From assembly GCA_037893225.1 (NCBI GenBank), contig JAZGUH010000770.1:248001-312000 (forward strand): a stretch of DNA of 64,000 nt, written 5' to 3'. Within the stretch, counting starts at the first letter, position 1. Every line of letters begins with the position of its first letter. Positions 1 through 64,000 of this stretch are shown piece after piece. Both the position numbers and the translations under genes were made by a program. The notes under the pieces were generated by a model. The model was not told the DNA's origin, made no database searches, and saw only the letters and a program-made list of their open reading frames with translations. The DNA comes from Hippasteria phrygiana (Eukaryota > Echinodermata > Asteroidea > Valvatida > Goniasteridae).

Positions 1-1084
1 TTTCTGGCAACACTTATCTTGTGCGCAACACTTAATCTCGCGACGGCCTACACTTATCTCGCGTGAGATTCAGATATGGTGCGCCTTATTTATATGTCGA
101 AGCATAGTAGATTTGTGGTGGTTATTTAAATTAGGAAAATTAATTTGTGTGGCGTCTACATGTATTATCATTTAGAATTGGTATTTTTTTCTTATTTTAA
201 TCATTTATTTTCACATTTATATTAATTTGTGTATTTACATGTGTGGCATTCAGTTATGCTACTTGTATTCATATTTGTGGTGTTTATTTTAACTGGTGAT
301 TTGTATATTTGTGGCGTTTAATTTAATTTTGAATTTCTATTGATTCAATTTCGAATTTGTATAAATTTCTATTTGGCCCGATGGCCGCCCATAACCTAAT
401 GAGCTATCTTGCCTTATGTTAGTGGTATGCCAAATTATCAGTGTCTTGTTAGAGGGTGGGGGAGGCACACTATAGTCTGAAATCATTGACTTGTGACCAT
501 GCAGCAGCGTAGCAAAGGCTCTCTCTATAGTGGGGCTAGTAGAGGGGCTGGATGTTACAGTGGGGGGGGGGGGGGCGCTCATCTTTCTTAATAATACTAT
601 TGTTTGAATAATTTTCAGACTGGGGTGTGTGACTGGGGGGGTGACTGGGGGGGGCATGTCCCCCCCCCCCCCCCCCACCAATGCCCCCCTTGGCTACGCT
701 GCTGCTGCTGTACCGTGCATCTTAGTAAAAATCTGAAAGGCATTTAAACGAACTGATGCTTGAGAAGAAAATCCATCTTCATTGTTCTATATGTTTACTC
801 ATAACATTCCATGAAGAAAATAAATGTCAACAAAATGCTTTAAATTTTGCCATAATTTGATCTAACATTATTGTGAACTTACATGTAGTATTTTGCATAC
901 CCCACAGGACTTCCGGTGTGTGAGTTATTGTACACAGAAGTGAATTGTTAATGCAAACTTTCTTTGAACAAAGCTACAGTTTCTCCTCACTTGAGAAGTA
1001 TAGGCGTTATGCATCTGATGTCATTCCCTAAGGATCTTGTTACTGTATCATAACAGTCTACCCTATGTCACAGGCACTCAGACT
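1..1084. other. Non-coding AT-rich DNA with degenerate short repeats
   Basis: No gene is visible. The first 330 bases contain a degenerate repeat of the word TTTGTGGCGTTTA and variants. A G homopolymer (562-575) and a C homopolymer (660-676) flank a short segment with CCCC/GGGG runs. These poly-G/C tracts are likely to be length-variable and error-prone in assembly. The short ORFs here are composed of low-complexity sequence and are not supported. Confidence 0.6.
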
Positions 1085-2160
1085 ATTGCCCCGTTCCCAC
1101 TAGATCCACCAATTGGCAGATCTGATCCACCTTTTGCCAAATTGCCAGATCAGATCCCCCCAATTGGTGGATCAGATCCTGCAATTGGTGGATCACGATC
1201 AAGTGCCGGAACGCAAAAGGTGGATCTGATCCGGCAATTTGACCTGTCAATATCTGGCTGGTGCACGAGAGGCGCGAAAAGTTTGCGGCCTGAGGAACGA
1301 AGAAATACGTTTAGGCGTGTAGCTCATGTGAACATTTCCCACGTGCACGACATGCACAATAAACAACTACTGAACTACGGGCTGTATACAAAATGTGTCA
1401 CCACGGGTGCGCGATGCATGCATGTATATACATTGTATGCAGCGCACATGTGTACGTCCTAGGCCTTTTACAATTTTGTTGCATAATTGGAAAGTCGTCC
1501 GTTTCTAAACCTTTTTCATTTGTGTAATTTTATTTATTTTTCCATCCATAAATAATTCCGTGTTATAGTGTATAGCCCACAGCGTGTCATAGAACAACAA
1601 CAACCGTAGTAAAGTTTGAAGAAAATCATACGTTTTACTAGGTTAAACGTTCGATCCGATTCGAGCCAGTACCAACGTTAGTACTACTCCAGAAAATCTT
1701 GACACAATAAATATCTTGTAAAAACTAACAGACATCATCTTTGAAGAAGTTAAATTTGTGTAAAAAGATGTTTGTTTTTTAGGCGAAAACTAGGATTACT
1801 TTGGGAAGTGATATGCACGTCGCATATGTGCGGCATATGTACGATTCGCTTGAGTCTGTCGGGAGATTGGTATTTGGCAGCTGATACGCCTCAGAGAAAT
1901 ATTTTGTCTATATTCTTGGCAAAGAGTACACTTCTTCCTCCATGTTAAAACTTTGAACATCAAAACATCGCACATATACTAATACCGAACAATACTAATA
2001 CTGAACTCAGTGACCTTTCGGACTCGACAATTCCGTTCGAAAAGGTGGATCAAGCGTAAGTGGGAACGCGACTTGCGGTTTCGTTGCGGTTAGACAACTA
2101 TCACACCATAATGCCGGATCTTGATCCACCTTTTCCCAATTCAAGTGGGAACGCGGTCTA
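1085..2160. repeat. Inverted-repeat element rich in GGTGGATC motifs
   Basis: The outer ends are inverted relative to each other: GTTCCCACT near 1093-1101 and AGTGGGAAC near 2144-2152, with a further AGTGGGAACGCG near 2060. The left part holds several copies of AATTGGTGGATC/GATCCACCAATT. The segments 1103-1128 and 1169-1194 can pair over about 24 of 26 positions. There is no transposase ORF. This looks like a non-autonomous DNA transposon or MITE. The exact termini and target duplication were not resolved, so the boundaries are approximate. Confidence 0.45.
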
Positions 2161-3641
2161 TGTCAAGACCTTTTAAATTAATTGAATATTTTGAGTGTGA
2201 CAAATTGATCATAATTATACCCTATTGAAAAATAAAGATTACCTGTAGTTTGGTATTTTGATGTGTTTTTGGTTGACCTTTGAGTGGAATGCTGAGCCTT
2301 TGGACTGATGAGATTAATTGATCACTGACAAATGTGCATAAATGTATTGTCTAAATGTTCTTTATATAATATCTTCCATGCATGTATTAAAAAGAACACG
2401 GTGCTATGCAATGTCAAATAGTCACCCAGCTGGGATTAGTTGTGATTTGTTTTCTGGTAAATGACTGTATACATTTAAATACAATGTATTTCATATTTTA
2501 GGAGAAAAAGAGCAGTGACAGTTGTATGTAAAATGCGACCTACATGTATTCCCATAAAATGGGTGGAAAGTAGCAACATTTGAAAATCAAGATTATTATA
2601 TTTTTTTAAAGTATGGGTCAAAAGCTTAAATTTGATATATATAATGTACTTGTGTGTTGCGGTATCTTTTTTCTAGCCCCTGATACATCCTCTTGGAGTC
2701 AGAATCTTGACCCCCTTGTTTTGAGAAAATGAAGCTCAAAGTTTGTGATCTGTGCATATACTCTAACCCAAGTTACATGTTTGTAAAAAAGAAATCCCCT
2801 AAAATACATGTAGTTTGAGAATAGATTCATTTTAAAAACATTGGGCTATATAGAATAGGGTATTTCCCCAAATTCAGTGAAAAATGTTGTTTCTGCTTGT
2901 AACTCAGAAAATCATAGTGCGACTGTCCAGTGTCCATTCATTTTGTGCTGCCAGGTCACAAATATTACAAACTCACTCTTTCTTCTATGTACATGTAATT
3001 TTCATAATGAATTGGGTTGGGCATACATGTATGTGTGATTCTCATGATGATGCATTAAATATTCACTGCAAAGTAGGCAGTCAAACTGTTCACGCATGGA
3101 CAGACCTATAAAATGTACAATATATGTAGTTCTCACGGTGCACTTGGATGCTACACAGAGTTTAGCTTGACTAGATTTCATCTGTCCTATCATGGAGCAC
3201 ACAAAAATAACAGTTATGGTGCCCATGACGGACTTTTTGTTATATACCACAGGAGTTATTGTTATAACCCATTGGAAAAATACATGTAACTGGAAAAATT
3301 CCAAACCACCTGTGATGATTTCCTGTGCCCATGCTGCGATAAGAGAAAAAATAGAAAAAGAGCAAAAATTATTCTTCTAATTTACCAGTGGCTGTTGTAA
3401 CTTTTGTACAAAACGGGTTCAATAATGGCCCACAATACAATTACTCTAATTGCATTTTCATTTTGGTCACTGGTACACAATACACGAACATGTACATTCT
3501 TGAGGAATGAGATCTGTTTGAGGGAATAACTTGGGGAACTTAAACAATTATATCATATGTCTTGGGACATCGCTAGCTGAAAGGACAAATAATGCTCGGA
3601 TTTCAACTAATTGTCCTTTACTTGTCCTTTCCACTGTCCAT
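2161..3641. other. Unannotated AT-rich DNA
   Basis: I see no gene, RNA or recognisable element in this stretch. The ORFs of 60-100 codons overlap one another on both strands and lack recognisable motifs or splice context. Confidence 0.5.
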
Positions 3642-3710
3642 CACTAATGAAAAGGACAACTACATGTAATGAGGATCCTCATCAGTACGTAGTTGTCCTT
3701 TTCACTAATG
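3642..3710. repeat. Nested palindrome (small cruciform or micro-MITE)
   Basis: Arms 3648-3663 and 3689-3704 are perfectly complementary over 16 bp (AAAGGACAACTAC core). The loop itself contains a perfect 14-bp palindrome, ATGAGGATCCTCAT, at 3669-3682. The outer word CACTAATG/CACTAATG flanks the hairpin in direct orientation. GGACAA-type words also occur just upstream (3580-3640). It is probably a remnant of a hairpin-forming transposable element. Confidence 0.6.
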
Positions 3711-4119
3711 GTGTGACAAACTTCATCTCAATCATAGAGGGGTTATTCCATGAAATTGAGACACACACACACACATTTTGGCATTCTTTGATCATGTAAT
3801 TGTTTTTCTTGTTTAAACCAAACTGGCTTTAATGATGATAATTATGGTATGAACTTGAAGAGTAAAAGGAAGGCTTTTGAATGATACAAAACATGAGGGC
3901 ATTATACATACGTGTATGTGATATATTTATGTTTTGTCACCAAGTGTAATTGTGTCCCGGGCTAAATTATGGGGGAATTTTGTGACATAAAAACTTATAA
4001 AGTAGGGTTCAGAGGTAAAAAAAATTTACAATTTTATTTTTTACATGAGAAGTTAGGAAAAACTGCATGTAACTTAACAACAAATCATATTTTCAGTATC
4101 TCTTACATCTTTTCTGTTA

Positions 4120-4491
4120 CAGGGTTCATACACTTTCTGAGCAAACAAATTCAAGGACTTTTCAAGGACTTTCAAGGACCATAATAGAAGAATTCAAGGA
4201 CCTTCTCTAGTATAATGTACCAACCAATTTTTAAACAATCATACTATTTGCCTACTTCAAAACCATATTGGGGCATTTAAAACATATTGTTAGCTCAACC
4301 ACTTACTTGTAGAACATGTTGATACATTTATTATCCACTAGTTACATACCTACAATGTTTTTGGGGAGCACATTTTGAAATTCAAGGACTTTCAAGGACC
4401 TTTTTCGGAATTCAAGGACTTTCAAGGCCTTGAAAAATGAAAAGTGAAATTCAAGGACTTTCAAGGACTTTCAAGGACCGTATGAACCCTG
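4120..4491. mobile_element. Short non-autonomous DNA transposon with CAGGGTTCATAC termini
   Basis: The ends are a perfect 12-bp terminal inverted repeat (CAGGGTTCATAC at 4120, GTATGAACCCTG ending 4491). The element is flanked on both sides by TGTTA, a possible 5-bp target duplication. Subterminal DNA is made of repeats of TTCAAGGACTTTCAAGGAC at both ends (4151-4203 and 4380-4478). There is no coding capacity. The CAGGG...CCCTG termini and subterminal repeats suggest a hAT-like MITE, but hAT elements normally duplicate 8 bp, so the superfamily is uncertain. Confidence 0.7.
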
Positions 4492-5335
4492 TGTTATATG
4501 GCTAACAAATCTGTGGTTAAGGAGGTAACGGATGGTGTCCCACTCTGTTAAATGTTGTTACATCCTGCCTGCATGTCTAGCTTTCTTACTTTTCATCAAA
4601 TGAAGTCTGAATACAATGTCTTTTCTTTTGTGTGATTTCTGTTTTAATAAAATTAACTTGTAGAGTCAATATATTGGACTGCCTTTTCAAAATTGGGGCA
4701 AAATGGATTTGGATGTAACGGTGGTGTACCACGTTACATCCTAACAATTTTGGGAAGTTTCTTCCATAATTTATCTGTAAGCAGTATGTGAAATGTCCAT
4801 GCAACATAATAACAAAGACTTGATGCTTTATTCCCGCTTTTTAACACTACTGTCATTCCCACTAAACCATATTTTGAGCGAAATTCCTGCCGTGTATAAA
4901 CCGCTTTTTGTTCCTGTTTTCCAGCACTATATTTCCCCCCCCCCCCTATTTGAAAGGTACAAAAATAGCATACATTACAAGCTCAAGCTGCAGTTAACTT
5001 ACTTTCACTTTCAGTGCCCCCCTCAAAAAATTTGGTGCACCCCTGGGTGCCCCTAAATAAAGTTACACCAGTAAGTTACGCCACTGAATTGGGTACCAGT
5101 ACAGTAAAAAAAAAAAAACACAAAAAACAAAAAACAAACAGCACAACTACATGTAGGCCTACATGTACATGCATTTATTAAGCTCATGCATTACACTCTC
5201 TGCTGCTTGGATTCAAGATCAGAATGTACAGGTAAACAAAAAATCATGCAACGCAGCCCAACACTAGCTATTAACCATGTTTGTCCAATGGACAAAATGG
5301 AGACAAAATATTACCTTTGCCATGTTTGAACCTAA
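4492..5335. other. Unannotated DNA
   Basis: No gene is supported. Around 5104-5138 there is an A-rich tract (runs of A with scattered C). ACATGTA-type words at 5150-5170 are typical of the surrounding genome. The 4793-5056 ORF has no recognisable domain. Confidence 0.5.
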
Positions 5336-5516
5336 TTGACCTATCGCGGTCGAATCGCATCAACGCAGCTTGTGAATGATTGTCCAATCACATCAATTAT
5401 AATTCCACGTGGAACGTGCAAAATCTGAGACAAACAAAAATTACCACACAAAATTCCAATAGGGTTGTCTAGGCCTGCTAAGGGTTAACTTGTAATTGTA
5501 AACGGCGATAGGTCAA
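5336..5516. mobile_element. 181-bp MITE, copy A (TTGACCTATCGC termini)
   Basis: The termini are TTGACCTATCGC at 5336-5347 and GCGATAGGTCAA at 5505-5516, a perfect 12-bp inverted repeat. An inverted, more GC-rich copy of the same element lies at 63056-63243. The two share the interior word CACGTGGAACG and adjacent purine-rich sequence. There is no coding capacity. Copy A differs from the distal copy by many C-to-T type changes, as expected of an older, CpG-depleted copy. Confidence 0.75.
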
Positions 5517-5887
5517 TATGCACCTTTAAGATGACTTCACGTGACCCATGATGACGTCATCATGATGTCAGGCAACATGCACGAGTTCGGCGGGCATTCC
5601 ACTCAGTTTGGCCACTCCTTAGGATTTTTCCCAAGATCGTGGTAAAAATAGGGATTGCACATGCATTTGTACAGTGGTTTCCATTGCCTTGGGAATTCTT
5701 GGGAATTTTACTGGATGAATGTTTGGGAATTTCAAATTTGATGAGTGGGTGTGCTGGTTGCACTCCGCAAACATTGCCAACGTTGGCCAGGTGCGCGAAC
5801 AGTTTTACATAGGATGTGCACAAATATTTGGCTATTAAACGCTCGCGTTTTTCGCGTGAGTGGAACCATGGGGGGTTCCTCTGGTTA

Positions 5888-5935
5888 CTTCCAAAAATGT
5901 AAGGCTCTCCATAGAGAGCCTTACATTTTTGGAAG
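5888..5935. repeat. Perfect 22-bp snapback with 4-nt loop
   Basis: Arms 5888-5909 and 5914-5935 are exact reverse complements, with the loop CATA between them. The arms centre on CTTCCAAAAATG and its complement. Outside the arms, CCATGG and GGTTCC/GGAAC words are also roughly inverted (5865-5880 and 5936-5950). The loop is too short for a typical animal pre-miRNA, so I read it as a hairpin transposon remnant or recent snapback. Confidence 0.7.
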
Positions 5936-6159
5936 TTTCCATGGTGGAACACAACCCAGCACAGGGACTAATTCTATGCAAACTTTCATTAAAATAGCTT
6001 AGCTATCTTGAAGTATGTAATTAATGGCAGAAGTAACCCCGAAAATGAAACATTGTCTATAGTGATAGAACAAAAAGAAGACGACGACGAAATATTTTAT
6101 TTTTTTTTAAATAAACCAAAAACAAAGGCTCCCCATTCCCGATAAAGCCAATAATAAGT
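5936..6159. other. Short intergenic stretch with repeat-tail similarity
   Basis: The sequence at about 6115-6157 (AAAACAAAGGCT ... AGCCAATAATAA) resembles the 3' end of the repeat at 60230-60931, which ends in a hairpin plus AAT tail. It directly abuts the inverted-repeat arm that starts at 6160. Confidence 0.4.
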
Positions 6160-7452
6160 TCAAATTCTGGCTGGTCACTTACCCTGTCATTTGGTCATCC
6201 ATATTGATTGATATGTCATGTAAAGGGCGAGTCTAGGATATGACAAAGAGCTGCAACAAGATTGTTTTGGTTTTCTGCTGTGTTTGATAACATGCAGTGC
6301 AGATATATGTTGCACGATCTAGTCCGTACACGCTATTATGATGAACGCTACAACAACAGTACAAGTACAACAGTTTCAGTGAAGCGGAAAGTAGCTACTG
6401 CGCATGTATTTTGTAGTTAACCTTGACGGCATTCTCACTATATGTGTGCGCGCTGCGACAAACATAATTAGCTGTTTCGGCAATTCAGCAGAAACAGGTT
6501 TTGTTTTCGTTTAGATTGTTTTTGTCCTTTTTTTCTTCCTTTTCAGACGTTTCTCCATAGGGTTTGTACACGATTTTTCTTCCACACAGGCACTTTGGCA
6601 CTTTGGCACTTTGGCACTTTGGCACTTTGGCACTTTGGCACTTTGGCACTTTGGCACTTTGGCACTTTGGTACATGCGATCGACTTCAGACTTGGCACAC
6701 ACTTTTAGACCACCACCCACAGATGGTCCTAGAACGATGACGTCATGATTACGTCATCAGAGGTCACGTGAAGTCATCTTAAAAGTGCATTTTTCTCCCA
6801 TATGGTTTGTGCACGTTTTTCTTCCAAAAGGCACTTTGGCACTTCGGTACATCCGATCGACTTTAGACTTGGCACACACTTAGACCACCACCCACAGATG
6901 GGCATAGAATGATGACGTCATGATGACGTCATGATGACGTCATCAGGGGTCACGTGACGTCATCTTAAATGTGCATTTTTGAAATGCCCATATCTAGAGA
7001 ACCGTAGGTCCGATAATTATGTTCAAAGTTGGTTAGTTTGTAGGCCAGCATATGTAAAGGATGAAAATAAATGATGACGTCATGATGACGTCACGAGGGG
7101 TGATGTGACGTCATCTTAAAGGTGCATTTTAAGGGCCCATATCTAGAGAACCGTAGGTCCGATTAAGTTCAAATTGATTTGTTGGTACTGCAGGCTAGCA
7201 GGTGTAAAAACTAAAAATAAATGTGACCTCATGATGACGTCATCTTAAATGTGCATTTTTGAAGGGCCCATATCTATAGAAAACCGTATGTCCAATTCAG
7301 TTCAAAGTTGGTTTGTTGGTAGACCAACAAGTATAAAAGATGAAAATTATACAATTTTAATGTATTGTGACAGATTGGTCACTGGGGGCGCTGTTCAGCT
7401 CGCGATTTTGGTTTGTGCTGATCCCTCGCATGGTGCGCGTGCGCCACCCTGG
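6160..7452. repeat. Repeat X (left arm): non-coding repeat with CRE-like palindromes
   Basis: This 1,293-bp stretch lies immediately left of the DIRS terminus and is repeated in inverted orientation at 12627-13919 at the same length and apparently near-identical. It contains a 9-bp minisatellite (GGCACTTTG, about nine copies, 6589-6671). It also has diverged units of about 130 bp carrying CCATATCTAGAGAACCGTAG and blocks of TGACGTCA (for example 6913-6946, 7074-7094). A related repeat lies at 60230-60931. The 69-residue ORF over the minisatellite is low complexity and is probably not a gene. Confidence 0.7.
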
Positions 7453-7686
7453 ATTATATTTCGCCAATTCCGGAGAGACTCACCCTGTAGATTGTTCCTT
7501 GTGATGCAATCTGATCCACCCTACGCAGCTAATGGAATCAACCTTATTAGTATGCAAAACTCTCAACGACTGCTACATATACCCAGTGATCTCTGGAATC
7601 GCCGTCTTTTGTTACTTGTGTGCAGTCTGATCGTAACATCCCGTTTACTCTCTTTAACTAAAGTAATTAAGACTAAATTTAACGAC

Positions 7687-9291
7687 ATGCCTCTAGATTT
7701 GCCTTCGAAAGTCCGCAAGCGTTCTTCGGCTCCGGCTACGGTTTCTCGACCTCCGCCGGACAACGACGAGCAACTCCCCGTCGATATCCTGGCCTTGGCG
7801 GCGAAGGAAATTGGTAATGTTGGTGAAACTGAACCAGGGCCTGGCAGATTTGGCCAACCCAGATCTTGGGTTGGACCGCCATCTGAGTGCCAGACTTCTG
7901 TCCACGTGCCGTCGAGGACTGAAAGTTTTTCGGGTAGAGGGGTGTCGTCCCCGAAGCCCTTCCTGGCCCACTCATCTGCTCCGTCAGAACGTTTTTTCCA
8001 AGCGGGGTCCGGCTCCGGCTCGACTCCCGTGCCTTCGGCTCAGGTCGGCGGCGTGGCCCCCGGTGACAGTACCGGCGGGCTCTTTCAGTCTGGGGATCCA
8101 TATTCCTCATGGGCCCAACAGCAGCGACCACTGTTCATGCAGCCGCCGCCTTCAATTCCGCCGTGGGGACAGAATTTTCCACCACAAACTGTTGCCCCGG
8201 GCTACGCTCCAGGATACGCTCCAGCTCCCGGCTATGCTCCAGCTCCCGGTTTGCCGTATTTCTGTAACCCTTGGGGTATGCCGACACAGTGGTTCCCGCC
8301 AGCCCAACAATCCCACACCGAACAGCCGTCGGCTTCACTGACCGCTACCGGACGACGTCATCGATCATCCGGGAATGTGAAACCTCAGCCCACTCCTCGC
8401 GATTTAACCGACGCCATTTTTGATGCATCGGAACGGTACACCGTGTCTGACCCGCCTAGCGCAACCAGTGACAGTGACGGCGAGAAATCCCAGGTTTTGG
8501 CAGCATCACCTTCCAATGTTGAGGTTTTTCGTAACCCTCATCGCAAGGACTTGGGTAATCCCATCTCGGAGAAGGTTCTGAAATGGTGGGCAGAGCTCCG
8601 ATCTCATCGTCTCTCGTCTGAGGATTTCAAGGAGGAGGTTAGTACCCACTCCGTTCCCGAGGAACAGGAGAAGTATTTTTCTGCCCCTGAATTACCTACC
8701 GGTATTAAAAAGGTTTTCCGTCAAGCCAATTCTAGTTCCGTTTCTGTTGATGATAAGCTTCGCTTATCCCATGGTCATGTCCTCAAGGCGGCTCTCCCTT
8801 TCTTGCGACTTTTCGATGCCGTGGCTGACCCTGATTGTCCTGAGGAGATCTCCAAGGAGAATGTGTTACAGTTTTTGTCCTGCGGGATTATACTCCTCGG
8901 CTCAGCGAGCCAAAGCTTGGCCCTCTCTCGGCAGCATGCTTTCGATGACATTGTTGACAGGAAATTTGATGTCATCAAGAAGAATTCGCCATCCTTGAAT
9001 GAGCTGTTTGGTGCGTCCGTTTTGAAGGACATCGAGGATACTGAGAAGGTGAACCGGTTGGCCGCGAAAGTGACCTACACCAAGCCTAGGCCCTCCAGTT
9101 CCAGGGGACGGCGTTATTCTCCATATCAGAATTTTGCCAGGACCGCCCGATGGAGACGCTTCTCTTCTTCAGGCGGAAGAGGTAGTTCTCATAGGGGTAC
9201 CTTTCAGAGTTTCTCCAGGGGTGGCACCTCCTATGGAGGTGATAGAGCTAAATTTGCCAAATCCTCGCACTCTCAGAATACAAAAAACTAG
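7687..9291 (+). CDS. DIRS gag-like ORF1 protein
   Basis: This is probably the nucleocapsid-like first protein of the DIRS element, which packages the element RNA. I chose the ATG at 7687 (MPLDLPSKVRKR). The frame stays open back to 7249, but that upstream part lies in the terminal repeat and in flanking repeat X, so it is unlikely to be native. From 7687 the product is about 534 residues. It has a Ser/Pro-rich N-terminal half with APGYAPAPG repeats, a central helical segment (about residues 290-430) and a C-terminal Arg/Gly/Ser-rich tail (SRGRRYSP, GGRGSSHRG) suited to nucleic-acid binding. No zinc knuckle is visible. It ends 41 bases before the RT ORF. The assignment rests on position and composition, not on a recognised domain. 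Confidence 0.75.
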   Translation: MPLDLPSKVRKRSSAPATVSRPPPDNDEQLPVDILALAAKEIGNVGETEPGPGRFGQPRSWVGPPSECQTSVHVPSRTESFSGRGVSSPKPFLAHSSAPSERFFQAGSGSGSTPVPSAQVGGVAPGDSTGGLFQSGDPYSSWAQQQRPLFMQPPPSIPPWGQNFPPQTVAPGYAPGYAPAPGYAPAPGLPYFCNPWGMPTQWFPPAQQSHTEQPSASLTATGRRHRSSGNVKPQPTPRDLTDAIFDASERYTVSDPPSATSDSDGEKSQVLAASPSNVEVFRNPHRKDLGNPISEKVLKWWAELRSHRLSSEDFKEEVSTHSVPEEQEKYFSAPELPTGIKKVFRQANSSSVSVDDKLRLSHGHVLKAALPFLRLFDAVADPDCPEEISKENVLQFLSCGIILLGSASQSLALSRQHAFDDIVDRKFDVIKKNSPSLNELFGASVLKDIEDTEKVNRLAAKVTYTKPRPSSSRGRRYSPYQNFARTARWRRFSSSGGRGSSHRGTFQSFSRGGTSYGGDRAKFAKSSHSQNTKN

Positions 9292-9332
9292 CTCATATTG
9301 AGCCTGCGTCCGGTGTACATATTAATCATACA

Positions 9333-11393
9333 GTGTTTTCTCACCATATTTGTGCTCCAACCTTTTCTGCACCTCTTGCTGGTAGACTGAAGTTTTTCAC
9401 TCAATTTTGGAGTTTGATCACCAATGATCCTTGGATCCTTAATGCCGTTTCCGGCTATCATATAGAATTTCTTTCTACTCCATTTCAAGTTCGTGTTCCT
9501 ACGCCTCGAGCTCAGTCTAAGCGTCATGAATTTCTTTTTGATCAGGAGGTGCAAAAGATGTTGGACAAAGGGGCCATAACTGTTGAGCTTCCAGTTTCAG
9601 GACAATTTATTTCTACTCTTTTCATGGTCCCAAAAGTTTCGGGGGATCTTCGCCCGGTTATTAATTTGCGTCCTTTAAATCATTTTATTGCATATCACCA
9701 TTTTAAGATGGAGAACATCTCGGCGGTCAAAGATCTTTTGTCCAAGGACGATTGGATGACTACCATTGACCTTAAGGATGCTTATTTTACGGTTCCTGTG
9801 TACTCCCTCCATCGTAAATATCTCCGTTTCTGTTGGAAAGGGGTTCTTTATCAGTTTTCCTGCCTTCCTTTTGGCCTTTGCAGTGCCCCTCGCACATTCA
9901 CAAAGATTTTGAAACCCGTCGTGTCCTTCCTCAGGGAGCGAGGAATCCGTTGTGTCATTTACCTTGATGATTTTTTAGTTCTTGGTTCGTCGATGCAGGA
10001 GTGTTTAGGCAACACTCACGAGACAGTTGATCTTCTTCAGAAGTTGGGTTTTGTCATAAATCATAACAAATCTTCTCTTCGCCCATCACAGAACATCCAG
10101 TACCTGGGATTTGTCATCGATTCGCAATCAATGACCCTTTCCCTCAGTCAAGCGAAAATAGACAGAGTCATCCGCCACTGCCACGAGATATTGGCAGCAG
10201 AGTCCACGTCGGCACGCGAGGTTGCCAGTTTGCTGGGCAGGTTATCCTCGACGGTTCAAGCGGTGTTTCCAGCTCCGTTATTTTATCGTCACCTTCAGTT
10301 CGACAAGATTTTAGCCCTTCACAAGAGCGGCGATTACGAGTCCCTAGTTTCTCTTACCCCGGAGTCCAGAGAGGAGCTCCTTACTTGGACTCAATATCTA
10401 CAGTCTTGGAACGGTCGCAGTATTCTTCGTCATTCCCCAGATCTCACAATGCAGACAGATGCCTCAATGATGGGTTGGGGAGCCTGTCTCGACAGTCAGA
10501 AAGTAGGGGGCCGATGGTCGATGATAGAACAGCTGAAGCACATCAATTTCCTGGAATTGTTGGCAGTCTTTTATGCTCTGCAGAGTCTTCTGAAAGATCG
10601 ACACGATCTCCAGGTTCGTCTCCAGCTAGACAACTCCGTAGCAATCGCCTACATCAATCACATGGGCGGTACACACTCCGCGGACCTTGCACGTCTGGCC
10701 ATCAAGATCTGGCTCTGGTGCCTCAAGCGAAGCATCTATCTGTCGGCGCAACACATTCCCGGATCACACAACGTCACTGCGGACCAATTGTCCAGGGTTT
10801 TCAACGATCGGGCAGAGTGGCAACTCGATCCCCGGATCTTTCACAAGGTCATGCTGAGGTTGCAGTTCTCCCCGCAGGTGGATCTGTTTGCAACCAGATT
10901 GAACACCCAGTTAACCCATTTTGTCTCCTGGCAGCCCGACCCCCTGGCCTGGAGAGTAGACGCTCTCCTTCTCGACTGGAAGGGAATCCAGGGTTATGCT
11001 TTTCCTCCATTTTCTCTCCTCACGAGATGCTTATACAAGATTCGGGAGGAGGAGGCTACAGTGGTCCTGATTGCCCCGGTATGGAGGACTCAAGCATGGT
11101 ACCCCAGGCTGTTGGAGCTTTTAATCGATTTTCCTGTTATCCTGCCCCGGACAGCGGACCTGCTTCGTCTTCCGCACGATCATCGCCTTGTGCATCCATT
11201 GACGAATCAGCTAGACCTGGCCGCATGGATGTTATCCGGGAGAACTTGCAGTCAGAGGGACTTTCACTTGCAGTGTCCTCCACTATTCTATCCTCCTGGC
11301 GGGAAGGGACTCACAGGCAATTCAACTCCGCTTGGAAAAGTTGGAATAGCTGGTGTCTTCAAAGACAGGTGGATCCGGTTCATTCATCTATAG
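9333..11393 (+). CDS. DIRS reverse transcriptase-RNase H-methyltransferase-like polyprotein
   Basis: This is the polymerase protein of the DIRS element (686 codons). The RT core is plain: LRPVINLRPLN, the DLKDAYFTVPV block, LPFGLCSAPRTF, and the catalytic YLDD box at about residues 210-213, within VIYLDDFLVLG. RNase H follows at about 370-500 (QTDASMMGWGACL, ELLAVFYAL, LDNSVAIAYINHMGG, HIPGSHNVTADQLSR). The C-terminal part (about 520-650; QVDLFATRLN, YAFPPFSLL, WRTQAWYPRL) matches the region that in DIRS elements is related to DAM-type methylases. Its last 1,009 bases overlap the frame that contains the recombinase, a common DIRS arrangement. No internal stop or obvious damage is seen. Confidence 0.93.
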   Translation: MFSHHICAPTFSAPLAGRLKFFTQFWSLITNDPWILNAVSGYHIEFLSTPFQVRVPTPRAQSKRHEFLFDQEVQKMLDKGAITVELPVSGQFISTLFMVPKVSGDLRPVINLRPLNHFIAYHHFKMENISAVKDLLSKDDWMTTIDLKDAYFTVPVYSLHRKYLRFCWKGVLYQFSCLPFGLCSAPRTFTKILKPVVSFLRERGIRCVIYLDDFLVLGSSMQECLGNTHETVDLLQKLGFVINHNKSSLRPSQNIQYLGFVIDSQSMTLSLSQAKIDRVIRHCHEILAAESTSAREVASLLGRLSSTVQAVFPAPLFYRHLQFDKILALHKSGDYESLVSLTPESREELLTWTQYLQSWNGRSILRHSPDLTMQTDASMMGWGACLDSQKVGGRWSMIEQLKHINFLELLAVFYALQSLLKDRHDLQVRLQLDNSVAIAYINHMGGTHSADLARLAIKIWLWCLKRSIYLSAQHIPGSHNVTADQLSRVFNDRAEWQLDPRIFHKVMLRLQFSPQVDLFATRLNTQLTHFVSWQPDPLAWRVDALLLDWKGIQGYAFPPFSLLTRCLYKIREEEATVVLIAPVWRTQAWYPRLLELLIDFPVILPRTADLLRLPHDHRLVHPLTNQLDLAAWMLSGRTCSQRDFHLQCPPLFYPPGGKGLTGNSTPLGKVGIAGVFKDRWIRFIHL

Positions 11394-12226
11394 CTGATCT
11401 TTTAAATTTCCTGCAAGGTCTCTTCGACAAGGGTCTCCTTTATAGGACCATTAATGTTTACCGTTCGGCCATCTCTTCCGCTCATAGTTTTGTGAATGGT
11501 GCTCCCATTGGTCAACACCATTTGGTTACACGTTTTTTCAAAGGTATTCTCACACTGCGACCTCCTCGCCCCAGATATATGGTTACCTGGGACGTCACAA
11601 CAGTCTTGGATTTCATCAAGTCCTTACCGGACAACAGACGTTTGTCACGAAAGCAGCTCACCTTAAAGCTGACTATGTTGTTGGCTTTGGTAACCGCTAG
11701 CCGTGTTTCGTCTTTGACAGCGATACATCTTCACCAGATGGTCAGGCAGGCGAACGGCGCTTATGTTTTCTGGCTTGTTCACCCTTCGAAGCGTGTTTCG
11801 GTCGCTAAACCGTTTCATAACTTAGAAGTTCATCCTTTCCCGGCTTGCAGGAATTTATGCCCTGTTCGTGCTCTTCAGGAGTATCTTGATCGAACTCAAC
11901 ATTACCGGGGTGAAGGTAGTTCACAATTCAGTCAACTACTTCTGTCTCATGCTAGGCCTTTTCACCCAGTAGTGCCTTCTACTGTTTCCAGGTGGCTACG
12001 AGACGTCATGTCTCTTTCAGGGATTGACACTTCCTCCTTTAAAGGTCATTCGACTAGAGGTGCGTCTACCTCAGCGGCAGCTCAGGCAGGTGTCTCCATG
12101 CCTGATATCCTAAAGGCGGCAGATTGGTCTTCGGCCACCACATTTGCCAAATTTTACAATAGGTCTTCCTCCTCTTCGGAGTTTGGCCGAGCAGTCCTGG
12201 CATTGTCATCGGCACAGATGCTTTGA
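11225..12226 (+). CDS. DIRS tyrosine recombinase
   Basis: This enzyme integrates the circular DNA intermediate of the DIRS element by tyrosine-mediated recombination. I place the start at the ATG at 11225 (MDVIRENLQSEGL). The frame is open from 10385, but that part is the shadow of the RT ORF. An N-terminal SAM-like core-binding domain (SWREGTHRQFNSAWKSW, about residues 25-110) precedes the catalytic domain. The catalytic residues are visible: Arg in TASRVSSL, the HxxR box in GHSTRGASTSAAAQAG, and the nucleophile Tyr in FAKFYNR near the C-terminus. The stop codon lies only 4 bases before the internal complementary region. The protein appears complete, and the frame has no breaks. Confidence 0.92.
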   Translation: MDVIRENLQSEGLSLAVSSTILSSWREGTHRQFNSAWKSWNSWCLQRQVDPVHSSIADLLNFLQGLFDKGLLYRTINVYRSAISSAHSFVNGAPIGQHHLVTRFFKGILTLRPPRPRYMVTWDVTTVLDFIKSLPDNRRLSRKQLTLKLTMLLALVTASRVSSLTAIHLHQMVRQANGAYVFWLVHPSKRVSVAKPFHNLEVHPFPACRNLCPVRALQEYLDRTQHYRGEGSSQFSQLLLSHARPFHPVVPSTVSRWLRDVMSLSGIDTSSFKGHSTRGASTSAAAQAGVSMPDILKAADWSSATTFAKFYNRSSSSSEFGRAVLALSSAQML

Positions 12227-12229
12227 AGT

Positions 12230-12337
12230 CTACAGGGTGAGTCTCTCCGGAATTGGCGAAATATAATTCCCCAATTAGATAAAGGTACTTACCTGCAATA
12301 TAATTAGAATTATATGAGACAATGGAGGAGAGACTCA
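12230..12337. other. DIRS internal complementary region (ICR)
   Basis: Bases 12230-12268 are the reverse complement of the left terminus starting at 7453. Bases 12265-12337 are the reverse complement of the right terminus (13918-13989). The ICR therefore spells the joined ends of the element and would template circle closure during reverse transcription, as in the published DIRS-1 model. The join shows an overlap of about 3-4 bases (AATT/ATT). Confidence 0.85.
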
Positions 12338-12468
12338 CGCTCCCTCCCTATGTCTCTTTTCTTTGTTTTATTTTTTCTTTCTACAGGTCTTTGACCTTTA
12401 CACCCTCCCGAGCGCCGATGACAAATACCTCCATGCGATACCGTACCGTCACACAGCGACAAGCTTCA

Positions 12469-13919
12469 AAAAGACGGCGATTCCAGAGATCACTGGGTAT
12501 ATGTAGCAGTCGTTGAGAGTTTTGCATACTAATAAGGTTGATTCCATTAGCTGCGTAGGGTGGATCAGATTGCATCACAAGGAACAATCTACAGGGTGAG
12601 TCTCTCCGGAATTGGCGAAATATAATCCAGGGTGGCGCACGCGCACCATGCGAGGGATCAGCACAAACCAAAATCGCGAGCTGAACAGCGCCCCCAGTGA
12701 CCAATCTGTCACAATACATTAAAATTGTATAATTTTCATCTTTTATACTTGTTGGTCTACCAACAAACCAACTTTGAACTGAATTGGACATACGGTTTTC
12801 TATAGATATGGGCCCTTCAAAAATGCACATTTAAGATGACGTCATCATGAGGTCACATTTATTTTTAGTTTTTACACCTGCTAGCCTGCAGTACCAACAA
12901 ATCAATTTGAACTTAATCGGACCTACGGTTCTCTAGATATGGGCCCTTAAAATGCACCTTTAAGATGACGTCACATCACCCCTCGTGACGTCATCATGAC
13001 GTCATCATTTATTTTCATCCTTTACATATGCTGGCCTACAAACTAACCAACTTTGAACATAATTATCGGACCTACGGTTCTCTAGATATGGGCATTTCAA
13101 AAATGCACATTTAAGATGACGTCACGTGACCCCTGATGACGTCATCATGACGTCATCATGACGTCATCATTCTATGCCCATCTGTGGGTGGTGGTCTAAG
13201 TGTGTGCCAAGTCTAAAGTCGATCGGATGTACCGAAGTGCCAAAGTGCCTTTTGGAAGAAAAACGTGCACAAACCATATGGGAGAAAAATGCACTTTTAA
13301 GATGACTTCACGTGACCTCTGATGACGTAATCATGACGTCATCGTTCTAGGACCATCTGTGGGTGGTGGTCTAAAAGTGTGTGCCAAGTCTGAAGTCGAT
13401 CGCATGTACCAAAGTGCCAAAGTGCCAAAGTGCCAAAGTGCCAAAGTGCCAAAGTGCCAAAGTGCCAAAGTGCCAAAGTGCCAAAGTGCCTGTGTGGAAG
13501 AAAAATCGTGTACAAACCCTATGGAGAAACGTCTGAAAAGGAAGAAAAAAAGGACAAAAACAATCTAAACGAAAACAAAACCTGTTTCTGCTGAATTGCC
13601 GAAACAGCTAATTATGTTTGTCGCAGCGCGCACACATATAGTGAGAATGCCGTCAAGGTTAACTACAAAATACATGCGCAGTAGCTACTTTCCGCTTCAC
13701 TGAAACTGTTGTACTTGTACTGTTGTTGTAGCGTTCATCATAATAGCGTGTACGGACTAGATCGTGCAACATATATCTGCACTGCATGTTATCAAACACA
13801 GCAGAAAACCAAAACAATCTTGTTGCAGCTCTTTGTCATATCCTAGACTCGCCCTTTACATGACATATCAATCAATATGGATGACCAAATGACAGGGTAA
13901 GTGACCAGCCAGAATTTGA
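12469..13919. repeat. Inverted copy of 6160-7610 inside the DIRS right end
   Basis: This 1,451-bp block is the reverse complement of 6160-7610: 158 bp of DIRS terminal repeat (12469-12626) plus 1,293 bp of the left flanking repeat X (12627-13919). Shared ORFs (69 residues at 6511-6720 and 13359-13568; the first 120 or so residues of the frames at 7249 and 12830) are identical between arms, so divergence is very low. The inner boundary has AAAA shared with the joined sequence. The outer boundary has TGA shared with the true DIRS right end, so both junctions show microhomology. Confidence 0.85.
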
Positions 13920-13989
13920 GTCTCTCCTCCATTGTCTCATATAATTCTAATTATATTGCAGGTAAGTACCTTTATCTAATTGGGGAATT

Positions 13990-14990
13990 CCCAGGGTCCG
14001 CGCGCGCACGTCCACAAAGTGCAAATATTGGACACAAATTGTGCTCCCGCCGTAAATTGCGCAGATCGAGTTTTTTGGCAGTTGAACAGAAAGCATATGA
14101 ACATCTTCTAGGTTAAAATATCCGTTTCTCGGTTAAAAATGAATCCACGCGCGTTCAACCACATTTTACACCGAGCCTCAATCTCTACTGCTTTTTTAAC
14201 CGTGTTTCCACCCAATCGATCCTACTATTTGCACTTCCGCGACGTAGAGGGCAGAAGAGACACTATCCAGTTCACACGTGTTTGATTTCGCTCTGCGCTG
14301 GTACTGGTTTGTTGGGCCGTATCCTACGCCACGGCCCGTTAGGAAAGCCGAGGTGCCGTTCCAGGATTCAACAATTGCATTTTGGAGAGGCTCAGTCTTT
14401 GATTGACATCAACCACGGTGGTGTTATTGACATGCAGTCGGTTTTGACATTTGGCCCCCTTTTCATTCCCATGGAGAAATGAGGTAGGAAAAAACCAGTT
14501 TTGTTCCCGAGCTGTTTGTGAGGGTTTCACGTAAGACGGAGATGCCGTGGAGAAATTTACGGAGCAATTTGCACCCGCATTCATTGATATTATGGAGTTT
14601 ATTCCCATTGCCTAAGATTGAATGGTTTTCTGACAATTTGGGAAATCCTTTTCGGGTCACTTCGCCATTTCGGTCCCTTGTCGTTGCGGGGTTTCGTATT
14701 AAGTGCCGCGCCTCATGCTATTGTGTTGAATACAATAGGCGCATCGGCGCGGCGTCCCTCGCCGATGCATGACGATGGAATGTAGTCCGGCTTTCCTTTA
14801 TCGGAAGTTATTTGCGAAAAATTTGGCTTTTGTTATGCGTAAGATCGTTACCGGTGTCAAAGATGGAATCTTGACAGTATCTGTTCTATTTGACATGGCT
14901 CTTCTCATTTAAATGTAACCCTAAGAAAAGTTGGGAATAGTTGGAGTTGCATCGGCGTAACATGCATTTGCATAACCGACAATTACGAGT
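13990..14990. other. Unrecognised moderately GC-rich DNA
   Basis: No gene is identified. Bases 14224-14270 recur in inverted orientation at 63847-63893, so at least part is a dispersed repeat. The frames at 14282-14482 and 14518-14772 look somewhat codon-like but match nothing I recognise. They may be remnants of a retroelement. Confidence 0.4.
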
Positions 14991-15215
14991 CGCAGACCAG
15001 ACCTCCCAAGTTGACATTATTCTGAGTGCGGTATTTTTAGACAGAGGAATGGCCTCTGGAAACGAAACATTACTTTGCGCTCCATGGTGGAGGTTAATCC
15101 CCATGAGTTGAACGTGCTATTGTGGGTATCACACTTTGGGACAGGAAAAGACCCTTGCAAATGAAATACGGATGTATTTATGTACCTTGCTGGAGGACGG
15201 TCCCAAGTACTACGC
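14991..15215. repeat. Outlying units of the 54-59 kb tandem-repeat family
   Basis: Two to three diverged units carry the signature order seen at 53900-59110: TGAGTGCGGTATTTTTAGACAGAG, a GCCTCTGAAA-like word, then CCATGGTGGAGG or CTTGCTGGAGGACGG. No coding function is evident. Confidence 0.55.
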
Positions 15216-16278
15216 ATCCTTGCGAGTTCGATATAAATAAATATTTAAAAAATGACGTCATGAAAATCGTCCAACGGCCCCGCACACTCACATGTAGTGA
15301 GGAATGTTACTATATCTTCACTCCGAAACAAAATATGCTAATAAAACTGAAATCTCTTGACAGATCTGATGAATTTCTCATGTCATTATCAACGGAAAAT
15401 GCATCCAAACAGATGATTAGTTTTGAGTTACGACTTAGAATGTTCTCCCGTCGCCGTACTGTGTAGGCAAAAGCTCCCTGATCGGCCGTGGACGCCCTTT
15501 GTCGCACTTCCCTCGGTAACAGTCGGAAGACGCTTCGGTTTTTCGTGTCCAATCCTGGCGCTGTGGAATAACATATCGGCCCCTGTTCGGGTTTTTTCCC
15601 GGATGACCCAGATTCATTCTTTGTCTGATGCGTCCTGCTCAAAATCGGCCGAGCGGTTTAAAGAAGTGACGCTCTAAAAGAAATTTCGCGCTCAAATTTC
15701 ACTTTGAAAATGGGTATCGTTTGAGATCCATCTTGATAAGCAGTAGATAGATATATAACATATATATATATATTGTTATCGTAAATAGCAAAATTCGGAT
15801 GATATTGGTTATGAAGTGGCTTCAGGAAATATACTTTTGTTAGGCAGCTTTTTGGCCGATAATCTGATAGAATGCATGCATGGTTCAGACAGGTGCTGTG
15901 TAACTTGCTGCGCGCAGGTACTGTTGGGCGCGCTTGGGTACCAGTCTAATATCCATATTCTCACACAAACTGGAACCTGCTGTATTTTTTATATACGCAA
16001 TACTGCCGCATACATCATAATAATAAATTCAGAATTGCCTTTCACGGCTGATCGTCATGGCTTAAAGATGTCATGAATTATTTACAGTTCATAAAAAGTT
16101 GAGGGTTTACCTCTGAATATGACAACGTAGAGTCATCTGCTAATTGCTATGAATCTATTTTTTATTAAAATGGCACTCATAAATTTCCATGCGTTCTTGG
16201 TGGGCATAACGAGGATATTTATAATAGAACGTTTCAATCATTACAGGCATTATGGCCCAAAATCTGGAGTAGACTTAA
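15216..16278. other. Unannotated DNA with a TA microsatellite
   Basis: No gene is supported. A short (TA)n tract lies at about 15757-15772. The 15423-15677 frame is codon-like (SRMTQIHSLSDA) but no family was recognised. Confidence 0.4.
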
Positions 16279-18238
16279 AGGGGCTGTGTCGATCGTCACG
16301 ATCATAGCAGGCTTGCGGCTGTACACTGAATCCCGAACTGATGAACGCAGATGAACCCAGTAACTGCAAATAATACCCCACGACCGCGCGCTGACCTACA
16401 GGGCGCGCGCGCGCTGACCTACAGGGCTCGCGCGCGCTGACCCACAGGGCGCGCGCGCCAGATCAGATTACAATTACAATGACTGATATGCATGATCCTG
16501 TAGTTATGATACATACTGCATGTACAAGTATTTTGTATGTGTTTGTGCCACCAAAAATATACGATAGGCCTACAGTCGAACATAGTCCGTGCCACCCACC
16601 CGCCGGGCAAACGCCAAAATGTACCGTGACAGAACCAAACGAAAATAAGTAAATAAGTAAATCTGGATTTATAATTGTAAAATAAATAATGTACCAGCCC
16701 CTTCCTATACAAAAATAAAGTTGTAGGCCAATGTATCGAAATAAATTTTGACTAAAATCTTGCTGTGCGTGCAATGATGAGCAAATCAAAGTAAAACAGC
16801 TATACTGATGGCGATATTGAGTCCACGACCTTGTGTTACATTTGACGGCAGGACTTTATGGAAAGTTACTTCATAAGAGTTATTTCAACACTATCAAATA
16901 ATAAACACAATAATAACAGTTATTACCAATAAATAATATACGCCAATGAAATGAGATTTCACCAGTGGCGAGTAAATCTGTGTCGAAAAGTGGGGATGAT
17001 TATTGAATTTGTCAACGAAGTACTGCATCTTGAAATGTTCTCAACGGGGGATACCCCCGCCACAAACACCGCTTGAAATTTAAAACATCACTTTGTGTAC
17101 AATTTCCCCTTTTAAAATTTGTTTACGAAACAAAAAAGAAATACAAATCGGCGGGCCCCTGAACTCCTTCCCCGTGTTTACGCAACTGGCACACGGATCC
17201 CCACATCACTATGATAAAGATGACTACCGAAGAAACAAAGAAATAAACACCCCGAAAAATATTCAAACAACCCTAATTTTCACCTGTTTTGCACGAATTA
17301 TTCGCTTATTACTTTTTATGACTTTTTATTCACATACCGAGTACATGGATCGGATGTACTGTACATGTAATGTATGTACTGTACATGTTGACTATACATT
17401 ACATGTATCGTTAGACTTGATGTGCGGAAATATTGTTTCACACAGCGAGTTGTTGACAAGTGCCAGTGGAATAGCGACCAAGTAAAGTTGTTTCAGCTTC
17501 ATACTGTATAAAAACAATGTACTTCTAAGTTCTAGATTTTCGCTGCTAAAGAACTGTCTGCAGCCACTACCCCTCTTTTAGTAGCATGATAATTTTGTTA
17601 TTGAAGTGAAGGGTCAAAATAAGCCTGAAGCTTTTTATCGACCTAAGTTTACAAGCAAGATACAAACAAGATACATCCAAATGAATGTACACATAATACA
17701 TAGACATGTGTAGCGAAATTTAGCGCGAACTGTCCCACAGCGACAAGACACGTTGCAGTTTTGCTGTGCACATTTACATGGACAAGCACCCCGTGTGCCG
17801 AGTCGTCCTCTCTGGCAAGAGTTTCGGCATGTACATGTCATAGGTTCTCCAGCGTAAGGTTCTACATATCGCCAACCTCCAATTCTATGCAACTTTCAGA
17901 CAAATATTCCATGGCACTTGTGTACATGTGAATGAAATTTTATGAAATAATCAGATGAAATTTGAACGTTTTTTCTAATAATCTTACTCTAAGAGAACTG
18001 AGTGCCACGAAGTGTGCTACTTGTTTATAAGTATATGTGTACACGTATGTGTATTTCAGTACGCAGACGCTGGACATGCGTGCGTGTTGCAGGGGGTGTA
18101 GTTTCTAAAAGCCAATTCTCAGAACAGCCATAACAAACAGATGGAGGTTAAAAATAGCACATAACCGAAATGAAGCGCAAGGGGGCGCACTCCAATATTT
18201 GATTCGTTAACGCGAGATGGCGCGACGACACAGCCCCT
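16279..18238. mobile_element. Non-autonomous TTAA-target DNA transposon (Kolobok-like)
   Basis: A perfect 13-bp terminal inverted repeat (AGGGGCTGTGTCG at 16279; its complement ending 18238) is flanked on each side by TTAA (16275-16278 and 18239-18242). TTAA duplications are made by the Kolobok and piggyBac superfamilies, and the AGGGG start favours Kolobok. The interior of 1,960 bp has no transposase-like ORF. It includes a GC-rich tandem repeat of about 24 bp at 16384-16458. Confidence 0.75.
16384..16458. repeat. GC-rich tandem repeat of about 24 bp, three copies
   Basis: The unit is built from CTGACCTACAGGG followed by an alternating GC run (GCGCGCGCGC). Alternating purine-pyrimidine runs of this type can adopt Z-DNA. 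It lies near the left end of the TTAA-bounded element, where subterminal repeats often sit. Confidence 0.7.
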
Positions 18239-18242
18239 TTAA

Positions 18243-19474
18243 ATCTACATGGTAATGTTTTGTTTATTGAAATTTAAACTTATCTCCCCTCGCAAGATGG
18301 ATCTTCTGAAGGATTAGGCGTAGCCGTTGTTTAATACAGATGACTTTTGTTCTCGAAATGGGGTTCGCGCCCGCAGCTATGTGAATTTTGTAATATATTA
18401 TATATATATATATGTAGAGGACCCATCTGGTAGATGGACAACCCCCCCCCCCCCCCCCCCCTCCATTTTTTTGAATATTCATTAACCACTGTTTATTGCA
18501 ATGTGACTATTTCATGTGTAAGGATTTGAGCCACATGTTGTGCAACAGCTTGCAGAGACACTGGGGCTTGACCAGGTACCTTTGTTCTGGTGGTCATTCT
18601 GATCCCAGATGCAATACAGTCCACAGTGATTTCAGCCAGCTCACCAGTGTCTCCATTTGTCTTTTCATTTGTACAGGTATGTTGTATTTCTTCTATTTTC
18701 TGATTGAACTTAGGATGTGGCTTTTACTGTATTTAAAAGGTTATAGATGTGTGTGTCCTATGTTAAGATTTAAGGGTTAATTGCTAGCTATTTACTTTTC
18801 ATAACTTTTAGTTTCTTTGTGTCGAACCCATGGTCGAACAAAGCACCTGGGCAGAGCATGCCAGAGAACAAAGAACTTTTAGTTCTCTCAACTCAAAGTT
18901 ATCCCTCATCAGAATGAGCAGTTATAGAAATATAGCATGTGTACATAGATGCATTGGCAGTGATGTTTATTGATTTGGCTTTTCTTTCTATTCTTATTCT
19001 GAACTTCCACTTTCGTATTCTGAATTTCCACTTGCTCCTGAACTTACCCTTATCCTTCTCCTTCTCCCACTTTTCTTACCTCTCTCTCTCCTTCTTCATG
19101 CCCTTTCTGAATCTACCTTATTAGTCTAAAGTTCAGGCCACTGCTAATTAAGAACTGGTTTCGGATAGATTTTGAGTGTATTATCTAAATTTTGAGAAGT
19201 AGAGACATTAACAATTAAGTGTTTGCTAAGATTTAGGTTTCTACTGATATTTGATTGCCCTTTTTTATGTAATAGTTGTGGCAAGGTAGGTCCAAGTGTA
19301 GTTTTTACTAAGCCACCATTGTACAGTGTACATGTACATGTATAGAATACAGTTTCCTTTGTCTAGGGACATGATGCAAGAGAGGCCTGAGCCATGTGTC
19401 TGGGCAGCATGGTCAAAATCAGTCATGCATAACTAATTAGGGTCAGTGCACTAGAGGACAGGTACAGGTAGATA
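18243..19474. other. Left flank of the giant element
   Basis: No complete gene is seen. A (TA)n tract (about 18396-18412) and a C homopolymer (18442-18461) lie here. The 81 bases 18596-18676 recur exactly at 52958-53038, on the far side of the giant element. In this left copy they are followed by GTATGT, a good 5' splice site, so they could be the end of an exon. Direction and gene identity are unknown. Confidence 0.5.
18596..18676 (+). repeat. 81-bp direct repeat, left copy
   Basis: Identical over 81 bases to 52958-53038 (starts ATTCTGATCCCAG, ends CATTTGTACAG). Here it is followed by GTATGTTG, a possible splice donor. In the right copy the next bases are AGTTTCTGGG. The pair brackets the giant element but is not adjacent to its termini. 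Confidence 0.8.
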
Positions 19475-19833
19475 ACCTGGCGGAAGCTAGCCCGAGATTC
19501 AGCACGCGATTCAGCCCGCGATTCGCAATAGGGCCCGCGATTCGCCCGATCAGAGCAGCCGCATATAGAAAACTAGAATCCATCCGACAAAAGGAGTTTT
19601 TTTTTTTTATGAAATCACTGGATTCAGGCAACGAATTTTCGAAAAATATCAAGAAATTACAAACCAATTTTGCTTGAATTTTCAGAATAGGTATAGGCAA
19701 AGCTGCACATATTATACTGAACGCTATTTTATGTGTATTTTTTATGAAATAATTTGTCAATTCGCGAGGGCCCATTTCAAAAGCTTCTCTACATCAATTC
19801 CTTTCGGCTCAGCACAATAGCTTCTGTTTAAAA
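19475..19833. repeat. Unique terminal inverted repeat, left
   Basis: It pairs with 52283-52667. It starts with a short run of diverged AATCGCGGGCTG-type units (here inverted, 19495-19552), followed by unique DNA shared with the right end, up to the junction TTTAAAAGAAAGTG, where the monomer array begins. The right copy has about two more of the AATCGCGGGCTG units. Confidence 0.85.
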
Positions 19834-22800
19834 GAAAGTGTACCGCACATGTTTTGGAAAATTCACATTTTTCTTTCATATTCATAATTCCCACCTTCCT
19901 GGGCACACTTAATTTCAGCAAGGGCCTATTCCAAGAATGGCTTCTGCTCCAATTAGCCGCTTAAAGGCGGACCATTTTTCAGAACATTTGAAAATGCGTT
20001 ATTCAGAGTTTCGGGTGGAATGCCGTCTTTGAGAGAAAGTGTACCGCACATGTTTTGGAAAATTCACATTTTTCTTTCATATTCATAATTCCCACCTTCC
20101 TGGGCACACTTAATTTCAGCAAGGGCCTATTCCAAGAATGGCTTCTGCTCCAATTAGCCGCTTAAAGACGGACCATTTTTAAGAGAATTTGGAAATGCGG
20201 TATTTGGAATACCGTCTTTGAGAGAAAGTGTACCGCACATGTTTTGGAATATTCATATTTTTCTTTCATATTCATAATTCCCACCTTCCTGGGCACACTT
20301 AATTTCAGCAAGGGCCTATTCCAAGAATGGCTTCTGCTCCAAATAGCCGCTTAAAGGCGGACCATTTTTCAGAACATTTGAAAATGCGTTATTAAGAGTT
20401 TCGGGTGGAATGCCGTCTTTGAGAAAAAGTGTACCGCACATGTTTTGGAAAATTCATAATTTTCTTTCATATTCATAATTCCCACCTTCCTGGGCACACT
20501 TAATTTCAGCAAGGGCCTATTCCAAGAATGGCTTCTGCTTCAATTGGCCGCTTAAAGACGGACCATTTTCCAGAATATTTGAAAATGCGGTATTTGGAGT
20601 TCGGGTGAAATGCCGTCTTTGAAAGAAAGTGTACCGCACACGTTTTGGAAAATTCATATTTTTCTTTCATATTCCTAATTCTCACCTTCCTGGGCACACT
20701 TAATTTCAGCAAGGGCCTATTCCAAGAATGGCTTCTGCTCCAATTAGCCGCTTAAAGACGGACCATTTTCCCAGAATATTTGAAAATGCGGTATTTGGAG
20801 TTCGGGTGAAATGCCGTCTTTGAAAGAAAGTGTACCGCACACGTTTTGGAAAATTCATATTTTTCTTTCATATTCCTAATTCTCACCTTCCTGGGCACAC
20901 TTAATTTCAGCAAGGGCCTATTCCAAGAATGGCTTCTGCTCCAATTAGCCGCTTAAAGACGGACCATTTTCCCAGAATATTTGAAAATGCGGTATTTGGA
21001 GTTCGGGTGAAATGCCGTCTTTGAAAGAAAGTGTACCGCACATGTTTTGGAATATTCATATTTTTCTTTCATATTCATAATTCCCACCTTCCTGGGCACA
21101 CTTAATTTCAGCAAGGGCCTATTCCAAGAATGGCTTCTGCTCCAATTAGCCGCTTAAAGACGGACCATTTTTAAGAAAATTTGGAAATGCGGTATTGTAG
21201 TTCGGGTGGAATGCCGTCTTTGAGAGAAAGTGTACCGCACATGTTTTGGAAAATTCATATTTTTCTTTCATATTCATAATTCCCACCTTCCTGGGCACAC
21301 TTAATTTCAGCAAGGGCCTATTCCAAGAATGGCTTCTGCTCCAATTAGCCGCTTAAAGGCGGACCATTTTTCAGAACATTTGAAAATGCGGTATTTGGAA
21401 TACCGTCTTTGAGAGAAAGTGTACCGCACATGTTTTGGAATATTCATATTTTTCTTTCATATTCATAATTCCCACCTTCCTGGGCACACTTAATTTCAGC
21501 AAGGGCCTATTCCAAGAATGGCTTCTGCTCCAATTAGCCGCTTAAAGACAGACCATTTTTAAGAACATTTGAAAATGCGTTATTAAGAGTTTCGGGTGGA
21601 ATGCCGTCTTTGAGAGAAAGTGTACCGCACATGTTTTGGAAAATTCACATTTTTCTTTCATATTCATAATTCCCACCTTCCTGGGCACACTTAATTTCAG
21701 CAAGGGCCTATTCCAAGAATGGCTTCTGCTCCAATTGGCCGCTTAAAGACGGACCATTTTCCAGAATATTTGAAAATGCGGTATTTGGAGTTCGGGTGAA
21801 ATGCCGTCTTTGAAAGAAAGTGTACCGCACACGTTTTGGAAAATTCATATTTTTCTTTCATATTCATAATTCTCACCTTCCTGGGCACACTTAATTTCAG
21901 CAAGGGCCTATTCCAAGAATGGCTTCTGCTCCAATTAGCCGCTTAAAGACGGACCATTTTCCCAGAATATTTGAAAATGCGGTATTTGGAGTTCGGGTGA
22001 AATGCCGTCTTTGAAAGAAAGTGTACCGCACATGTTTTGGAATATTCATATTTTTCTTTCATATTCATAATTCCCACCTTCCTGGGCACACTTAATTTCA
22101 GCAAGGGCCTATTCCAAGAATGGCTTCTGCTCCAATTAGCCGCTTAAAGACGGACCATTTTTAAGAAAATTTGGAAATGCGGTATATATTGTAGTTCGGG
22201 TGGAATGCCGTCTTTGAGAGAAAGTGTACCGCACATGTTTTGGAAAATTCATATTTTTCTTTCATATTCATAATTCCCACCTTCCTGGGCACACTTAATT
22301 TCAGCAAGGGCCTATTCCAAGAATGGCTTCTGCTTCAATTGGCCGCTTAAAGACGGACCATTTTTAAGAAAATTTCAAAATGCGGTATTTGGAGTTCGGG
22401 TGGAATTCCGTCTTTGAGAGAAAGTGTACCGCACATGTTTTCGAAAATTCACATTTTTCTTTCATATTCCTAATTCTCACCTTCCTGGGCACACTTAATT
22501 TCAGCAAGGGCCTATTCCAAGAATGGCTTCTGCTCCAATTAGTGTACCGCATTTGAAAATGCGTTATTAAGAGTTTCGGGTGGAATGCCGTCTTTGAGAG
22601 AAAGTGTACCGCACATGTTTTGGAAAATTCAAATTTTTCTTTCATATTCATAATTCCCACCTTCCTGGGCACACTTAATTTCAGCAAGGGCCTATTCCAA
22701 GAATGGCTTCTGCTCCAATTAGCCGCTTAAAGACGGACCATTTTCCCAGAATATTTGAAAATGCGGTATTTGGAGTTCGGGTGAAATGCCGTCTTTGAAA

Positions 22801-24857
22801 GAAAGTGTACCGCACATGTTTTGGAATATTCATATTTTTCTTTCATATTCATAATTCCCACCTTCCTGGGCACACTTAATTTCAGCAAGGGCCTATTCCA
22901 AGAATGGCTTCTGCTCCAATTAGCCGCTTAAAGACGGACCATTTTTAAGAAAATTTGGAAATGCGGTATTGTAGTTCGGGTGGAATGCCGTCTTTGAGAG
23001 AAAGTGTACCGCACATGTTTTGGAAAATTCATATTTTTCTTTCATATTCATAATTCCCACCTTCCTGGGCACACTTAATTTCAGCAAGGGCCTATTCCAA
23101 GAATGGCTTCTGCTCCAATTAGCCGCTTAAAGGCGGACCATTTTTCAGAACATTTGAAAATGCGTTATTCAGAGTTTCGGGTGGAATGCCGTCTTTGAGA
23201 GAAAGTGTACCGCACATGTTTTGGAATATTCATATTTTTCTTTCATATTCATAATTCCCACCTTCCTGGGCACACTTAATTTCAGCAAGGGCCTATTCCA
23301 AGAATGGCTTCTGCTCCAATTAGCCGCTTAAAGACGGACCATTTTTAAGAGAATTTGGAAATGCGGTATTTGGAATACCGTCTTTGAGAGAAAGTGTACC
23401 GCACATGTTTTGGAATATTCATATTTTTCTTTCATATTCCTAATTCTCACCTTCCTGGGCACACTTAATTTCAGCAAGGGCCTATTCCAAGAATGGCTTC
23501 TGCTCCAATTAGCCGCTTAAAGACGGACCATTTTCCCAGAATATTTGAAAATGCGGTATTTGGAGTTCGGGTGAAATGCCGTCTTTGAAAGAAAGTGTAC
23601 CGCACATGTTTTGGAATATTCATATTTTTCTTTCATATTCATAATTCCCACCTTCCTGGGCACACTTAATTTCAGCAAGGGCCTATTCCAAGAATGGCTT
23701 CTGCTCCAATTAGCCGCTTAAAGACGGACCATTTTTAAGAAAATTTGGAAATGCGGTATTGTAGTTCGGGTGGAATGCCGTCTTTGAGAGAAAGTGTACC
23801 GCACATGTTTTGGAAAATTCATATTTTTCTTTCATATTCATAATTCCCACCTTCCTGGGCACACTTAATTTCAGCAAGGGCCTATTCCAAGAATGGCTTC
23901 TGCTCCAATTAGCCGCTTAAAGGCGGACCATTTTTCAGAACATTTGAAAATGCGTTATTCAGAGTTTCGGGTGGAATGCCGTCTTTGAGAGAAAGTGTAC
24001 CGCACATGTTTTGGAATATTCATATTTTTCTTTCATATTCATAATTCCCACCTTCCTGGGCACACTTAATTTCAGCAAGGGCCTATTCCAAGAATGGCTT
24101 CTGCTCCAATTAGCCGCTTAAAGACGGACAATTTTTAAGAGAATTTGGAAATGCGGTATTTGGAATACCGTCTTTGAGAGAAAGTGTACCGCACATGTTT
24201 TGGAATATTCATATTTTTCTTTCATATTCATAATTCCCACCTTCCTGGGCACACTTAATTTCAGCAAGGGCCTATTCCAAGAATGGCTTCTGCTCCAAAT
24301 AGCCGCTTAAAGACGGACCATTTTTAAGAACATTTGAAAATGCGTTATTCAGAGTTTCGGGTGGAATGCCGTCTTTGAGAGAAAGTGTACCGCACATGTT
24401 TTGGAATATTCATATTTTTCTTTCATATTCATAATTCCCACCTTCCTGGGCACACTTAATTTCAGCAAGGGCCTATTCCAAGAATGGCTTCTGCTCCAAT
24501 TAGCCGCTTAAAGACGGACAATTTTTAAGAGAATTTGGAAATGCGGTATTTGGAATACCGTCTTTGAGAGAAAGTGTACCGCACATGTTTTGGAATATTC
24601 ATATTTTTCTTTCATATTCATAATTCCCACCTTCCTGGGCACACTTAATTTCAGCAAGGGCCTATTCCAAGAATGGCTTCTGCTCCAAATAGCCGCTTAA
24701 AGGCGGACCATTTTTAAGAACATTTGAAAATGCGTTATTAAGAGTTTCGGGTGGAATGCCGTCTTTGAGAGAAAGTGTACCGCACATGTTTTGGAAAATT
24801 CATATTTTTCTTACATATTCATAATTCCCACCTTCTTGGGCACTCTTAATTTCAGCC
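19834..24857. repeat. Left tandem array, about 26 monomers of 189-202 bp
   Basis: Each monomer contains in order AGTGTACCGCACATGTTTTGG, a TTTCTTTCATATTC tract, CACCTTCCTGGGCACAC, TTTCAGCAAGGGCC, ATGGCTTCTGCTCC and CCGCTTAAAGACGGACC. Variants differ mainly between GGACC and the next AGTGTACC. The 189-bp class has a compact hairpin CGGTATT-TGG-AATACCG. Longer classes have GAGTTTCGGGTGGAATGCC or GTAGTTCGGGTGG. One unit near 22540 is truncated. The array stops mid-monomer at about 24857. Confidence 0.93.
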
Positions 24858-25114
24858 TTATTCTTAACTACCACCCGCCTCTTGATAGATTGCATCACGT
24901 GAATATATACTGCATCCCAGAAAGTTAATGTACTGTGTGTATATAGGTTTCGTACGCATGCGCATTTGGAAACCACTAAAAGGATTATTTGACGTTAAAG
25001 CTTACGAGTGTGAACAGTATACACAATTGTAGTTGGATGGATGCGCAACAATATCCGGACTCCAACACATTTATAATTAGTAAGATACTATTTTGAAACT
25101 TGCAAGTTGACAAT
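24858..25114 (+). promoter_or_regulatory. Candidate promoter/5' region of the transposon gene
   Basis: The 257 bases between the array and the first ATG contain GTGAATATATACTG (24899-24912) and GTGTGTATATAGG (24936-24948), AT-rich boxes that could serve as a TATA element, then a CpG-containing CGTACGCATGCGCATTT segment. This is a positional inference. No transcription start can be read from the sequence. Confidence 0.3.
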
Positions 25115-28100
25115 ATGGGTCGATTCGATCGTGGATATCGCGGAAAAGTTCTGCGTTGGGCGACAGGAGTAAGTGGAAAGCAGAACAAGTCATTAATTCC
25201 ACCATTAGACGAGAAAGACAGTTCTAAGAAACCGGTAAGTTTGAACATTCTTCAGGTGCGTCCACGTGGTACTTGCAGTGTTGTTTCATTTTGCTACATT
25301 TTTCAATGGAGGAAACTCCTCCATGATTTCACTCGTATATCGAAGTTTTAACATGACTAATAATAATGCCTCTGTGAGCAAGGATACCATTGTAAGCCGG
25401 TTATAGACCATTATAGCGCTAATTCCAAAAACTTAAAGAATATCACTGTTTTGTGGTAAAACAAATACATTTTTCACAAAACATGTATAGTGCTATTTAT
25501 GTCAAATGGCGGGTGTGGCCTATGCCTGCTGCAGTGCTGGTGAAAATTCCGCTGGTGATGACCGTAACAAAAATTTGCCGAATCTGCTGACGATTTTCAA
25601 TTAAAATGGCGTTCAATTTTATTTTTATGGTTATCATATTGTTGATTTCTCTGATTTCTAAAGACCGTAAAAATACAAATTTGCCCAAGTGGAACATGAT
25701 TTTAGAATCCTGTTGTGCTGGAAATACTTCTTTCCCGTGCTGGATCACACTTTCTGTGCATGATTTTTGAATAAAGTTAAAAACAAATCAACCAACCTAA
25801 TTTTGGCAAAAAAAGTTTAATGAAAGGAAAAGGGTATCATTGAATAACTTACCTTTGTTTGTTTAATAAATCGGTATTAATTACTTCACTTGAAATCTCA
25901 GTGTCATGTTAAAGTAATAATTGCTTTAAGGACATGAACAAGTGGAATACACATGTGGTGTGGACTACCGGTATTAGTGCACTGCTTTGTACGTGTACCT
26001 TAAGCTTAACATAAATATTTTTGTTCGTGTTGTTGTGCATATATAGAGGAGGTAAATAATATTGCACTTTATTTTCATGGTTTTTTTCCCACGAAATTTG
26101 ACAGATTATTATGTTTTCTTTGATTTGTATTATTGGTACGAAATACAGGCAGGGTCGGTCGGAAATGAGAACCAAAGAAATAAAAACAGACGCCCAAAGA
26201 CTCAAGGAACAGGGATCACTAAATGATGCACTACCGTGCACTGTGAATTACTTGCTTAATTCCACTGAAATTGATGTTTTATTTTACTTTTCATCCTGAT
26301 ATATGAGATATCATTATAAAAGTACTGATTCCGAGCAGACGATGCATTATTCAGGGTTTACAAGTCTAATAAAACCGAAATGTGACCGAGGTTTTTTCTT
26401 AATAGGATACAGTGTATTTGCTCATAACTTCGTTTTAACGTAAACCCAATAGGTCGTACTATTTATTAGATCACTGTTGCTTTGCCATAGTTTGTCATTT
26501 TTATTTTGTTCACCCATGCAAATTAAGTTGTTGTCCGTTTAATTTGACGTCTTCCAAATTAACCCGCTGCCTTTCATAGAACAGGAAAAAGGGTCAGGCA
26601 TGGCGGGATAGGAACAGTTTCGGTGTTTGTTTGATCTCTTTGTGATCTGTTGGGATTTGTTAGATCTCTGATGAGTCGTGGTGGCTTCCTTGGGAAAGTT
26701 TATAAACCGCAAATAGGCTATAGGCAAGACTTAAGAACACTTTCATTGTGTGTTGTGTTTATTATTACAAAATACATGTGGGCCTATCAATTGTCGAAGA
26801 TGCTCCTGTTGCGGGCTCATACCAGTGAATTGTGTTTGGGAACTCATTTTCACCACAAGATTACCATCTGCCAGCTCCTTTAACTTGCCGCCCTCCCGAC
26901 AGCTCTATGACGTGTCCCGCCTTCCGCCACTGCTGTTTAAGCCGCCGCACTTAATTCCCTATTCCAGTATAAATTCGGAAGTTGCCGTTATAGCTTGTAA
27001 CTTGTCGCACTTAAACCACCCATAAATTAAATGCAATCAACACATGTACTAGAGAGCGCCATTGTTATGCGGGTCCAAAGTTTGATTGGGATGCGAAACT
27101 AAGCTCTTTTTAGGGGTTTTGTGTGGTCTGCGTTTCTGAGAAGAACTGGTTATTTTAACTTAACGTTTCGTACAAGGGTTGCAATTGAGCCAGCCCGAGT
27201 AAATCTAGAACCCTTCAGCTGTATATATACATGTAAATCTTCGCGTCGTTAAACATTCTCGTTCTCACTCAGTTGCGCGATGAGGCAACACTTTGAACGA
27301 ACAGGGAACCTAGCAACCAAAATGCCGAATGTGGAAGGTCGTTTTTTGCCGGAATTCGTGTTTACCCATCTCCAAGTATTTTTTTTAAAATAAATTTTCC
27401 CTGCCAAATACTAAGATAACATTCCAACATTAATGTTTCTTGATGTGGTTAATATAAAATACAAAAAACATCTTCTTGAAACAAATTATGGCAAGAGAAA
27501 GATCATCCCAGTGTAAGTGCCCTAAGGCGGACTGCCCGAGGTATCCGAAGCCCGCCGGGCATGATTTTTTCAGGCTCTATTTCTATGTTTATTAATGGCT
27601 TAATGTTCTACTTCATTGGCATTTGATAAAAATCTCTCTTATAAATATAGACATTGGTTTTAAACATTAAATAAACTTTTCCTAACTTCGACGGGTTCAA
27701 GTTAAATACGCGAAGTCCTTCATTACTTTCCCCACTTGATACGCAGTTTTTGTCACTTTGTGAAATCACAGCAGCGCCCAAATGGATAACATCTATGACT
27801 GATATTCAAGTTAGGTGTTTAGGTGTATCCGATCAGTGAAATAACATGCTATGGGCATGAATCCTCTTTCGCACCAGCTGACTAATTTCGTTAGATCTCG
27901 TTACGCAATTCTGACTTTCATATATCTCGTACTTTTTTTTATTTCTCCATGCTTCCACAAAGAAATACATGACATAAATATTATCTGCTTTGCTGATTTT
28001 TGTCCCGACATTTTTGTTTGAAATGTAGCCCCGGGTGTTCCATGGAGCGCTCTGTTTCCCGCGGCGTTATGGAGGGAAATTTGAGCGCCCTCTGTATCAC

Positions 28101-31069
28101 CGGGAGCAGTAGGCCTATCTGTTATATAACACCTCTCTCACAAATTCCCTTGTATTTTAAAAGATAACTGTTTATTTAATCCAGATAACAATAACATTTA
28201 CTTCTATATTTCGCGAATTAAATCAAAAATGTAGTTGCACGTTTCCAAATTAGAAAATATTTGAACCCGGCTCTGTGGCGTTTGCGCTTGGTTGACAAAA
28301 CGCACAACGTTGCCTCTGAATCATCAGTTATTTACCTTACCTAACCATCTCAAATGAGATCAATTTAAAACCAATGTTGCCCCTGAGAAGGTCCGAAATC
28401 ATTTCATTTGATAGTCAAAATAAATGTTACTGGTTCACCCGATCATCGGGCGACCGGTACGTTTTTCACGGATGCATCGGGCTCCAGACCGCAACGTTAA
28501 ACGTGACAAATTTCGTTTCGTAATCGTACGTAAGGTTCAGTCTATTGATTATAAAAAAAACCTGTCAGTTTTGAACCATGTGCCCTTCATAATACCGGAT
28601 TCACTTATTGTAAGATGACGTCATAATTAGTCAAACGTCTCACTTGAAATACCGTAGCTAATTTCCATACGACAAATTTTAGACAGCGTTTCCATCATTA
28701 ACATTCCAATTTCTTTTACATGCCGTTATGAGGCGACCTCTCGATTTATGACGTGAAGCAAAGATCATGCGGTTTTGCGTCTTTACAATGTTGCTCATTA
28801 TTTATGTTACTAAAATGGCATTTAAACTGACTCCATATTGAGGAATGATACATAATGACACCTCTCTGTTCTCTTTTTCAGCTTGTGATGCTGTATGGTG
28901 ACTCGCAATGGAGGTCTGTAGTCGATGGATATGTCAACCTCCCGGACGACGAGACTTTCCGAATGGGTGTGAATTGTACCCCTGGAGCAACTGTACAGGC
29001 TATGCACAAAGTATTTACATGCTTAAAATATTCCTTTGATTGAAATTTAAACATCATGTTAAACATCCCTTACCCTAAAATGTGGTCTCCTTTATTTTAG
29101 GCGAAAAAAGGACAAAAAGGGAACGTCTTCACCTTCTCGTTTTTGTGATACGTTCCGCAGCAAATATAATAGACAAGTCATGTGATAATCCAGATCCTAT
29201 ACGCCGCATCCCGCCTTCACGAAAAAGAAAATGCAATGATACGCCATGTCTTTTAAGAAGGGATTTTTTGCCAAAAAATTATTTGCAGTTTGTATGTTTT
29301 GTCTATACGTCTGCAAACTTCTGAAAAAGGGGTTTTATTTTGCGGCAAAAATAACCCGCCCTCCAAGAGAAGTTTTTTTATGCAGCCATCCCTACGTCAA
29401 ATTTTGCGGCGAAAGAAGTGTTCACCTTACATTAGTGGACTGTTTGTTGGACATCTCATTTATATTATAGCTCAAGTAAAAACATTGAATAGCTTTAGGA
29501 ATATATAGAAGAACACAAATAATAGAAAATAACCGGAACGCGTTTCTCGCCAGATAAGGCAACATACAGTATAGTTTACAAATACACGAGTTTTGTTTAA
29601 TTTATATTACCAATTTTGCTTATGTCATGCATTGTGTGACAAATACATGTACGTCTTGCTTTTCTATTTAGGAGCTGAGGCATGCAACTACATCAGTGTA
29701 TCCTGATGTTTTGGTTTTTAGTATTGGCACTAACAACATTTCCAGTTTGAGGTGTTCCTATGAATCCACGCAGAGGGACTTCGGTCTTCTGCTCGACCAT
29801 GCCAAGGGGAACTACAGAAATACTGAGGTATAATAGACCTTCTCTTCCTTGCTGTTTAATAAATTGGGTTGCTTTCTATAATTAACGATTTTCCCTATCT
29901 TGTACATACGAAAACGTAGCATTAACTAGGCAGCTTCAGTATACCGTTGACCGTTGTAATGTAACTTATTGCGCATGAATACCATTTATGCATGCAGTGA
30001 GTAACGCACCATCCGGGCCGCAAATAAACTTAAAAGTACAAGCTTAATGAGTTTTTGTCTTACTAAAAGTAACAGCCATACAAGGCATTTTGTTCGGAAA
30101 TAGCAGTTTAGTGTATTTGTTATTGGAATGACAATCTGTAAAAAAAAAAAAAAACGGGTGTGAGCAACTCCGAAACTTAAGTTTCTTCTTTGCATGAATA
30201 TTGTGCCCCATTTCATTTTATTTGTGCATGCACAAACAAACGGTTGTAATTAGGTTGGCGCAGTGGTTACTGTCCCCGCCTTTCACCGCTGTGGCCCGGG
30301 TTCGATTCCTGCCCTGGTCCACATGTGGATTGGGTTTTTAGTCCCTACCTGATTCCGTGGGTTTTCCCCAGAATATTCTTCTGGGGTTTTCCTCCCACCT
30401 CTAAAACTGTAACTTCTTCTCATTATCTTATCTCTACATGTTTCTTCAAGCTTCCGAGCTACAGTGCCTAGGGTGCTTTTGAGGAATCTTTGGTTTCATT
30501 ACCAAAAAGAATTAATAATAATAATAATAATAATAAAGTAAATTAAAACAGTTGTCAGACATGTAATATTGAACAGCTTTGCATCACATACGGGTATTCC
30601 AAGGGCGTGTAAATACAAATAGTGCACGGTGATAATTTTAACTTATGCAAAATGATCGTGAAAGAATTTGTTTTATGATGAAGCGGTTTTAACACTCATG
30701 GACAATTTACTATAACAATTAAAAAAAACCAACGCTGTTTATGTTCTTTATATTCTTTTTTACAGATTGCCGTGTTATCCATTATCCCGCGATTGGATAA
30801 GTTTGGTACTTGTGTTAGTAGATTCAACAACATGCTTCACATTTTGTGCAAGCAAAAGGGGGTTCATTTCATCGACGTTAATGATGACTTCCAGACGCAT
30901 CATGAGGAACTATGGAGCTATGACGGTTTACATATAAGTGATACAGACGGAGCACCACTGCTGATTGACCTTCTTCAGGGGGCACTAAGAAGGATACTTA
31001 CTGCTCGACAGCCGAGTCAGAATAAGGCCTTGCCACAGAAGAAACCGGAAATATCAGCATCCGCTCCAG
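25115..31069 (+). CDS. Exons 1-4: SGNH/GDSL hydrolase domain
   Basis: Exons 25115-25234, 28882-29010, 29672-29827 and 30766-31069 encode a short basic leader (MGRFDRGYRGKVLRW) and a compact SGNH hydrolase, a fold used by esterases, lipases and acetylhydrolases. The four signature blocks are present: GDS in LVMLYGDSQW (Ser 48), the block II Gly in TPGATV (Gly 75), GTNN in VFSIGTNN (Asn 104) and the Asp-His pair in YDGLH (Asp 188, His 191). The domain is near the short end for the family (about 180 residues). There is no signal peptide, so it would act inside the cell. Exons 1, 2 and 3 end in phase 0 and exon 4 ends in phase 1, matching exon 5. The substrate is unknown. Confidence 0.8.
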
Positions 31070-34000
31070 GTTAAACATAGCGAAAGATTTACTGAGGACC
31101 AAATTAATTTCAAACATATCTCGAAATCATCCCACCCCCCCAAACAAAAATACAATTGTTTAGATGACGCTAAAGGTTTTATAACAAGAAAGCAAGTATT
31201 GTATTTAAAAGTAATTTAACGATAAGTTATCTGTGCCTGAAAAAACTATCGGAAGTAAAAAAGAGAACATGCACAGTCAGTTGATTGAAGGATTTATGTT
31301 GCTAAATAACTGCAAAGCCCACCGAAAAAAAGAAACATGATATATCATTTAATGTTGTGGTCTTTCAAAAACAATTCTTCTCATACAGGTAGACCTAAAG
31401 TTAGACAACCTTCTCTGGTTATCGTGGCTCCCAACAAAGAAGTCAACAGCTGCCGAAAGACCATAAGTCGAATGTCACGTCGAGCAATACCTCTGGACAA
31501 ATCGAGGAAGGAATACTCAAGGATATGCGGGAAACAGTAAGATTACTTGATTGTTGAATAAGCAAGTACTTTTCATCGAGTCATCGAGGGGGTGTCGAGA
31601 CCATCGTGAGTTTCGATATCCCTTTCAAACTCCCCGTACCACTAAGTGTAATCGGAATGTAGGCCCTATACCGGTATCTTCCGTTTCACGAAATTGGTCT
31701 GGGAATAATGATAAAAACATCTGTCCCAATCGTAACGCATGTGTCCATAAACACAATATACCCTTATCGCGGGAATCGAGGGTTGAAAGCCGATCTCCGA
31801 TTCAACTCAACGTACGCAACTTATTAAACTAGGACTATGTTTTCCCAGTTCGAACTTAATGCACGATGTTGGATTCACACACTGAATGTGCAACCGCCCG
31901 ATATAAAAGGAAAAGTAATTCATTAGTTCGAAATCCATTAACCTACCCCCCCCCCCCCCCCCCGGTACCCCCCCCCCCCCCCCCCTCCTAAAAAACCACC
32001 CGTGGCCTAAAGAATGCGATTATATTTTATATTTTGTCTGCCTGATATATAAAACCTGAATTTGATGGGTTCCTCGCCATTCTTCCGTATCCCCTTTTAC
32101 ATATGCTATTGCTTTTCTTCCAGAAACAGGCCACTGATGTGGGGTCCTGATGCCTCACGCCTAGGTACAGTCACATACGCCCTACCGTACTGTTACGCAG
32201 CCATGTACGCACGTAAGGTAAGGTGAAATACATCAGAAGTACAAAAGCTGAAAGTGCTGCAAACGTTGTAATCAATTAGTTCATTTCAAGTTTTAAAGCC
32301 AGGCGGAACCTAGCGTGTGCCATTTGGTTTCTGAATAATACAAACGTAATCTTACCACACAATGGCCTAGACCGGCCGTAAAGCACAGCAGATGATCGAA
32401 TCGGATCAGGCGGATACAAAACGCGACGATCTGTCGTAATGTAAATAAATAGGGTTTGGGGTATACACTATAGAAACATCTCTGTTGGTTGAATTCTTTT
32501 ATTTCATCAAATACAAATAAAAAAAAAAAACACACGGCGCTGAAAATAATCAATTAACTTCGGTACATCTATTGGTAGAAAATATTGTTTTTAGCGAAGT
32601 TCCGGAGGGTTCTATGGAGCCTAAACATTTCATTTGGTTTTTATGAGCTTACATTGTAGGCCTATTTGTGCTTACTGGATGTCAGTTACATTCAAAGAAA
32701 TATAAGTAGTCGTTGAGAAACGCTCGCATAAAACGGCAACGTTTATTTCAAAACACTTTGATGTGTTTAATCATAAACTTTTATGCGTACGATTAAGCGG
32801 GTTTCTATATTAGCTCTAACGCTAATTAAGCGTTGCCTTTGAAATGTCAAAGTACATATAGCTAACAGCCCATCGCAAGCTTGTTTTCCGGTAAAAATGC
32901 GTCATTATTTTACGTCCGTCATTTTAATTACGTTCGAACAAGTTTCCGGGAGGAAATCCGAGGAAAGTCTGGTTCCCGGGCCAAAATATTCTTACTATTT
33001 CTGATGAATATTTAGGTCCGGTCGCCGCTAATATCCTCCCGTAGCCGAAAATGTTTGGAATTTTCCGAACTTCTTTTCGGTAACATTTGGCTATTAACGT
33101 TGATATTCGCACCAACAAAATGTCTGTCGTTGCAGATCCTTAAATTTTATAATTATTTCTCAATTATACACAAAATCTTAAAAATCAATGGCATACTCAG
33201 GGAGCCAGACTAATACGAGGACCATTTGCTGTCTATCAGATGCATATTTACTGTGTGTTGACTAAATGTCCACTAGAACGCGTCGTAGTTGCGGCACATT
33301 GTAGCTAGGGAACCAGCGCGTCGCAGCCCTGCGCATGCGATGCGTTGAAATTTACGGTTTTAACGTACTTGTTTAATACTGGCTAAGCACATTCATCCCG
33401 TCATTATGCTTGTAGCACTTTTCATGCATTTTTATGAGTGACCTTTCATGTTTCGATGAATACAGACCAAGAAACAAAGCAAGACCATTCCACGTCAGCA
33501 ACATGCAAAGAGCGCCGCCTGTGCTACACCCGCAGAGCGACCCTCGAGTGCTACCTGTTTTCTGTGTGCAAAACAGTGTAACAGTGGTGATGATTTTCTC
33601 AATCATTTCCATTCTCACCATGCGCTAAAAACGGTAATATAAAGACTCTCTTTTTCTAAATGGCTGTTATGTATTTTTCAGTGGTTTACCTTTGCTTAAA
33701 CCATCACACGGTACAAACAGCAATCGGTGCTCAACGTGCAATTGGCCGATACGATTTAGGAATATAGCCCCAGTTAAAAACACGTTTTACAAATATTGTC
33801 CACACACTTGCTGAATGAGACACTTAAAACAAACCAGATTTTTCTAACTTGAAGATGTTCTTGAAAGGATTCAGCAGTGATTATCGAGGGTTTGGAACCG
33901 TTTTCTATCAATCAACCTTCACTGATTCTAATAAGTCTGTTTTTCCCAAAGATGTCTCTGTGGTGTCATCAAATATCCGGCCTGCCAAATAGAGGACCCA

Positions 34001-37000
34001 CTGATTCCCCGAAAGTTTACTTGAACATGCACTCTAAAATCTTCCGTGTCAGATTGACCCGTAACCCAGTTTATATTGGCCATTTATTTCCTGGTCCAAA
34101 CAAATTTTCGAGAGCCCAAACGCCCTGGAAAATGTCATTTTTCGGAAATGTCATTTGTCAAAGTTAAAGAAAATAACCCTTACTTCGAGTCTAACGTGCC
34201 CGAGAATGCTCGGAGTGTCCTACGGTTTCACATAATATTTTTTGCCGTTTTTGAGCACTGGAAATTAAAAATAACACGCATAATAACACTTTCAATTTCA
34301 CAGAAATCGACTGACAACGCCGGTACCGGAGGAGGCAGGAAAAGGCTGAGAGGAGAGTGGAAGGTAGAACGCATAGCTAATGTCCTAGCTGAGTCTCTAG
34401 ATGGTTATCCAGGTAATGATGATAACATAGATTTGTCGCTAGAGACTGTGGGTACCTTACAACAACAAATATATTCCTTGAGAAAGCAACATTGCCGCAA
34501 ATTGATAGCAGTCATGTGGCAAAGCAACCGACAAGGCCTCAGGGATAGGGTCAGAGAGAAAATGCTAAAGCATGTTCAGGCAAACGAAAATTGTACGACT
34601 AAATGCAGTCCAGAAAACAACGAATCCCGTTCTGTTTGTGAAAAGACAGAAACTGTTTGTGATCCTTCGTCGGATTCAACTATGAATTCTGAACGTAGAA
34701 TGCGACCAGAACCAAAACGAGAGTCTGATCTAAAAAATGATACATGTACATCTAAAAACAACAACAATGTGCAAAATGAATCATTAGAAAATGTCATAAC
34801 GGCCTCGCCACAACTTCCCGTTGGTACATCTGAAAACGGCAATCGGCAAAATGAATCATTAGAAAATGTCATAACGGCCTCGCCACAACTTCCCGTTGGT
34901 ACATTAGAAAAGGGAAATCGGCAAAATGAATCCTTAGGAAATGGCATAACGGCCTCGCCACACCGTCCCGTTGGTACATCTGAAAACGACAATTGGCAAA
35001 ATGAATCGTTAGGAAATGTCATAACGGCCTCGCCACACCCTCCCGTTGGTACCTCTAAAAACGACAATGTGCAAAATGAATCATTACAAAATGTCATAAC
35101 GGCCTCGCCACAACTTCCCGTTGGTACATTAGAAAAGGGTAATCGGCAAAACGAATCCTTAGAAAATGGCATAACGGCCTCGCCACATCGGCAAAATGAA
35201 TCATTAGGAAATGTCACAACGGCCTCGCCACACCCTCCCGTTGGTACCTCTAAAAACGACAATGTGCAAAATGAATCATTACAAAATGTCATAACGGCCT
35301 CGCCACAACTTCCCGTTGGTACATTAGAAAAGGGTAATCGGCAAAACGAATCCTTAGAAAATGGCATAACGGCCTCGCCACATCGGCAAAATGAATCATT
35401 AGGAAATGTCACAACGGCCTCGCCACACCCTCCTGTTGGTACCTCTAAAAACGACAATGTGCAAAATGAATCATTAGAAAATGTCATAACGGCCTCGCCA
35501 CAACCTCTCGTTGGTACATCTGAAAGCGGCAATCGGCCAAATAAATCATTAGGATATGTCATAACGGCCTCGCCACATCGGCAAAATGAATCGTTAGAAA
35601 ATGGCATAACGGCCTCGCCACATCGGCAAAATGAATCGTTAGAAAATGGCATAACGGCCTCGCCACATCGGCAAAACGAATCCTTAGGAAATGTCATAAC
35701 GGCCTCGCCACAACCTCCCGTTGGTACATCTGAAAACGGCAATTGGCAAAATGAATCGTTAGAAAATGGCATAACGGCCTCGCCACATCGGCAAAATAAA
35801 TCGTTAGAAAATGGCATAACGGCCTCGCCACATCGGCAAAACGAATCCTTAGGAAATGTCATAACGGCCTCGCCACAACCTCCCGTTGGTACATCTGAAA
35901 GCGGCAATCGGCAAAATGAATCATTGGAAAATGACATAACGGCCTCGCCAAAACCTCCCGATGGATACCAGTATAAAAAAGCACGAGGTAATAAAATACA
36001 GTCTAAGAAATGCAGTAGAACACCAGAACATTCCCACGATACGCCGAAACTTTACTGCATATGCCGACAACCCCACAACGAATCGCGAAGCATGATTGCT
36101 TGTGACGAATGTGACGCCTGGTACCATTATAAATGCATAGACCTTGAGCCTAAATCACGGAATAAGTCATATTTGGACAATGCCAGATTTATTTGCGGCA
36201 TGAATGGATGTAACGCAGGTGAAAGAGTGTTCGTTCCCAAAACAGAACTCGGGCACGAACACTCTTCTGATCCTGAAGAATTGGGTCATTCATCAGACCA
36301 CGGGGAGAGACAAACAGAGAATTTCGAAAAAGTGTCAGACTGGATTGAATCAAATGTGATAAACTTTGGAATACCTTCAAATATTTCTTTATCGGAAGAT
36401 GGACAGGTAACTCCAAATGTGTCATCAATTAAAACACACATGGACGGGGAGGGGTTTGGACTCACTACTGGTTGTGATAATGATAACAGGGATAATAGTG
36501 CCGATAATTGTATGAATTCACCAATAAAGAAGAGGAGGGTTAAGGTTGATGAACTGTCGTCAGTTTTTTCACGATTGTCACATTCTTCGCAATTAGATTT
36601 GGATGGGGAATTCTTAGAAAATGCTGTTCCTTCCGACGTGATGATGGACATGTGTCTTGAAATGGGAGATGTGATTGAACATGGCGAGTACTGGACGACG
36701 GAATTGCCCTCGTCACGAAAATGTTTGTTTCACGTTGACCGGTCGGAGTGGAAACAGTTAAAAAACAACCAACGTGGCCACTCGTTACCAACAAATTGGG
36801 TACACGCGTTCGTGAAAGGACTGAAAACCTTACATCCTTACTGTTCTTTCCAATTTCGCCGACACTCTGTAGCCTCTCAATCAAGCAGAAAACAATCAAA
36901 ATATGCATTTACTGCTAATGGATATTGCAATTTTAGTGACTGTGGTGTAACGTTTAAAATGACGATGAACACAGAAAGTAATTTCAAAGTACAAGTTGTA

Positions 37001-40000
37001 TTCAGTGGGAAAGTGAAGCATAGGAATTGTGAACGACGGGCGGAGATATGTTAGAAATACGACGAGAGACGAAATGAAAAATAAATTGAAGTACAAGAAC
37101 GTTCGGCGGGAATACCTTGATAATATGAAATCGTTAAGCGATGCCGAGTTCTTTTCAGGATGTCGAGATGGTGCGCCAAACAAGGTCGTGTTGCATAAAA
37201 TCTCAAGTGAGGCTAAGCGGTTATCCGATGAAAAAGAAAGTGAAATCCAAAGTCTGCTAAATGTAATAAGTAGGCAAGCTGATTCAAGTAAACGTTTCCC
37301 CGGCATATTACGTCAGGTTTGCCTTCATCCAGCCTATGTTATGCTATATTCGGAAGACAGTATTCGTATTTATCATAGCATTTCCACTAAAGACATAATT
37401 TATTTTGATGCAACAGGTTCCATTGTCAAAAATAACTCAAAGTTTTCGGATTCAAAGATGTATCAGCTGTATGACATTGTCTTACGGCATCCATTCAAGG
37501 GTTCACCCCCTTTTGTAGTAGCGTCTTTGCTGACAACGGAACACAACGCAGTGTTAATAGGTTATTTTTTGCAATGCTTCCTCCATTCCGAACAGAAACT
37601 CTATGGCCATAACGGTGTAAAATCACCACTCATGCTCATGATTGACGGAAGTCCAACTCTTTTAATTGCAACACTGAAATCCTTTAACAATGAATCTGTG
37701 ACTGAATACACTGAAAGGTGTTATAGAATTGTTACTGGTAAGGCAAGGGAGAACGATTTGAAAAAAACACACGTTCATTCCTGTGCCAGTCACTTCGTGA
37801 AAAACAGTGCCAAAATGTGCAGGAAGTATTATCATTCCAACTTTCGTGATGCAATGTATTGGATTGGTCTTCTCGTACAAGCAAGCACCCTTGACGAAAT
37901 CGATGAAATCATACTGTCTATGACAATAATAACATGTTCGGAGTTTGCAACGGATCTTGTAAAATCAAACTTTGAGAAACTAAAATCTAAAATTGAACAT
38001 CAGAATTCCACCAAAAATGATTACTTGGAAGAGAATGTATCTGAACACGCCGATGGAGAGGGAGACCCTTCCACATCAGACTTCCACAACTTGGCTGAGA
38101 GCGAAACAAGCAGCCTTGATATTTCGGAGGACGAATATATTCAAAAAGGATACAACTCACCATTTAAGGCTCATTTTCAAGGGATTATCGAACTAGGAAA
38201 AAGGGAAATTGACAAATATGGCAAGGGTACAAACACTGCAGTACAGCATCTCAAAAATCCCTACTTAGGGAAAGAATTTCTGAATTATCTTTTGCAATTT
38301 CCACTCTCAAACATAGCTAGCTGGTCAGCACTTTTACTACATGATCATGGAAGGCACGGAACATCGCAGATTTATGAAAACTATTCAAAGATGTACAGGG
38401 TTCTAGAAAATTCAAAATTTCAGAATATATCAAGGGACAATCGGACACAAGGGATAGTTGAAAAATCCATGCAAGAGACGAAAAGAGCGAAATTGATGTA
38501 CAATAGGGTTGGAAAATTGATTGATTTCGTTCTCATTTACGAAAGAGACATGCTCCCCCTACAAAGGGAATTCGTTGAAGCATTCTGCACCTCTAAACGG
38601 ACCATCCGTAAACGATCTTTGAAACTGTCTACTGAGAAATGGTCCAAACGTCCAAAAACAAGCACACCAACAAATAAAGGTGTCTACCTTACTCCCCCAA
38701 CTCAGGAATTGCGGTTTAAAGACGGGTCAAACAAAAAAAGGGGAAAGCAAGAACAACCAAAACCGGAAAGCGCAAACGCCTTTCTTCACAAAGTGAAAAA
38801 GAACCACTCGTCTAAACACAAGAAAACCGCAGTCGTGGACACGACAAATCAGTCAACATCGTCTTTACTCAGGGGGATTTCAAACAATCAAGTATCTTGT
38901 TGGTGGATTTCAACCATCCAAGCTGTTCGACCATTCATTGATGCAACAAAAATAAATGTTGCTAAGTTTCAAGGAAGCGAAGTATTTCTTTGGCGAAACC
39001 TATTGAAGCTTTTTGAATCATTAAACAATGGAAATACATCCGCTGTTCCATTCCACGAAGTGAAGCCATTGGTAGAAGAGAGTGCATTGCAAATGGAATT
39101 AATTCCAAACACCAGCAAGATGCTGCCGAATTTTATTCGCAACTGATTGTACCTTTTTTGGGGGAGTCTTGTCTCACCAACGAAATAGAAATTATAAAAT
39201 CAGTGATGTGCCTACGTTGTGACGAAAGCGATCCAACAGAAAATTCAAGTTCGGGAGTGTTGCCGGTTCCTCTGAATAAATCGACTTTAGATAAATGCAT
39301 TCAACAGGTTTTTGAAGATGAAATGATTTCGGACGTAAACTGTGATTTTTGCCGCGAGACATTGTGTAAAAAGATCATGACAACGCGCATCGTAAATTGT
39401 CCGTCTGTGTTAGTCGTGCAACTACTACGGACCCGTGTCGTTGAAAACAAACTTGAAAAAATTACTACAGAAGTTCTCCCCAGTGTAGAAATAGATTTAC
39501 GCCGTTTCTGTTTGAACAAAACACCCGCCGTTTACCGCCTGAGATCTGTAATAACGCACGAGGGTCAATCCCTACAAAGCGGACATTATAAAGCCTTTGT
39601 TAGGGAAAATTTGTACGGTACAGGTTCTGTCACGAAATTCGACGACTCACGGGTAGACCGCATAGGCACGTTTGCTTTTACCACCCAGATATCGGAATCT
39701 GGTTACATATACTTTTTTGAAAGAACAGATGTTCACAAGAAAGACAAAGACTGCACGGGCTCATGCACTTCAGATGACAATTTCGTGGTAAGCGATAAGG
39801 AGAGAGAATTTGTGAACATTCTATGGTGTTCGCTCAATGAAAAAAACCTGCATAGCGTTGCAGTCGAAAACACAACGAACACCGAGTTCTTAACATTTTC
39901 CCAATTGGCAACGATTAATTCTTCTCCCTCCCCTGCTATTGTGAAGCGCCTGAAACATGCATACACAAATTATCAACCAGGATGGTTGGGAGAAGGAGTG

Positions 40001-40613
40001 ATAGATTTTTACCTGAACCAGCTTTGCAAACTGTCACATAATGATCCCCACCAGAAAAGAAAGTTTGGGTCCGTGCAGTGCTTTGTGACCAAGAAGATAT
40101 TGCATAATAAAATAACTCCAGAAACGTATCGATCAGTGGCAAAACACTGCTTTGTAGGTATGCGTTTCTGCGAGGTGATGTTATTTCCCCTATTAGAAAA
40201 TATGCACTTCACCCTGTACGCCATCGACACTAAAAGTAGCAGGATAGATTGTTTGGATTCCATGAGTGACAGGAAAGACACTAGGCAGAAGAGGTTAGCC
40301 CATGGTCATGCATTCAGGGAGTTTTTTCAGAACGGTCTAATCAAGAGATACTGGAATAATACTCATGGTGTTCTTCAGTGTGAAAAAATGATTAACATAA
40401 GACAAGCCACCCTGTCTGCAGCAAACAGATTCAGCAAGTTGTGGTGTTTATTGCTGCTTGTTTGCCGAGGAAATGTGTCTGGGAGAGAGAAAACTTCACA
40501 TAGGCAATGATAGTGAAGAACTCCGAATGTATCTCACGATTCAGCTAATACAACGATCCAACATTGTTGACCCTCAGCTTCAACAATTATATTCAACTTA
40601 TATGAATTTGTAA
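25115..40613 (+). CDS. Giant spliced transposase gene: SGNH-C2H2-PHD-GCM/FLYWCH-MULE DDE-USP-Ulp1
   Basis: Eight exons can be joined with consensus GT-AG junctions and matching phases: 25115-25234, 28882-29010, 29672-29827, 30766-31069, 31389-31536, 32124-32217, 33466-33633 and 34304-40613. The predicted product is about 2,470 residues. Domains in order: SGNH hydrolase (about 40-215), C2H2 finger (348-368), coding minisatellite (about 525-930), PHD finger (about 955-1010), GCM/FLYWCH-like zinc module (about 1180-1285), Mutator-like DDE core (about 1390-1780), USP protease (about 1890-2160) and Ulp1-like protease (about 2240-2475). AATAAA overlaps the stop. Exon 8 has single-base frame breaks near 37031, 39072-39117 and 40401-40437, so this copy may not make a full protein. 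It is the only gene recognised in the element. RNA evidence is needed to show that all exons belong to one transcript. Confidence 0.75.
30253..30537 (+). mobile_element. tRNA-derived SINE in intron 3
   Basis: It begins with a tRNA-like head: A-box-like TTGGCGCAGTGGTTA (30255-30269) and B-box GGGTTCGATTCC (30298-30309). A body follows with the word TTTTCCTCCCACCTC, a form common in conserved SINE central domains, and it ends in an (AAT)n tail at 30511-30535. It lies in the same orientation as the host gene, entirely within the intron 29828-30765. It would be transcribed by RNA polymerase III and copied by a partner LINE. Confidence 0.8.
31389..33633 (+). CDS. Exons 5-7: basic linker and C2H2 zinc finger
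   Basis: Exon 5 (31389-31536) opens with two bases that complete a Gly codon from exon 4 and encodes a basic stretch (GRPKVRQPSLVIVAP, SRMSRRAIPLDKSRK). It ends two bases into a Gln codon completed by exon 6 (32124-32217; NRPLMWGPDASRLG). Exon 7 (33466-33633) encodes one classical C2H2 finger with exact spacing C-X2-C-X12-H-X3-H (C348, C351, H364, H368; CFLCAKQC then NHFHSHH). Acceptors are TACAG, TTCCAG and ATACAG. Donors are CA|GTAAGA, AAG|GTAAGG and ACG|GTAATA. The phase agreement across three junctions is the main evidence. The finger probably contributes to DNA or protein binding. Confidence 0.7.
31946..31985. repeat. Poly-C tracts inside intron 5
   Basis: Two C homopolymers (31946-31963 and 31968-31985) are separated by GGTA. 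They are likely length-variable and a place where assembly length may be wrong. They lie in the intron 31537-32123 and do not affect the reading frame. Confidence 0.9.
34304..37054 (+). CDS. Exon 8, part 1: coding minisatellite, PHD finger and GCM/FLYWCH-like module
   Basis: The exon starts after TTTCACAG at 34303 in phase 0 with KSTDNAGTGGG and a basic segment (KRLRGEWKVERIA). From about 34760 to 35960 it is a coding minisatellite of QNESLENVITASPQLPVG units. A PHD finger follows (YCICRQPHNESRSMIACDEC, then WYHYKC, then FICGMNGC), with the usual Cys-His order but a wide last Cys pair. After an acidic stretch, about 36720-37030 encodes a zinc module (GYCNFSDCGVTFKM ... FSGKVKH) like the GCM/WRKY-type DNA-binding domain found before Mutator-family transposase cores. 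The frame ends at 37054, but coding sense moves to the next frame near 37031. Confidence 0.8.
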   Translation, partial: KSTDNAGTGGGRKRLRGEWKVERIANVLAESLDGYPGNDDNIDLSLETVGTLQQQIYSLRKQHCRKLIAVMWQSNRQGLRDRVREKMLKHVQANENCTTKCSPENNESRSVCEKTETVCDPSSDSTMNSERRMRPEPKRESDLKNDTCTSKNNNNVQNESLENVITASPQLPVGTSENGNRQNESLENVITASPQLPVGTLEKGNRQNESLGNGITASPHRPVGTSENDNWQNESLGNVITASPHPPVGTSKNDNVQNESLQNVITASPQLPVGTLEKGNRQNESLENGITASPHRQNESLGNVTTASPHPPVGTSKNDNVQNESLQNVITASPQLPVGTLEKGNRQNESLENGITASPHRQNESLGNVTTASPHPPVGTSKNDNVQNESLENVITASPQPLVGTSESGNRPNKSLGYVITASPHRQNESLENGITASPHRQNESLENGITASPHRQNESLGNVITASPQPPVGTSENGNWQNESLENGITASPHRQNKSLENGITASPHRQNESLGNVITASPQPPVGTSESGNRQNESLENDITASPKPPDGYQYKKARGNKIQSKKCSRTPEHSHDTPKLYCICRQPHNESRSMIACDECDAWYHYKCIDLEPKSRNKSYLDNARFICGMNGCNAGERVFVPKTELGHEHSSDPEELGHSSDHGERQTENFEKVSDWIESNVINFGIPSNISLSEDGQVTPNVSSIKTHMDGEGFGLTTGCDNDNRDNSADNCMNSPIKKRRVKVDELSSVFSRLSHSSQLDLDGEFLENAVPSDVMMDMCLEMGDVIEHGEYWTTELPSSRKCLFHVDRSEWKQLKNNQRGHSLPTNWVHAFVKGLKTLHPYCSFQFRRHSVASQSSRKQSKYAFTANGYCNFSDCGVTFKMTMNTESNFKVQVVFSGKVKHRNCERRAEIC
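34760..35960 (+). repeat. In-frame coding minisatellite
   Basis: About 1.2 kb of tandem units of 75 bp (QNESLENVITASPQLPVG plus about seven residues) is mixed with shorter 45-bp units (QNESLENGITASPHR). All unit lengths are multiples of three, so the frame is kept. Some adjacent units are nearly identical over more than 170 bp (for example 35044-35220 against 35224-35400), which points to recent unequal exchange. The encoded region is polar and probably disordered. The complementary strand is also open over 453 codons, a by-product of the repeat. Confidence 0.88.
37031..39115 (+). CDS. Exon 8, part 2: Mutator-like DDE transposase core and start of USP domain
   Basis: This frame continues the zinc module (GRRYVRNTTRDEMKNKLK) and then encodes an RNase H-fold transposase. 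Catalytic candidates are Asp in IIYFDATGSIV (codon at 37407), Asp in LMLMIDGSPTLLIA (37644) and Glu in TQGIVEKSMQETK (38460). A VHSCASHFVKN motif lies after the second Asp, like the Cys/His insertion of Mutator-type enzymes. The order and the FDATG/IDGSP words suggest a Mutator-superfamily (Phantom/NOF-like) transposase. A basic linker follows (RTIRKRSLKLS, SSKHKKTAV), then the USP cysteine box GISNNQVSCWWISTIQAV with its Cys codon at 38898. Sense passes to another frame just before the QQDAAEF motif. Confidence 0.8.
39116..40421 (+). CDS. Exon 8, part 3: USP (C19) protease and most of a Ulp1 (C48)-like protease
   Basis: The frame opens with QDAAEFYSQLIVPFLGE, the USP QQD motif. Two CxxC pairs follow (MCLRCDES, VNCDFCRE), the zinc ribbon found in many ubiquitin-specific proteases, and then the His box SLQSGHYKAFVRE (His codon at 39594) and FDDSRVDRI. 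Together with the upstream Cys these make a full C19 protease. A second protease starts at about 39960: GWLGEGVIDFYLNQL, then the His of MHFTLYAID (40205) and the Asp of DCLDSMSD (about 40256), the Ulp1/C48 pattern. Its catalytic Cys lies after a frame break in part 4. These enzymes cleave ubiquitin or SUMO-like modifiers. Confidence 0.8.
40422..40613 (+). CDS. Exon 8, part 4: Ulp1-like catalytic cysteine box and C-terminus
   Basis: Read in the frame that starts CAAACAGAT at 40422, this segment encodes QTDSASCGVYCCLFAEEM, the Gln...Cys box of Ulp1/adenain-type proteases (Cys codon 40440-40442), and ends at TAA 40611-40613 after LQQLYSTYMNL. The preceding frame runs on to 40510 without the motif, so there is a +1 shift, or a 52-base intron 40370-40421 with a poor donor. 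AATAAA overlaps the stop (about 40612-40617) and could be the polyadenylation signal. Confidence 0.75.
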   Translation, partial: QTDSASCGVYCCLFAEEMCLGERKLHIGNDSEELRMYLTIQLIQRSNIVDPQLQQLYSTYMNL

Positions 40614-40617
40614 TAAA

Positions 40618-42557
40618 TAAGATGAACCCTAATGACAATTTGCGTCATTTTGGTATTTTACAATATTATCTAATCTCTGTTGGTGCAATGTATTGATTAT
40701 GCTTGATCTTGCCTTTGACAAGTACAATTGCTTCATTTAAAACTTTATATCACATTGGAAAGGCTCTTATAATTTATATTCATATGCAATCGGGAAATCA
40801 CCTTTTTAACGTAACACTGAAATTTAGAAAGTTGCATGCTACACTGGGTAAAGTGAAACAATTGGCATCTGACTGGTCATACACCTATGACGTCACATTG
40901 TTTACGGAAGCTTGCCAAATATTGTCCTCGTGTAGCGTTCATTCTATTGCGTGGTTTGCTGTTGAGCTGTCAAGACGTCGTGCAGACAGCACCGCTTGTT
41001 ATATTAATTTCACTTTTGGAATTTGTTTTAATGCTTTCCTTTTAACCTTAATTGAATTTGTATAGATTTGTTTAAATAGCTTTTAGTAATACATTGTAGT
41101 TCAACTTATATTTTTCCAAATTCTTTGTGTGTTTTACGTGTCACTAACATTGGTAGCTTAGGGCCTATACATAAATGTTGATGATTTTTTAATTTACGAT
41201 TTATTCTCTGCGCATGAATTTAAGTATTTCTGTCACAGTCATATTTAAGCGCCTTCGTCATAACATTTTGCACTTTCTCAAATCATTTCAATTGTCTGAC
41301 TTGCATTTAGTATTAAGCAAGAACATTATTAGTTTTTCCGGTTTTGATCACACATTTTGTTTGTTAATTTCGAGTACGTGTAACAATTAATCTTTTTGAA
41401 ATTTCAGATTTGAACATTTTTTTATTCCTTTCTCATATTAACTTGCTGTTATTAAACTTTGATTGCGAAAGTTGTGATTTAAAGGTGATCATGGCCGATA
41501 AACGTAGCAAACCTAACCGTTCTTTGGAGGATGTTTTTCAGTTGCTTTCAGGGGGAGGCTGTCCTGTTGGAATGAGTCGTGACTAGCGTCGAACTGTTGG
41601 AAGATTTGCAAGCTGCTTCAGACTATATAGAAGGTATAATGCCAAAGATGTATACGTGTCCATATAACCATTCGAGTTTCTTTTAGGATTCATTGCAAGT
41701 TCAACTGATGAGTCATGAATTTGACGAAAGGGCAATTAGCAGCATTGAAAATGGAACTCTTCACAAACATTGGTTCTTTGGTTTACAAACATTGGCTCAA
41801 TATTTTCAAGTAAAAATAAATCGCAATTCAAATTGTTTTTAACTTGACAATTGCCCTCAATTTGAAAAGGGCTAAGTAAGCTGCTGATTGCCCTCTTGAA
41901 CACCGCATGATGTGTATAAAATTGAACAAACTTAAACATAATTCACCGGTGTCTGTCTTCATCAGGGTTCATGGGCGGCGATAACGAGGTGAGGGGACGG
42001 AGGGACACGTCCCCCAATATTTTGGGAGGAGGGGTCGGCTATGGCAGTGTCCCCCCCTCCCCCCAATAATTTCGTGAATACGCAAAGATCGGCAGACACT
42101 TTCAAATATTTCCCAGGATGCAGAAGATGTACACCGAGTGGAAAATGCTTAACAATTATTCTTGGGTGTCTGCTTTTTTCCTCCGTCCCCCAACCTTGAC
42201 GACAACTCGCCGCCGCTGTCGGGGTTCACAAAGCTACATGCACGTTTATCAGTTATATTGGATGATTATTAGGCCGTGTCCGAAATGGGCGTCTAGAGCT
42301 ACAGCTACGGCTACGTCACGCGTAGTTGTAATGGACGAACACCTATAGACAATAGCCATAGACAAGCGATTCGGACGCAGCTTTAAGATATATTAATTGT
42401 ACACTTTTAGGGTTTACATATTAATTTCAAAATAAAAATAATCGGTTCAAAAATTATCTTGCATGTTGGAGCGTCATAGTCAGGGAGGTACTACATACTT
42501 TACATTGTATTGAACAGATTACCTAAATATACATGTGTATAAATATACATGTGTATA
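40618..42557. other. 3' part of the element core, no gene recognised
   Basis: This 1.9-kb stretch between the gene and the right array has no supported gene. An ATG at about 41491 opens a 31-codon frame (MADKRSKPNRSLEDVFQLL) that stops at once; it could be the start of a lost exon, but no continuation was found. At 41965-42075, GTCCCCC(C) words in both orientations suggest a small inverted-repeat insertion. Confidence 0.45.
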
Positions 42558-45500
42558 CATTTTCTCTCAAAGACGGTATTCCACCCGAACTCCAAATACC
42601 GCATTTCCAAATTTTCTTAAAAATGGTCCGTCTTTAAGCGGCCAATTGGAGCAGAAGCCATTCTTGGAATAGGCCCTTGCTGAAATTAAGTGTGCCCAGG
42701 AAGGTGGGAATTATGAATATGAAAGAAAAATGTGAATTTTCCAAAACATGTGGGGTACACTTTCTCTCAAAGACGGCATTCCACCCGAAACTCTTAATAA
42801 CGCATTTTCAAATGTTCTTAAAAATGGTCCGTCTTTAAGCGGCTAATTGGAGCAGAAGCCATTCTTGGAATAGGCCCTTGCTGAAATTAAGTGTGCCCAG
42901 GAAGGTGGGAATTATGAATATGAAAGAAAAATATGAATATTCCAAAACATGTGCGGTACACTTTCTCTCAAAGACGGCATTCCACCCGAAACTCCAAATA
43001 CCGCATTTTCAAATATTCTGGAAAATGGTCCGTCTTTAAGCGGCCAATTGGAGCAGAAGCCATTCTTGGAATAGGCCCTTGCTGAAATTAAGTGTGCCCA
43101 GGAAGGTGGGAATTATGAATATGAAAGAAAAATGTGAATTTTCCAAAACATGTGCGGTACACTTTCTGTCAAAGACGGCATTCCACCCGAACTACAATAC
43201 CGCATTTCCAAATTTTCTTAAAAATGGTCCGTCTTTAAGCGGCTAATTGGAGCAGAAGCCATTCTTGGAATAGGCCCTTGCTGAAATTAAGTGTGCCCAG
43301 GAAGGTGGGAATTATGAATATGAAAGAAAAATATGAATATTCCAAAACATGTGCGGTACACTTTCTTTCAAAGACGGCATTTCACCCGAACTCCAAATAC
43401 CGCATTTTCAAATATTCTGGGAAAATGGTCCGTCTTTAAGCGGCTAATTGGAGCAGAAGCCATTCTTGGAATAGGCCCTTGCTGAAATTAAGTGTGCCCA
43501 GAAAGGTGGGAATTATGAATATGAAAGAAAAATATGAATATTCCAAAACATGTGCGGTACACTTTCTCTCAAAGACGGTACCGGTACTCCAAATACCGCA
43601 TTTTGAAATTTTCTTAAAAATGGTCCGTCTTTAAGCGGCTAATTGGAGCAGAAGCCATTCTTGGAATAGGCCCTTGCTGAAATTAAGTGTGCCCAGGAAG
43701 GTGGGAATTATGAATATGAAAGAAAAATATGAATTTTCCAAAACATGTGCGGTACACTTTCTCTCAAAGACGGCATTCCACCCGAACTACAATACCGCAT
43801 TTCCAAATTTTCTTAAAAATGGTCCGTCTTTAAGCGGCTAATTGGAGCAGAAGCCATTCTTGGAATAGGCCCTTGCTGAAATTAAGTGTGCCCAGGAAGG
43901 TGGGAATTATGAATATGAAAGAAAAATATGAATTTTCCAAAACATGTGCGGTACACTTTCTCTCAAAGACGGCATTCCACCCGAACTACAATACCGCATT
44001 TCCAAATTTTCTTAAAAATGGTCCGTCTTTAAGCGGCTAATTGGAGCAGAAGCCATTCTTGGAATAGGCCCTTGCTGAAATTAAGTGTGCCCAGGAAGGT
44101 GGGAATTATGAATATGAAAGAAAAATATGAATATTCCAAAACATGTGCGGTACACTTTCTTTCAAAGACGGCATTTCACCCGAACTCCAAATACCGCATT
44201 TTCAAATATTCTGGGAAAATGGTCCGTCTTTAAGCGGCTAATTGGAGCAGAAGCCATTCTTGGAATAGGCCCTTGCTGAAATTAAGTGTGCCCAGGAAGG
44301 TGAGAATTAGGAATATGAAAGAAAAATATGAATTTTCCAAAACGTGTGCGGTACACTTTCTTTCAAAGACGGCATTTCACCCGAACTCCAAATACCGCAT
44401 TTTCAAATATTCTGGGAAAATGGTCGTCTTTAAGCGGCTAATTGGAGCAGAAGCCATTCTTGGAATAGACCCTTGTTGAAATTAAGTGTGCCCAGGAAGG
44501 TGAGAATTAGGAATATGAAAGAAAAATGTGAATATTCCAAAACATGTGCGGTACACTTTCTCTCAAAGACGGTATTCCAAATACCGCATTTCCAAATTCT
44601 CTTAAAAATGGTCCGTCTTTAAGCGGCTAATTGGAGCAGAGGCCATTCTTGGAATAGGCCCTTGCTGAAATTAAGTGTGCCCAGGAAGGTGGGAATTATG
44701 AATATGAAAGAAAAATATGAATATTCCAAAACATGTGCGGTACACTTTCTCTCAAAGACGGCATTCCACCCGAAACTCTTTATAACGCATTTTCAAATGT
44801 TCTTAAAAATGGTCCGCCTTTAAGCGGCTAATTGGAGCAGAAGCCATTCTTGGAATAGGCCCTTGCTGAAATTAAGTGTGCCCAGGAAGGTGGGAATTAT
44901 GAATATGAAAGAAAAATATGAATAGTCCAAAACATGTGCGGTACACTTTCTCTCAAAGACGGTATTCCAAATACCGCATTTCCAAATTCTCTTAAAAATG
45001 GTCCGTCTTTAAGCGGCTAATTGGAGCAGAAGCCATTCTTGGAATAGGCCCTTGCTGAAATTAAGTGTGCCCAGGAAGGTGGGAATTATGAATATGAAAG
45101 AAAAATATGAATATTCCAAAACATGTGCGGTACACTTTCTCTCAAAGACGGCATTCCACCCGAAACTCTGAATAACGCATTTTCAAATGTTCTAAAAAAT
45201 GGTCCGCCTTTAAGCGGCTAATTGGAGCAGAAGCCATTCTTGGAATAGGCCCTTGCTGAAATTAAGTGTGCCCAGGAAGGTGGGAATTATGAATATGAAA
45301 GAAAAATATGAATTTTCCAAAACATGTGCGGTACACTTTCTCTCAAAGACGGCATTCCACCCGAACTACAATACCGCATTTCCAAATTTTCTTAAAAAGG
45401 GTCCGTCTTTAAGCGGCTAATTGGAGCAGAAGCCATTCTTGGAATAGGCCCTTGCTGAAATTAAGTGTGCCCAGGAAGGTGGGAATTATGAATATGAAAG

Positions 45501-48500
45501 AAAAATATGAATATTCCAAAACATGTGCGGTACACTTTCTTTCAAAGACGGCATTTCACCCGAACTCCAAATACCGCATTTTCAAATATTCTGGGAAAAT
45601 GGTCCGTCTTTAAGCGGCTAATTGGAGCAGAAGCCATTCTTGGAATAGGCCCTTGCTGAAATTAAGTGTGCCCAGGAAGGTGAGAATTAGGAATATGAAA
45701 GAAAAATATGAATTTTCCAAAACGTGTGCGGTACACTTTCTTTCAAAGACGGCATTTCACCCGAACTCCAAATACCGCATTTTCAAATATTCTGGGAAAA
45801 TGGTCCGTCTTTAAGCGGCTAATTGGAGCAGAAGCCATTCTTGGAATAGGCCCTTGCTGAAATTAAGTGTGCCCAGGAAGGTGGGAATTATGAATATGAA
45901 AGAAAAATATGAATATTCCAAAACATGTGCGGTACACTTTCTCTCAAAGACGGCATTCCACTCGAAACTCTGAATAACGCATTTTCAAATGTTCTGAAAA
46001 ATGGTCCGTCTTTAAGCGGCTAATTGGAGCAGAAGCCATTCTTGGAATAGGCCCTTGCTGAAATTAAGTGTGCCCAGGAAGGTGAGAATTAGGAATATGA
46101 AAGAAAAATATGAATATTCCAAAACATGTGCGGTACACTTTCTCTCAAAGACGGTATTCCAAATACCGCATTTCCAAATTCTCTTAAAAATGGTCCGTCT
46201 TTAAGCGGATAATTGGAGCAGAAGCCATTCTTGGAATAGGCCCTTGCTGAAATTAAGTGTGCCCAGGAAGGTGGGAATTATGAATATGAAAGAAAAATAT
46301 GAATATTCCAAAACATGTGCGGTACACTTTCTCTCAAAGACGGCATTCCACCCGAAACTCTTAATAACGCATTTTCAAATGTTCTTAAAAATGGTCCGCC
46401 TTTAAGCGGCTAATTGGAGCAGAAGCCATTCTTGGAATAGGCCCTTGCTGAAATTAAGTGTGCCCAGGAAGGTGAGAATTAGGAATATGAAAGAAAAATA
46501 TGAATTTTCCAAAACGTGTGCAGTACACTTTCTTTCAAAGACGGCATTTCACCCGAACTCCAAATACCGCATTTTCAAATATTCTGGAAAATGGTCCGTC
46601 TTTAAGCGGCCAATTGGAGCAGAAGCCATTCTTGGAATAGGCCCTTGCTGAAATTAAGTGTGCCCAGGAAGGTGGGAATTATGAATATGAAAGAAAAATG
46701 TGAATTTTCCAAAACATGTGCGGTACACTTTCTCTCAAAGACGGCATTCCACCCGAAACTCTTAATAACGCATTTTCAAATGTTCTTAAAAATGGTCCGT
46801 CTTTAAGCGGCTAATTGGAGCAGAAGCCATTCTTGGAATAGGCCCTTGCTGAAATTAAGTGTGCCCAGGAAGGTGGGAATTATGAATATGAAAGAAAAAT
46901 ATGAATAGTCCAAAACATGTGCGGTACACTTTCTCTCAAAGACGGTATTCCAAATACCGCATTTCCAAATTCTCTTAAAAATGGTCCGTCTTTAAGCGGC
47001 TAATTGGAGCAGAAGCCATTCTTGGAATAGGCCCTTGCTGAAATTAAGTGTGCCCAGGAAGGTGGGAATTATGAATATGAAAGAAAAATATGAATATTCC
47101 AAAACATGTGCGGTACACTTTCTCTCAAAGACGGCATTCCACCCGAAACTCTGAATAACGCATTTTCAAATGTTCTGAAAAATGGTCCGCCTTTAAGCGG
47201 CTAATTGGAGCAGAAGCCATTCTTGGAATAGGCCCTTGCTGAAATTAAGTGTGCCCAGGAAGGTGGGAATTATGAATATGAAAGAAAAATGTGAATTTTC
47301 CAAAACATGTGCGGTACACTTTCTCTCAAAGACGGCATTCCACCCGAAACTCTTAATAACGCATTTTCAAATGTTCTTAAAAATGGTCCGTCTTTAAGCG
47401 GCTAATTGGAGCAGAAGCCATTCTTGGAATAGGCCCTTGCTGAAATTAAGTGTGCCCAGGAAGGTGAGAATTAGGAATATGAAAGAAAAATATGAATTTT
47501 CCAAAACGTGTGCGGTACACTTTCTTTCAAAGACGGCATTTCACCCGAACTCCAAATACCGCATTTTCAAATATTCTGGAAAATGGTCCGTCTTTAAGCG
47601 GCCAATTGAAGCAGAAGCCATTCTTGGAATAGGCCCTTGCTGAAATTAAGTGTGCCCAGGAAGGTGGGAATTATGAATATGAAAGAAAAATATGAATTTT
47701 CCAAAACATGTGCGGTACACTTTTTCTCAAAGACGGCATTCCACCCGAAACTCTTAATAACGCATTTTCAAATGTTCTGAAAAATGGTCCGCCTTTAAGC
47801 GGCTATTTGGAGCAGAAGCCATTCTTGGAATAGGCCCTTGCTGAAATTAAGTGTGCCCAGGAAGGTGGGAATTATGAATATGAAAGAAAAATATGAATAT
47901 TCCAAAACATGTGCGGTACACTTTCTCTCAAAGACGGTATTCCAAATACCGCATTTCCAAATTCTCTTAAAAATGGTCCGTCTTTAAGCGGCTAATTGGA
48001 GCAGAAGCCATTCTTGGAATAGGCCCTTGCTGAAATTAAGTGTGCCCAGGAAGGTGAGAATTAGGAATATGAAAGAAAAATATGAATTTTCCAAAACGTG
48101 TGCGGTACACTTTCTTTCAAAGACGGCATTTCACCCGAACTCCAAATACCGCATTTTCAAATATTCTGGGAAAATGGTCCGTCTTTAAGCGGCTAATTGG
48201 AGCAGAAGCCATTCTTGGAATAGGCCCTTGCTGAAATTAAGTGTGCCCAGGAAGGTGGGAATTATGAATATGAAAGAAAAATATGAATATTCCAAAACAT
48301 GTGCGGTACACTTTCTCTCAAAGACGGCATTCCACCCGAAACTCTGAATAACGCATTTTCAAATGTTCTGAAAAATGGTCCGCCTTTAAGCGGCTAATTG
48401 GAGCAGAAGCCATTCTTGGAATAGGCCCTTGCTGAAATTAAGTGTGCCCAGGAAGGTGGGAATTATGAATATGAAAGAAAAATGTGAATTTTCCAAAACA

Positions 48501-51500
48501 TGTGCGGTACACTTTCTCTCAAAGACGGCATTCCACCCGAAACTCTTAATAACGCATTTTCAAATGTTCTTAAAAATGGTCCGTCTTTAAGCGGCTAATT
48601 GGAGCAGAAGCCATTCTTGGAATAGGCCCTTGCTGAAATTAAGTGTGCCCAGGAAGGTGAGAATTAGGAATATGAAAGAAAAATATGAATTTTCCAAAAC
48701 GTGTGCGGTACACTTTCTTTCAAAGACGGCATTTCACCCGAACTCCAAATACCGCATTTTCAAATATTCTGGAAAATGGTCCGTCTTTAAGCGGCCAATT
48801 GAAGCAGAAGCCATTCTTGGAATAGGCCCTTGCTGAAATTAAGTGTGCCCAGGAAGGTGGGAATTATGAATATGAAAGAAAAATATGAATTTTCCAAAAC
48901 ATGTGCGGTACACTTTTTCTCAAAGACGGCATTCCACCCGAAACTCTTAATAACGCATTTTCAAATGTTCTGAAAAATGGTCCGCCTTTAAGCGGCTATT
49001 TGGAGCAGAAGCCATTCTTGGAATAGGCCCTTGCTGAAATTAAGTGTGCCCAGGAAGGTGGGAATTATGAATATGAAAGAAAAATATGAATATTCCAAAA
49101 CATGTGCGGTACACTTTCTCTCAAAGACGGTATTCCAAATACCGCATTTCCAAATTCTCTTAAAAATGGTCCGCCTTTAAGCGGCTAATTGGAGCAGAAG
49201 CCATTCTTGGAATAGGCCCTTGCTGAAATTAAGTGTGCCCAGGAAGGTGAGAATTAGGAATATGAAAGAAAAATATGAATTTTCCAAAACGTGTGCAGTA
49301 CACTTTCTTTCAAAGACGGCATTTCACCCGAACTCCAAATACCGCATTTTCAAATATTCTGGAAAATGGTCCGTCTTTAAGCGGCCAATTGGAGCAGAAG
49401 CCATTCTTGGAATAGGCCCTTGCTGAAATTAAGTGTGCCCAGGAAGGTGGGAATTATGAATATGAAAGAAAAATGTGAATTTTCCAAAACATGTGCGGTA
49501 CACTTTCTCTCAAAGACGGCATTCCACCCGAAACTCTTAATAACGCATTTTCAAATGTTCTTAAAAATGGTCCGTCTTTAAGCGGCTAATTGGAGCAGAA
49601 GCCATTCTTGGAATAGGCCCTTGCTGAAATTAAGTGTGCCCAGGAAGGTGGGAATTATGAATATGAAAGAAAAATATGAATAGTCCAAAACATGTGCGGT
49701 ACACTTTCTCTCAAAGACGGTATTCCAAATACCGCATTTCCAAATTCTCTTAAAAATGGTCCGTCTTTAAGCGGCTAATTGGAGCAGAAGCCATTCTTGG
49801 AATAGGCCCTTGCTGAAATTAAGTGTGCCCAGGAAGGTGGGAATTATGAATATGAAAGAAAAATATGAATATTCCAAAACATGTGCGGTACACTTTCTCT
49901 CAAAGACGGCATTCCACCCGAAACTCTGAATAACGCATTTTCAAATGTTCTGAAAAATGGTCCGCCTTTAAGCGGCTAATTGGAGCAGAAGCCATTCTTG
50001 GAATAGGCCCTTGCTGAAATTAAGTGTGCCCAGGAAGGTGGGAATTATGAATATGAAAGAAAAATGTGAATTTTCCAAAACATGTGCGGTACACTTTCTC
50101 TCAAAGACGGCATTTCACCCGAAACTCTTAATAACGCATTTTCAAATGTTCTTAAAAATGGTCCGTCTTTAAGCGGCTAATTGGAGCAGAAGCCATTCTT
50201 GGAATAGGCCCTTGCTGAAATTAAGTGTGCCCAGGAAGGTGAGAATTAGGAATATGAAAGAAAAATATGAATTTTCCAAAACGTGTGCGGTACACTTTCT
50301 TTCAAAGACGGCATTTCACCCGAACTCCAAATACCGCATTTTCAAATATTCTGGAAAATGGTCCGTCTTTAAGCGGCCAATTGAAGCAGAAGCCATTCTT
50401 GGAATTGGCCCTTGCTGAAATTAAGTGTGCCCAGGAAGGTGGGAATTATGAATATGAAAGAAAAATATGAATTTTCCAAAACATGTGCGGTACACTTTTT
50501 CTCAAAGACGGCATTCCACCCGAAACTCTTAATAACGCATTTTCAAATGTTCTGAAAAATGGTCCGCCTTTAAGCGGCTATTTGGAGCAGAAGCCATTCT
50601 TGGAATAGGCCCTTGCTGAAATTAAGTGTGCCCAGGAAGGTGGGAATTATGAATATGAAAGAAAAATATGAATATTCCAAAACATGTGCGGTACACTTTC
50701 TCTCAAAGACGGTATTCCAAATACCGCATTTCCAAATTCTCTTAAAAATGGTCCGTCTTTAAGCGGCTAATTGGAGCAGAAGCCATTCTTGGAATAGGCC
50801 CTTGCTGAAATTAAGTGTGCCCAGGAAGGTGAGAATTAGGAATATGAAAGAAAAATATGAATTTTCCAAAACGTGTGCGGTACACTTTCTTTCAAAGACG
50901 GCATTTCACCCGAACTCCAAATACCGCATTTTCAAATATTCTGGGAAAATGGTCCGTCTTTAAGCGGCTAATTGGAGCAGAAGCCATTCTTGGAATAGGC
51001 CCTTGCTGAAATTAAGTGTGCCCAGGAAGGTGGGAATTATGAATATGAAAGAAAAATATGAATATTCCAAAACATGTGCGGTACACTTTCTCTCAAAGAC
51101 GGCATTCCACCCGAAACTCTGAATAACGCATTTTCAAATGTTCTGAAAAATGGTCCGCCTTTAAGCGGCTAATTGGAGCAGAAGCCATTCTTGGAATAGG
51201 CCCTTGCTGAAATTAAGTGTGCCCAGGAAGGTGGGAATTATGAATATGAAAGAAAAATGTGAATTTTCCAAAACATGTGCGGTACACTTTCTCTCAAAGA
51301 CGGCATTCCACCCGAAACTCTTAATAACGCATTTTCAAATGTTCTTAAAAATGGTCCGTCTTTAAGCGGCTAATTGGAGCAGAAGCCATTCTTGGAATAG
51401 GCCCTTGCTGAAATTAAGTGTGCCCAGGAAGGTGAGAATTATGAATATGAAAGAAAAATATGAATTTTCCAAAACGTGTGCGGTACACTTTCTTTCAAAG

Positions 51501-52282
51501 ACGGCATTTCACCCGAACTCCAAATACCGCATTTTCAAATATTCTGGAAAATGGTCCGTCTTTAAGCGGCCAATTGAAGCAGAAGCCATTCTTGGAATAG
51601 GCCCTTGCTGAAATTAAGTGTGCCCAGGAAGGTGGGAATTATGAATATGAAAGAAAAATATGAATTTTCCAAAACATGTGCGGTACACTTTTTCTCAAAG
51701 ACGGCATTCCACCCGAAACTCTTAATAACGCATTTTCAAATGTTCTGAAAAATGGTCCGCCTTTAAGCGGCTATTTGGAGCAGAAGCCATTCTTGGAATA
51801 GGCCCTTGCTGAAATTAAGTGTGCCCAGGAAGGTGGGAATTATGAATATGAAAGAAAAATATGAATATTCCAAAACATGTGCGGTACACTTTCTCTCAAA
51901 GACGGTATTCCAAATACCGCATTTCCAAATTCTCTTAAAAATGGTCCGTCTTTAAGCGGCTAATTGGAGCAGAAGCCATTCTTGGAATAGGCCCTTGCTG
52001 AAATTAAGTGTGCCCAGGAAGGTGGGAATTATGAATATGAAAGAAAAATATGAATATTCCAAAACATGTGCGGTACACTTTCTCTCAAAGACGGCATTCC
52101 ACCGGAAACTCTGAATAACGCATTTTCAAATGTTCTGAAAAATGGTCCGCCTTTAAGCGGCTAATTGGAGCAGAAGCCATTCTTGGAATAGGCCCTTGCT
52201 GAAATTAAGTGTGCCCAGGAAGGTGGGAATTATGAATATGAAAGAAAAATGTGAATTTTCCAAAACATGTGCGGTACACTTT
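42558..52282. repeat. Right tandem array, about 49 monomers with higher-order structure
   Basis: The array holds the same monomer as the left one in opposite orientation (for example CCAAAACATGTGCGGTACAC, CTGAAATTAAGTGTGCC). The array is 9.7 kb, almost twice the left one. A 2,775-bp higher-order period (about 14 monomers) is visible from about 46440: marker variants at 46445, 47437 and 48630 recur at 49220, 50212 and 51405, and the rare CAGTACAC variant at about 46511 recurs at about 49286. Repeated 68-codon frames in the monomers are by-products of the period. Confidence 0.93.
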
Positions 52283-52667
52283 CTTTTAAACAGAAGCTAT
52301 TGTGCTGAGCCGAAAGGAATTGATGTAGAGAAGCTTTTGAAATGGGCCCTCGCGAATTGACAAATTATTTCATAAAAAATACACATAAAATAGCGTTCAG
52401 TATAATAATGTACAGCTTTGCCTATACCTATTCTGAAAATTCAAGCAAAATTGGTTTGTAATTTCTTGATATTTTTCGAAAATTCGTTGCCTGAATCCAG
52501 TGATTTCATAAAAAAAAAAAAATCCTTTTGTCGGATGGATTCTAGTTTTCTATATGCGGCTGCTCTGATCGGGCGAATCGCGGGCCCTATTGCGAATCGC
52601 GGGCTGAATCGCGGGCTGAATCGCAGGCTGAATCGCGTGCTGAATCTCGGGCTAGCTTCCGCCAGGT
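52283..52667. repeat. Unique terminal inverted repeat, right
   Basis: Pairs with 19475-19833. It contains the short tandem AATCGCGGGCTG (52574-52648), longer than in the left copy, and ends CTTCCGCCAGGT. These terminal and array repeats are the likely transposase-binding DNA, by analogy with other fold-back elements. Confidence 0.85.
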
Positions 52668-53899
52668 GATCTGACCGGGCAAGTCTAGTATCCTGAAGTA
52701 CATGTACATAAGTGATGATAAAAGTGTATTTGATTATTAGGGAGAGTCTCCTGACTGTTTGAACAATTGTTCTTGAATATTGTATGGTATTGTATTATTG
52801 CAGATATGTATTTACTAGATTTGTGTAACAGAATGGTATTTCTGATTGCTGAATTGGTGTTTTACCAACTGATTACTGGTACATGTACTGGTTATGAATG
52901 AAGTTAGAGTATATTTTTAGTTTTAGTTCTTGTGCTCGTGATATTTGAGAATATGGGATTCTGATCCCAGATGCAATACAGTCCACAGTGATTTCAGCCA
53001 GCTCACCAGTGTCTCCATTTGTCTTTTCATTTGTACAGAGTTTCTGGGATCAACCCCCTTTAATGTACCTCCTGAGGTGATGTGTTTTCCATCACCTGGG
53101 GGGGGGGGGGGGGGGGGGGGGGCAACATATATATATATATATATTTAATTTTAATCATTTTCAAAGCATTGACCACACAATTACTGATAGGTTTCACGTA
53201 AGTGTTGAAAATAGGTTTTGCACAAACGTACTTTCCCCTGAATGAATGTCTTCTACACAGTATCTCCGGTGAAACTGCAGTTATTTCGAAATAGTAATAA
53301 TTAATTATGCAAAACCTAATTAATTATGCAAATTTTGTATGTAGATCTTAAAGAGTTATTTTCAGAGACTGCCTAAAATGTCATCTGCCGATTCTATGAT
53401 GCCAGTGGGTCTATGTGTCAAAGAAAGATATTCACATCCCTTCAAAGCTGATTTTTTGCGCCCTTTAGGGTTAATTATGTAAATTGCCATTGAAATTAAT
53501 TATGAACATCTGAAATCATAGATGTTATTGGAAGAATGCATACATAACATGCCTGCCAAAAATGGATGAAAGCAAATAAACCATTATGGAGACGGGGAGA
53601 AAATATCTTGTGATTATGTGATTTTCTTGGAGCCGTGGCCGCTATAAGGAAATACATAAAATGGCATTTGACCTCTAAGTAAAAGAAAAAATGACACAAG
53701 TTGTCCGTCCTTAGATTTGATGTATTTCGAGAACCCCTTGGGCTATTTTAAATATTTTTGCAGATTCTAGATTCTGGAGCCCTGCTCTTTCAAAGTAGCT
53801 ATAATTTACGGCCCAGGACTATGAGCAAAAAGAAAGAAAAAAAAAAATAATAATATGCAAAAAAGAAATAAAAAAATATGCAAACAAAAGAAAATTCCT
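52668..53899. other. Right flank of the giant element
   Basis: No gene is identified. It holds the right copy of the 81-bp direct repeat (52958-53038), a G homopolymer (53098-53122) followed by a (TA)n tract (about 53127-53144), and AT-rich DNA with repeated TTAATTATGCAAA words (53300-53335). Confidence 0.5.
52958..53038 (+). repeat. 81-bp direct repeat, right copy
   Basis: Identical to 18596-18676. Here the block runs straight into AGTTTCTGGGATC rather than into a splice-donor-like GTATGT, as if an intron had been removed or a different junction used. Confidence 0.8.
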
Positions 53900-54126
53900 A
53901 CTGCAAATGTGCCTGGGTGGAGGAAGGGCCTCCAAATTTGAACACCCTTCCTTTTGTAAGCGTGATGCTTTAGGACAAAGTAAAGCCCTCTGAAAATAAA
54001 ACAATTGTATCTACCGTGGTAGGGACGGGTCTCTCAATTCGAACACACCATTCTGAGTGTGATATCTTGAGACCCTCTCAAAATGACATTTTTACGTGCC
54101 TCGCCGGAGGACTGTAAAGTCAAACC
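53900..54126. repeat. Diverged tandem-repeat field, left portion
   Basis: Units of about 90-118 bp contain CACACCATTCTGAGTGTGATAT, CCCTCTGAAAATGACAT and GGAGGACTGTAAAGTCAAA. The field is split by the hAT element at 54127 and resumes at 56335. The first units are weakly conserved, so the left edge is approximate. Confidence 0.7.
54119..54126. repeat. hAT target-site duplication, left
   Basis: The 8 bases GTCAAACC immediately precede the element and are repeated exactly at 56335-56342. Eight-base duplications are diagnostic of hAT transposition. Confidence 0.92.
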
Positions 54127-54435
54127 CAGTGTTGTAGTCAAGGCCACAACCTCCGAGGCCGAGGCCAAGACCGAGGCCACAACCTCCGAGGCCGAGACCG
54201 AGGCCGAGGCCACAACGTCCGAGGCCAAGGCCGAGGCCGAGGCCACAACGTCCGAGGCCGAGGCCGGTTACTAAACACGTAATGAACTAATAATCCACTC
54301 AATGATTGGTCATTGTTGCAATTTTCAGAAATGGGCGGACTTGGGGGTTAGTATTTTATAGGAAATATCGTTCCACTGACCTGTTCAAAGTTTTGCGTTG
54401 TTGGATGGCGAGAAAAACGAGAGAAAAACGGCGCT

Positions 54436-54604
54436 CGTTTTCAACCGTCGGGCGGATGATAGCCTTTAGTCAACAAGACGCGCGTAGCTACCTGGACACG
54501 TGACGCGCCCCGAATGCCAGCATGTCCGGGGCGCGCCACTCGTCCGGGTAGCCACGCGCGCCTTGACTAAAGCCTACAGGGCAGTTTTCCAACGATTGAA
54601 AACA
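54436..54604. repeat. Long imperfect hairpin inside the hAT element
   Basis: The arms 54465-54512 and 54526-54573 pair over about 45 bases with a few mismatches (CTTTAGTCAA ... GCGCGCCCCG). Pairing resumes outside at 54436 (CGTTTTCAACCGT) against ACGATTGAAAACA near 54592-54604. The inner loop is about 13 bases. It could be a nested MITE. Confidence 0.65.
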
Positions 54605-54808
54605 ATATATATTTCCACTTTTCTTGACAACGACAGCACACCTGGTGCTATCATTTCACACGATGATTGAGACTACTATTAACTTACAGGCTGGTAAGGT
54701 ATTTCGTAATAATTCAGTAAAAACAAATTAGAGGATTACCAATCGTGTACACTACCTTCATTGTTGGATTTTATATTTTATTTTCAAGTCACGTCAATGG
54801 CAGGTTCC

Positions 54809-55060
54809 TTAAAGGATATGTTTATTGCATTTCAAGAACATAAGGGTCTCCAGCATCTATTGGGATAGCTTTGCACGGTGTGGCCTCATAATAATCCCTC
54901 CTCTGCTAAAAATGCGCTCCACTGGAGCACTGCTGGCTGGAACATAGTCTTGGGCCCAAGACCCTTGTGTTGTTATTTCGGAGCGCCCGCCGCGCGCCAG
55001 ATTCACTAACGTTGTGTCCTCGAAATCCCGGCTTCGTACGTGCGTTCTGGCCTCACGCAT
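54809..55060 (-). pseudogene. hAT transposase C-terminal fragment (dimerisation domain), broken
   Basis: On the minus strand this encodes DYVPASSAPVERIFSRGG, then IIMRPHRAKLSQ, the highly conserved motif of the hAT C-terminal dimerisation region, where SSAPxERxFS is the signature. After KLSQ an in-frame TAG interrupts, and the expected continuation (MLETLMFLKCNKHIL) follows before the final stop at 54809-54811. No DDE portion was found upstream in this strand. The fragment therefore marks the element as a decayed or deleted hAT copy that would depend on a transposase elsewhere. Confidence 0.85.
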
Positions 55061-56334
55061 GCGTAGTTTACAAAATGCAGCCGAATCCGCAGCCGGTGTT
55101 TGTCAAACGTGCACGATTTTGGATCGCCACAAGGGTCTTGGATAAGTTGGCAGGCAATTCTTAACTTTTTCTTTACTTTTCGATGATTCTCCCTCGCTTT
55201 TCCGAGGGATCCAATCAGTGACCGAGTTTGAGCCTTATCATAAATTATTCATTACATGCAAATACATAGGACATGACGAGGCATCATGACCATTGATCTG
55301 CAGCTGCGCGCGTCACATGCGCGTGCACGCATGTCGGACATAAACCACGAATGTGATTGGTCAGAACACCATCAGGCGACGCTCACTGGATCGGTCTATT
55401 GCATAACCGCCATCATTATCACAGTCCACAGTCTGGTCGCGCCCCCGAAATGCCAACTTATCCAAGACTTTACTACAGATCCAAAATCTTATCGCGCTGT
55501 CGGCCTATTGCAACTACACTGTACCTGATCGCGCTGCCTGTGCATTGCAACTGCGAAAGTACAAAAGTACAATAGTAACGTCTTTGAACCAAGACTAGCT
55601 GGAACAGAGAGGACAGTCTTTGCAAGGGCATGCAGTTATGGGTACATAGACTAGTAGACATGTGACAGGCTTCGCGTTGCGCGAGCACGCGTGAATAACA
55701 GGTTGGTTCCCTCAACTTCACTGCCGGCCATTATGATTATCGCTTTAACGTTCACTCGTTCAGGGCCGAGTGGTGGACCAGGAACCAGTCTATAGCGGGA
55801 GTAGACAGATTATCTAACAAAAATATTAGATGCTACCTGAGTACGTGTAACACAATAGTGGCAGTTCATGGGGCGAGTGAAGTGCTGGACCAGGAACTAC
55901 ACGTAGTCTATTACCGGGAGTAGACTGGTTCTACAAGAAGATAATACATATAATGTACGTACGTAGTACGTGCAATCGGGGAGCTATCTATAGCTCCATG
56001 GTGCAATAATGCAAATACCAGTTCATTAATTCGTGCGTATCTGCTTGAAACTTTATTTCGTTTCACGGAACTCACTGTGGCAGCTTCTCGAAAGTTTCAT
56101 GAGGTAAACAATTTAAATTAATTTAAACAGAAAACACATCTGAATTGGTTGGAAAATTGGTCAAAGTGGGCGGCCTCGAGCCGGCCTCGACCAGATCTTC
56201 GAGTCCGGAAGGCTCCGAGGCCGAGGCCGAGGCCGAGGCCTTGCACTCCGAGGCCAAGGCCGAGACCGAGGCCATAAAAATCGGCCTCGAGGCCGGCCTC
56301 GAGGCCGAGGCCGGTCTCGAGACCTCCAACACTG

Positions 56335-59110
56335 GTCAAACCCCTCCATATTCCAACACACAATTTTGAGTGTGATATTAGAGACGGAGAAAAACCCTCT
56401 GAAAATGACATTTTGATGTGCCTTGCTGGAGGATGGTAAAAGTCAAGCGCCTCTATATTCCTACACACCAATCTGAGTGTGATATTAGAGGCAGAGAGAA
56501 ACCCTCTGAAAATGACATTTTGATGTGCCTTGCTGGAGGATGGTAAAAGTCAAACGCCTCTATATTCCAACACACCAATCTGAGTGTAATATTAGAGGCA
56601 GAGAAAACCCTCTGAAAATGACATGTTGATGTACCTTGTTGGAGGATGGTAAAGTCAGACACCCCTATATTCCAACACACCATTCTGAGTGTGATATTTG
56701 AGGCAGAGAAAATCCCGCTGAAAATGACAATTTTATGTACCTTGTTGGAGGATGGTAAAGTTAGACACCTTTATATTCCAACACACCATTCTGAGTGTGA
56801 TATTTGAGGCAGAGAAAAACCCGCTGAAAATGACAATTTTATGTACCTTGTTGGAGGATGGTAAAGTCAGACACCTATATATTCCAACACACCATTCCGA
56901 GTGTGATATTTGAGGCGGAGAAAAACCCGCTGAAAATGACATGTTTATGTACCTTGCTAGAGGACGGTAAAGTCACACTAGCACACCATTCTGAGCGTAA
57001 TATTTCAGACGGAGAAAACCCTCTGAAAATGACATTTTTATGTACCTTGCTGGAGGACGGTACAGTCAAATGCCTCTGTATTCCAACACACCATTCTGAG
57101 TGTGATATTAGAAGCAGACACTAATCCTCTGGAAATGACATTTGTATGTACCTGGCTGGAGGACTGTAAAGTCAAACACCTCCATATTCGGACACCACAT
57201 TCTGAGTGTGATATTTGGGACAGAGAAAAACCCTCTGAAAATCATACTTTACTGTACCTTGGTTGGGTACAATCTTGCGATGTTGATTCTTTGAGACAAA
57301 AAACAAAAGGATGATACGGGAAGAATTGGCCTTTATGAATGAAACATTGGTGTACCATGGCGGAGGACAGGCCTCGCCAGTTGGGCATACCATTATGAGT
57401 TTGGTACTTTTATGCAGAGAAGAGGTTGCCATCTGTGAATGAAACATTTGTGTACCATGGTGGAGGGCAGGCCTCGTCATTTGAACATACAAAGGAATTT
57501 CCTTTGTAAATGAAATATATGTGTACCATGGTGGAGGACAGGCCTCGTGAGTTGAGCATACTCTCATGATTCGAGTGTGGTACTTTTAGACAGAGGAAGT
57601 TGCCATCTATAAATGAAACATTTGTGTACCATGGAGGAGGACAGGCCTCGTCATTTGAACATACCAAAACATTGCCTTTGTAAATGGAATATATGCGTAC
57701 CATGGTGGAGGGCAGGCCTTGTGAGTTGAACATACAGACAGAGAAGAAATGACCTCTGTATATGAAATATATGTGTGCCCTGGTGGAGTACAGGCCTGGA
57801 GAGTTTGAACATACAGAGAAGAAATGGCCTCTGTGCATGAAATATATGTGTACCATGGTGGAGTACAGGCCTTGTGAATTGAACATACAGACAGAAGTAA
57901 AATTGCCTCTGTAAATGAAATATATGTGTACCATGGTGGAGTACGGGCCTTCTGAGTTGAACATACAGACAGAGAAGAAATGGCCTCTGTAAATGAAATA
58001 TATGTGTACCATGGTGGAGTACAGGCCTTGTGAGTTGAACATACAGACAGAGGATAAATTGCCTCTGTAAATGAAATATATGTGTGCCATGGTGGAGTGC
58101 AGGCCTTGTGAGTTGAACAGACAGACAGAGGAGAAATTGCCTCGGTAAATGAAATATATGTGTACCACGGTGGGGTACAGGCCTTTTGAGTTGAACATAC
58201 AGACAGAGGAGAAATTGTCTCTGTAAATAGAACATTTGTGTACCATGGTGGAGGACAGGCCTTGCGAGTTGAACATACAGACAGAGAAGAAATCGTCTCT
58301 GTAAATAGAACATTACAAACATTAAAAATAACGAATGGGTGCCATAGTGGAGGACAGGCCTTGTGAGTTGAACATGCCATTATGAGTGTGGCACTTTTGG
58401 ACAGAGAAGGAATTGTCTCTGTATTAAAATACAACATTAATTGTGTACCATAGTGGAGGACAGGCCTCGTGGTTTGAACATGCGATTATGCATGCCGCGC
58501 CTTTCGACAGAGAAGAAATGGACTCTGTAAATGCATAAAATTAAAAATGGAGCGTTGTGTACCATGGGGAGGACGAGCCTCCCAAATCGAGCATACCATT
58601 GCGGGGGTGATACTTTTGGACAGAAAGACCTCTGCATATGAATCATCTATTTGCCATGATGGAGGAACTTGCCTCTACATTATTTTGCACACACCATTGT
58701 GATTTCGATACTTTCAGACAGAGAAAAAATCTTCTAAAAACGACATTTTGTGTACCTTGGTGGAGGATGGACCACCCAATTTGGACCGCACTACTGTGAG
58801 TGTGGTATTTTCACAGAGAGCATGGCCCTCTGAAAATTAAGTTTTTATGCGCCATGGTGGAGGGCGGCCTGGGCCATCCAATTTGGACACGCTATCGTGA
58901 TTTTGATATTTTCAGACAGAGAAAAACCCTCTGAAATGAAATTTTTATGTATCTTTCTGTGTGACCTGCTTTCATATTTAAGCGCACCATTCTGATTGTG
59001 ATATTTAGAAGCAGAGTAAAGCCTTCTGGTAAAAAAAAAAAAAAAAAAAATACGTGTACCATGGATAGTGGAGAACGGGCCTCCAGTTCGAACACGTCAT
59101 TGTGATTTTG
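56335..59110. repeat. Diverged tandem-repeat field, main portion
   Basis: About 25-30 units of 80-118 bp share the order CATTCTGAGTGTGATATT, GGCAGAGAAAAACCC(T/G)CTGAAAATGACAT, then TGTACCTTG(C/T)TGGAGGA. From about 57330 the units shift to a related subtype: AATGAAATATATGTGTACC, then ATGGTGGAG(G/T)ACAGGCCT, then GAACATACAGACAGAG. Minus-strand frames up to 288 codons run through this subtype in all three phases and are products of the period. Confidence 0.85.
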
Positions 59111-60229
59111 AGACTTTGAGACAGAGAAAAGCCCTATGACAATGGTATTTTATGATGGATGGCGGGCCACCCAATGGTTCGCCTGTTTTGCAGTGTGGAA
59201 CATGCGTGCTGTCTCAAGCAACCTGCCTAAATTCCATGGACATTTGGGTCACGGTCTTCGAGGAGACTACACCTTTATATACTGTAAATTTACTCGTTCA
59301 TAAAAGGGGAAAAATCGGTTGATGTTGCAGGATTTGGTCAGATCATCCCCAATATTTTGTATCATTCGCTTGGCGAACCGTATGGTTGTATATTCTTTGT
59401 TCCCAGCTAAATCCCGAGTTCCTTTCGTCTCGCCGTCCGTATTCTGCTTATAGAAAATAATGTGTGCCATCGTGTGTACTCAGAAATGATTTCTTTCTCG
59501 TGATGCCGCAGGAGTTTCCAGACGCCTCGTGTTTTCCCTTTAGCTTGTTTGCAAAACATCCTCTCGATCAAACTGCAATTCCGGTTAAGACAGCGCTCCG
59601 CACCAGTTGGAACCGACCGGCCGGGAAACGTCCATTGTTAGCATTCGTCGGTTTTATCGCCGCGTTTTGTAGTCTTGGTTCCGAGACCCTTTTGTCCCCA
59701 TTTTTGTTTGCTTCCACTAAAACGAGGTCGCTGTTTCTCAGCGGATCGGCTCGGCAATGTATTCTATTCTAAAATCTTTTGTATTGCACGCTCTGAAAGA
59801 ATCGATTCTACCGTTCTTTGCTCGGTTCTTTACTTCCACGAAGGTCTCGGATATTCCTCCAAGCGGGTCTTAGCTTTTTCTTGACTTTTTCGATCATATT
59901 CCCCCGACTTTCCGGGGGAGACCATCAGTGATTGAGTTTGACCTTGATGAATGGATTATTCATAATTTGGCCAGCCCGCGGTCACCCTGGGTGCGGTTTT
60001 TGAGGTCGTGTTTCTGGAATTTTAAAGTTCATCGCGTCGCTTTGCCCGTTGAAGGATTGCGCGATCCGCGTGACCCAGTTTGTCATGCCTGGGGGAAATA
60101 TTTTTCGGGTTTGCGTGCAGGCAGACGTGTAGTTAAAATCCGCGGAGAAACTCCTGTAGTGCAGCTGGTTTCCGTTTCGCAGCTGAAGCTTATTTAGACA
60201 TCAAATAAGTGTATACGAAATATTTGTGT
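59111..60229. other. Unrecognised, partly codon-like DNA with a conserved hairpin motif
   Basis: No gene is identified. Frames at 59464-59772 and 59928-60197 have plausible codon composition but no domain I recognise. A block of about 75 bases at 59868-59955 resembles 55158-55250 inside the hAT element. It includes a hairpin (59901-59918) with compensatory base differences between the copies. Confidence 0.4.
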
Positions 60230-60931
60230 GGCGCTTTCCAGAGACCAGTAGGGTAAGTATTTTAAAGACTCCATTCAGCATGGCAAAGAATAACGACAAA
60301 TAACTAGACGAACGGTACAGTGTTTGTGGACAAACACAGGGCTGTTTTTGTGTAAAATTTGGTGATTGAAATGAAATTTCAAAAATAAAAAAAAATCATA
60401 GAAAATTAGCCGATGAAGTCATCATGACGTCACTTCGGCTTTTGCATGCTGGTGGCAGTATCTACCTACCCACCAATTTTCATGACGATCGGACATATCC
60501 TGGTGTGTGTTTTTTTTTTTAAAAGAACATTGTTGGTGATGTCATCATGACGTCACACATTTTCTCCCTTTTAGGGCATATCTTTGATACATACCAAAGC
60601 TATAACACAAAGAATTTTCAAAATATCTTGTTTTGTTCGCTAGATATATTGAAAAGGATGTTACGATTTTGAGATTTCAAAAATTCATAAAAAATCACGT
60701 GATGACGTCATCATGACGTAAATGTTCGGCATACATTCTGAGCAGTTAGTCTAAGTGTCTGCCACATTTAAAGCCAATCGGCAGCATAAAAGTAGCCAAA
60801 GTGCCGGTAAGAAAGAAAACGTGTACAAATGCTATGGGCATTTCGCTGAAAAAAAAAGAAAAAAAAGAACTTAGCGAAAACAAAGGCTGTTTCGGAAAAG
60901 TTTCCGAAACAGCCAATAATAATAATACTAA
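60230..60931 (+). repeat. Repeat X-related element with 3' hairpin and AAT tail
   Basis: It contains TGATGACGTCATCATGACGT blocks (60417-60432, 60538-60554, 60700-60718) and the sequence CAAAGTGCCGGTAAGAAAG ... CGTGTACAAA, related to 13440-13520. It ends with a 12-bp hairpin (60885-60896 with 60903-60914, GGCTGTTTCGGA) followed by (AAT)n at 60915-60931. A hairpin plus short tandem tail is the typical 3' end of a non-LTR retroelement or SINE. No coding region is seen. Confidence 0.6.
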
Positions 60932-61627
60932 CGAGAAGGATGATGAGTGAGCATGTGAGATATTTCTATTCTTCCGAATGTAAATTGAAAGGTAAAACCT
61001 TGGTTGACAGCTAGTGTCTTTACGTACTTACTATTCCGCCTTTCCAAATTTCCGCATCATAATTGATTTTATATTCAATCTATTTTTTCAAAGCAATAAT
61101 ATTCACGCACAGGAAAACATCAGAAGAGTTTCACAAATGGTGGTACGCGTATTCGTGACATCCCAACTTTTTATGGTTCAGTATAATCCAATGAAACATT
61201 GTCGACATCAAGAAGTATTGATTAGTGACAGCAGCCACATCATTTCGGGGTTGTGGGGATGCAGAATATATCTCCACTTACACACACCTTCTAGCAAGAT
61301 CACCCACAGATAGACAATACCTCCAGATAAAAGAGAAAATGAAAATAGGCCAGAAGGCAATTATTATGGAGTATTATGTTTCAGGTGGAAATTACAAATC
61401 CGCGCGCTTGAGTGAAGGCAGCTATGAGATTACCCGACGATATGTACATGCATGATTGTACACTGCATGAGTTAGGACACTGGTGTGTAAAGAACTGAGG
61501 TGTTCAATTAAAATAAAACCGTCAGAGTGTAAATTTCTGGAGATCAGCCAGTTTGTATATAGGCCTAAGTAAAAGTATTATACATTTTGGTTTTCTTCAA
61601 TGCCACATGTAATAGAGTATATTGTTT
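60932..61627. other. Unannotated DNA
   Basis: No gene, RNA or recognisable element. Short frames at 61014-61313 and 61225-61455 overlap in different phases and have no known domains. Confidence 0.45.
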
Positions 61628-61971
61628 CCAGTTTCTTTGTTCACTTTGAAAATGTGTTCGGGTTTGCCTGTGGTCAGTTTCCATTGTGGATTGTTTGACG
61701 AATTTTAAGTTAAGAAGTCGTATCACTCATTGAGTGATCCCCACAATGTCGCTTCCTAGGTTGTATCGTAAAAATGGGTGTGACCCCTGGCCAAACGGCA
61801 TTCTGGGTTTATGACTTCTGGCTAGCGCTCACCCGAGCAAAGATACTGACAATTTGGGAGACCGCTGGAATGGGGCGGGATGGCTCAGTTGGTAGAGCGG
61901 CCTGTACGGTAGCTTGGAGGTCGCAGGTTCGAATCCCGTTCCTGCCAGTTTCTTTGTTCACTTTGCAAATG
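61628..61971 (+). mobile_element. tRNA-derived SINE fragment or tandem SINE, flanked by a 27-bp direct repeat
   Basis: A tRNA-like module at 61874-61946 has a 7-bp acceptor helix (GGCGGGA with TCCTGCC, one G-U), a D-arm (GCTCAGTTGGTAGAGC) and a near-complete T-arm around GGTTCGAATCC. The anticodon stem does not pair, so it is not a functional tRNA gene. The 27-bp word starting CCAGTTTCTTTGTTCAC occurs at 61628-61654 and again at 61945-61971 (26 of 27 identical), either as a long target duplication or as the body of tandem SINE copies. Confidence 0.6.
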
Positions 61972-63055
61972 ATTTAAATAAGACTTAGTGTACATCTGCT
62001 AATTTAATTGGATGGAAATTGGAATACATGAAAACAGAGATATGTAACAAATGGTGTATTTCATATTTCTGATAACCACACACTGAACTCGGTGGCAGTT
62101 CTAACCTTTAGCGTAAATGCAATTTTGCAATAATGATTTGAAATCTTGACAGAAATCAATCGTATCCAGCGAAAAAAAAAATTATCTCAAAAATTAAAAG
62201 AAATGAGTGAAGCTAATGAAGTGGACCATCTACTTTGATTTTAAATCGACAGCATTTGAGTGGTTTGCTGGGCTTGCTATACTTCTCTTCATGTTCGCCT
62301 TTTCAAATATTAGTATGCACGGATTGCTACGCATGTAGGAATGTAATATATTTAGTGGAGGCATTTTGTTCGGGAGAAATATGAATGATGAAGACAATGA
62401 TGCATTTAAGCTCCGCCTTGCAGGCAAGGTAAGTACGAGCGTTTTTCAGTCAAAAGTTGACAAGACACCGCAACAACTAGTTTATTGTGCACGGAACTGG
62501 TCTGAAATTTTCACAATACTGGGCCTGGCCATGATGACTGGCTGCCAAAAAGTAGAAAAAGCACCAAGCCGGCATACATGTTTGTACAGGTGATTTAACA
62601 AGACTGGCAAAAACTCATCTTTTATGAAAAGGTAATTAGACAAATTGAGACATTTTTTATTCATTCATTCATTTCATTCGCATTGGCTGGTTGGAATCCT
62701 GGATTGAAGGGTGCACCTGCAGGTGAGTTGTCATTGTCGGGAGCGTCCGTAGCAAGGAGGAACCTGAGAAACTCTTAAGTTATTCAACCTTTAGGAGCGC
62801 CAAGCCGGTATTTTGTATAGCCATGTATCATGCTGACGTACATGTATCCACAGGGTGCATGTTGATATGTACAAGTGGCTTTTGTACACACATCCACGAT
62901 ATACATGTATATATATTACATCCGTGAATGATCGCGGGCACGACCGCCGGTGACAGCCTATAAATTGCGCCTTCTGTTGATGGCAAGTATCAGACAGTAA
63001 CGTCTTGTACCAAGACTGCGCGTTTGTGGCTGTAGTAGCGGCCTTTTTCTTTTAC
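61972..63055. other. Unannotated DNA
   Basis: No confident gene. A short frame at 62381-62430 (MNDEDNDAFKLRLAGK) ends at a good splice donor (AAG|GTAAGTA at about 62427) and could be a small first exon, but no partner exon was found in the window. Confidence 0.35.
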
Positions 63056-63243
63056 TTGACCTATCGCTGTTCGCGAGTTGGCCGCGCCCCTTGGACAGCC
63101 CTGTGGGGGTTTGTGTGAGTGGTGATGTTTGTTTGTCTCGGGTTTTGCGCGTTCCACGTGGAACGGTGGTTGATGTGGTTGGACGGTGGTTCGCAGGCTG
63201 CGTTGACGCGATTCAGGTGCGATTCGACCGCGATAGGTCGAAT
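63056..63243. mobile_element. MITE, copy B (same family as 5336-5516, inverted)
   Basis: Termini are TTGACCTATCGC at 63056-63067 and GCGATAGGTCGAA ending at 63243. The interior, read on the minus strand, matches copy A through CACGTGGAACG and the following purine-rich segment. It is more GC-rich than copy A, consistent with a younger copy. ORFs across it have no support. Confidence 0.75.
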
Positions 63244-64000
63244 CTTTCCGCGCACATGCTGCATATTGGTTACAAGGTGGTGCGATTTGAGTACTATTTG
63301 CACCACCGCTTTGTTCGGGCTCCAGAGTCTACTAGGTTTAGATATGGGCGAGAGATTAGAGCATAGAAACCGGAGCCCGAACAACAAACCGTTGGGGTGG
63401 GTGGGTGGGAAAACAAAACGAAATGGCGACCACCTGAGCTGGTCCGAATCCTCTTTCGCTAGCACGAACTTGCTTATTTTTCAAGTTAATAGTGTTATTT
63501 AAAACCCTCCATATATACAAAGACGATACAGAAGGCACTAAAACTTAAATCAATACATACACACTTATACATGTGCGTTTGTATAGCTATTCAGACCGCG
63601 GACCGGAAACAAAGAGGACAATAGGGTCCGCGATTGTGTCAAGGCCCACGAATGAAAACCGCGCACAAAACCAACGGGAGGCCCCCCGAAAAAGTTAGAG
63701 TACAAACAAAAGAGGGACAATAGGAGCCCCGCGATTGCCGGCGCCCACACACCTATGTGCGTGTAGGCCTATGTGTGTGTGCAGGCACGAATTACATAAT
63801 TTACGCTTCCCTGCCGCTTATCCTAGCCGCGACCAGACTGAACTGTGATAGTGTCTCTTCTGCCCTCTACGTCGCGGCAGTGCAAATAGAGTACCATTGT
63901 TATTCAGGGATAAACCCTCTTCCTGTCCAAACAAATAGTCACTCATTTTAACCGTGCGTATAAGGACGGTCTACAAACCGCAACGTTCCGTTAGGAATTA
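63244..64000. other. Unannotated DNA at the window edge
   Basis: No gene is identified. Bases 63847-63893 are the inverted counterpart of 14224-14270. GGGTCCGCGATTG and GGAGCCCCGCGATTG words at 63625-63640 and 63723-63740 form a short diverged duplication. Confidence 0.45.

Follow-up and report, generated by a model that had tools for sequence, protein, structure and literature searches.

A frame-broken copy of a giant, likely Rehavkus-like transposon in Hippasteria phrygiana with a predicted SGNH–C2H2-like–PHD–DDE–USP–Ulp1 transposase

The question raised by this locus of the echinoderm Hippasteria phrygiana is whether one transposase gene can combine an SGNH hydrolase, a zinc finger, a PHD finger, a DDE transposase, a ubiquitin protease (USP) and an Ulp1 protease, as a preliminary description of the DNA had proposed. 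The window, that is, the whole stretch analysed, comprises 64,000 nucleotides of contig JAZGUH010000770.1 (assembly GCA_037893225.1, positions 248,001 to 312,000). The transposon is real, unusual and multi-module, the copy is frame-broken, and the claim of a single transcript runs ahead of the evidence. On balance, the locus is likely a giant transposon of a Rehavkus-like kind, present here in a copy with a broken reading frame; splicing of its one gene is predicted to yield an SGNH–C2H2-like–PHD–DDE–USP–Ulp1 transposase.

The modules lie within a 33.2-kb element (19467-52676), whose ends are inverted tandem arrays.
19467-24856, plus strand: left inverted terminus, outer unique part and tandem array (TRF; inverted pairs up to 98-99% identical)
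42556-52676, minus strand: right inverted terminus, array and outer unique part

The left-end array (19833-24856) consists of 201/390-bp units, with ~25 copies of 201 bp, while the right-end array (42556-52284) holds ~49 copies in the opposite orientation (both by TRF). With a 390-bp higher-order unit, the arrays are twofold apart in copy number, and because of this gap the ends may act as a satellite seed. The outer unique parts of the left and right ends are identical at 407 of 413 positions, matching out to ~19467 and ~52676. No target-site duplication was found at the outermost repeat ends of the element, where the longest flanking direct repeat, of 7 bp, stands apart from those ends; the true termini may have been eroded. 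All modules are on the plus strand within the 17.7 kb separating the arrays, in the order SGNH, C2H2-like finger, PHD, DDE, USP and Ulp1/SENP (C48).

Rebuilding the gene from the sequence reproduced the eight exons previously proposed (25115-40613), with matching phases at all seven junctions (0, 0, 0, 1, 2, 0, 0) and GT/AG at each of them.
25115-25234, plus strand: exon 1, with the start codon; donor CCG/GTAAGT at the 99.7th percentile
28882-29010, plus strand: exon 2, SGNH, with the Ser codon at 28903 (GDSQ) and a Gly codon at 28984
29672-29827, plus strand: exon 3, SGNH, with the Asn codon at 29732 (GTNN)
30766-31069, plus strand: exon 4, SGNH, with Asp 30922 and His 30931 (DGLH)
31389-31536, plus strand: exon 5, a bridge without a domain; acceptor at the 99.5th and donor at the 95.5th percentile
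32124-32217, plus strand: exon 6, a bridge without a domain; acceptor and donor at the 99.9th percentile
33466-33633, plus strand: exon 7, C2H2-like finger at 33556-33621; weak acceptor
34304-40613, plus strand: exon 8, the 6.3-kb last exon; acceptor at the 97.2th percentile

Splice sites were scored with a generic matrix, against a background of all 997 GT and 850 AG sites from the element core. On this scale, the 99.5th percentile is reached or exceeded by the acceptors of exons 2, 4, 5 and 6, and the 99.7th by the donors of exons 1 and 6. Three sites are weak: two donors, those of exon 2 (75.7) and exon 4 (CAG/GTTAAA, 84.7), and one acceptor, that of exon 7 (82.8). For exon 6, the acceptor at 32124 scores better than the alternative at 32130, and either keeps the frame. 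The predicted frame is the sole stop-free frame in all seven small exons; by codon usage, a rival frame scored higher in four of the seven (exons 1, 4, 5 and 7). Exon 1 starts 258 bp inward from the left array. The final stop is overlapped by AATAAA at 40612, which by itself proves little because the core contains 34 AATAAA/ATTAAA words. Within intron 3, positions 30250-30540 resemble, by eye, a tRNA-derived SINE with an AAT-repeat tail, with no match in Rfam.

Profile searches bore out most of the modules that had been named. SGNH, PHD, USP and C48 pass their Pfam cut-offs; the finger falls below its own, and the transposase domain is covered by no Pfam family. The joined exons 1-7 match PF13472 (8.2e-10, 39.9 bits, cut-off 32.9) and PF00657 (2e-6, 28.5 bits, cut-off 23.6), with the exon 4 frame by itself scoring 20.8 bits for SGNH. 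The active-site residues S, G, N and D..H are all kept (GDSQ, PGATV, GTNN, DGLH), and comparison of the SGNH part with solved structures gave a single match at E 0.52. The C2H2-like finger scores 12.2 bits against zf-C2H2_jaz (cut-off 22.6); no other stop-free match to C-x(2-4)-C-x12-H-x(3-5)-H exists in the six frames of the 64-kb window, and the finger falls in the frame predicted for exon 7. Exon 8 carries the PHD finger upstream of the DDE domain (PF00628, 9.4e-8), and its nearest solved relatives by sequence are the fingers of DIDO1 and BPTF. These two PHD fingers bind H3K4me3, and from the resemblance we predict such binding for the finger of the element. Before the PHD lies an in-frame coding minisatellite of ~1.2 kb (34746-35950; units of 45, 75 and up to 225 bp), over most of which the minus strand is likewise open.

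The putative transposase catalytic residues are D 37407, D 37644 and E 38460, with a CxxH motif at 37782-37793. Confidence in the predicted DDE model is intermediate (mean pLDDT 65.5), and the best match to its fold appears to be ISCth4, which we take to be an IS256 family transposase of a bacterial insertion sequence and which differs from the present element in being without accessory modules. Foldseek alone returned no PDB match for this model at E up to 0.001, its best row being IstA (6.1e-3). The two protease domains were scored with the frames joined by X at the frame changes. USP (C19) matches PF00443 at 5.4e-28 over profile positions 2-254 of 254; its nearest relative is USP2, and Cys 38898, His 39584 and Asp 39641 are present. 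The C48 (Ulp1/SENP) domain matches PF02902 (6.8e-11, 42.8 bits, cut-off 20.7) and has SENP2 and SENP1 as its nearest relatives, its His, Asp and Cys positions matching theirs in the alignment (His 40205, Asp 40256, Gln 40419, Cys 40440).

The proposal of one fusion gene holds for modules, order and strand but not for an intact reading frame. Exon 8 reads through four frames, each without an internal stop; the preliminary description had missed the three changes between them.
34304-37042, plus strand: frame 1, with the coding repeats (34746-35950), PHD from ~36056 and the N-terminal part of the transposase
37044-39101, plus strand: frame 2, with the DDE domain and the start of USP (Cys 38898)
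39104-40405, plus strand: frame 3, with the rest of USP (His 39584, Asp 39641) and the start of C48 (His 40205, Asp 40256)
40407-40613, plus strand: frame 4, with the end of C48 (Gln 40419, Cys 40440) and the stop

The transposase D, D and E share one frame, whereas one frame change cuts through USP and another through C48. In tblastn, the second frame is matched by all 11 relatives and the first by six of these as well. Across the first change, the pieces of P0001, P0003, P0004, P0006, P0007 and P0011 are 0-12 residues apart, those of P0001 overlapping by two residues; across the second, 3 and 10 residues lie between the pieces of P0001 and P0002. Because relatives align through these two changes, they are frameshifts in this copy or indels of the assembly; mini-introns at the two sites are ruled out, as the relatives align across with few or no residues missing. 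The third is probably also a frameshift, judging by the C48 profile, whose Gln/Cys end sits in another frame; a very short intron there is a possible alternative. Owing to the three changes, one intact fusion gene is not supported, and no single fused protein is encoded by this copy in its assembled form.

Relatives of the transposase nonetheless share part of the architecture. USP sequence occurs in three of the 11 and C48 in two, with both in one. By Pfam, UCH is found in P0001 and P0002, and C48 in P0002 and P0004 (2 of 12 scanned in each case). In P0002, the transposase, USP and C48 are ordered as in the window, although the beginning of the transposase is missing from its record. The alignment of P0010 (24% identical) extends across the USP Cys box, and this protein has no Pfam hit. 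Neither protease was found in the remaining seven relatives, among them P0003, P0007 and P0009, many of these records being partial. Since USP and C48 are joined to such transposases in relatives, their presence here is not an accident of this locus, and their recurrence in proteins as little as 24% identical takes them beyond a single-locus curiosity. The domain order DDE–USP–C48 was thus found again in P0002, but the full order with SGNH or PHD in none: neither PHD nor SGNH was seen in any of the 11 relatives, many of them partial. The relatives' match to exon 8 begins at 36617. The fusion-length protein search gave none among 4621 candidates and the SGNH-part search none among 713; viral contigs searched gave no match, nor did the bacterial and archaeal contigs searched. 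P0007 (28% identity) comes from Helobdella robusta, which we take, by reading of the name, to be the host of Rehavkus-1_HR. Two fish relatives, P0003 (Perca fluviatilis) and P0004 (Garra rufa), are annotated as uncharacterized, and the Garra rufa protein has C48 and no USP match.

The proposal further places SGNH in the transposase transcript. We consider it probable that SGNH is spliced to the transposase within a single gene, based on matching phases, mostly strong splice sites, in particular those of exons 5 and 6, the in-frame finger exon, the position of exon 1 beside the left end and the lack of an AATAAA between exon 4 and 32444. Shuffled sequences, however, connected exons 4 and 8 no worse than the best path through the real sequence in 7 of 150 cases by splice score and in 9 of 150 with codons included. 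The comparison covers only the score of that best path, which kept exons 5 and 6 with shorter exons replacing exon 7; the bridge exons exceed chance only moderately. Two separate genes within the transposon, an SGNH gene (exons 1-4) and a PHD–DDE–USP–C48 transposase with its own start, would fit this moderate excess, the weak exon-4 donor and the stop right behind it: were the donor unused, translation would end immediately at 31072-31074, leaving SGNH as a protein of its own with 237 aa. Such a transposase could start at 34148, where an in-frame ATG precedes the exon-8 acceptor, and SGNH is seen in no relative. Yet the sites of exons 5 and 6 and the exon-8 acceptor are strong, the finger of exon 7 is in frame, and from the end of exon 4 to 32444 there is no AATAAA and a single ATTAAA (31823), so that we regard two genes as unlikely.

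Alternatively, this single copy might have acquired the SGNH exons recently from a host gene, in the manner of Pack-MULEs, in which case they would be no permanent component of the transposon. Mutator-like elements do take up gene fragments (PMC6446971), and the absence of SGNH from all 11 relatives fits such an event; the relatives' sequences stop short of that upstream region, however, so their lack of SGNH tells little. All active-site residues are kept, the exons are open, and exon 1 adjoins the left end, where the first exon of the element itself is expected. A capture therefore seems to us doubtful, rather more so than a division into two genes. That the protease domains are inert remnants without an enzymatic role is very improbable: a frame change does interrupt each of them here, but their Cys/His/Asp positions are present, and the same domains follow DDE in relatives 24-56% identical, which points to long retention. 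We return to the single spliced gene below.

The element is likely a giant animal DNA transposon of the Rehavkus-like, Mutator-type kind. As described in the accessible parts of the sources, Rehavkus elements are related to Mutator-like elements and have a PHD finger with the transposase, a minisatellite and one ORF, and Rehavkus-1_TC is 9.5 kb long, with arrays of a 164-bp tandem satellite within its inverted termini (PMC6446971, PMC10218199). The present element likewise has a PHD finger beside the transposase and tandem arrays, here of 201/390-bp units, in its inverted termini. In contrast, it spans 33 kb, its ends measure 5-10 kb against the 26-400 bp listed, and it carries USP, C48 and SGNH, none of which is mentioned in those partial descriptions. 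We call it Rehavkus-like only, because the 9-bp target-site duplication of Rehavkus was not found here and the comparison was one of described architecture.

Other mobile elements share single features with it. Among plant Mutator-like elements, Kaonashi/KIU and VANDAL have Ulp1 domains, and VANDAL elements also carry the anti-silencing gene VANC (PMC6117577, PMC13317346, in part). These are the nearest functional precedent, a C48 protease on a Mutator-type element; they differ in residing in plants and in having C48 as a separate gene of the element, and the accessible text mentions no USP, PHD or SGNH. An SGNH-type esterase and PHD are likewise united within one kind of mobile element in CR1-like LINEs, according to a title cited in PMC4021074, where a role at membranes is mentioned; these, however, are retrotransposons with no DDE transposase, USP or C48. 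The accessible portion of the KDZ (Kyakuja-Dileera-Zisupton) paper mentions neither protease nor peptidase, PHD, SGNH, MULE or Mutator, a comparison by description that does not exclude KDZ. In the open-access literature, as far as its text was accessible and with Repbase reports outside it, no transposase was described with USP, nor with both proteases plus PHD and SGNH, which is not proof of absence.

Outside the element, the window contains a probable DIRS-like retrotransposon at 7106-13490. It has a reverse transcriptase frame (9252-11387; PF00078, 9.6e-23), a tyrosine-recombinase frame (10067-12220; PF00589, 4.3e-7) and an identical peptide start at 7249 (plus strand) and 12830 (minus strand), and 8-bp repeat tracts lie at 6589-6670 and 13409-13490. 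A tRNA-Arg gene (anticodon acg) is located at 61874-61947 (Rfam, 43.2 bits).

With a single spliced gene, transcription is predicted to start in or beside the left end, close to exon 1, and to end after the AATAAA overlapping the stop. The DDE domain would excise the element and then insert it elsewhere, and the PHD finger would guide it towards active promoters. The two proteases, USP and Ulp1, would free either the transposase itself or the chromatin of donor or target sites from ubiquitin and SUMO, and could thereby protect the transposase from degradation and from SUMO-dependent silencing. For the SGNH unit, with its active-site residues kept, an accessory esterase role is a guess.

Parts of this combination are already known, namely Ulp1 in plant Mutator-like elements and PHD in Rehavkus, as far as the accessible sources describe them. 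Silencing of transposons by the host is partly SUMO- and ubiquitin-dependent, so a transposase with enzymes against both would be a directly testable case of self-derepression. Tentatively, the locus may represent a class of giant animal transposons whose polyfunctional transposase, with an N-terminal SGNH module, would read H3K4me3, cut and paste the element, and strip ubiquitin and SUMO, thereby escaping silencing. If true, this would be a mobile element with its own chromatin-editing machine against silencing.
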